Origin: Eubacteriales bacterium
GTDB taxonomy: Bacteria; Bacillota; Clostridia; Oscillospirales; Oscillospiraceae
Reading direction: 5' to 3'
Length of the DNA: 32,154 nucleotides
Assembly: GCA_030539285.1 (NCBI GenBank)
Contig: JAUNSH010000033.1
Location: forward strand, 1 to 32,154
This document shows, one piece after another, positions 1 to 32,154 of this stretch. Numbering within the stretch: position 1 is the stretch's first letter; each line of letters begins with the position of its first letter. A model generated the notes under the pieces. The model had not been told where the DNA came from, did not search any database, and was given only the letters and a program-made list of their open reading frames with translations. Both the position numbers and the translations under genes were made by a program.

Positions 1-201
1 CATCTCCCCGGACAGCACCAGACTGGCGTATTCCACCGGCGCATTGTAAAGCAGCCAATCAAGATCGGCCATCTGTCCGTTCGTGACATCATAGAAGTTT
101 TCCACTTCCTCACAATCAATCGTGAGGACAGAGCCATCGGAAAAAGTAATTTCTACAGAATTGATATCCATGTTGTAGAAACAATGCGGCGGCTTTATCA
201 T
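1..201 (-). CDS. DUF6061-like small protein, 3' part outside the window
   Basis: The gene opens with ATG at 201, seven bases after a GAGGAGG ribosome-binding site, and reads 67 codons without a stop to the window edge. The visible protein begins MIKPPHCFYNMDINSVEITF and contains an acidic mix of DGS, DCEEVE and a YNAPVEYASLVLSGE-type tail. I recognise this pattern from DUF6061 proteins of Clostridia, which are usually 70-90 residues, so only a short C-terminus should be missing. The function of the family is unknown. It lies downstream of metG on the same strand but has its own strong ribosome-binding site. Family assignment is from memory and moderately sure. Confidence 0.6.
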   Translation of the reverse strand, partial: MIKPPHCFYNMDINSVEITFSDGSVLTIDCEEVENFYDVTNGQMADLDWLLYNAPVEYASLVLSGEM

Positions 202-306
202 ATTGTGGTCCTCCTCAATTTAGAGTTTTAGAATTGCAGTATATGCGGAATGCTCTCCTTTCCCACAAAACCGCAATTCAAATCACCACAAATGAGCCGC
301 AGTCAC

Positions 307-349
307 GTGTATTTTGTGAAGGGGTAAAAGCTTCCTTTACAAAATACAC
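307..349. repeat. Long inverted repeat between metG and the DUF6061-like gene
   Basis: Arms 307-322 and 334-349 pair over 16 bases with one mismatch around an 11-base loop. A weaker outer pairing (GAGCC with GGCTC) extends the structure on both sides. Neither strand shows a U-tract directly after the stem, so it is not a standard intrinsic terminator. It may still end or stabilise the metG transcript, or be an intergenic repeat. The 202-384 interval holds nothing else I can name. Confidence 0.5.
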
Positions 350-384
350 CCTGGCTCGCAATGACACGATTTATCGTTATTTTA

Positions 385-2343
385 TCAGCACAGCTTTGCG
401 CCAGCGGGGATGGCATCGTCCAGCATAATAAGGTTCAGCTTTTCCTCGCCCTTCTCGGTGTGGACGGCGGACAGGAGCATACCGTTACTCTCCCGGCCCA
501 TCATCTTCCGGGGCGGCAGGTTGGTGATGGCAACCAGGGTCTTGCCTACCAGCTCCTCGGGCTTATAGAACTTGGCAATGCCGGAGAGGATCTGACGGTC
601 AGTACCGGTGCCGTCGTCCAGTGTAAATTGCAGCAGCTTGTCAGATTTTTTCACATTCTGGCAGGCCTTGACCTTCACGGCCCGGAAATCACTGCGGCAG
701 AAAGTGTCAAAGTCCACCTTTTCCTCGGCGTAAGGCTCGATCTCGATAGCGGGCTTGGCGGGCTTATTCAGCTCTTCCAGTGCCGCCAGCTCCTTCTCCA
801 TGTCAATTCTGGGGAACAGGGCAGAACCAGACACAGTCGCCACATCAGCGGGCAGGACACCAAAGGTATTCAGGCTGCCCCAATCCATCCGGGCGCCGCC
901 CAGACGGCGGGCGATCTCCGCGGAGGTATCGGGCATGAAGGGCTGGAGCAGGCCCCCGCAGACGCGGATGGTTTCCAGCAGATTATAGAGGACACGGGCC
1001 AGACGGGGCTTTCCTTCCTCGGTCTTTGCCAGCACCCAGGGGGCGTTCTCGTCGATATACTTGTTGGCACGGGAAATGACCTTGAAGACAACCGCCAGAC
1101 CGTTCTGGAAAGCGAACTTCTCCATCTCGGCCTCGTACTGGTCACGAAGGCCGGACACCTGGTCGATCAGCTCCGCGTCCTTTTCCTCGTCCGCCAGCTG
1201 CTCGGTGGGCAGCTTCTCGCCGAAATACTTCTGGGCCATAGCCACGGTGCGGGACACCAGATTGCCCAGATCGTTGGCGAGGTCAACGTTGATGGTGTTG
1301 ATCAGCAGCTCATTGGAGAAGTTGCCGTCGGAGCCGAAGGGGAAGGAGCGCAGCAGGAAGAACCGCAGGGCATCCACGCCGAACCGCTCCGCCAGAATGT
1401 AGGGATCCACCACATTTCCCTTGGATTTGCTCATCTTGCCGCCGTCCAGCAGGAGCCAGCCATGGCCGTAGACCTTCTTGGGAAGGGGCAGATCCAGACT
1501 CATGAGCATGGCGGGCCAGATGATGGAGTGGAAGCGGACGATCTCCTTGCCGATGAAGTGAACGTCGGCGGGCCAGAAGGCTTCCAGGTCAACGTACTTG
1601 TCGTTCTCAAAGCCCAGCGCGGTCATGTAGTTGAACAGGGCATCGATCCACACATAGACCACATGACCGGGGTCAAAGTCCACAGGCACGCCCCAGGTGA
1701 AGCTGGTGCGGGAGACGCACAGGTCTTCCAGCCCCGGCTTGATGAAGTTGTTGACCATCTCGCTGACACGGCTGCGGGGTTCCAGAAAATCCGTGTTTTC
1801 CAGCAGATCCTGCACCCGGTCAGCATACTTGGAAAGACGGAAGAAGTAGGCTTCCTCCTCCGCGTCCTGCACCTCGCCACCGCAGTCGGGGCACTTGCCG
1901 TCTACCAGCTGGCTCTCGGTCCAGAAGGACTCGCAGGGCTTGCAGTACTTGCCCTTGTAGGTGCCCTTGTAGATGTCGCCGTTGTCGTACATCTTCTTGA
2001 AGATCTTCTGGATGGCGGCAACGTGGTAGTCGTCGGTGGTGCGGATGAAGCGGTCATAGGAAATGTTCATCAGCTTCCACAGATCCAGCACGCCCTTCTC
2101 GCCGGTGACGATGTTGTCCACGAACTGCTGAGGGGTGATGCCGGCCTCCTTGGCCTTGTCCTCGATCTTCTGGCCGTGCTCGTCGGTGCCGGTGAGGAAC
2201 ATGACGTTGTAGCCCTGAAGCCGCTTGAACCGGGCCATGGTGTCCGTTGCTACGGTGCAGTAGGCGTGGCCGATATGCAGCTTGGCGGACGGATAGTAAA
2301 TGGGGGTGGTAATGTAGTAATTACCCCTGCACTTGTCGCACAT
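385..2343 (-). CDS. metG: Methionyl-tRNA synthetase MetG
   Basis: This 652-residue class I synthetase charges tRNA-Met with methionine in the cytoplasm. The HIGH motif is at residues 23-26 and the KMSKS motif follows in the second half of the catalytic domain. Two CxxC pairs near residues 133-156 form the zinc knuckle. The C-terminal ~110 residues (FRAVKVKACQNVKKSDKLL and onward) are the Trbp111-like tRNA-binding domain that permits homodimerisation. Length and domain order match the bacterial long form. ATG at 2343 follows AGGAGGAG by six bases. The gene has its own promoter and a methionine T-box leader, so it should be induced when uncharged tRNA-Met accumulates. Confidence 0.97.
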   Translation of the reverse strand: MCDKCRGNYYITTPIYYPSAKLHIGHAYCTVATDTMARFKRLQGYNVMFLTGTDEHGQKIEDKAKEAGITPQQFVDNIVTGEKGVLDLWKLMNISYDRFIRTTDDYHVAAIQKIFKKMYDNGDIYKGTYKGKYCKPCESFWTESQLVDGKCPDCGGEVQDAEEEAYFFRLSKYADRVQDLLENTDFLEPRSRVSEMVNNFIKPGLEDLCVSRTSFTWGVPVDFDPGHVVYVWIDALFNYMTALGFENDKYVDLEAFWPADVHFIGKEIVRFHSIIWPAMLMSLDLPLPKKVYGHGWLLLDGGKMSKSKGNVVDPYILAERFGVDALRFFLLRSFPFGSDGNFSNELLINTINVDLANDLGNLVSRTVAMAQKYFGEKLPTEQLADEEKDAELIDQVSGLRDQYEAEMEKFAFQNGLAVVFKVISRANKYIDENAPWVLAKTEEGKPRLARVLYNLLETIRVCGGLLQPFMPDTSAEIARRLGGARMDWGSLNTFGVLPADVATVSGSALFPRIDMEKELAALEELNKPAKPAIEIEPYAEEKVDFDTFCRSDFRAVKVKACQNVKKSDKLLQFTLDDGTGTDRQILSGIAKFYKPEELVGKTLVAITNLPPRKMMGRESNGMLLSAVHTEKGEEKLNLIMLDDAIPAGAKLC

Positions 2344-2361
2344 AAGTATCTCCTCCTAAAA

Positions 2362-2604
2362 ATGAAAAATCGCCCTTGCCAAACAAGGGCGACAAAAATT
2401 GACGCGGTACCACCTTGATTCGCGCCCACAAGTGTGAACGCCTCAAACCGCCTGTAACGGGACGGGCCCGGGGTCCCCTAACTATCGAAAACCCAGCTCC
2501 AAGACCATGTTCTTCCGCTTTTCCCGTGCCCATTTCCAGCAAATATAAGGCTCTCTGTCCGTTTCCGGCGGAATACTCTTCTTTTCGCAGCTTTTACCAT
2601 ATTG
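2362..2604 (-). ncRNA. T-box leader (methionine) of metG
   Basis: On the minus strand the leader between the metG promoter and start contains the diagnostic T-box sequence AATCAAGGTGGTACCGCG (2420-2403). A strong terminator hairpin follows. Upstream are stem I hallmarks: GAAGAGTA near the base, an AGAGAG GA-motif, and a specifier-like GAACATGG in which the ATG codon occupies 2508-2506, matching Met. By family knowledge, uncharged tRNA-Met pairs with the specifier and T-box bulge, forms the antiterminator and lets transcription reach metG. The exact 5' end is inferred from the promoter. The specifier is my reading of the fold and was not computed. Confidence 0.93.
2367..2391 (-). terminator. 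T-box terminator hairpin of metG
   Basis: The sequence CGCCCTTG at both ends of 2371-2391 forms an 8-bp GC-rich stem with a 5-base loop. On the minus strand it is followed by ATTTTTCATTTTT. Its 5' arm begins shortly after the conserved T-box, as needed for competition with the antiterminator. It lies directly before the metG ribosome-binding site. Confidence 0.9.
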
Positions 2605-2609
2605 ACCAC

Positions 2610-2639
2610 ATTATAGCCCAGCTGGGCGCACTTTGTCAA
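2610..2639 (-). promoter_or_regulatory. metG promoter overlapping the eutH stop codon
   Basis: Consensus sigma-A promoter on the minus strand: TTGACA (2639-2634), an 18-base spacer, and TATAAT (2615-2610). The TGA stop of eutH (2638-2636) is inside the -35 box, so the two units abut with no intergenic terminator. The spacer contains the perfect palindrome GCCCAGCTGGGC (2616-2627), which could be a short hairpin for the eut transcript or a protein site. Confidence 0.9.
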
Positions 2640-3718
2640 GCCTTTTCCTCGTTTCGGGTCAGCCACATGGCAACGGCGATAGCGCTGATTCCTCCCACCA
2701 GCTTGCCAACGATCATGGCTCCCATCATTTCTGGGGCAAACCCGGCGGTATAGCCCAGATGGTCGCCGAAGACAAAGGCGGCGGACACGGCGAAGGCGAT
2801 ATTCACCACCTTGCCCCGCTGGTTCATGTCCTTCACCATGCCGAAGGTGGCGATGGAATTGGCAAGGCTGGCGATCAGTCCCGCTGCCGCCGCGTCGTTG
2901 ATGCCCAGCAGCTTTCCCGCTGCCATCAGGGGCTTGCGCAGAAGCTTTGTCACCACGAACACAAGCGGGAAGGCCCCCGCCAGCACGATGGCGATGGTGC
3001 CCACGGTTTCAAAGCCCTCGGAAATAGGGGCCATGCCGGGAATGATGGCAAAACCTGTCAGAGCTTCCACAATGGCGGCGGCAAGTCCGATGGTCACCAC
3101 GATGACGACGGCTTTTCCGAAAATTTCAAACCCCCGCACCATGGCCCCTTCTGCCCGCCAAAGGCCCAGCGCAATGAGGGCGGCGATGATGACGATGGGA
3201 ATGAGGTTGCGCAGCACCATCCCAACCGGAAATCCGGCCACCAAACCGCCTGCCAGTACCCCCAGCGGGATGGTGACGATACCGCAGAGGATGCCTTTCG
3301 CCATCACCGGGCGGTCTTCCTCCCGGAGGATGCCCATGGCTACGGGAATGGTGAAGACGATGGTAGCCCCCAGCATGGAGCCGGTGAGCACGCCCCCCAG
3401 CATAGCCGCTTGATAGTCGTTGGTCATCTCCACCGCCAGCGAACCGCCGCCCATGTCACAGGCCAGCAAGGTCCCGGCGAACATGGCTGGGTCTGCCCCC
3501 AGAAAGCCGTAGATGGGCACCACCACAGGCTTCAGGAGAGCCGCCAGCACCGGGGCGAGGGACACGATTCCCACCATGGCAAGGGCCAGAGATCCCATGG
3601 CGAGAATGCCCTCCTCAAATTCCTTACCCAGCCCCCAGCGGTTGCCGAAGATCCGGTCAATGGCCCCAAGCAGGGCAAAGCCCGCCATGATAGCGATCAA
3701 AATCTCATGAAACGACAT
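2636..3718 (-). CDS. eutH: Ethanolamine transporter EutH
   Basis: A 360-residue, very hydrophobic membrane protein with about ten predicted helices. Conserved EutH stretches are visible: LACDMGGGSLA near residue 87, IIPGMAPISEGFETVG in the middle, and ANSIATFGMVKDMN followed by FVFGDHLGYTAG near the end. EutH imports ethanolamine or ethanolammonium across the cytoplasmic membrane, mainly when the external concentration or pH is low. It is the last gene of the eut operon, eight bases after eutN, with GGGA as a modest ribosome-binding site. Its length matches the shorter Firmicutes EutH forms rather than the ~408-residue enterobacterial one. Its stop codon forms part of the metG -35 box. Confidence 0.95.
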   Translation of the reverse strand: MSFHEILIAIMAGFALLGAIDRIFGNRWGLGKEFEEGILAMGSLALAMVGIVSLAPVLAALLKPVVVPIYGFLGADPAMFAGTLLACDMGGGSLAVEMTNDYQAAMLGGVLTGSMLGATIVFTIPVAMGILREEDRPVMAKGILCGIVTIPLGVLAGGLVAGFPVGMVLRNLIPIVIIAALIALGLWRAEGAMVRGFEIFGKAVVIVVTIGLAAAIVEALTGFAIIPGMAPISEGFETVGTIAIVLAGAFPLVFVVTKLLRKPLMAAGKLLGINDAAAAGLIASLANSIATFGMVKDMNQRGKVVNIAFAVSAAFVFGDHLGYTAGFAPEMMGAMIVGKLVGGISAIAVAMWLTRNEEKA

Positions 3719-3726
3719 GATTTTCC

Positions 3727-3957
3727 CTACTTTTCGTCAACGATAGCCACCACGGCGGCATCCACCGGGGCATCCATGCAGTAGCGGGAGGCCACGGTAC
3801 CCGTTGCCAGCAGCACCCGGTCTCCCGTTCCTGCCCCCACCTGATCCGCCGCCACCACCTGCTGCCCGTCGGATTCCACCACCAGAAAGGTCTGTCCCTG
3901 CAAACAGGCTGCTTTCCGGGTGGCCCAGATGGAGCCGACTACTTTTCCAACCTTCAT
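3727..3957 (-). CDS. eutN: Microcompartment vertex protein EutN (BMC pentamer)
   Basis: This 76-residue protein begins MKVGKVVGSIWATRKAACLQ, carries the family signature GAGTGDRVLLATG, and ends PVDAAVVAIVDEK. These are the hallmarks of the EutN/CcmL fold, whose pentamers close the vertices of the ethanolamine microcompartment shell. It is shorter than the usual ~90-95 residues because the C-terminal extension after IVDE is absent; the beta-barrel core is complete. Its ATG overlaps the stop of the upstream gene (ATGA-type), which implies translational coupling. It is the only pentamer gene seen, so it should cap all vertices. Confidence 0.93.
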   Translation of the reverse strand: MKVGKVVGSIWATRKAACLQGQTFLVVESDGQQVVAADQVGAGTGDRVLLATGTVASRYCMDAPVDAAVVAIVDEK

Positions 3958-4352
3958 TTCGTTCCCTCCATGATTTCCTTCGCCAGCGGCGTCAGTACCG
4001 CGCCGGGGGCGGGCTGCCGCCCGGTACTGCGCAAAATTCGGGCTTCCTCCGCCGTGATGAGCTTCTTCCGCCCGCCGTCAGTGAACAGCACGCCCCAATT
4101 TTTCAGTTCCCGCTGAGCCGCCGTCAGACTTGCGGACAAGGCCCGGTTTTTTGGGGCTTCCGGCAGGCCCGGGGTGTAAAGATAGACATTTTTCCCCTCC
4201 GCTAATGCAGAAAGCACCCGTTCCTCCCGGAAATGCAGCAATTCCGACAGTTTCAGCGACCCAATCACCACCGCCTCATAGGGCGGCTGGGTCACATACT
4301 CGTAGCCCAGCTCCGGCGGTGGCTCTGCCCCGATGAGCAGCGCCCTGATCAT
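3954..4352 (-). CDS. Uncharacterised eut-operon protein between pduL and eutN
   Basis: The 132-residue product starts MIRALLIGAEPPPELGYEYV and has a Rossmann-like first strand, a VVIGSLKLSELL segment, and a C-terminal part (GVLFTDGGRKKLITAEEARI) that resembles a short winged-helix or capping element. There are no membrane segments. Its place between pduL and eutN matches a hypothetical gene in other Firmicutes eut loci; the TIGR02536 'ethanolamine utilization protein' family is my best guess, from memory. Overlapping ends on both sides (4349-4352 and 3954-3957) show tight coupling to pduL and eutN. A role in shell or enzyme-core assembly is possible, but nothing in the sequence proves it. Confidence 0.65.
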   Translation of the reverse strand: MIRALLIGAEPPPELGYEYVTQPPYEAVVIGSLKLSELLHFREERVLSALAEGKNVYLYTPGLPEAPKNRALSASLTAAQRELKNWGVLFTDGGRKKLITAEEARILRSTGRQPAPGAVLTPLAKEIMEGTK

Positions 4353-4954
4353 GGCAGCAGCCTCCCCAGATCCCCCTTGCGGAAGCCGCAGGCGTTGGCC
4401 TCGTCATAGTCAAGGTGGACGAAGCTTGCAAAGTCCGGGCTGACCCGCACCGCTACGTCACCGTACACCGTGGGGCGGGCAGTGTAGGTCTGCAAACGAA
4501 CCGTCTGCCCGTTTTTGACCCCAAATTTCGCCGCGTCCGCCGGAGTCAGGTGGACGTGCCGCTGAGCGGCGATGACCCCCTGCGTCAGGGTCACGCTCCC
4601 CCGCTCCCCTTCCAGCACGATGCCGGGACTGCCCGCCACGTCTCCGGATAAGCGGATGGGCGGGTCGATACCCAGCGTCCGTCCATCGGTGAGGGAAATT
4701 TCTACCTGTCCCTCTTTCCGTTCCGGGCCAAGCACCGCCACATTGCGAAATTCTCCCTTGGGGCCGACGAGCCGCACCCGCTCCCTGGCCAGATACTGCC
4801 CCGGCTGGGACAGAGGCCGCTCCGGAGTCAAAGGATGTCCAAACAGAGTCTGGGCCTGCTGGGCCGTGACGTGGACGTGCCGCCCGGAGGCTTCCAGCTC
4901 CACAAACAGACGGGATACCACCGCTTCCGCCAGTTCCTGCCACTGCTTTTCCAT
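4349..4954 (-). CDS. pduL: Phosphate acyltransferase PduL (EutD-type role)
   Basis: This 201-residue enzyme exchanges CoA for phosphate on acetyl-CoA, making acetyl phosphate and recycling CoA inside the compartment. The PduL family is recognised by its duplicated barrel with histidine motifs: GRHVHVT near residue 24, QRHVHLT in the second half, and FVHLDYDEANACG near the C-terminus. These supply the metal ligands of the di-zinc site. It is unrelated to the classical Pta enzyme. The N-terminal helix EKQWQELAEAVVSRLFVEL is amphipathic and may serve as an encapsulation peptide (inference). GGGGGG lies just upstream of ATG. It follows eutE by 11 bases and overlaps the next gene. Confidence 0.94.
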   Translation of the reverse strand: MEKQWQELAEAVVSRLFVELEASGRHVHVTAQQAQTLFGHPLTPERPLSQPGQYLARERVRLVGPKGEFRNVAVLGPERKEGQVEISLTDGRTLGIDPPIRLSGDVAGSPGIVLEGERGSVTLTQGVIAAQRHVHLTPADAAKFGVKNGQTVRLQTYTARPTVYGDVAVRVSPDFASFVHLDYDEANACGFRKGDLGRLLP

Positions 4955-4965
4955 GGTATCCCCCC

Positions 4966-6393
4966 TCAGTGTTCCAGCCGTTCCAAAATTTTCTGAGCCA
5001 GCAGCTCTACCAGCTCCGGGTTGTGGACTTCCTTTTCCTTCGGCTCCTCGGTGCCCCAGGCCACCCGGCGGATGTTGATAAGGTCAAGGGGCGAAATATT
5101 GTTGGAGGAGCTGCTGCCCCCCACCGCGCCGCAGCCCAGAGTCAGCGCTGGGAACAATCCTGTAGTGGCCCCAATGCCCCCCAGTGCCGCGGGGGTGTTG
5201 ACCAGAAACCGGGAAACGGGAATTTTCGCAGCGAATGTTCGCACTACTTCCTCATCCTCAGCGTGGATGGCAAAGGTATGGCCTGCCCCCTCAAAGTCCA
5301 GAATCTCCACACATTTTCGGAGGATTTCCTCCTCATTGTCCATGACGTAGAAGGCCAGTACCGGGCACAGCTTTTCCATGGAATAGGGATAGCCGATACC
5401 CGCTTCCCGCTCCCGGGCCACCAGAATCTTCGCGCCGGAAGGGACCGTGAAGCCCGCCAGTTCCGCAAGCCTTTGGGCAGGCTTTCCCACCACCTCCGGG
5501 TTCAGCGCGCCGTTGGGGCGGAACAGGATCTTCGACAGCTTTCCCGCCTCATCACCCGACAGGAAGTAATAGCCCTGTTTTTTCGCTTCCTCCACCACTT
5601 TGCTTTCCATGGAACGCTCCACAATGATACTCTGCTCGGAGGCGCAGACCGTGCCGTTGTCAAAGGTCTTGGAGCGGGCGATGCAGGAAAGGGCCTGCCG
5701 GACATCCGCGCTGTGGTGGATATAGGCCGGGCCGTTGCCCGCTCCCACGCCGATGGCGGGCTTTCCCGAGGAATAGGCCGATTTCACCATAGCCGGGCCG
5801 CCGGTAGCCAAGATGAGCTTTACCTGCTCCGCCCCCATCAGCTCCTGACAGCCCGCCATGGATGGGATGCTGAGACAAGCAACGCTGCCTACAGGTGCCC
5901 CCGCGCTTTCCGCCGCCTGGGCCACGATTTGAGCCGCCCGCCGGGTGCAGTTCACCGCCTTGGGATGGGGCGAAAACAGGATGGGATTTCCCGCTTTCAG
6001 GGCGATCATGGCCTTATAGCACACGGTGGAGGTGGGATTGGTGCTGGGCACGATGGCGGCGATGACTCCCACCGGTACGCCGATCTCCCACAGGTTTTCC
6101 TCCGCCTTTTTTCGCAGAAGGCCCACGGTCTTCATGCCCCGGACGGCTTTGGCCACTGTCTCGGAAGCAAATTTGTTCTTTGTAATTTTGTCGGTCACAT
6201 TGCCGAAGCCCGTCTCCTGTACCGCCAGTTCAGCCAGCGGCTTTGCTTCCGCCGCAAAGGCCTTGGCCACGGCTTCCACAATGGCATCCAGCTTCTCCTG
6301 TGAAAAATCCGCCAGAATGTGCTGCGCCGCTTCTGCCTGCCGGGCCAGCTCCCGGGCCTCCTGCCGGGCAGCTAAATCCTTATCCAGTTCCAT
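4966..6393 (-). CDS. eutE: CoA-acylating acetaldehyde dehydrogenase EutE
   Basis: A 475-residue aldehyde dehydrogenase-superfamily protein that oxidises acetaldehyde to acetyl-CoA with NAD+ in the microcompartment lumen. The catalytic cysteine lies in FDNGTVCASEQS near residue 250; the cofactor-domain segment is VGVIAAIVPSTNPTST and the glycine-rich GVGAGNGPAYIH precedes the Cys loop. The C-terminal tail (NPELVELLAQKILERLEH) is an amphipathic helix after a short linker, typical of shell-targeting peptides. It sits 13 bases after eutB with a GGAGAGG site. It is closest to the clostridial EutE/AdhE N-domain type by its N-terminal helix and motif wording. Confidence 0.95.
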   Translation of the reverse strand: MELDKDLAARQEARELARQAEAAQHILADFSQEKLDAIVEAVAKAFAAEAKPLAELAVQETGFGNVTDKITKNKFASETVAKAVRGMKTVGLLRKKAEENLWEIGVPVGVIAAIVPSTNPTSTVCYKAMIALKAGNPILFSPHPKAVNCTRRAAQIVAQAAESAGAPVGSVACLSIPSMAGCQELMGAEQVKLILATGGPAMVKSAYSSGKPAIGVGAGNGPAYIHHSADVRQALSCIARSKTFDNGTVCASEQSIIVERSMESKVVEEAKKQGYYFLSGDEAGKLSKILFRPNGALNPEVVGKPAQRLAELAGFTVPSGAKILVAREREAGIGYPYSMEKLCPVLAFYVMDNEEEILRKCVEILDFEGAGHTFAIHAEDEEVVRTFAAKIPVSRFLVNTPAALGGIGATTGLFPALTLGCGAVGGSSSSNNISPLDLINIRRVAWGTEEPKEKEVHNPELVELLAQKILERLEH

Positions 6394-6406
6394 GGTCCTC
6401 TCCTCC

Positions 6407-7771
6407 TCAGAACAGCAGACTGGAACCGTCTCCTGCTTTCCTTGTCAGCTTTCCGTTCTCCACAAAGCCCATTTTTTCCAGCCAGCACTGGAACTCCGGG
6501 ATGGCGGTCTTTCCCGTCAGCTCCCGCAGGGCCGCTGTCTCCCGGAAGCCGGTGGTCTGGTAGTTCAGCATGATGTCGTCCCCATGGGGGATGCCCATGA
6601 AATAGTTGCACCCCGCCATGGTCAGCAGGCTTGCCAGATTCTCGATGTCATTCTGATCTGCCTTCATGTGGTTGGTGTAGCAGCAGTCGCAGCCCATGGA
6701 GATGCCCGTAAGCTTCCCCATAAAGTGGTCCTCCAGCCCCGCTCTCGTCACCTGCCGGGCGTCGTACAGATATTCCGGCCCGATGAAGCCCACCACCGTG
6801 TTGACCAGAAAGGGCTGGAACCGCTTGGCAAAGCCATAGCACCGGGCCTCCATGGTCACCTGGTCGGTATTATGGTGGGCGTTGGAAGAAAGCTCAGACC
6901 CCTGCCCCGTCTCAAAATACATGACGTTGGGGCCTTCCGCCGTGCCCTCCTTCAGCAGGAGCTGCCGGGCTTCCTCCAATGTCGCGGCGCTGAAGCCAAA
7001 GGCCTCGTTGCCCTTCTGGCTGCCCGCGATGGACTGGAAGATCAGGTCACAGGGTGCTCCCGCCCGGACGGCCTTCATCTGGGCAGTAACGTGGGCCAGC
7101 ACGCAGATTTGCGTTGGGATATTCCAATGCTCCTTGATCTCCTGAAAACGGCGCAGCACTTTGCCCACCTGCTCCGGGCTGTCCGTCACCGGGTTCAGGC
7201 CGATGACCGCGTCTCCCGCACCGAAGCTCAGGCCCTCCAGGGTGGAAGCCGTGATGCCCTCCGGGTCGTCGGTGGTGTGGTTTGGCTGCAAGCGGCAGCT
7301 AAGCGTTCCCGGCAGGCCGATGGTGGTGTTGCAGTGGGCGGTGACGTGAATTTTATTGGCGGCATAGATGAGATCCAGATTGCCCATGAGCTTGCACACC
7401 GCCGCCACCATTTCGCTGGTCAGGCCACGGCTGATCTTGCGGATATCCGCCCCGGTGATGGCTTCATCCAGCAGCCACTCCCGGAACTCCGCCACCGTCC
7501 AGCCGCGAATTTTGCGGTACACCGCCTCGTTCACATCGTCCTGAATGATCCGGGTGACCTCGTCCTCCTCATAGGGCACGGCGGGGTTCTCTCTAAGGTC
7601 GCCCAGCGTCACAGCGGACAGCACCACCTTCGCCGCTACTCGCTCCTGAGCATTTTCCGCCGCCAGCCCTGCCAGCTTATCGCCGGTCTTTTCCTCGTTG
7701 GCCTTGGCGAGAACTTCCTTTAAGTCTCGGAATGTATAGGTTTTTCCCAGCAATGTGGTTTTCAGCTTCAT
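6407..7771 (-). CDS. eutB: Ethanolamine ammonia-lyase large subunit EutB
   Basis: The catalytic subunit of the adenosylcobalamin-dependent lyase that converts ethanolamine to acetaldehyde and ammonia. The 454-residue product starts MKLKTTLLGKTYTFRDLKEV, nearly the family consensus, and keeps conserved stretches such as HCNTTIGLPGTLSCR, FGAGDAVIGLNPVTD, TGQGSELSSNAHHNTDQVT and IGPEYLY in the TIM barrel. I prefer ATG 7771 over 7780 because AAAGG is nine bases upstream and homologs start at MKLK. Unusually, eutB is not next to eutC: eutL, eutM and eutT intervene. A 92-base gap carrying a palindromic repeat precedes it, so its expression could be partly uncoupled. Confidence 0.97.
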   Translation of the reverse strand: MKLKTTLLGKTYTFRDLKEVLAKANEEKTGDKLAGLAAENAQERVAAKVVLSAVTLGDLRENPAVPYEEDEVTRIIQDDVNEAVYRKIRGWTVAEFREWLLDEAITGADIRKISRGLTSEMVAAVCKLMGNLDLIYAANKIHVTAHCNTTIGLPGTLSCRLQPNHTTDDPEGITASTLEGLSFGAGDAVIGLNPVTDSPEQVGKVLRRFQEIKEHWNIPTQICVLAHVTAQMKAVRAGAPCDLIFQSIAGSQKGNEAFGFSAATLEEARQLLLKEGTAEGPNVMYFETGQGSELSSNAHHNTDQVTMEARCYGFAKRFQPFLVNTVVGFIGPEYLYDARQVTRAGLEDHFMGKLTGISMGCDCCYTNHMKADQNDIENLASLLTMAGCNYFMGIPHGDDIMLNYQTTGFRETAALRELTGKTAIPEFQCWLEKMGFVENGKLTRKAGDGSSLLF

Positions 7772-7800
7772 ATTCTTCATCCTTTTGGAATGGTTTTGCC

Positions 7801-7866
7801 CGTAGGGGATGGCCTCCCGGACATCCCTTCCGCGTCAGCGGGGCGTCGGGGACGCCGCCCCCTACG
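7801..7866. repeat. Interspersed palindromic repeat between eutT and eutB
   Basis: Terminal inverted sequences CGTAGGGG (7801-7808) and CCCCTACG (7859-7866) enclose two smaller hairpins separated by CGCGTCAGC. The same plan (GTAGGGG ends, two internal hairpins, a CGCGTCAG core) recurs at 29582-29671. It looks like a genome-wide non-coding repeat or small MITE. Placed inside the eut operon, it adds a strong RNA hairpin between eutT and eutB. Confidence 0.7.
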
Positions 7867-7872
7867 GTTTCT

Positions 7873-8556
7873 CTATTTACCAGCCTTTTTCTGGATCATC
7901 AGCAGGTACAGCATACTGCTCATGCGGTTCAGGGCCTGTGGAATATCCAGCCGGGTGAGGTTGCCCTCCCGGTCGGAAAAGGCATCCACCGAGGCAAGTT
8001 CCGCTTCCCGGGCGGCACACCGGGCACAGTTCAGCCTTGCGATGGTCAAGCCATCGGTGAAAGACGGCATGAAGTGGGGCTGTCCATAATATTCCTGCGG
8101 AAAGTGGCTGCGCTTTCGCTGCTCGCTTTCCGTCAGACCACAGAGGTTGTCCCATTTCAACGGTTCCCCAAGCACCTCACAGCGGATGATCTGACGGGCC
8201 AGCCCAAGGATCTCCCCCACCGGCCCTTCCAGAGACTTGTCCGCCAGCTGGCAGAGGATCAGTTCCGCTTCCAGCGTGTCCATTTTCCCCCGGAAGACGA
8301 TTCTGGGGTGATTCTTGGGCACCAGCACATCCCCATGGAGGTGGGTCATGTGTTCCGGCTTTTCCTCCACGTAGCCGCCGTTTAACAGGCGGTAACGCTG
8401 AGGCTTGGCCTGCTCCGCCGGGAGAATTTCAATGCGCTCCCGGGATAGAAAGTCCCGGGCAGAGCTGGTCAGCTGGTCACCTTTTCCGAGATAGAACACC
8501 CGCTTTCCGTCCCGGTTGCGCAGATTCTCCCGGACCGCTTCCTCGCTGTAGAGCAT
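7873..8556 (-). CDS. eutT: Corrinoid adenosyltransferase EutT
   Basis: This 227-residue protein makes adenosylcobalamin, the cofactor of EutBC, from ATP and reduced cobalamin. Recognisable EutT features are the N-terminal LTSSARDFLSRERIEI segment, the THLHGDVLVPKNHPRIVFRG block, a long four-helix region, HFPQEYYGQPHFMP, and a cysteine pair NCARC with a nearby histidine that could bind metal, as in EutT enzymes. The spacing differs from the HX11CCX2C pattern described for Salmonella, so the metal site may be arranged differently (inference). The start codon overlaps the eutM stop by one base, which implies coupled translation. Confidence 0.92.
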   Translation of the reverse strand: MLYSEEAVRENLRNRDGKRVFYLGKGDQLTSSARDFLSRERIEILPAEQAKPQRYRLLNGGYVEEKPEHMTHLHGDVLVPKNHPRIVFRGKMDTLEAELILCQLADKSLEGPVGEILGLARQIIRCEVLGEPLKWDNLCGLTESEQRKRSHFPQEYYGQPHFMPSFTDGLTIARLNCARCAAREAELASVDAFSDREGNLTRLDIPQALNRMSSMLYLLMIQKKAGK

Positions 8557-8861
8557 TACTTACCGGCGGGCGGGGTCGGGGTGCTGCGGCCCTTGGGCAG
8601 GATGGCGTCCACTTCCATGTGGGGCCGGGCAATGACGTGGACGGAGATCAGTTCCCCCACCTTTTCCGCTGCCGCCGCGCCGGCGTCGGTGGCTGCCTTG
8701 ACAGCACCTACGTCGCCCCTGACCATGACGGTCACCAGGCCGCCGCCTACCTGCTCCTTGCCCACCAGCTGCACATTGGCGGATTTCACCATGGCATCCG
8801 CCGCTTCAATGGCCCCGACCAGGCCCTTCGTTTCGATCATGCCAAGAGAATTTGTATCCAT
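8556..8861 (-). CDS. eutM: Microcompartment hexameric shell protein EutM
   Basis: A single-BMC-domain protein of 101 residues forming the hexagonal tiles of the shell facets. The conserved [20 protein letters not shown] opening, the [20 protein letters not shown] strand-turn with the lattice-forming and pore loops, and [11 protein letters not shown] are visible. The C-terminal tail ends in a flexible [14 protein letters not shown] chose ATG 8861, giving [10 protein letters not shown], because GGAAAGG lies nine bases upstream; in-frame ATG 8870 and TTG 8879 are too close to that site. It is the only hexamer-forming BMC gene seen; EutS and EutK are missing. Confidence 0.95.
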
Positions 8862-8879
8862 TTTCTTCATCCTTTCCAA

Positions 8880-9506
8880 TCATTCCACCGGCCTTTCCGC
8901 CGCTTCCGCCACCGCTGCGGCAAACGCCCCGCAGGCGGCATCGCAGGCGCTCTGGGTGCCGGACAGCAGCCCGCCGCCGAAATTCGTCTCGCTGGGAGGG
9001 CTGTAGAGTTTACATAATTTCACATCCGCCGCTTTCATGGCCGCGTCCATGGCGTACATCCCTTCCAGCGGCGGGGCGATGAGGTAGGCCAGCGCCGAAC
9101 CCACGGGAACCCCCGCTTCTTTTGCAAGGAACGTACCCACGCTGCTGACAGTGTGCGCAAGATACGGCACTTTATGCGTTTCCTTAAAGCCCACCCGCTG
9201 TAACTCCGCCAACGCCGCCTCCATGCCGCTGCGCACAGCCCCGGGCGTCTGGGCGGCGAGAATACCAATGACCTCCCCGGCGTTGGGGGTGGAAGCATTG
9301 GCGGCCCCGGCGTAGAAGCTGCGGGCATAGGCCACCTCCACCTCGGAAGCTTTTGTTGCTGCGTCCAGAGCGATATAAGTGGCATCGTCGCAGTCCGTGG
9401 TCAGCAGGCCCAGCGCCGGGTATCCCTTCGGCGCGCCCAAGGCCGCGCACAGGGCGGGGCTTGCGTTAGCAAGGTAGCGGACTGCCAAAACCTGTACAGG
9501 GATCAT
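8880..9506 (-). CDS. eutL: Microcompartment tandem-BMC shell protein EutL
   Basis: This 208-residue protein has two circularly permuted BMC domains in tandem and forms pseudohexameric trimers with a gated central pore. Signature segments include TTDCDDATYIALDAATK, YARSFYAGAANASTP, GEVIGILAAQTPGAVRSGMEAA, and the C-terminal SETNFGGGLLSGTQSACDAAC. ATG 9506 overlaps the eutC TGA (ATGA), and the translation MIPVQVLAVRYLANA matches EutL N-termini; the longer frame to 9734 is only the eutC shadow. EutL is thought to pass ethanolamine, cofactors or products and can bind ethanolamine at the pore (established for homologs). Confidence 0.95.
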   Translation of the reverse strand: MIPVQVLAVRYLANASPALCAALGAPKGYPALGLLTTDCDDATYIALDAATKASEVEVAYARSFYAGAANASTPNAGEVIGILAAQTPGAVRSGMEAALAELQRVGFKETHKVPYLAHTVSSVGTFLAKEAGVPVGSALAYLIAPPLEGMYAMDAAMKAADVKLCKLYSPPSETNFGGGLLSGTQSACDAACGAFAAAVAEAAERPVE

Positions 9507-10411
9507 ACCCCCGCCTCCATGTGCAGACCCACGCCGGAAACCTGTTTTTTCAGAATTGTTTCTATCAGGCCCGCAATATGCGCTCCCGCTTCCACGGCAG
9601 GGGTGCCTTGGGCGTGGATGTTGGAAACCACCGTCCGGGCGGATTCCGACACACCTGTGCGGGGCTTGTAGGTGATATAGGCGGACATACTCTTGTCCGT
9701 CACCAGTCCCGGCCGCTCCCCCACCAGCATACACACCAGCTCACAGCCCGTTACGTCACCGATGGCATCTCCCGCGCCCACCCGGCAGTATCGCACAAAA
9801 ATGGGCGTACCAGGGTCGATGCCCTTTAATTTCAGGCCCTCTTTCAGGCTTTCCAGACAGTCCATAGCGTTAGCGGTGATGGCGGCGGAGGACAGGCCGT
9901 CCCCCACTACGATCTGCACCCTTGGGGTGCCGGGGATAGCGGCACGGATCTTTTTCTGGTTTTCCTCATCAAAGCAGCGGCCATGGTCCGGGCGGGTCAG
10001 ATACTCATCCTTGTCATGGCACCGGGTCTGCACCTCCACCATGCCGTTTTTCGCAGCAAAGTCCTCGGGGACCTGAGAAAACACCGCATCCTGTGCCGCC
10101 GCGTGGTCGGCCCGGAATCGCAGCATGGTCAGGGTCTTGTACCGGGGGCCGGCCTTGCCGCTGCCCAGACGGGCGGGAGTGCGTTCCTTCATTTTTCGGT
10201 ATTTTTCCCCGTTTTCCGGGTTTTCCGTCAGATACAGCTTTCGTAAGTCCAGTGCCGTCACATCCGGCACGAAGTCGCCGTCCTGATAATGGGTCTGCTT
10301 CGCTTCCGGCTGAGGCGCGGCTGCGTGGTATTCCCCGGCCTTGACCATGGGCGGGGCGTCCATGGTGCTGAGTATCTCCGCAACCATGGCGGTCAGTTCC
10401 TGTTTGTTCAT
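9503..10411 (-). CDS. eutC: Ethanolamine ammonia-lyase small subunit EutC
   Basis: The 302-residue small subunit binds the corrinoid together with EutB. Residues 1-18 (MNKQELTAMVAEILSTMD) form an amphipathic helix followed by an Ala/Pro-rich linker to about residue 45, the arrangement of the known EutC encapsulation peptide. The catalytic-core signatures TPARLGSGKAGPRYKT, VGDGLSSAAITANA and FVRYCRVGAGDAIGDVTGCE are intact. It overlaps eutA upstream and eutL downstream by four bases each. With eutB four genes away, the two subunits are made from distant parts of the same transcript, unusual for obligate partners. Confidence 0.96.
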   Translation of the reverse strand: MNKQELTAMVAEILSTMDAPPMVKAGEYHAAAPQPEAKQTHYQDGDFVPDVTALDLRKLYLTENPENGEKYRKMKERTPARLGSGKAGPRYKTLTMLRFRADHAAAQDAVFSQVPEDFAAKNGMVEVQTRCHDKDEYLTRPDHGRCFDEENQKKIRAAIPGTPRVQIVVGDGLSSAAITANAMDCLESLKEGLKLKGIDPGTPIFVRYCRVGAGDAIGDVTGCELVCMLVGERPGLVTDKSMSAYITYKPRTGVSESARTVVSNIHAQGTPAVEAGAHIAGLIETILKKQVSGVGLHMEAGV

Positions 10412-11736
10412 GTTCTGCTCCTTTCCAACACCAATGTCTTTACCACTACCGGGAAGGCACCGCCCACCGGCTCGCCGATGTCCAGGTAGCTGTCCTCCCC
10501 CACCCGGATCCGGTCAATGCAGAGGATCCGGGTCTCCGGGGCCAGCCGGGCCGCCAATGCCTGTCCCAGCGCCTTGGCCATGTCCGCTTCCAGACAGATA
10601 TACAGCTCCGATGGGTGGTTCTGCGCCAGCTTCTGGGCGATCTGCCGCACCTGCGCATAGGTCGGCGAAGCCGTTGCGGGAACAGATAGCACCACGGAAC
10701 CTTCGTGAAATCCGCTGTTATCCCGGACGACTGGGAGATTTTTCAGAGGAAAGCGGACATTTTGGCTGTAGACCGTACTGCCGGAAAGCTGGGTGGAATA
10801 GCTGCCCGCGCCGATGACCGTAGCCCGGATGGTCTCCCTGCCCAAAGCATATTGCCCCTGACACAAGCGGCTTTTGAGGATGGTCTGTCCCAGAATCGGG
10901 CCGAGGTCGCCAAATTCATTCCAAGGTAATTCCCGGTCGATGCAGTCTGCCACGCCGCCGGAAAAGGACAGCACCACTTCCCCATTTGGTGGATCCCATC
11001 TCTGCCCCGTTTCCTCCGTCAGCAGTTTTTCCATCAAATCGGTAGGCTCCCGAAGGCCAGCCGCCATTTCCAGCGCCTGCGTCAGTTTTTCTGACAATTC
11101 ATGAAGTTCCGGCTGTGTTACGATTTCTCCCGGTTTTCGGCGAAATATTCCGGATAATACCTGAGAAACGTAGGTAATTTCTCCGTTTTTTCCGAACCTG
11201 ATCAATCGTCCGCCCACATTCAGGCAACCGGTACGGATGATCTTTCCGTCCTCGATCAGAGCTAAGTTGCTGGTGCCGCCGCCGATGTCCATGTGCAGCA
11301 CGGGCTTACCGGTGTTCCGGGAAAGCTCCACCGCCCCGGCACCCTTGGCCGCCAGCACGCTCTCCAAGTCCGGCCCGGCGGTAGCCACTACAAAATCCCC
11401 GGCGTAGTCTGACAAGGCGTCCAGTACTGCCCGGGCATTCTCCTTTCGGCTGGTCTCCCCGGTGATGATGATGGCCCCGGTGTCTACGTCTTCCCGGCGG
11501 ATGCCCGCGTTTCGGTACTCCTCCTCCACAATGGCCCGGATAGCTGCGCCGTCTACGTGGCTTTCATCCAGCAAGGGGGTGAAGTAAACCGGGCTTTTGT
11601 ACAGAACATCCCGCTCCGTAATGTCCATATCCGGCACCGCAAAGCTGGACGCCCGGTTCTCCACCGTCAGCCGGGACACCACCAGCTGGGTGGAGGTGGT
11701 GCCCACATCCAGCCCCACGCTGAGTAAGCTAGACAC
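10408..11736 (-). CDS. eutA: Ethanolamine ammonia-lyase reactivase EutA
   Basis: An actin/Hsp70-fold chaperone of 442 residues that uses ATP to exchange damaged cobalamin from inactivated EutBC. The phosphate-1 loop (SVGLDVGTTSTQLVV) opens the protein, the phosphate-2 loop is MDIGGGTSNLALIEDGKI, and a GETSRKENA segment typical of EutA lies between them. Translation begins at GTG 11736 with GAGGTG seven bases upstream; the frame overlaps the end of eutG by eight bases. The length is slightly below the ~470 of enterobacterial EutA. Confidence 0.93.
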   Translation of the reverse strand: MSSLLSVGLDVGTTSTQLVVSRLTVENRASSFAVPDMDITERDVLYKSPVYFTPLLDESHVDGAAIRAIVEEEYRNAGIRREDVDTGAIIITGETSRKENARAVLDALSDYAGDFVVATAGPDLESVLAAKGAGAVELSRNTGKPVLHMDIGGGTSNLALIEDGKIIRTGCLNVGGRLIRFGKNGEITYVSQVLSGIFRRKPGEIVTQPELHELSEKLTQALEMAAGLREPTDLMEKLLTEETGQRWDPPNGEVVLSFSGGVADCIDRELPWNEFGDLGPILGQTILKSRLCQGQYALGRETIRATVIGAGSYSTQLSGSTVYSQNVRFPLKNLPVVRDNSGFHEGSVVLSVPATASPTYAQVRQIAQKLAQNHPSELYICLEADMAKALGQALAARLAPETRILCIDRIRVGEDSYLDIGEPVGGAFPVVVKTLVLERSRT

Positions 11737-12811
11737 GGCCCGTCACCTCTTCCAAAATCCGCCGCACCAGAAAATCCTCCACTGCCATGGGATTGCTCTG
11801 ACAGCAGGGATCCGCCAGCACCGCCTTTACGATCTCATCCGCGTTCCGCCAGACGCTGCGGGGGTCAACTCCCGCCTGCACCAATGTCTCCGGCAGGTTC
11901 AGCTCCCGGCGCAGACGGATCAGGCCATTTTTCAGATTCCGCACCGCTATGGTGTCCACGCTGCCGCCCATGCCCGCCGCCCGGGCCAGTTCCGCGTACT
12001 TTTTTGATGCCACATGGGCATTGCAGCCGATGACCGAGGGCAGAATAATGGCGTTCAGCCGCCCGTGGGGTACATGGAACATCCCGCCCAAACTGTGAGA
12101 CATGGCGTGGCACAATCCCAGCCCGGCCTGGGTAAAGGCCATCCCCGCCATGGTAGACGCCAGATGCACCTTCAGGCGTACCGACGTATTTCCCGCATAG
12201 GAAGCCGGCAGCGCCGCAAAGGCACTGGAAAAAGCCTCCCGGGCATACAGATCCGAAATTGTCCCGGCCCCCCGGGCAACATAGCTTTCAGCAGCATGGG
12301 TCAGCACATCAAAGCCCGTGTCCGCGATCAGGCCCTTGGGCAGTTCTGTCAGCAGGTCGCTGTCCAGGATCGCCACGTCCGGGCGAATGCGCTTGTCCAC
12401 CAGCGGGTGCTTCACATGGTCATGGGTCAGGATCGCAAAATCCGTCACCTCGGAGCCGGAGCCGGAAGTGGTTGGAATCGCAACCATCTTATATTTGCCT
12501 TTTGCGAAAAACGCCATGGCTTTGGCGCAGTCCATGGCGCTGCCGCCGCCCAGCGCAATCAGAAGATCCGGGTCGAACGCCCGAAGCCGGGCTGTCCCTT
12601 CTGCCGCCAGCTCCACTGTGGGATCCGGCTGAACCTTGTCAAACACCTCCGATTCCTGACAGTTCGTCAGTTCTACGATGCGTTTTGCCGTTCCGTTTTT
12701 CGCAAAGAAAGGATCCGTCACCAGAAACAGCCGCTTTGCCCCCAGGTTGGACAGCGCACTGCAGGCCCCCGGCCCGGACAAAATCCTCGTCTTGCAGGAG
12801 AATTCCTCCAA
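11729..12811 (-). CDS. eutG: Iron-containing alcohol dehydrogenase EutG
   Basis: This 360-residue type III alcohol dehydrogenase would reduce acetaldehyde to ethanol and regenerate NAD+ for EutE. The nucleotide-binding GGGSAMDCAKA and PTTSGSGSEVT segments are present, and the metal ligands are visible in DVLTHAAES (Asp and His), HAMSHSLGG and HGRLNA. It is the first eut gene. No ATG lies in a good position; the frame opens right after an in-frame TGA, and the first usable codon is TTG 12811 behind a weak GGTGG. This gives MEEFSCKTRILSGPGA, which aligns with family starts. The poor initiation signal suggests regulated or modest EutG synthesis. The EutG name rests on operon context. Confidence 0.9.
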   Translation of the reverse strand: MEEFSCKTRILSGPGACSALSNLGAKRLFLVTDPFFAKNGTAKRIVELTNCQESEVFDKVQPDPTVELAAEGTARLRAFDPDLLIALGGGSAMDCAKAMAFFAKGKYKMVAIPTTSGSGSEVTDFAILTHDHVKHPLVDKRIRPDVAILDSDLLTELPKGLIADTGFDVLTHAAESYVARGAGTISDLYAREAFSSAFAALPASYAGNTSVRLKVHLASTMAGMAFTQAGLGLCHAMSHSLGGMFHVPHGRLNAIILPSVIGCNAHVASKKYAELARAAGMGGSVDTIAVRNLKNGLIRLRRELNLPETLVQAGVDPRSVWRNADEIVKAVLADPCCQSNPMAVEDFLVRRILEEVTGRV

Positions 12812-12870
12812 TCAATACCACCGCCTTTTCAGAAGGTAGTATTTCCGAAGAATGGGAAACTATGTGCTTT

Positions 12871-12920
12871 ATACTAAAACCTGATTAAAAACTTTAAATC
12901 TTTCAATCAGGTTTTAGTAT
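12871..12920 (-). promoter_or_regulatory. Perfect 16-bp inverted repeat upstream of eutG (probable eut control site)
   Basis: Arms ATACTAAAACCTGATT (12871-12886) and AATCAGGTTTTAGTAT (12905-12920) pair perfectly around an 18-base AT-rich loop. The element is the only conspicuous signal between the glgP terminator and eutG, so the eut promoter should overlap it. On the minus strand TTTAAA and TAGTAT separated by 16 bases are possible weak -35/-10 boxes within it. It could be a dimeric regulator operator or an RNA hairpin; it does not look like the two-hairpin ANTAR antitermination site of EutV-controlled operons. Confidence 0.6.
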
Positions 12921-12929
12921 TAGAAACGC

Positions 12930-12964
12930 AAAAAATCCCCGGATTCCAAATGGAATCCGGGGAT
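12930..12964 (-). terminator. glgP terminator
   Basis: Inverted repeat 12936-12948 / 12951-12963 (TCCCCGGATTCCA and its complement, 13 bp, two-base centre) followed on the minus strand by TTTTTT. It separates glgP from the eut operon on the same strand. Confidence 0.93.
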
Positions 12965-12978
12965 AAACAGGGATTGAC

Positions 12979-15306
12979 TTAATACTCCAAGGGCTTAATG
13001 TGCCAGATTTCCTCGGCGTACTGACGAATGGTACGGTCGGAGGAGAACTTGGCGGCAGAGGCCACGTTCATCAGGCACTTGCGGCCAAAGGCCATGCGGT
13101 CGGCATAGTCCCGGTTGGCCTGGAGCTTGGCATTGACATAGGATTCATAGTCCAGCAGCAGCCGGTACTGGTCGGAGTTGTTGCCCCAGTCCAGCAGAGC
13201 GTGGAAGAGGTTGCGCAGGCCGTCATCGGTGGGCACGGTGCCGTCCACCAAGGTGTTGATGGCACGGCGCAGATCGGCGTTGCTGTCGTAGATGCCCCGG
13301 GGGTTGTAGGAGCTGCGGCCGGCGTTGATCTGCTCCACGGTGTGGCCGAAGATATACTCGTTTTCGATGCCAGCCTCCTGGGCGATCTCCACATTGGCGC
13401 CGTCCAGGGTGCCCAGAGTCACCGCGCCGTTGAGCATCAGCTTCATGTTGCCGGTGCCGGAAGCCTCGGTGCCGGCAGGAGAGATCTGCTCGGAAACATC
13501 GGCGGCGGGGATGATATGCTCAGCGTAGGAGCAGTTGTAGTTCTGGACGAAGACCACCTTCATCTTGTCGGCGACGGCGGGATCGTTGTTGATCATCCGA
13601 GCCACCCGGTTGATGTAGCGGATGACGGACTTGGCATCCACATAGCCGGGGGCGGACTTGGCACCGAAGATATAGGCGGTGGGCTGGAAGTCGGGCAGAC
13701 GGCCCTCCTTCAGGCGGAAGTAGATGTCCACAATGGACAGAATGTTCATCAGCTGACGCTTATACAGGTGCAGACGCTTGACCTGCACGTCGAACATAAA
13801 GTCGGGATTCAGCATAATGCCCTCGTTCTTGGCGATGACATTGCACAGCTGCTCCTTCTTCCGGCGCTTGATGGCGTTGAACTGGACGACGGTCTCGTCG
13901 TCGATCTTGTCCTTCAGGCCGCCGATCAGCTCCAGGTCCTTCAGGAAGTCGCCGCCAACCTTGGAGCGGATCATATCGGTCAGCTCAGGGTTGCACAGGC
14001 CAACCCAGCGGCGGGGGGTAATGCCGTTGGTCTTATTCTGGAACCGCTCGGGATAGGCATAGTACCAATCCTTGAAGCAGTCATCCTTCAGGATCTGGGT
14101 GTGGATCTCGGCAACGCCGTTGACGTAGCTGCCCACGTACACGGACAGGTTGGCCATGTGGGCCACGTTGTCCCGGACGATGAACAGGTTGGGATGCTCA
14201 CTCTTGAGCTTGGCGTCGATCTGGCAGATGATGTCCACGATCTCGGGCACCACGGAGCGCATCAGATCAAGAGGCCACTTCTCCAGCGCCTCGCCCATGA
14301 CGGTGTGGTTGGTGTAGGAGAAGGTCTTCTGAGCGACTTTGAAAGCATCATCAAAGCTCATGCCCTCCTGCTTCAGCAGCCGGATCAACTCGGGGATAGA
14401 CATGGCGGGATGGGTGTCGTTCAGCTGGACGGCGTAGAACTCGCCGAAGCGGGTCAGATCGTTGCCGTGTGCGATCTTGAAGGTGCGGATCATATCCTGC
14501 AGGGACGCGGAGGACAGCACATACTGCTGCTTAATGCGCAGGCGCTTGCCGTCCCAGGTGGAGTCATTGGGGTACAGGACGCGGGTGATGTCCTCAGCCT
14601 TGTTCTTGGCGTCCAGCGCACGCAGATAATCCTGAGAGTTGAAAGCATCGAAGTTCAGCTCTTCCTCGGCCTCACACTGCCACAGGCGCAGGGTGCCCAC
14701 ATTCTTGGTGTCGTAGCCAATGATGGGCACGTCATAGGGAACCGCCAGAACGGTGTGGTCGGGGAACTTGATCTTGACGGTGTGGTTATAGCGGCGGTAG
14801 GACCAGGGATCGCCGAACTTGGTCCAGTCATCGGCCTTCTCCACCTGATTGCCGTTGCCGTCAAAGCTCTGCTTGAACAGGCCGAACTTGTAACGCAGGC
14901 CATAGCCGGACAGGGGGATGTTGGTGGAAGCGGCGCTGTCCAGGAAGCAGGCAGCCAGACGGCCCAGACCGCCGTTGCCCAGAGCGTCATCCTCGATATC
15001 CTCCAGAACCGCCAGATCCACGCCCCGCTCGGCAAACAGCTTCTTCATCTCATCCAGGATCCCCAGGTTGAACAGGTTGCTGTAGACCAGCCGGCCGATC
15101 AGATACTCGGCAGAAATATAGTAAGCCTTGCGCTCGTGCATACGAGTCTTCTTGGCATGGCTCCAATTATCAGAAATCGCCATCATGACTGCCTGTCCCA
15201 GAGCCTCATGCAGCTCCTGGGGGGTGGCGTCCTTCAGGGATACGTCGTAAGTGTACTTCAGCTGTGCTTCTGTCCACTTCAGGATATTCACACAATTCAG
15301 GTTCAT
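12979..15306 (-). CDS. glgP: Glycogen/starch/maltodextrin phosphorylase GlgP
   Basis: A 775-residue GT35 phosphorylase that releases glucose 1-phosphate from alpha-1,4-glucans with inorganic phosphate. The pyridoxal phosphate lysine is Lys622 in GTEASGTGNMKLMLNGAV, followed by the substrate segment TLDGANVEI. The N-terminal LGNGGLGRLAACFLDS motif and GYGLRYKFGLFKQ are typical. I place the start at ATG 15306 (MNLNCVNILKW), nine bases after GGAGG; the frame to 15399 lacks a better site. No other glycogen gene is adjacent, so it is a stand-alone unit with its own promoter, a palindromic operator-like site and a terminator. Confidence 0.96.
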   Translation of the reverse strand: MNLNCVNILKWTEAQLKYTYDVSLKDATPQELHEALGQAVMMAISDNWSHAKKTRMHERKAYYISAEYLIGRLVYSNLFNLGILDEMKKLFAERGVDLAVLEDIEDDALGNGGLGRLAACFLDSAASTNIPLSGYGLRYKFGLFKQSFDGNGNQVEKADDWTKFGDPWSYRRYNHTVKIKFPDHTVLAVPYDVPIIGYDTKNVGTLRLWQCEAEEELNFDAFNSQDYLRALDAKNKAEDITRVLYPNDSTWDGKRLRIKQQYVLSSASLQDMIRTFKIAHGNDLTRFGEFYAVQLNDTHPAMSIPELIRLLKQEGMSFDDAFKVAQKTFSYTNHTVMGEALEKWPLDLMRSVVPEIVDIICQIDAKLKSEHPNLFIVRDNVAHMANLSVYVGSYVNGVAEIHTQILKDDCFKDWYYAYPERFQNKTNGITPRRWVGLCNPELTDMIRSKVGGDFLKDLELIGGLKDKIDDETVVQFNAIKRRKKEQLCNVIAKNEGIMLNPDFMFDVQVKRLHLYKRQLMNILSIVDIYFRLKEGRLPDFQPTAYIFGAKSAPGYVDAKSVIRYINRVARMINNDPAVADKMKVVFVQNYNCSYAEHIIPAADVSEQISPAGTEASGTGNMKLMLNGAVTLGTLDGANVEIAQEAGIENEYIFGHTVEQINAGRSSYNPRGIYDSNADLRRAINTLVDGTVPTDDGLRNLFHALLDWGNNSDQYRLLLDYESYVNAKLQANRDYADRMAFGRKCLMNVASAAKFSSDRTIRQYAEEIWHIKPLEY

Positions 15307-15417
15307 CTTTTCAAGCCTCCATAATATCAGCGGAAATACCGCCATTGGTCTCAAACCGCGGCGCGGCTGCAGATACGGAATTCTGTGGGGCATAACCACA
15401 ACGGGTTATTTGAAAAA

Positions 15418-15430
15418 TGAAACGTTTCCA
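15418..15430. promoter_or_regulatory. Operator-like palindrome in the glgP leader
   Basis: TGAAACGTTTCCA contains the perfect palindrome GAAACGTTTC (15419-15428) with the central CG typical of LacI/GalR-family operators. It lies about 13-25 bases downstream of the likely transcription start, where a bound repressor would block glgP transcription. It is one base short of a good CcpA cre match, so a sugar-specific LacI-type regulator is more likely. Inference only. Confidence 0.45.
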
Positions 15431-15449
15431 TTCCATCCCACACTTTTAT

Positions 15450-15478
15450 AGAATACCGTGTTTTTCCTGTTTTGTCAA
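15450..15478 (-). promoter_or_regulatory. glgP promoter
   Basis: Minus-strand TTGACA (15478-15473), 17-base spacer, TATTCT (15455-15450). The resulting leader is about 137 bases before the glgP start. Confidence 0.85.
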
Positions 15479-15570
15479 GTAAAACCCGTCGAATAAAGGG
15501 GAAATTTTCCTTTTTGGGCATATGCTTCAAATTATGTCCGATTCTTTGCGGATAATTCCTCTGATACGCA

Positions 15571-15598
15571 AAAAAGACCCGCCGTAGGGCGGGTCTTT
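15571..15598 (-). terminator. Terminator of the msmX-type ATPase gene
   Basis: AAAGACCCGCC (15573-15583) pairs with 15588-15598 over 11 bp with a four-base loop. On the minus strand TTTTTT follows the stem. It lies just after the stop codon at 15612. Confidence 0.93.
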
Positions 15599-15611
15599 CG
15601 GGATGTACAAA

Positions 15612-16799
15612 TCAGGCTTCCAGGTTGATGCCGGTCTCCTTGGAGAACAGGTGGCAGACATGGCCGGGGAAGGTGTACTTGACGGAGTTGCCGTTGGACA
15701 GTGCGGCAACCTCGGCGCCGGTCATGTTCATGGTGGAAACGACCATGACAACGTCGCGGCCCATGGAGGTCACGTGCAGGTGGACGGAGGAGCCCATCAG
15801 CTCGGACACGTCGACCTTGCCTTCGATACCGGTGGTATCCAGGGTGATGTGCTCGGGACGGACGCCCAGAACCACATCCTGCTCGGCAACATTGTTGGCG
15901 GCGAGCTTGGCCTGCTTCTCCTCGGACAGCTCCACGCTCAGAGCGTCCAGCTTGACAACGTACTTGCCGTTCTCCTTAGCCAGCTTGGCGTTCTCGAACA
16001 GGTTCATCTGAGGAGTACCGATGAAGGTAGCAACGAACAGGTTGTGAGGATGGTTGAACACTTCCTGAGGAGTGCCGATCTGCTGGATGAAGCCGTCCTT
16101 CATGATGACGATGCGGTCGCCCAGGGTCATAGCCTCGGTCTGGTCGTGGGTAACGTAAATGAAGGTGGTGTTGATGCGCTGACGCAGCTTGATGATCTCA
16201 GCACGCATCTGGTTACGCAGCTTGGCGTCCAGGTTACTAAGAGGCTCGTCCATCAGCAGGACCTTGGGCTCACGGACGATAGCACGGCCGATGGCGACAC
16301 GCTGACGCTGACCACCGGACAGAGCCTTGGGCTTACGGCCCAGATACTGGGTGATGTCCAGGATCTCAGCGGCTTCCTTGACCTTCTTGTCGATCTCGTC
16401 CTTGGGCATCTTGCGCAGCTTCAGGGCGAAAGCGATGTTATCATAAACGGTCATGTGGGGGTACAGAGCGTAGTTCTGGAAGACCATGGCGATGTCGCGG
16501 TCCTTGGGGGCCACATCGTTCACCAGCTTGTCGCCGATGTACAGCTCGCCGCCGGAGATCTCCTCCAGACCGGCGATCATCCGCAGGGTGGTGGACTTAC
16601 CGCAGCCGGAAGGTCCGACCAGAACGATGAACTCCTTGTCGGCGATGTCCAGGTTGAACTCCTGAACCGCCACGACACCCTCGTCCGTGATCTGCAGATT
16701 GGTCTTCTTTTCGGGCTCGCCCTTCTTCTTTTTCTTCTTGGCGTCGTCGCCGTTGAAGGGATAGACCTTTTTGATGTTCTTCAGGGTTAAGCTTGCCAT
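15612..16799 (-). CDS. msmX: Sugar ABC transporter ATPase, MsmX/UgpC type
   Basis: This 395-residue ATPase should energise carbohydrate ABC importers whose permeases are encoded elsewhere, like the shared ATPase MsmX. Walker A is GPSGCGKST (62-70), the Q-loop FQNYALYPHMTV follows, the signature is LSGGQRQRVAIGRA, Walker B is VLLMDEPLSNLD and the switch histidine is in VTHDQTEAM; a C-terminal TOBE/MalK regulatory domain follows. An insertion of about 25 residues (residues 17-41) with six consecutive lysines sits in the first strand, where MalK proteins are continuous. I place the start at ATG 16799 because MASLTLKNIKKVYP matches the family, but no good ribosome-binding site precedes it. Confidence 0.92.
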   Translation of the reverse strand: MASLTLKNIKKVYPFNGDDAKKKKKKGEPEKKTNLQITDEGVVAVQEFNLDIADKEFIVLVGPSGCGKSTTLRMIAGLEEISGGELYIGDKLVNDVAPKDRDIAMVFQNYALYPHMTVYDNIAFALKLRKMPKDEIDKKVKEAAEILDITQYLGRKPKALSGGQRQRVAIGRAIVREPKVLLMDEPLSNLDAKLRNQMRAEIIKLRQRINTTFIYVTHDQTEAMTLGDRIVIMKDGFIQQIGTPQEVFNHPHNLFVATFIGTPQMNLFENAKLAKENGKYVVKLDALSVELSEEKQAKLAANNVAEQDVVLGVRPEHITLDTTGIEGKVDVSELMGSSVHLHVTSMGRDVVMVVSTMNMTGAEVAALSNGNSVKYTFPGHVCHLFSKETGINLEA

Positions 16800-16981
16800 A
16801 ATTTTTTCGACTCTAAACGCACCTACCATTTTCGCGTGCGTTCTCGCATACCCGGCCAGTAAAAAGACCGGGAGCATTACGACAGGTCTCCACACTGCCG
16901 CACCGTAAGTCAGACGGATTTATCCTCCTTTAATTCAGTGAACGGCGTCTAGGGTAGTGGAGTAGGCGCAGTTCACCCGGA
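16800..16981 (-). other. Long msmX leader with an unattached Shine-Dalgarno-like sequence
   Basis: From the promoter the transcript would run about 180 bases before ATG 16799. AAAGGAGG (minus strand, 16931-16924) has no start codon at usable distance. A hairpin of the type CCGG...CCGG lies between it and the start (around 16847-16866). The leader could be post-transcriptionally controlled, or the true start may be another codon. I do not recognise a known riboswitch. Confidence 0.4.
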
Positions 16982-16988
16982 TACACAA

Positions 16989-17017
16989 ATTGTACCATAA
17001 TACGCGCCGCCTGACAA
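16989..17017 (-). promoter_or_regulatory. Promoter of the msmX-type gene
   Basis: Minus-strand TTGTCA (17017-17012), 17-base spacer, TACAAT (16994-16989). Confidence 0.8.
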
Positions 17018-17050
17018 TCGTGTATAATGACAATTTTTACCTTATGTAAT

Positions 17051-17079
17051 TGTCGATTCTGACAAACCGCTCTGTCGAA
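17051..17079. promoter_or_regulatory. Two Spo0A-box-like sites between msmX and the cysteine desulfidase gene
   Basis: TGTCGAT at 17051-17057 and an exact TGTCGAA at 17073-17079 match the Spo0A box core (TGNCGAA). They lie upstream of both divergent promoters, so Spo0A could affect either unit. A 7-base match is weak alone, but exact sites also occur before spo0A in this window. Confidence 0.4.
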
Positions 17080-17126
17080 ACTTGTCAATTTCCTACTTAA
17101 CCGGCGGAAATTCATTGAATTCCCTC

Positions 17127-17155
17127 TTGCTATTTTTCGTCAGATAGTATAGAAT
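17127..17155 (+). promoter_or_regulatory. Probable promoter of the cysteine desulfidase operon
   Basis: TTGCTA (17127-17132), 17-base spacer, TAGAAT (17150-17155), followed by a leader of about 100 bases. The boxes are only moderately close to consensus. Confidence 0.55.
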
Positions 17156-17265
17156 ACGGCTGTATGTGGGTTCTGATTTTGTAGAATCCGCACGACACAC
17201 ATTTGTGCGCCGAGGAAATACGCCTGCAAATTGTGAGATTCAAAAGAAAGGAGGAAAACACTTTT

Positions 17266-18546
17266 ATGACAAAGGATCATCCCAATTACAGCGCCTATAT
17301 CAAGATTCTGGAAGAGGAGCTCGTCCCCGCCATGGGCTGCACAGAGCCGATCGCGCTGGCCTACTGCGCCGCCAAGGCAAGGCAGGTTCTGGGGGTTCTG
17401 CCTGACAAGGTTCTGATCCAGGCCAGCGGAAGCATCATCAAGAATGTCAAAAGCGTCATCGTCCCCAACACTAACCACATGAAGGGCATTCCCGCCGCCG
17501 CGGTGGCAGGGATCGTGGCGGGTGACGCCTCCCGGCAGCTGGAGGTCATCGCCAGCGTCACCGACGAGCAGATCGAGGAAATGCACGCCTATCTGGAGCG
17601 CACCCCCATCACGGTGGAGCACGTGGATAATGGCCTGACCTTCGAGATCGCCGTCACCGTTTATTGCGGCAGTGACTGGGCCAGCGTCCGTATCGTCAAC
17701 TACCACACCAACATCGTCCATATCGAGCGCTGCGGCGAAATCCTTCTGGATGAACCCGTGGAAGGCGAGAGCGAAGCCGGCCTTACTGACCGTTCCTGTC
17801 TGAATCTTAAGGACATTCTGGATTTCGCGGAATCCGTGAACATTGCGGATATCAAATCCATATTGGATCGTCAAATCCAGTACAACAGCGCCATTGCCGA
17901 GGAAGGTCTGCGGGGCAACTACGGCTCCAACATCGGAAGCGTTCTGCTTCGCACCTACGGCGATGACAATGTGATGGTTCGGGCCAAAGCAATGGCAGCT
18001 GCCGGCTCGGACGCCCGTATGAACGGCTGTGAAATGCCCGTGGTCATCAACTCCGGCTCCGGCAATCAGGGCATGACCACTTCCCTGCCCGTCATCGAGT
18101 ACGCCAAGGAGCTGAAGGTCAGTGACGAAAAGCTGTACCGTGCTCTTGCCCTTGCAAATCTCACCACCATCCATCAGAAGACCAGCATCGGCCGTCTGTC
18201 CGCCTTCTGCGGCGCGGTCAGCGCCGGCGCGGGCGCCGGGGCAGGCATTGCCTATCTGATGGGCACCGATCTGGACGGCATTTCCCACACCGTCGCCAAC
18301 GCCATCGCCACCACCGGCGGCATCGTCTGCGATGGTGCCAAGGCGTCCTGCGCGTCCAAAATCGCCACAGCGGTGGAAGCCGGTATTCTGGGCTACAATA
18401 TGCACGTCCAGAATCAAAACTTCCAGCCCGATGACGGTCTGGTGGGCGACACCCCCGAGGAAACCATCGCCAACATCGGCCGCCTTGGAAAAGAGGGCAT
18501 GAAGGGCACCAACGAGGAGATCATCAAGATCATGGTCGGTGAATAG
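17266..18546 (+). CDS. cyuA: L-cysteine desulfidase family protein (CyuA/YhaM, UPF0597)
   Basis: The 426-residue product belongs to the family of oxygen-sensitive iron-sulfur lyases that split L-cysteine into pyruvate, ammonia and hydrogen sulfide. The N-terminal PAMGCTEPIALAYCAA motif holds Cys25, a conserved putative cluster ligand. The SGSGNQGMTTSLPV stretch and the C-terminal GGIVCDGAKASCASKIATAV segment, with two more conserved cysteines, are also typical. ATG 17266 follows AAAGGAGG. It is co-directional with a symporter gene 48 bases downstream, forming an import-and-degrade pair. L-serine is a possible alternative substrate because these folds resemble serine dehydratase. Confidence 0.88.
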   Translation: MTKDHPNYSAYIKILEEELVPAMGCTEPIALAYCAAKARQVLGVLPDKVLIQASGSIIKNVKSVIVPNTNHMKGIPAAAVAGIVAGDASRQLEVIASVTDEQIEEMHAYLERTPITVEHVDNGLTFEIAVTVYCGSDWASVRIVNYHTNIVHIERCGEILLDEPVEGESEAGLTDRSCLNLKDILDFAESVNIADIKSILDRQIQYNSAIAEEGLRGNYGSNIGSVLLRTYGDDNVMVRAKAMAAAGSDARMNGCEMPVVINSGSGNQGMTTSLPVIEYAKELKVSDEKLYRALALANLTTIHQKTSIGRLSAFCGAVSAGAGAGAGIAYLMGTDLDGISHTVANAIATTGGIVCDGAKASCASKIATAVEAGILGYNMHVQNQNFQPDDGLVGDTPEETIANIGRLGKEGMKGTNEEIIKIMVGE

Positions 18547-18594
18547 CCGCCCCAAAAGAAAAGAAGAAAGTAAAAAAGTAAGGAGAAAAACACT

Positions 18595-19788
18595 ATGAAG
18601 AAACTGTTTTCCAGCCTTCCCGCCAAGCTGCTGATCGGCATTGTCATCGGCATTATCGTGGGTCTGATCGTTCCCGAATCCGTCATGGTGGTGCTGGTTC
18701 CCATCAAGAACATCATGGGCCAGGTCATCAACTTCATCGTTCCCCTGATCGTCATCGGCTTCATCGCCCCCTCCATCACCAAGCTGGGCAACAACGCCTC
18801 CAAGCTGCTGGGTGTGGCGCTGCTCATCGCCTACGTTTCCTCCGTTCTGGCCGCCCTGCTGTCCACGGTTGCCGGTTACGTTCTCATCCCCATGATGAAC
18901 ACCGCAAAGCAGGCCGCCGAGCTGAAGGAGCTGCCCGCTGACGTATTCGGCCTGTCCATCCCCCAGATCATGCCCGTCATGTCCGCCCTGGTCTTCTCCG
19001 TCCTCATCGGTCTGGCTGCCGTGTGGACCAAGGCCAAGACTATCACCGTCATTCTGGACGAGTTCCAGAAGATCGTGCTGGACCTGGTGTCCAAGATCGT
19101 CATTCCCATCCTGCCCTTCTTCATCGCCTGCACCTTCGCGTGCCTGGCCTATGAGGGCACCATCACCAGGCAGCTGCCCATCTTCCTGATGGCCGTGGTC
19201 GTGGTACTGGTTGGTCACATCATCTGGCTGGCAGTTCTGTACGGCACCGCCGGTGCCTATTCCAAGCGCAACCCCATCGAGGTCGTGAAATACTACGGCC
19301 CCGCTTACATCACCGCCGTTGGCACCATGTCCTCCGCCGCCACCCTGTCCGTGGCCCTGCAGTGCGCCCACAAGTCCCCCGTGCTCCGCAAGGACATGGT
19401 TGACTTCGGCGTGCCCCTGTTTGCCAACGTCCACCTGTGCGGCTCCGTTCTGACTGAGACCTTCTTCGTCATGATCGTCTCCCTGATCCTGTACGGCTCC
19501 CTGCCCTCTGTCGGCACCATGATCCTGTTCTGCGTGCTGCTGGGCATCTTCGCCATCGGCGCCCCCGGTGTCCCCGGCGGCACTGTCATGGCTTCTCTGG
19601 GCATCGTGACCAGCGTTCTGGGCTTCGGTGCGGAAGGCACCGCCCTGCTGCTGGCCATCTTCGCCATTCAGGACTCCTTCGGCACCGCCTGCAACGTCAC
19701 CGGCGACGGCGCCCTGACCCTGATCCTCACCGGCTATTGCGAGAAGCACGGCTTGGCTGAGCAGACCAACATCGGCGTAGATCTGTAA
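18595..19788 (+). CDS. Dicarboxylate/amino acid:cation symporter (DAACS family)
   Basis: A 397-residue secondary transporter with about eight membrane helices and the two re-entrant hairpins of the GltPh/SstT fold. The first hairpin region carries the serine-rich TMSSAATLSVAL, the NMDG-like position is replaced by NVHLCGSV, and the substrate-binding helix contains DSFGTACNVTGDGA. The gene follows the cysteine desulfidase by 48 bases with AAGGAG in front of ATG, and a shared terminator closes the pair. Context points to uptake of cysteine, cystine or serine, but family membership alone cannot fix the substrate. Confidence 0.88.
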   Translation: MKKLFSSLPAKLLIGIVIGIIVGLIVPESVMVVLVPIKNIMGQVINFIVPLIVIGFIAPSITKLGNNASKLLGVALLIAYVSSVLAALLSTVAGYVLIPMMNTAKQAAELKELPADVFGLSIPQIMPVMSALVFSVLIGLAAVWTKAKTITVILDEFQKIVLDLVSKIVIPILPFFIACTFACLAYEGTITRQLPIFLMAVVVVLVGHIIWLAVLYGTAGAYSKRNPIEVVKYYGPAYITAVGTMSSAATLSVALQCAHKSPVLRKDMVDFGVPLFANVHLCGSVLTETFFVMIVSLILYGSLPSVGTMILFCVLLGIFAIGAPGVPGGTVMASLGIVTSVLGFGAEGTALLLAIFAIQDSFGTACNVTGDGALTLILTGYCEKHGLAEQTNIGVDL

Positions 19789-19801
19789 AACCCCTGACCA
19801 A

Positions 19802-19831
19802 AAATGCCGCCCCCTTATGGGGCGGCATTTT
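19802..19831 (+). terminator. Terminator of the cyuA-symporter operon
   Basis: ATGCCGCCCC (19804-19813) pairs with GGGGCGGCAT (19819-19828) around CTTAT, extended by A-T pairs and ending in TTTT. The A-run on the left makes it potentially bidirectional. Confidence 0.93.
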
Positions 19832-19848
19832 CGCCTGAACCTTTTATA

Positions 19849-19880
19849 AGAAGCCTCCGCGGAAGCTTCTTTTCTCCTTT
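19849..19880 (+). terminator. Second hairpin, possible back-up terminator
   Basis: A near-palindrome AGAAGCCTCCG/CGGAAGCTTCT with one mismatch is followed by TTTTCTCCTTTTT. It lies within 20 bases of the first terminator and would insulate spo0A from read-through. Confidence 0.5.
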
Positions 19881-19955
19881 TTCCGGGAAAATTCGATTGA
19901 TTTCCATTTTGCATAAAAATCTTACAGAAAACAGCTGTCCCCTCCGCCCCCATTT

Positions 19956-20024
19956 TTCGACACAGTTCACCAAAAAAGTTACATTTTCTTACAATTCTAC
20001 CACAGATTGTCGATGTTTGACGAA
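19956..20024. promoter_or_regulatory. Spo0A-box-like sites upstream of spo0A
   Basis: Three matches to the Spo0A box core lie within 70 bases: TGTCGAA on the minus strand (19962-19956), TGTCGAT (20008-20014) and TGACGAA (20018-20024). The last two are 20-36 bases upstream of the -35 box. Autoregulation of spo0A by such boxes is established in Bacillus and common in Clostridia; here it is inferred from the sequence. Confidence 0.6.
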
Positions 20025-20043
20025 CGATTGTTGCGAATATCCC

Positions 20044-20072
20044 TTGCAAATCGAAACAAATCGTGGTATTCT
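20044..20072 (+). promoter_or_regulatory. spo0A promoter
   Basis: TTGCAA (20044-20049), 17-base spacer, TATTCT (20067-20072). A GCGAAT element just upstream resembles a sigma-H -10 box but lacks a matching AGGA -35, so I favour the sigma-A reading. Confidence 0.7.
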
Positions 20073-20136
20073 TTTGTTGTCGCACATGGCAGATACGCCG
20101 TGAACTGGGGAAATCTACATGACAGGAGAGGTATGT

Positions 20137-20916
20137 ATGGAACACACATCAACGGTATTTATCGCCGACAGCGCCGAGGACTTTTGTTCCGGTCTGACTG
20201 CTGCCCTGCAGCGCGCCGACGGCTTTCGTGTTTTGGGAACTGCCGGCGATGGGGAGCAGGCAATTCGCATGATCGAAGAAAAAAAGCCGGATATCCTGGT
20301 ACTCGACTTAATGCTGGCGAAAAAGGACGGGATCAGTGTCCTGAAATCCATTGCAAATATGGAGCACAAGCCAATCACATTAGCCACCTCCGCGTTTTTG
20401 ACGGAGTACGTTTCCACAGCGGCAGCAAACCTGGGCGTTCGCTATCTGATGCTGAAGCCCTGCGACATGGCCGCGCTGGTTGAGCGGCTTGAGGAGATCC
20501 GGGGCGGGGAGAGCCTGCGGTATCCTGTCCAGCGCCGCACTGACAAGGTCAGCATCGAGACCCTCGTGACCAATATTATCCACGAGATCGGCGTTCCCGC
20601 CCATATCAAGGGCTACCAGTATCTGCGGGAAGCCATCATCATTGCCGTCAACGACATGGATGTCATCAATGCCATCACCAAGGTGCTCTATCCGCAGGTA
20701 GCCAAGAATTTCGGCACCACGCCCAGCCGGGTAGAACGTGCCATCCGCCACGCCATCGAAGTCGCGTGGGACAGAGGGGACCTCGACACCCTGCAAAAGT
20801 TCTTCGGCTACACCGTGTCCAACACCAAGGGCAAGCCCACCAATTCCGAGTTCATCGCCCTGATTGCGGACAAGTTGCAACTCCAACTCAAGAGCGCCGA
20901 GGCGGCCCAGTTCTGA
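20137..20916 (+). CDS. spo0A: Sporulation master regulator Spo0A
   Basis: A 259-residue response regulator that, when phosphorylated, switches cells into sporulation. The receiver domain (residues 1-120) has the phospho-acceptor Asp57 in ILVLDLML and the conserved lysine in LKPCD. The C-terminal Spo0A domain contains the recognition helix region [21 protein letters not shown] and ends with the conserved [11 protein letters not shown]. One of the two acidic pocket residues near the N-terminus appears replaced by serine (ADSAED where Bacillus has ADDNRE). ATG 20137 follows AGGAGAGG by five bases. The last 23 codons lie inside a 280-bp repeat that bounds an integrated element, so the element restores the 3' end. 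Confidence 0.97.
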
Positions 20917-21127
20917 TTGTGGCGCAACGGGTTTCCGGCTTTTTCTTTTGGCGGGTCAAGCCTATGAAGGTTGGGAAAGCCCCAATAGAGGACAGCCGTT
21001 AAGCCTATCAACATTCTTTATCGCACCTATAAATACTCCTGCTTTATTGGGTGAAATATACCCCAATGAACAGGAGTATTTTTATGGCGATTTGTTTGGA
21101 TTTTGACTGGCAAACCAATGAATTTAT
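20848..21127. repeat. Left end direct repeat (attL-type), including the spo0A 3' end
   Basis: All 280 bases are identical to 29285-29564. The repeat begins in the last 23 codons of spo0A, covers the intergenic hairpin and ends 44 bases into the integrase gene. Immediately left of it the two spo0A copies differ at about 20 of 176 positions, so the recombination core probably lies near the left edge of the identical block. Confidence 0.9.
21031..21083 (+). promoter_or_regulatory. Long hairpin before the integrase gene; covers its ribosome-binding site
   Basis: Outer stem AATACTCCTG (21032-21041) with CAGGAGTATT (21071-21080), inner stem ATTGGG (21046-21051) with CCCAAT (21062-21067), then TTTTT. 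The 3' arm contains the AGGAG that serves ATG 21084. The structure can therefore terminate spo0A transcripts or, when transcription reads through, hide the integrase ribosome-binding site. An identical copy lies at 29468-29520. Confidence 0.75.
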
Positions 21128-22073
21128 GCTTTATTGCCGCACCACCCAATTAAGGGAAAAAACGATGCTTTCTTATGAACAAACCCTGCGATTATTTGAG
21201 AAATGGTGTAAAGAAGAACAGGGTATCAGCACCGTAGATAAGGTCAATGAGAATGTGATACGCAGATACATTTTTGACCTCCAAGAAAGAGGCAAATACA
21301 CCTTCTATTCCAACGATAAGCAAAAGGCAATCAACTACCCAGAACGGCGGAGGGACTTCCGCAAACCTGTCAGCACCATCACGATCAACAACTATATTCG
21401 CAATCTTCGGGTGTTCTTCAACTATCTGGAACGCAACTACATAATTAAGAAAAATCCGATGAAGCGGGTACGACAACTGAAATCCAACAGAGAACCGAAG
21501 GTGTATCTGACTGACGATGAACTGCGCAAGTTGCTGTCAAAGTTTGACCGTTCGTATTTCTCCGAACATCGGGATTATGTGATGATCCTCCTGATGCTCG
21601 ACAGCGGGATGCGGTTGGGAGAGTGTTCCACCCTTTTGGTGTCGGATTTGGAACTTTCCCGCAAGCGGATAAATCTGCGGGCGGAGGAAACCAAAGGGCG
21701 GAAAGAAAGAACTGTATTTTTCTCCCCCAAGACCGAAAAGGCTCTGCGGAGTTGGCTCCAATACAAAGACCGCTATGTGGAAAGTGATTATCTATTCCCT
21801 GTCAAAGAACACGGCGGTTCCATCGGTGTCGGTAATTTTGAAGGGAACTTCCGCAAGTACATTGAACGGGCGGGACTGAACGAACAATATACGCCCCATT
21901 GTCTGCGGAACAATTTTGCAAAAAGATGCCTGATGAATGGTATGGACATTTACACCCTCAGTAAGATTTTGGGCCATTCCAGCGTGACCGTCACGGAACA
22001 GGCTTATCTTGATATCAATGACGATGATATGAGCAAACGCTATCAGCATTACAGTCCCCTGAACGGTGTATAA
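21084..22073 (+). CDS. Tyrosine recombinase (integrase) of the spo0A element
   Basis: A 329-residue phage-integrase family protein that should catalyse integration and excision at the spo0A 3' end. The N-terminal SAM-like core-binding domain spans about residues 15-125. The catalytic set is complete: Arg177 in SGMRLGE, Lys204 in ETKGRKERT, His272 and Arg275 in PHCLRNNF, His298 in LGHSSV and the nucleophile Tyr308 in EQAYLDIN. ATG 21084 follows AGGAG by seven bases; ATG 21051 is in frame but lacks a site and lies inside the hairpin. It is on the same strand as spo0A with only 167 bases between, so spo0A read-through can transcribe it. Confidence 0.93.
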   Translation: MAICLDFDWQTNEFMLYCRTTQLREKTMLSYEQTLRLFEKWCKEEQGISTVDKVNENVIRRYIFDLQERGKYTFYSNDKQKAINYPERRRDFRKPVSTITINNYIRNLRVFFNYLERNYIIKKNPMKRVRQLKSNREPKVYLTDDELRKLLSKFDRSYFSEHRDYVMILLMLDSGMRLGECSTLLVSDLELSRKRINLRAEETKGRKERTVFFSPKTEKALRSWLQYKDRYVESDYLFPVKEHGGSIGVGNFEGNFRKYIERAGLNEQYTPHCLRNNFAKRCLMNGMDIYTLSKILGHSSVTVTEQAYLDINDDDMSKRYQHYSPLNGV

Positions 22074-22111
22074 GTTCGAACAAGTTGGTACATCTTTTTA
22101 CAAGATAGTAC

Positions 22112-22146
22112 AAGAGAGAGGAAGTTTGTACGACTTCCTCTCTCTT
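22112..22146. terminator. Bidirectional terminator between the integrase and WYL genes
   Basis: AAGAGAGAGGAAGT (22112-22125) pairs with 22133-22146 over 14 bp with a seven-base loop. T-rich sequence follows in plus orientation (TTTGTATCTGTT), while the minus direction has a shorter run. It separates convergent genes. Confidence 0.75.
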
Positions 22147-22154
22147 TGTATCTG

Positions 22155-23153
22155 TTAGTACATCTCGGCAATGCCCTTTACATACTCACTCATTTCTTCC
22201 ACCACTTCGGCGGGAGCCAGAATGCGGACGGCCTTACCCAAACCGCAAATCCATCCAAAGAATTGGGGACTGACTTCAATGTCCGTATGAATGGTAAAAT
22301 GCTTTTCATCATCGGGAATCATCACAATGTCCCGCCCGAAGCGGTCAATCACCACATTCGCCAAGTGATTGGAGAACCTGATCTTTACCTTCTGGACTTT
22401 GCCGGAAAACATAGAGAACATCCGCAGAGAACGCTCAGACAAATTCAGTTCCTTAAACTCTTTCTTTCCCTCCCGCTTCTGGGCTACAATGCTGATACCA
22501 TCCATCTTATCCACACGGAAATGCTTCATCTTCCCGCCCTCAAAAGCCAAAAGATAATAGTTATTATCGCTCCACAACAGGGCATAGGGGCTTGCGGTGT
22601 AGAGTTCGCCTTTTTTGTAAAATGCCTTTTGTTTTTTTGGGGTGAAATAGAAGTATTTGAAAGTGATCTGCCAGTCATTGGCGATAGCGGTGTGGAGATC
22701 GTCAAGATGGTAGAAAATGCTGTCATTCATACTGCGGACACGGTTGGGAACATAGCACCGCCGATCTAACAGCACCCGATCATAGCGGCTTGCTTTCGCT
22801 TTCAGTTTGTCGGTCAGGTTTTTTGCCTGTTTCTGGGTGATGAAGCGGGAGGACTGAATGCTGTCAATTAGAAGTTGGAGTTCCTGTGTGTCAAACTCCC
22901 GATCTACAATTCTCCATCCCCTTGTCCGCCCGTCATACTGGGTTTCATAGCCGTATTCGTCCAAAAGGTGAAGATCGGAACAGACGGTTTTCTGCTCCAC
23001 GGGGATTTTGTAGTAGTTGTCAAAGTGTTCGATAATTTCCTGAACCTTGACGGTATGGGTTTCGTCTGTGTTTTCCAGAAGATAGTCCAGAAGGTAGAGC
23101 AGTTTCAGCCGTTGATTCTGCGATCTGCCTTTGCCTTTTTCGCCGTTCGCCAT
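22155..23153 (-). CDS. WYL-domain transcriptional regulator
   Basis: A 332-residue DNA-binding protein. Residues 1-90 form a DeoR-like winged helix (RLKLLYLLDYLLENTDETHT through YGYETQYDGRTRGWRI), and a WYL ligand-sensing domain follows (DWQITFKYFYFTPKK, SPYALLWSDNNYYLLAF, KMKHFRVDKMDGI), with a WCX C-terminal domain ending in EMSEYVKGIAEMY. WYL regulators often control defence or mobile-element genes and may sense nucleic acid ligands (family knowledge). ATG 23153 follows GGAGGGG. It is transcribed from its own promoter, convergent with the integrase. Confidence 0.92.
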   Translation of the reverse strand: MANGEKGKGRSQNQRLKLLYLLDYLLENTDETHTVKVQEIIEHFDNYYKIPVEQKTVCSDLHLLDEYGYETQYDGRTRGWRIVDREFDTQELQLLIDSIQSSRFITQKQAKNLTDKLKAKASRYDRVLLDRRCYVPNRVRSMNDSIFYHLDDLHTAIANDWQITFKYFYFTPKKQKAFYKKGELYTASPYALLWSDNNYYLLAFEGGKMKHFRVDKMDGISIVAQKREGKKEFKELNLSERSLRMFSMFSGKVQKVKIRFSNHLANVVIDRFGRDIVMIPDDEKHFTIHTDIEVSPQFFGWICGLGKAVRILAPAEVVEEMSEYVKGIAEMY

Positions 23154-23190
23154 TGTAGCCCCTCCGTGGCGGGTTTTCTGTTAGTATAGC
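23154..23190 (-). promoter_or_regulatory. Probable extended -10 promoter of the WYL gene
   Basis: TGCTATACT (minus strand, TATACT at 23188-23183) has the TGn extension, which can compensate for the absence of a good -35 box. The leader is short and ends in GGAGGGGCTACAATG. The 15 bases GTAGCCCCTCCGTGG of this leader recur at 29076-29090. Confidence 0.5.
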
Positions 23191-23240
23191 ACATTGCACC
23201 AAAAGAAAAAAGGGCGGATTTCTCCGCCCCTGTTCAATAT

Positions 23241-24146
23241 TTACTTGTAGTTTGAAGCATTAATATCAATTCTGCAAGAGGTCTTTCCGTACGAAAGTTC
23301 TTTAATGGGAACAAATGTGATAGTAATGCAATCGCTCAGCACATAACCTTCGATAAGAACATCCTTGTTATTAAACTCGGAAATTGCAGCATCAATCATG
23401 TCATCGGTGATGGAGGAGTCTAACACTTTAACTGCTTCCCTGAACACCTCGTACATGGATTGTTTTTCTGAATCCTCTTGACCGCCATTGATTGTCAGGC
23501 AAAACGCTTCTGCTCCTGCATCGTTGGCGTTTATCATTTCGAGATATCTACCATTTGCGGAACCAAAGTATTTGGTTCTAATATTACCTTTAGAAATGTC
23601 TGTGATTTCAAAGGCAGACTGTGCATTGAACTCTGAGATGAACCTATTAACCACTTGGTCTTCTGCATAGGATAATACAACATCTTCTGTGGTGGTGTCA
23701 TTCGTAAATGTACTATCAGTCGGCTGCTCGGTAATGGTATTGTCTGTGGGCAGAGCGTCCGTGGTTTCTGTGATTCCTACGCTCTCGGTTTGGGATGGAA
23801 CATCAGTTTTGCTATTGCCAGACATACCAATGACAAAGAACAACAACCACGCTGCGGCAATGATGCCATATTTAACTGCGGGCTTCATGTTCTTCTTTCT
23901 TAACATCAGGATGGTAAGGGGAACAGGGAAAATGCAAATCCAACCGAGCACCCACAACCAAGTGTGCTTTTTGGAACCCTTGACTTGGCTGTTGGCTGTA
24001 CTCTGTGATTTGCCATTTTGCGGTTTCTCGGTTCCAACATAGTAGTTATTGGTAATATTGATTGTGGTCTTTTCCTTCGGCATTTCACTACCACAGTATT
24101 CGCAAAATTTTCCTTTTGCTTCTGCTCCGCAATTCGGACACTTCAT
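23241..24146 (-). CDS. Zinc-ribbon membrane protein with extracytoplasmic domain
   Basis: The 301-residue product starts with a zinc ribbon (CPNCG at residues 3-7, CEYCG at about 16-20), then an NITNNYYVG linker. Two hydrophobic segments follow (WLWVLGWICIFPVPLTILML and a second around residue 90, GIIAAAWLLFFVIGMSG). Next is a Thr/Ser/Asp-rich stalk and a globular domain of about 150 residues that would face outside. I do not recognise the outer domain. ATG 24146 is eight bases after GAGGTG, which I prefer over the upstream in-frame codon. It lies between the WYL regulator and the serine recombinase as a single gene. A sensory or surface-exclusion type role is conceivable but unproved. Confidence 0.75.
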   Translation of the reverse strand: MKCPNCGAEAKGKFCEYCGSEMPKEKTTINITNNYYVGTEKPQNGKSQSTANSQVKGSKKHTWLWVLGWICIFPVPLTILMLRKKNMKPAVKYGIIAAAWLLFFVIGMSGNSKTDVPSQTESVGITETTDALPTDNTITEQPTDSTFTNDTTTEDVVLSYAEDQVVNRFISEFNAQSAFEITDISKGNIRTKYFGSANGRYLEMINANDAGAEAFCLTINGGQEDSEKQSMYEVFREAVKVLDSSITDDMIDAAISEFNNKDVLIEGYVLSDCITITFVPIKELSYGKTSCRIDINASNYK

Positions 24147-24362
24147 TCTGGGACACCTCTGCTCTCTTTTTCTGTCAAATTGCAAGTCGAGTGCTTGCGT
24201 TTATAGTATAACAGATTCCTGTGTAAAAGGCTATACATTTTGAAAAATTGGATGGAAGTTGCTTGTGCTATATCAACTGTGCATGGTTTTGAATTGCCTG
24301 CTCATTTTTCTGCGGTTCAATGCTGACGTACCGCTGAGCCATCAGGGAAGAAATATGTTTTC
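24147..24362. other. Intergenic region, weak promoter and an open out-of-frame tail
   Basis: On the minus strand TATACT/TATAAA around 24200-24212 may be the -10 region for the zinc-ribbon gene; no convincing -35 is seen. From the recombinase end to TAG at 24270-24268 the next frame stays open for about 32 codons, containing MAQRYVSIEPQKNEQAIQ. It has no ribosome-binding site and may be a remnant. Confidence 0.4.
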
Positions 24363-24950
24363 CTATTTTTCCAAAAGCGAAAGGTATTTGTAGACCGTTG
24401 TCCTGCTCAAATCACAAACTCTTGCCAATTCTGAAACATTCAACTGTCCCTTTTTGTAAGCGGGGTAATGCCGAAGGAAGATTGCGGGAATATCGTCTGC
24501 GGTTATTTGCGGTCTGCCGATCTGCTTGCCCTTGGCCTTGGCGTTCGCTATACCAGACCGCACACGGGTTCGTATCATAGCAAGTTCCAACTGGCTGAAT
24601 ACGCCCGCCATCTGCAAGAAAGCCTCACTCATGGGGTCTGCTGTCCCTTGGCGGCAATCCAGCGTGATACTGCCCACAATCACCAGCCGCAAACGCTTTT
24701 CCCGAACGGTGTCAATGATAGCACAAAGTTGCTGGGTGCTTCTGGCAAGGCGTGGGACTTCCAAGGTTATGATGGTATCGCCCGCCTCTGCGGTGGCGAA
24801 CATGGCTTCCTGTTGGCTCTTGACCTTGGCATCCCCATGTTCATACTCCAAGAAAATCTCTCTTGCCCCCGCTGCTTTCAGTTCCCGCACTTGGCGGTCA
24901 ATATCCTGCTTCGTTTCGTTGGTGGAGCATCGTGCATAACCGTATTCCAT
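24363..24950 (-). CDS. Serine recombinase (resolvase/invertase family)
   Basis: This 195-residue protein has the resolvase catalytic domain with the nucleophile Ser9 in YGYARCSTNE, the conserved LEVPRLARS and the DCRQGTADPMSEAF segment, then the long E-helix QLELAMIRTRVRSGIANAKAKG. The C-terminus is a helix-turn-helix of Hin type (LNVSELARVCDLSRTTVYKYL). ATG 24950 follows GGAG by eight bases; an in-frame GTG at 24959 lies on the ribosome-binding site. It is the third gene of a unit driven from the operator region near 25700. It could resolve multimers or invert a segment; no crossover site is recognised. Confidence 0.92.
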   Translation of the reverse strand: MEYGYARCSTNETKQDIDRQVRELKAAGAREIFLEYEHGDAKVKSQQEAMFATAEAGDTIITLEVPRLARSTQQLCAIIDTVREKRLRLVIVGSITLDCRQGTADPMSEAFLQMAGVFSQLELAMIRTRVRSGIANAKAKGKQIGRPQITADDIPAIFLRHYPAYKKGQLNVSELARVCDLSRTTVYKYLSLLEK

Positions 24951-24978
24951 AATCTTCACTCCTTTTGGTGGCGGGGAG

Positions 24979-25278
24979 TTATCCCGCCTCGCCTGGGGAA
25001 TAGAACTGTCCTTTGTAGTCCCCTACTACATCCAATATCAGTCTGGCACCCAGCCGAAAGCCATAGATGAAATAGTCCTCATTTGCCAGCACGGTCATGT
25101 CCGCCCGCAGATTATCGATTGCCTCAACCTGCTTTCTGACTTCTGGTGAAATCGCCTCCATGAGCCTGTCCACTTCATCAGACAGTTTCTTGGCGGTTTC
25201 CTTGTATTCGCTTCCAGACCTGACAAAGCGTTCTGCGGGGGTGATGTTCCCCCGCCATAGTTCCTGCAATGCGTACAT
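24979..25278 (-). CDS. DUF6809-like small accessory protein
   Basis: A 99-residue soluble protein: MYALQELWRGNITPAERFVR, a central helical segment with heptad character (KKLSDEVDRLMEAISPEVRKQVEAIDNL), and a C-terminal DYFIYGFRLGARLILDVV. The pattern YGNI-P-ER followed by FIYGFRLG fits DUF6809 as I remember it, a small family common on clostridial mobile elements and without known function. AGGAGGG precedes ATG 25278. The gene starts 12 bases after the upstream gene's stop, so both should be one transcript with the serine recombinase. Confidence 0.65.
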   Translation of the reverse strand: MYALQELWRGNITPAERFVRSGSEYKETAKKLSDEVDRLMEAISPEVRKQVEAIDNLRADMTVLANEDYFIYGFRLGARLILDVVGDYKGQFYSPGEAG

Positions 25279-25290
25279 CCTTATCCCTCC

Positions 25291-25569
25291 TTACACGCTG
25301 ATGGTGAAGCGGCGGCTGGAAACCTGCTTGGTATAAGCCTTGTAGATTTCCGGCATAACCTTCTTGAAAGCGGTGCTGTCGAACCGCTGGGAGAGAACAG
25401 AAGTGTAGCGGACGATGTACTGTCCCGCAATCAGTTCTTCCACCTCTCTGGCTTCCATTTCCGCCTTGATGGAGTTGCGGATGGTGTCGGCTTCGGCTTT
25501 GATTTCCTCCATCATCGCCTCGTATTTGTTGAGAAGTTCAATCTTGGCAAGCAGTTCGATTTTAGACAT
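25291..25569 (-). CDS. Small accessory protein with N-terminal coiled coil
   Basis: A 92-residue protein of unknown function. The first 50 residues are charged and heptad-like (IELLNKYEAMMEEIKAEADT). The second half is a compact motif, QRFDSTAFKKVMPEIYKAYT followed by RRFTIS, which I associate with small proteins on phages and mobile elements without being able to name the family. ATG 25569 is preceded by AAAGGAGAT. It is first in the minus-strand operon with the DUF6809-like and serine recombinase genes, downstream of a promoter overlapped by a repressor operator. Confidence 0.6.
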   Translation of the reverse strand: MSKIELLAKIELLNKYEAMMEEIKAEADTIRNSIKAEMEAREVEELIAGQYIVRYTSVLSQRFDSTAFKKVMPEIYKAYTKQVSSRRFTISV

Positions 25570-25686
25570 TGTGGTTATCTCCTTTATTTTTGTTGTTGCC
25601 GTCTCTCCGTGCTGTCGAGGCTCCTTTGTGTTTGAAAGGACTTACAACAGGCCTTGTTGAAATTGGCTGTCCTTGATTACGAGAAT

Positions 25687-25715
25687 ATTGTACCATAAAA
25701 GGTACGAAATGTCTA
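25687..25715 (-). promoter_or_regulatory. Minus-strand promoter of the accessory-recombinase operon
   Basis: Minus-strand TAGACA (25715-25710), 17-base spacer, TACAAT (25692-25687). The GTACC-N6-GGTAC operator at 25690-25705 covers the spacer and part of the -10 box, so a bound repressor would silence it. The leader to ATG 25569 is about 110 bases. Confidence 0.75.
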
Positions 25716-25812
25716 TTGACGATTGTACCAAATTTGGTACATACTATTTGTATACTTTTTGGTACAATTCCTGTTGACAAACCACTTGAAATACTGTATA
25801 CTTTATGGTACA
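25690..25812. promoter_or_regulatory. Array of GTACC/GGTAC operators for the XRE repressor
   Basis: Two full sites and two half-sites lie in 123 bases: GTACCATAAAAGGTAC (25690-25705), the perfect 18-bp palindrome TGTACCAAATTTGGTACA (25724-25741), and GGTACA at 25761-25766 and 25807-25812. They overlap both divergent promoters. The arrangement is that of a Cro/CI-type control region with an autoregulated repressor. Confidence 0.8.
25774..25802 (+). promoter_or_regulatory. Promoter of the XRE repressor gene
   Basis: TTGACA (25774-25779), 17-base spacer, TATACT (25797-25802). A GGTACA half-site overlaps the presumed start of transcription. Confidence 0.85.
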
Positions 25813-25826
25813 AAGGAGGAGATACT

Positions 25827-26048
25827 ATGCCTGTATCCTACGCCAAACTCTTTGAGCGAATGGCCCAAAAGGGTATCAAAAAAATTGACCTTCGCAATAC
25901 CTACAAAATTAACCCCAAAACTGTTGACAGTCTGGTGAATAACCGTAGCGTGACCGTTGATACCATTATCCAACTGTGTGAAATTCTTGACTGCCAGCCG
26001 GGGGATATTATGGAGTATGTCAAGGAGCCTGTGGCGGGCGTTCAGTAA
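25827..26048 (+). CDS. XRE/Cro-type repressor
   Basis: A 73-residue helix-turn-helix protein: MPVSYAKLFERMAQKGIKKIDL, recognition region INPKTVDSLVNNRSVTVDTI, then LCEILDCQPGDIMEYV, the classic Cro/C1 (HTH_26-like) pattern. It consists of little more than the DNA-binding domain, so it should bind as a dimer and respond to no large ligand domain. ATG 25827 follows AAAGGAGG by seven bases. It is divergent from the accessory-recombinase operon; the palindromes between them are its likely targets. Confidence 0.92.
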   Translation: MPVSYAKLFERMAQKGIKKIDLRNTYKINPKTVDSLVNNRSVTVDTIIQLCEILDCQPGDIMEYVKEPVAGVQ

Positions 26049-26287
26049 AACAGTTGGTTTCGTGAACGCTTTTTCCGCAGTTCCAAAAGGCAGAAAAGCG
26101 GGGGAAAATGCCCCGATTCTGTTCACGGTATGGCAAGCCCCTTTTCGTGGACGCTACCCCCCCGCACCCATTTCGGGAAAATCCTCGGCGTTTTGCTTTT
26201 TTCCCTTTTGGCGTGGGCAACCGCCCTACCAAGAGTGGATTTGATTTCCAAAGACGGTCTTCATGGCTGTGTGCGGGACGGCAAAAA
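26049..26287. other. Non-coding stretch after the XRE gene
   Basis: About 240 bases with no credible gene. It contains alternating short G-runs and C-runs (GCGGGGG, TACCCCCCCG) and A/T-tracts, and shares no motif I can name. It could hold an origin, a transfer site or a small RNA, but nothing in it proves any of these. Confidence 0.3.
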
Positions 26288-26311
26288 ATACCGTCACACG
26301 GGAGTGACGGC
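26284..26311 (-). terminator. Minus-strand terminator
   Basis: CCGTCAC (26291-26297) pairs with GTGACGG (26304-26310); on the minus strand TATTTTTTG follows the stem. It would end read-through from the small-protein operon at 26383-26729. Confidence 0.75.
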
Positions 26312-26319
26312 AGAAAACG

Positions 26320-26380
26320 AAAAAAACGGCAAGCCGCCCAAAGCCCCGTCTGTGGGTTCTCTGAAACGGCTTGCCGCTTT
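26320..26380. terminator. Bidirectional hairpin terminator
   Basis: CGGCAAGCCG (26327-26336) pairs with CGGCTTGCCG (26367-26376). On the minus strand seven T residues follow, on the plus strand CTTTTCTT. It lies directly after the stop codon of the 52-residue protein gene, with a 30-base loop containing a CCCA/TGGG inner stem. Confidence 0.75.
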
Positions 26381-26382
26381 TC

Positions 26383-26541
26383 TTATAACTTGATTTTGAT
26401 TTCTTTGTCCCAGTCCTTCATAAGGTCATCCACCGCCGCATCCAAAGCGGTTTTCATAGACTTTTCCATAATTCCGAAAATCTCCTTTTCCAAAATGGAC
26501 TGCTTCTTTTTCTTCTTCTTTTCTTCTTCCTTCTGGCTCAT
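26383..26541 (-). CDS. 52-residue lysine-rich small protein
   Basis: The frame starts at ATG 26541, overlapping the stop of the upstream gene as ATGA, so it should be translated by coupling. The protein has a highly charged start (MSQKEEEK and a run of lysines), a helical centre (EKEIFGIMEKSMKTALDAAV) and the tail DWDKEIKIKL. No family is recognised. Coding is supported by the overlap, by the terminator immediately after its stop and by the neighbouring gene's similar size. Confidence 0.6.
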   Translation of the reverse strand: MSQKEEEKKKKKKQSILEKEIFGIMEKSMKTALDAAVDDLMKDWDKEIKIKL

Positions 26542-26729
26542 TTTTTGAGTTTCACCTCACTTTTTACCTTGATAGAATCGAACCCCTCGTTCAGGGCTTC
26601 TCTTTCTTCCTGCTCCCTATCCATCTTTCTGTGAAAAGCATACAGGATTTCCTCTGGGGTGTAGCCATCTAAGTACATCCAGTCGTAGTAGTCAGGCACA
26701 TTTTTGAAATGGTTCTCAATTGGGCTCAT
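26538..26729 (-). CDS. 63-residue conserved mobile-element small protein
   Basis: Starting at ATG 26729, eight bases after GGAG, the protein reads MSPIENHFKNVPDYYDWMYL, then DGYTPEEILYAFHRKMDREQ and a charged tail. The DGYTPEEILYA-type helix is familiar to me from small hypothetical proteins of clostridial elements. Function unknown. It is first of a two-gene unit with the 52-residue protein. Upstream lies an AT-rich inverted repeat CTTTTAAT/ATTAAAAG (26770-26791). Confidence 0.65.
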   Translation of the reverse strand: MSPIENHFKNVPDYYDWMYLDGYTPEEILYAFHRKMDREQEEREALNEGFDSIKVKSEVKLKK

Positions 26730-26800
26730 TGCAATGTCTCCTTTGTTTTTCTTTCTGCTATCTATGAAACTTTTAATAGTTAAATTAAAAGGAAAAGGCC

Positions 26801-26861
26801 AATTAAGTCGGGCACTTAACACTAATAATATACAAGTTAATGTTAAATGCCTGACTTAATT
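26801..26861. repeat. 25-bp inverted repeat pair downstream of the putative DNA-binding gene
   Basis: Arms 26801-26825 and 26837-26861 are complementary with three mismatches; their shared motif is TTAAGTC-GGCA-TTAACA-TAA. The right arm overlaps the stop codon of the 215-residue protein gene. A related pair lies upstream of that gene (27529-27584), giving four copies of the motif. Confidence 0.75.
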
Positions 26862-27507
26862 AGCCCTCAAATTCACTCTCAATGGAGTGCTGGATGAGTG
26901 AAAGCATATATTCAATTTTTTCGTTGTATATGCCGTTGATTTCAGGTATGGGCTGTTTCCGTGCAACCCCGCCGTGTTCTGCCAGCATATTGAAAATCGC
27001 CTCGTAGCAGTTCAGACCGCTTTCAATGTCGCTCCAATAGTTGTGCCAAGCCTCCACATACTCTGAGTGGTCGCATAATCGCTGTTCATCCTTATGGGCA
27101 AAGTAGTAGATGAAGATGCTTGTATTGCGGCAAATCAGATTATTGGCTTTCAATCTTTCGGTATAGGTGGCAATGGTTTGTCGGGAAATATCCTGTCCCA
27201 TCTTCCTCATACGATTTTCCTTTATCTCGTCAGGCATTGCCATAAAGACTTCATCCTCGAAGAAGTGATAGTAGAAGTTCCGCAGTTTGATGAAGTCTGT
27301 ACCGCCGTCAAACCCCAATTCTGTGATTGCGAACACCTTGAAAGGGTCTGCCATTGCCTTGATGGTATAGACCGCCCTTTCACCACGCCCGTGGACTTCA
27401 AAGGTAATCCCATAACGTTGCAATTTGCGGTCAATGCCCTGTTTACTTCTGGTTCCCAACATCTGGGTCAGTTCAGGCTTAGAATACACACGGCCAATTT
27501 CTAACAT
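26860..27507 (-). CDS. Putative winged-helix DNA-binding protein, possible replication or control protein
   Basis: This 215-residue protein has no family I can name. The N-terminus (MLEIGRVYSKPELTQMLGTR, then SKQGIDRKLQRYGI) looks like a helix-turn-helix. A second one is suggested by ISRQTIATYTERLKANNLIC, as in winged-helix initiator proteins. The rest is helical, with aromatic-rich FYYHFFEDEVFMAMP. ATG 27507 follows AAAGGA by eight bases. Inverted repeats with a common motif flank the gene on both sides, which suggests that its product binds them, as an autoregulator or as an origin-binding protein. Both alternatives are inference. Confidence 0.6.
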   Translation of the reverse strand: MLEIGRVYSKPELTQMLGTRSKQGIDRKLQRYGITFEVHGRGERAVYTIKAMADPFKVFAITELGFDGGTDFIKLRNFYYHFFEDEVFMAMPDEIKENRMRKMGQDISRQTIATYTERLKANNLICRNTSIFIYYFAHKDEQRLCDHSEYVEAWHNYWSDIESGLNCYEAIFNMLAEHGGVARKQPIPEINGIYNEKIEYMLSLIQHSIESEFEG

Positions 27508-27528
27508 TTTCGTAGTCCTTTCTTCACA

Positions 27529-27584
27529 TTAAGTCATCAATTTAACACTAATATAAATATTATTACTGTTAAGTGAATGACTAA
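27529..27584. repeat. Inverted repeat pair upstream of the putative DNA-binding gene
   Basis: TTAAGTCATCAATTTAACAC (27529-27548) continues into CTAATA, and the complementary arm lies at 27560-27584 with several mismatches. The motif TTAAGTC-CA-TTAACA matches the pair at 26801-26861. It lies immediately upstream of the gene's ribosome-binding site, where a promoter is expected. Confidence 0.65.
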
Positions 27585-27587
27585 AAT

Positions 27588-28034
27588 TTAGCCTGCTTCT
27601 GCCAGTTCTTCGTTTTCCTCTGCGTTGGGAACCTCAACAGGCTCCACAGTCCGCAGTTTGCCGTTGACGAAATTGGGAATGTCGTTGTAGTTAGGGAACT
27701 GCTTGACAAACCACGCCTTGACATAGGGGTAGCCTCTGCCCGCACTCTGTACCTTTTGGAACAGGTCAAGCAGTTTGTCGGCGTTCTCGTGGAGGCGGAT
27801 GTACTTCTCCATCCGCTCATAGGTCAGTCCCTTGGCGGGGTTGGCAGTCTTGGGGGAGCGGTGGGTTTTGCGAACAATCCGCAGATTGGGGAAATCCTTC
27901 TTCAGGCGGGTCAGGATTTTGTATTCCTCGGTAGTGGGGTCGTATGCATTGTCTGCGAAGTCCGCAGTCATCGTCAGGGTCATCTTGGTGAAATCCACAC
28001 GGTAGTTCAGTTCTCTTTTACTAATCTTTGCCAT
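27588..28034 (-). CDS. Accessory protein, paralog 2 of a tandem pair
   Basis: A 148-residue soluble protein of unknown function. It starts MAKISKRELNYRVDFTKMTL, continues through GLTYERMEKYIRLHENADKL and the strongly conserved VKAWFVKQFPNYNDIPNF near residue 110, and ends in an acidic tail. It aligns over most of its length with the next gene upstream. I prefer ATG 28034 (AAAGGA ten bases upstream) over the TTG at 28043. Two divergent copies kept side by side suggest partner subunits or different targets. Confidence 0.65.
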   Translation of the reverse strand: MAKISKRELNYRVDFTKMTLTMTADFADNAYDPTTEEYKILTRLKKDFPNLRIVRKTHRSPKTANPAKGLTYERMEKYIRLHENADKLLDLFQKVQSAGRGYPYVKAWFVKQFPNYNDIPNFVNGKLRTVEPVEVPNAEENEELAEAG

Positions 28035-28068
28035 TTCAATCAATTCCTTTCTTGTACTCTTGGTTGGA

Positions 28069-28485
28069 TTAGCCTGCGATCCGCAGATCGTCGGTTTCGG
28101 GCTTCTGAGAGGTTGCTACATCAGCAAAATCAACATCCTGATAGTTGGGGTAGTTCTTCAGGAACCAAGCCTTGACCTTGCCGTAGTAGCCAGGCATCTT
28201 CTTGTAGAACTTCTTGGCTTCCTCGAACTCTGCGACAGCGACTTCATCCTTGTAATTCTTGATGTAGTCAGTCATCCACTCAATAGTCAGGCCGCCGTGG
28301 GTCTCCTTGTCGGCGGTGATGACTGCGGTACGCATCGTGATGGTGAGTTCAGGGAAATTCTTGTGGAGTTTTGCCAGTTCACGGAACTCGGAGGTGGCGG
28401 GGTTCTTTGCTCTCTGGGCGAAAGCCTTGGTCAGGGTGATGGTGTTCTCAGCGAAGTTGATGGAATAGCCAGTAGTCTTTTTCAT
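28069..28485 (-). CDS. Accessory protein, paralog 1 of a tandem pair
   Basis: A 138-residue relative of the protein at 27588-28034. Shared blocks are the start (YSINFAENTITLTKAFA against YRVDFTKMTLTMTADFA), the middle (GLTIEWMTDYIKNY) and VKAWFLKNYPNYQDVDF near residue 105. Secondary structure appears mixed: an N-terminal beta-hairpin region, then helices. No membrane segment, no cysteine motif and no named family. ATG 28485 follows AAAGGA by six bases. It is first in a minus-strand unit that may include the paralog and the 215-residue protein gene. Confidence 0.65.
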   Translation of the reverse strand: MKKTTGYSINFAENTITLTKAFAQRAKNPATSEFRELAKLHKNFPELTITMRTAVITADKETHGGLTIEWMTDYIKNYKDEVAVAEFEEAKKFYKKMPGYYGKVKAWFLKNYPNYQDVDFADVATSQKPETDDLRIAG

Positions 28486-28590
28486 GGTAAATCCTTTCTT
28501 TGTTGCCTCTTGGCAACTGCGTTTTGTCTTGGGATCGCTACCCTTTAATTTAGTTTTGAGAGGTTTTTGTTTCTTATCTCTCTCAATCTT

Positions 28591-28638
28591 TGTACCCTAA
28601 TTATACAGAAAGTGGTATCCAATTCTTTGGATACCACT
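28591..28638 (-). promoter_or_regulatory. Promoter and palindrome upstream of the paralog pair
   Basis: Minus-strand TATAAT (28605-28600) is a perfect -10 box without a good -35. A 12-bp perfect inverted repeat, AGTGGTATCCAA (28611-28622) with TTGGATACCACT (28627-28638), occupies the -35 position, and GGTACA (minus, 28596-28591) lies at the start point. This looks like a promoter under protein control. Confidence 0.6.
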
Positions 28639-29105
28639 CTTTTGGAAAGGAAATTTTTGAAAAGATTTTGGGGGCTTTTCTCACGCTGACTTGTAGCCTC
28701 TTGTACCTATCACTTAACAGGTCGTAGGAACACGAAGGAACTTGTATGATCTTGTGCTTTTGGCTTACAGAACCACGAACCGCACCTTTGGGAAAAAAAC
28801 TGTGGCGGATGCCCGATCCTTTAGCGAACTCTTAAACCGAAAAAACACAGAAAAGTATGTAAAACTGCAAAAGGCAAAGTGAAGTCATCCTTTTTGCAGT
28901 CCAAAAGCACAAAAAACAGAGCAAAAAATTTTCTAAAATGTTCATTGGGTTCACGCTTGACTACGCTCTTGGATTTCGCTATTATATTGTCAAACCCTGT
29001 GAAGCAGTAGCAAACAGGGCGATAAAGAAAGCAATCAATCGTTGGCGATCACGCTCTCTTTTTGATGGCTCTTGGTAGCCCCTCCGTGGCCCGTCAGGGA
29101 CACGA
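28639..29105. other. Gene-poor right end of the element
   Basis: No convincing gene. Visible signals: CTTGTA copies at 28690, 28700 and 28741 with CTTGTG at 28751; a hairpin ACTGCAAAAGG / CCTTTTTGCAGT (28865-28902) followed on the minus strand by TTTTAC; and a plus-strand promoter-like TTGACT-17-TATTAT (28957-28985) running toward the right repeat. A 46-codon frame at 28938-29078 is too weak to call. Confidence 0.45.
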
Positions 29106-29353
29106 ACGCCATCACCAAGGTGCTCTACCCGGAGGTGGCCAAGAACTTCGGCACCACGCCCAGCAGAGTAGAGCGGGCCATCCGCCATGCCATTGAAGTC
29201 GCCTGGGACCGGGGCGACCTGGATACCCTGCAAAGGTTCTTTGGCTACACCGTTTCCAACACCAAGGGCAAGCCCACCAATTCGGAGTTCATCGCCCTGA
29301 TTGCGGACAAGTTGCAACTCCAACTCAAGAGCGCCGAGGCGGCCCAGTTCTGA
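29106..29353 (+). pseudogene. Truncated spo0A 3' fragment at the right end
   Basis: It encodes the last ~82 residues of Spo0A, from [15 protein letters not shown] to the stop, with no receiver domain. The first 176 bases (29109-29284) differ from spo0A at about 20 positions, nearly all synonymous; only Gln to Glu and Lys to Arg change the protein. From 29285 on it is identical to the intact gene. The frame has stayed open, which suggests recent arrival from a related host, carried in the element's attachment region. Confidence 0.9.
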
Positions 29354-29564
29354 TTGTGGCGCAACGGGTTTCCGGCTTTTTCTTTTGGCGGGTCAAGCCT
29401 ATGAAGGTTGGGAAAGCCCCAATAGAGGACAGCCGTTAAGCCTATCAACATTCTTTATCGCACCTATAAATACTCCTGCTTTATTGGGTGAAATATACCC
29501 CAATGAACAGGAGTATTTTTATGGCGATTTGTTTGGATTTTGACTGGCAAACCAATGAATTTAT
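29285..29564. repeat. Right end direct repeat (attR-type)
   Basis: Perfect copy of 20848-21127. It ends inside the integrase reading frame, after which the sequence becomes unrelated (…AATTTAT then ATGTAATAC). No further spo0A-like sequence follows, so the original right junction with the host may have been lost. Confidence 0.9.
29521..29564 (+). pseudogene. Integrase gene 5' remnant
   Basis: The first 44 bases of an integrase gene identical to 21084-21127 (MAICLDFDWQTNEF), then cut off by foreign sequence. It shows that a second left end of the same or a sister element once stood here. Confidence 0.85.
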
Positions 29565-29581
29565 ATGTAATACTATTTGCT

Positions 29582-29671
29582 GTAGGGGCGGGTCACTGAC
29601 CCGCCCGACCGCGTCAGCCGTATCCTGACGTTGCCGCTTCGCGGACGGGAGGGTCAATGACCCTCCCCTAC
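29582..29671. repeat. Interspersed palindromic repeat, second copy
   Basis: Ends GTAGGGG and CCCCTAC enclose hairpins GCGGGTCACTGACCCGC and AGGGTCAATGACCCT and a CGCGTCAG core. It shares the plan of the repeat at 7801-7866 and abuts the truncated element end by 17 bases. Confidence 0.75.
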
Positions 29672-29725
29672 CGTCACCAATCGAATCCGGTGGAAGGTTT
29701 TTACCAGATACCCTAATATCAGCAA

Positions 29726-29761
29726 TACGGCGCCCGGGCACTCCCGGACGCCGTACTTTTT
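29726..29761 (+). terminator. GC-rich hairpin with T-tract
   Basis: TACGGCGCCCGGG (29726-29738) pairs with 29743-29755 with one mismatch, followed by CTTTTT on the plus strand. It may be the original spo0A terminator displaced by the element. On the minus strand it follows the lipoprotein stop but lacks a U-tract. Confidence 0.65.
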
Positions 29762-31658
29762 ATCGGAGAGATTCCAGATAATTGCCGCGCCGCAGCTGCG
29801 CGGGGGCGCATTTGCGGCAGTAATAGTCCTCCACCAGTCCGCCGGAGGCCTCTTCCGGGTCACCGCAGCGGGAGCAGGCAGGAAGCCGGGTGATCTTATC
29901 GTCAAAGATCCAGAAGCCGGAACCGGCGCTGGTAATGCTGGTCCATGTATGCTCGTCAAGGGCATGGTTGCTGACCCTGCGGTAATTGTAGATATTGGAA
30001 TCCCGCACCCGGACATTGCCGTCCTCCGTGATCTCCTGAATCACGATGTAGTGGCCGCCGCTGGTCCAGTATCCCTTGTGCTGGACAGAAATGACCACAT
30101 GGCCGTCCTCCAGCCCCCGCCAGGCAGTCGTCGGCTCATAGGTCTGCTCGATCAGGTAGAAGCCCATGGCCGGGGATTCCTTGAAGTAGATCATCCCATC
30201 AGTGCCGTTGCGGTGGCTGTAGTTGCCGTAGCGCCGGCACATCTCCGGCGGGGTCAGCAGCTCGTCTGCCAGATAGGAGGCCACCATGGCCATGGAGGTA
30301 ATGCCACAGCCGTTGGTGCGGATGGGCCAGCCGCCGTACATGGTGGTAGGATAATCCTGCTGCAAATACAGAGGAATTTCCGGGAACCGCTCGTGGGCAA
30401 TGTCCGGATACAATAGCTCGTCAGAGGAAACCAGAGCTTCCGCTTCCGGCAGCACGATATCGCTGTAAGTGACCTCCATAGGATAGGCTTCCTTCGCTTC
30501 CCGGATCAGCGCAAGCTGCGCATCCTGCTGAGCAATTTCCGCTTGTTCCACCTGGGAAACGGCTTCCTTTCCGGAGAAATAGAGAATGTGCACGCCATCA
30601 CCGCTGACGATCTGCGTCGTGTCCCCCGGCTGGCGCTCCGGAGCGAAACACCACTCCCCGATTTCCTCAGGCAGCTGATCTTTCAGAACCCGTAGGTAGG
30701 AGCCGCCGTCCACCGCGGAGGCGGTGTCCTCGGAGTACCAGTGGGCCAGATCCGCAAAGACACTTTCCCGCTGTTTTTCCTGACCGGTCAGAGACTTCGT
30801 ACGGGCAGCAGCCTTTTCCTGAAAGGCCGTCAGGGCTTCCTCAGCAGAGGTTCCCTCCGTTTTCAGCAGAATATGCCTAAAGTTGACATAATATTCCCCG
30901 CTAATTTCCTCCTCCGTCTCTTCCTGTGTCAGGTCGTAGGTCAGCTGGGTAAAGTACATGTACGCCCGATTCAGCTCCTCCGCCATCTGGGTCAGGCTCT
31001 GGGTATCCGTTCCAAAGGCCTGCCGTGCCAACGCCGCAGCGTCCGCGCAGCCTTTCCCCTGGGCCAGGGTGTTCAAGGTGTCGTCAAGACCGTCCAGATA
31101 AGCCTGGTGCATGCTGTTGGGCGAATAATAGGGGTCGTAGCCGTACAGATACTTAGTCGCCGGCATTCCATCCATGTACTCCTCGTAAAGATAGTCAGCA
31201 GGCTGGTAAGCCTCCTCCGTCCCCAGCGGGACGTTCAGGCTCTGCTCGTTCAGCGCCGCCGCCGTGTGCCAGGCATTCAGTGCCTGCCGCAGAAAATACT
31301 GCTGCCAGCTGGCGACGGTATCATCCACGCCGCAGCTCTGCACGTCCAACGGTACGTCATAATCCAGATCGTCACACTCACCGGACTGGCGGTACTGAGC
31401 TGCCGCCGCCCAGTACCAGGCGGCCAGCTGAGCGTTGGTCAGCGTCCGGTCACCCACCACAGCAATGACTGTCTGTTCATTTCCCTGTCCTGTGTAGCTG
31501 CCCTTGCAGGTCACATCATTCGGGTCCCCGTCCGGCGCAGCCGTCCAGGCAGGCACCGTTTCCGTCGGAACCGTAGATTCCTCCATCGGTGTCTTTGCTG
31601 CTTTCCCGCAGCCGCATAACAGCAGCGCTGCCAGCAGCGCCGCGCAAATTTTTCTCAC
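29760..31658 (-). CDS. Lipoprotein with parvulin, C39-like peptidase and zinc-ribbon parts
   Basis: A 632-residue exported protein. Residues 1-17 form a lipoprotein signal (AALLAALLLCGC, Cys17 lipidated). Residues ~55-250 are helical with a SurA/PrsA-like start (VIAVVGDRTLTNAQL). Residues ~259-366 are a PPIC rotamase (FRHILLKTEG to GDGVHILYFSG). Residues ~425-575 form a C39-type papain-like domain with Cys451 in RTNGCGITS, His536 in GGHYIVI and Asp553 in VRDSN. The C-terminus has a CxxC...CxxC zinc ribbon (595-617). I chose GTG 31658 because GGGAGG lies seven bases upstream; ATG 31673 overlaps that site. This would be a cell-surface folding and proteolysis protein. The combination is unusual. 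Confidence 0.85.
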   Translation of the reverse strand: MRKICAALLAALLLCGCGKAAKTPMEESTVPTETVPAWTAAPDGDPNDVTCKGSYTGQGNEQTVIAVVGDRTLTNAQLAAWYWAAAAQYRQSGECDDLDYDVPLDVQSCGVDDTVASWQQYFLRQALNAWHTAAALNEQSLNVPLGTEEAYQPADYLYEEYMDGMPATKYLYGYDPYYSPNSMHQAYLDGLDDTLNTLAQGKGCADAAALARQAFGTDTQSLTQMAEELNRAYMYFTQLTYDLTQEETEEEISGEYYVNFRHILLKTEGTSAEEALTAFQEKAAARTKSLTGQEKQRESVFADLAHWYSEDTASAVDGGSYLRVLKDQLPEEIGEWCFAPERQPGDTTQIVSGDGVHILYFSGKEAVSQVEQAEIAQQDAQLALIREAKEAYPMEVTYSDIVLPEAEALVSSDELLYPDIAHERFPEIPLYLQQDYPTTMYGGWPIRTNGCGITSMAMVASYLADELLTPPEMCRRYGNYSHRNGTDGMIYFKESPAMGFYLIEQTYEPTTAWRGLEDGHVVISVQHKGYWTSGGHYIVIQEITEDGNVRVRDSNIYNYRRVSNHALDEHTWTSITSAGSGFWIFDDKITRLPACSRCGDPEEASGGLVEDYYCRKCAPAQLRRGNYLESLR

Positions 31659-31691
31659 AGATTTTCCTCCCATTTTTTGACATATTGAGAT

Positions 31692-31720
31692 AGTTTAACA
31701 CAAAAATTGCGGCATTGCAA
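31692..31720 (-). promoter_or_regulatory. Promoter of the lipoprotein gene
   Basis: Minus-strand TTGCAA (31720-31715), 17-base spacer, TAAACT (31697-31692), 34 bases before the GTG start. Confidence 0.7.
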
Positions 31721-31771
31721 TCACTCCCGCATATTTTTTCGGGACACGTACCCAAATTTCCCGATTGGGGG

Positions 31772-31799
31772 TTGCTTTTTCCCCGGATTTGTGTATAAT
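31772..31799 (+). promoter_or_regulatory. Promoter of the tRNA-like RNA
   Basis: TTGCTT (31772-31777), 16-base spacer, TATAAT (31794-31799), pointing to the structured region at 31874. Confidence 0.7.
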
Positions 31800-31873
31800 G
31801 GTTTCGTCAAATCTGTTGTGCCATCTGATTCGTTCACTCGTGATGGATAGATTCGGAATTTGTAGGCATTGTA

Positions 31874-31959
31874 TCCGGGTGTGACCCAGTTGGTAGGGCG
31901 CCTGGTTTGGGGGCTGGAGCACCAAACCGGCGGTAGCATCCCGCCAACTCGAAAACCCG
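31874..31959 (+). ncRNA. tRNA-Pro-like structured RNA or degraded tRNA
   Basis: The segment resembles tRNA-Pro in order: a TCCGGGT acceptor-like arm, D-loop AGTTGGTA, and anticodon-like loop TTTGGGG with TGG in the anticodon position. GGCGG/CCGCC encloses a seven-base loop in the T-arm position, and a 3' strand ACTCGAA pairs mostly with the 5' arm. However, the anticodon stem has two mismatches, the T-loop lacks TTC, the variable region is about 11 bases and no CCA is encoded. Alternative pairing GGTTTGG (31904-31910) with CCAAACC (31922-31928) is stronger. It could be a pseudo-tRNA or a different small RNA. It has its own promoter. Confidence 0.35.
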
Positions 31960-31983
31960 TTGCGGCACTAGCACTTTTTCTTC

Positions 31984-32012
31984 TTGACTTCTCCCCTGCT
32001 CTGGTCTAAAAT
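31984..32012 (+). promoter_or_regulatory. tRNA-Pro promoter
   Basis: TTGACT (31984-31989), 17-base spacer, TAAAAT (32007-32012), about 50 bases before the tRNA. Confidence 0.85.
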
Positions 32013-32016
32013 AGCC

Positions 32017-32040
32017 TTTGACCACATGTTTGACCACATC
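32017..32040. repeat. Tandem 12-bp repeat before tRNA-Pro
   Basis: TTTGACCACATG (32017-32028) is followed directly by TTTGACCACATC (32029-32040). It begins at the expected transcription start. Origin unknown. Confidence 0.7.
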
Positions 32041-32062
32041 TGAAAAAACTCCAACTGAATAT

Positions 32063-32139
32063 CCGGGCTTAGCGAAGTTTGGTATCGCGCTTGGTTTGGG
32101 ACCAAGAGACCGTGGGTTCAAGTCCCGCAGCCCGGACCA
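32063..32139 (+). tRNA. tRNA-Pro (anticodon UGG), CCA encoded
   Basis: Acceptor CCGGGCT pairs perfectly with AGCCCGG. The D-arm is GCG...CGC, the anticodon arm CTTGG-TTTGGGA-CCAAG (anticodon TGG), the variable loop AGACC, and the T-arm GTGGG-TTCAAGT-CCCGC. A discriminator A and genomic CCA follow. All arms are canonical. Confidence 0.97.
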
Positions 32140-32154
32140 AAACCGCCAGTTTTC

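Follow-up and report, generated by a model that had tools for sequence, protein, structure and literature searches.

A putative site-specific integrative element that reuses a target within spo0A in a member of the Oscillospiraceae

Gene content of the locus

The window (the whole 32,154-bp stretch of DNA that was analyzed) contains spo0A, the gene that governs the decision to form spores, followed by a tyrosine recombinase gene and an island that ends in a second fragment of spo0A (Table 1). The integrase gene is intact and encodes the motifs GMRLGE, HCLRNN, and LGHSS...AYLD, which have a catalytic role. No transfer genes, and none of the relaxase or conjugation genes that would mark an ICE or IME, were recognized among the ten island proteins scanned. 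Comparison of the same ten proteins with PHROGs revealed none of the virion or packaging genes that would mark a prophage or phage satellite. The tandem pair of small proteins was also present in the compared genus elements (alignment A2); the predicted structure of the tandem small protein had a mean pLDDT of 72 and a pTM of 0.42, and this model had no match in the PDB below an E value of 0.7.

Table 1. Features of the spo0A locus and the adjoining island
Feature	Position	Strand	Basis
spo0A, intact; residues from Asn184 on fall to the right of the left border	20119..20916 (start 20119 or 20137)	+	PF00072 and PF08769
Left core GCCATCAC, within codons 185-187	20671..20678	+	Left/right identity in all seven genus elements
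Putative replacement spo0A 3' end, element side of core	20679..20916	+	Follows from core; differs between near-identical elements
RCCWATRAACA-type repeats, candidate integrase arm sites	20961..21070 (starts 20961, 21004, 21026, 21063)	+	
Hairpin, 3' arm holding integrase Shine-Dalgarno (AGGAG)	21031..21081	+	z -6.3
Tyrosine recombinase (integrase)	21084..22073	+	PF00589 (E 2.7e-34), phrog_1
WYL/WCX regulator-like protein	22155..23153	-	PF13280, PF25583
Protein of unknown function	23241..24146	-	No Pfam/NCBIfam match; weak phrog_2546
Serine resolvase/invertase-like protein	24363..24959	-	PF00239, phrog_125
DUF6809 protein	24979..25278	-	PF20648
Small protein of unknown function	25291..25569	-	phrog_6244
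Cro/C1-type HTH protein	25827..26048	+	PF13443
Protein of unknown function, homologs in relatives	26860..27507	-	No family match
Tandem pair of related small proteins at right end	27588..28485	-	No family match
Inverted arm-repeat copy, 164 bp before right junction	28941..28948	-	
Right core	29108..29115	+	Shared 8-bp run and switch versus G090
Putative displaced spo0A 3' end	29116..29353	+	Repeat comparison, right-copy starts, G090 switch
Intergenic stretch with hairpin, plus 44 bp of an integrase gene (probable relic of a second left end)	29354..29564	+	280/280 identity with left copy

A 460-bp direct repeat, by far the longest between 19900 and 30000 (the runner-up measured 26 bp), was found at the two ends of the island, positions 20668 to 21127 recurring at 29105 to 29564 with an offset of 8437. 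All 21 mismatches between the copies lie within 20670 to 20847, in the first 180 bp of the 460; positions 20848 to 21127 match the right copy at 280 of 280 bases, and identity ends at 21128. This recount bore out the figures given originally (roughly 89% identity across 176 bp, followed by complete identity across 280 bp). Only two of the 21 differences alter a Spo0A residue (Q193E and K227R); the remaining 19 are synonymous. Beyond the spo0A stop codon (20916), the identity continues across the intergenic region and takes in 44 bp of the integrase gene (ATG at 21084), so that the right copy consists of the end of spo0A and 15 initial codons of an integrase. A second spo0A fragment that begins at the same codon occurs in a further seven genomes of the genus; in six of these, both copies lie on the contig, whereas G124 (locus L050) has the right copy only.

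Association of the integrase family with spo0A

The related integrases formed one group (100/97), and at 39 of 39 distinct assessable loci they lay directly behind Spo0A C-terminal codons, in bacteria ranging from Oscillospiraceae to Clostridium and Vallitalea (one carrier being Clostridium acidisoli DSM 12555, for which a 10-kb stretch did not show the right border); empty spo0A sites were found in the near relatives G123 and G121. The question raised by the original prediction, whether kindred integrases flank spo0A, was thus answered in the affirmative. Three loci that reach a contig edge (L179, L194, and L199) were left out of the 39, and L201 (28%) and L198 (25%) fell outside the family. 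Locus L195 was scored as negative at spo0A only because its integrase is frameshifted; spo0A adjoins the first integrase part. At L166/L175, a truncated spo0A tail preceded the integrase (seen by eye; E = 0.003). The 1.5-kb flanks of 28 other recombinase loci never contained spo0A, and in the loci examined the same island did not occur away from spo0A. Plasmids and phages yielded only relatives under 30%; in 50,697 phage records, integrase relatives were at most 28.1% identical. The sharing of spo0A-targeting integrases across distinct loci, together with the empty sites, indicated that the same target is used in independent insertions.

A common core at both borders

Left and right spo0A copies were compared in seven genus elements, namely, that of the window and those of the six genomes with both copies on the contig; loci L044, L051, L054, and L055, which have shorter second fragments with other start points, were excluded. 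Positions 20671 to 20678 formed the sole run of at least 6 bases identical between the two copies in all seven; in the other six elements, the copies differed at 23 to 51 of 246 positions, with no further common run of 6. The core of G057 is GCGATTAC, the same on the left and right sides, and the right copies began at codon 184 in 7 of 7 elements. Moreover, in comparison with G090, the right border switched from element to host within 29105 to 29116, where mismatches rose from 2/555 to 38/230. These comparisons place the exchange point at the core (20671 to 20678 and 29108 to 29115). A core shared by the direct repeats at the two borders is expected of a site-specific integrative element, and the spo0A open reading frame (265 amino acids) is intact rather than split by the element. 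These results support the proposal of an integrative element at the 3' part of spo0A that leaves the gene whole.

The right-hand tail

The 44-bp integrase piece in the right-hand tail is best read as the relic of an earlier element. If gene conversion or template switching had instead duplicated the left-hand sequence to form the tail (280 identical bp including the stub), with no earlier or tandem element involved, its 100% identity within one genome whose spo0A ends differ would be accounted for, and family members do recombine. We consider such copying unlikely, however, given that integrase stubs behind spo0A were common without any left donor, that two further right borders (G043 and G124) carry integrase stubs, and that the copied stretch terminates in nonhomologous DNA. 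Footprints of elements were found in 21 of 125 genomes, and model R1 had a match at 29463, within the tail. Second spo0A fragments without the element, which the original prediction had named as evidence against itself, did occur in G045 and G083, where the fragment is shortened and no integrase was detected beside spo0A. We read both as decay because G083 still has a resolvase like that of the window beside its second spo0A fragment and because the integrase stubs elsewhere represent intermediate stages.

Features upstream of the integrase gene

A stable hairpin upstream of the integrase gene was found in 34 of 36 family loci by single folds and arm swaps, which were used instead of RNAalifold because the latter, applied to MAFFT alignment A1, missed the hairpin owing to a shift by one base in several rows. 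The RCCWATRAACA-type repeats, a motif picked by eye, occurred 57 times in 31 loci, versus 4.1 expected, and an inverted copy lay 140 to 167 bp from the right junction in 7 of 7 genus elements. A scan of 20700 to 21300 detected no terminator-like site (0.9 in shuffles) and one promoter-like site, at chance level and inside the integrase gene; a search of Rfam gave no match at gathering scores.

In the measured loci, the integrase gene runs in the same direction as spo0A and lies 138 to 245 bp past its end (379 bp in the broken locus L202). This placement would suit developmental coupling, in which spo0A transcription or Spo0A itself drives the integrase and excision at sporulation. Such coupling nonetheless appears improbable, since the ribosome-binding site of the integrase is base-paired within the hairpin, TTCGACA motifs (the 0A-box core) were at chance level (4 versus 3.9) with none ahead of the integrase gene, and the swapped spo0A end alters only 2 residues here.

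Mosaicism and the identity step

Over most of its length, the island differed by 0 to 1% from that of G090, versus 7 to 28% for host DNA. On the left side, mismatches with G090 were 120/971 up to about 21090 and then 0/611, and in the other two pairs the left-side switch fell at 20996 to 21105 and 20998 to 21031. Only for G090 did the right-side switch coincide with the core; the two pairs involving G088 had it at 28811 (28787 to 29053), left of the core, because the right arm of G088 also differs, the islands being mosaic. The left-side switches indicated that the left segment was not inherited together with the main part of the island, a complication for the simplest model. The claim that the element carries its own spo0A end was only partly right: an end lies on the element side of the core, but the near-identical elements of three species bear three different ends. 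Distances did not reveal whether the 3' ends came from the host or from the element, because left and right ends tracked hosts about equally, and neither repeat copy clearly followed host relationships. Changepoints in close genome pairs (39 pairs; 5' distance under 0.12) were likewise rejected as proof, the breaks being scattered and only some near the core. Neither a circular form nor a within-species pair was seen, and the right-arm pattern was absent from viral contigs.

The step at 20847, originally taken as the site-specific exchange point, is indeed a sharp change (from about 88 to 89% to 100%) inside a coding sequence, but that reading is contradicted by the shared core and by the right-side switch against G090, and the six other genus elements have no such identical block near codon 243. 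That exchange occurred there is very improbable; homologous recombination among family members, which would shuffle left ends, may instead have produced the step. Misassembly or plain segmental duplication is scarcely credible, even for a draft genome (98 contigs, 84% complete, 2.6% contaminated) in which an exact 280-bp repeat is difficult for short reads, because the same layout, with diverged sequence, was found in assemblies of the seven other genus genomes and in further Clostridia.

Proposed mechanism

The best explanation of the whole, to which we give a probability of roughly 0.83, is an 8,437-bp site-specific integrative element that lies between the two cores and reuses a spo0A site. 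The tyrosine recombinase most likely carries out recombination between the core at the Ala-Ile-Thr codons (185 to 187) of spo0A, in the DNA-binding domain, and its counterpart in a circular form. In that putative circle, the core would be flanked on one side by the right arm and on the other by a spo0A 3' end, with the arm repeats and the integrase gene after it. Integration would sever the last spo0A codons of the host and supply others in frame, so that Spo0A stays whole and the severed end comes to lie at the right border. By its predicted pairing with the ribosome-binding site, the hairpin should limit integrase synthesis from spo0A read-through transcripts. Old elements would decay to a spo0A end, hairpin, and integrase stub, and newcomers would insert at the same core, the right copy in the window probably being one such decayed relic.

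We tentatively extend this model to a Clostridia-wide integrase family specialized on the Spo0A DNA-binding domain, with subfamilies at different codons (about 182 to 187, 208, 211, 215 to 216, and 221 to 222) and one branch at a Spo0A_C paralog. The effector half of the regulator might then be replaced again and again through cycles of insertion, tandem accretion, and collapse, so that spo0A here would evolve as a host-element mosaic, with integrase expression restrained by a hairpin where the spo0A transcript ends.

Relation to known systems

In literature searches naming spo0A, no paper presenting it as an integration target was found, in agreement with the original remark that no such element was known. 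A review (PMC5704250) describes IMEs that insert at gene ends and undergo tandem accretion; they resemble the island in that a tyrosine integrase places them at a conserved gene end, in that decay spares the att sites, and in that new insertions occur at the att site. The island differs in its target (the word spo0A is absent from that review), in the long coding end exchanged, and in that no relaxase was recognized in the ten proteins scanned. The elements that intervene in sporulation genes (skin in sigK, SPbeta in spsM, gin in gerE, and yin in yabG), as described in two articles (PMC10747680 and PMC5595907; see also PMC5025042 and PMC4191935), are also site specific, and gin too is without phage genes. 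In these accounts, however, skin-type elements split a gene and must exit to restore it, whereas the island leaves spo0A whole, and the skin-type recombinases described are serine recombinases, in contrast to the tyrosine recombinase of the island. Spo0A_C domains (PF08769) were reported in a further study (PMC6907783) to be enriched on gut Firmicutes mobile elements; as on the island, Spo0A C-terminal sequence lies on mobile DNA, but that study places it among sporulation genes on mobile elements, unlike our reading of border ends. Element-borne spo0A ends at borders may explain part of this enrichment, and the integrase family offers one possible cause for the presence of these domains on mobile elements of the gut.

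An integrase family addressed to spo0A would in effect be confined to bacteria possessing that gene, and every insertion would exchange the DNA-binding half of a master regulator; trees built on spo0A ends call for caution. Whether mobile DNA is coupled to the decision to sporulate or shielded from it becomes a testable question, and the core offers a defined attachment site in Clostridia that are difficult to engineer.

A dedicated integrase group behind spo0A

The window carried an intact spo0A gene followed by a tyrosine recombinase gene, and the 3' end of spo0A recurred 8,437 bp further on. Alignment of the left copy with the right copy gave 21 differences, 19 of them synonymous and all of them before 20848, followed by 280 bp of agreement that extended across the intergenic region into the first 44 bp of the integrase gene. 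The divergence step described in the original prediction is therefore real.

Features of the island, its borders and its surroundings
Feature	Positions	Remarks
spo0A, intact	20119 or 20137 to 20916	PF00072 and PF08769
Tyrosine recombinase gene	21084-22073	
Left copy of spo0A end	20668-21127	
Right copy of spo0A end	29105-29564	
Core	20671-20678 and 29108-29115	GCCATCAC
16-mer	23155-23170 and 29075-29090	GTAGCCCCTCCGTGGC; WYL gene start and right arm
Two related small proteins in tandem	27588-28485	no known family; adjoin right end
Palindromic intergenic repeats	29585-29670	GTAGGGG...; between relic and downstream gene (by eye)
Gene run	4349-12811	presumed ethanolamine-utilisation cluster

Within the genus, sampled as 136 genomes with one per species and the window's included, the integrase was found at E 1e-40 or better in eight, and in all eight it adjoined a Spo0A_C (PF08769) gene. 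The wider search covered the family (400 genomes), the order (394) and the phylum (398), plus a named genome collection that yielded 32 loci and viral contigs that yielded one. The pooled set held 48 loci, five of which were repeat copies of the same genome's locus, including the pair L162/L173, which was treated as one locus on grounds of identical scores; L201 (28%) was excluded as a non-member, and three loci were excluded at contig edges. Spo0A_C codons lay directly upstream of the integrase in all other 39 loci, of which 37 were called by script and two (L195 and L166/L175) by hand; these 39 included a stub (L197), a broken gene (L202) and several near copies of each other. Hence the elements with the closest integrases do flank spo0A, as had been proposed. 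Hosts included Clostridium acidisoli DSM 12555, Clostridium sp. DSM 17811 and KNHs214, a Vallitalea assembly and Oscillospiraceae. In a recombinase tree of 48 sequences, where the software flagged the outgroup branches as long, the 35 family rows formed one group at 100/97, and spo0A was found in none of 28 other recombinase loci (1.5 kb flanks). The L162/L173 integrase lay behind a Spo0A_C paralog, as a branch of the family there; the window's genome has two more spo0A-like genes on other contigs (L003, L004).

No report of spo0A as an integration target was found among the titles and abstract openings listed by searches of open-licence literature, and to that extent the earlier statement that no such element had been described holds. 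We regard the islands as a real class of integrative islands that use their target consistently. Insertion into a gene end with restoration of the gene is an established mode; the novelty lies in the target, in how long a coding end is exchanged, and in an integrase group that is dedicated to this site and carries a hairpin. Enrichment of Spo0A_C on Firmicutes mobile elements is reported in PMC6907783, and spo0A ends borne at island borders are a candidate explanation for it.

Location of the exchange point

The spo0A-integrase stretch was matched in 130 of the 136 genus genomes, most matches ending near the spo0A end; the region was examined in 120 of these, and for four more, loci were taken from the match search. 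Both copies were comparable in seven genomes (window, G088, G090, G057, G043, G046 and G089), and the right copy started at codon 184 in all seven and, by eye, in G124. Taken alone, this common start indicates no more than an attP border in common. Right fragments of loci outside the genus started at codon 182 (L170), 208, 211, 215-216 and 221-222; that of L190 could not be placed. The sole run of at least six positions with the same bases on left and right within each of the seven genomes was the core, of which G057 had a variant, GCGATTAC, on both sides. When the window was compared on the right side with G090, another species whose element is near-identical, mismatches rose from 2/555 to 38/230, with the switch within 29105-29116. 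Of the three pairs, this was the only one to switch at the core; the two that involve G088 had their best changepoint at 28811 (28787-29053), because the right arm of G088 itself differs. From the common core and the G090 switch, we conclude that exchange takes place in codons 185-187 and not at 20847, where the step had been read as the exchange point.

Related genomes were also searched for empty sites, and two were found: in G123, whose spo0A 5' part is closest to that of the window, and in G121, spo0A was directly followed by the convergent gene that is downstream in the window, and the sequence-model search gave no footprint in either. The flank of the G088 right copy resembled that of the empty G121. 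Over codons 184-265, G121 differed from the G088 right copy at 39/246 positions and from the left copy at 29, with only 12 differences in the 300 bp upstream; because of this disparity, spo0A ends appear to be exchanged. The pattern at the two loci (L149 in G121, L036 in G088) is what an end swap at an empty site would leave.

Exchange between hosts and mosaic left ends

For most of the island the window and G090 were 0-1% apart, some blocks reaching 16%, whereas coding host DNA was 7-10% apart upstream and 10-28% downstream; this points to recent horizontal exchange of the island. Searches of ten island proteins each against Pfam, PHROGs and NCBIfam recognised no gene for conjugation or virions. 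Some of the proteins selected from relatives' islands matched defence-system models; in the islands L170:11110-17661 and L190:12884-19469 these were TmtA, GajB-like, MzaA and PDC-S51. The tandem small proteins are retained even in the shortened G057 island.

If the spo0A end were carried faithfully by the element, near-identical elements should share it. Instead, the left side of the window had 120/971 mismatches to G090 as far as about 21090 and 0/611 beyond it, and the left-side switch in the other two pairs fell at 20996-21105 and 20998-21031. Left ends were closer than right in G043/G046 (30 versus 56 differences), window/G090 (31, 39) and G088/G090 (35, 38); window/G088 was the opposite (left 37, right 33). 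The islands are mosaic elsewhere as well. The proposal that the element brings its own spo0A 3' end holds only in part: near-identical elements from three species bear three different ends. We infer that the mosaic left ends arose by tandem accretion followed by collapse through homologous recombination around the integrase start, which would give old bodies new left ends; the window's 88%-then-100% pattern would be the same replacement within one genome. Gene conversion, without accretion and collapse, is the main alternative.

Of 125 genomes (126 loci), 21 had a footprint, defined as a match of 38 bits or more to a sequence model of the hairpin and integrase start. Seventeen of these had gone into model building; the new ones were G090, G096, G019 and G028, the last at 38 bits directly behind the stop and doubtful. 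Seven of the 21, window included, still had an integrase with an alignment of 180 aa or more, and the window, G043 and G124 had an integrase stub at the right border, in the window probably a relic of an earlier element. These footprints and stubs match the integrative-element route set out in PMC5704250: insertion, decay with att sites kept, and new insertion at the att site.

Candidate arm repeats and a hairpin before the integrase

Repeats of the RCCWATRAACA type before the integrase numbered 57 in 31 loci against 4.1 expected, an excess inflated by choice of the motif by eye from the same sequences; 20 loci had two or more and eight had none. In all seven genus elements an inverted copy preceded the right junction by 140-167 bp. 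We read these repeats as candidate integrase arm sites. The repeated 16-mer could be a common binding site or chance.

The 81 nt up to the integrase start folded with z no higher than -2.2 in 34 of 36 loci, and at least three Shine-Dalgarno bases were paired in 33 of 36; L169 and L173 were exceptions to both, and L175, where no Shine-Dalgarno was recognised, was the third in the pairing count. Among 25 distinct pairs of hairpin arms, own arms averaged -12.9 kcal/mol versus -6.9 for swapped arms; own arms beat the median swap in all 25 and ranked within the best 5% in 19. RNAalifold on the plain alignment missed the hairpin, and a terminator scan of 20700-21300 returned nothing. On these predicted folds the hairpin likely masks the integrase ribosome-binding site; a role in termination is only possible. 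In the empty sites L147, L065 and L150, hairpins that by eye resemble the element's, e.g. AAACACGCCTG...CAGGCGTGTTTT, stand behind the native spo0A end, and the element's own may be a captured spo0A terminator. GTAGGGG... palindromic repeats were also seen by eye near spo0A in L038, L039, L041 and L045. The gene run upstream of spo0A in the window, judged by its translations, resembles an ethanolamine-utilisation cluster.
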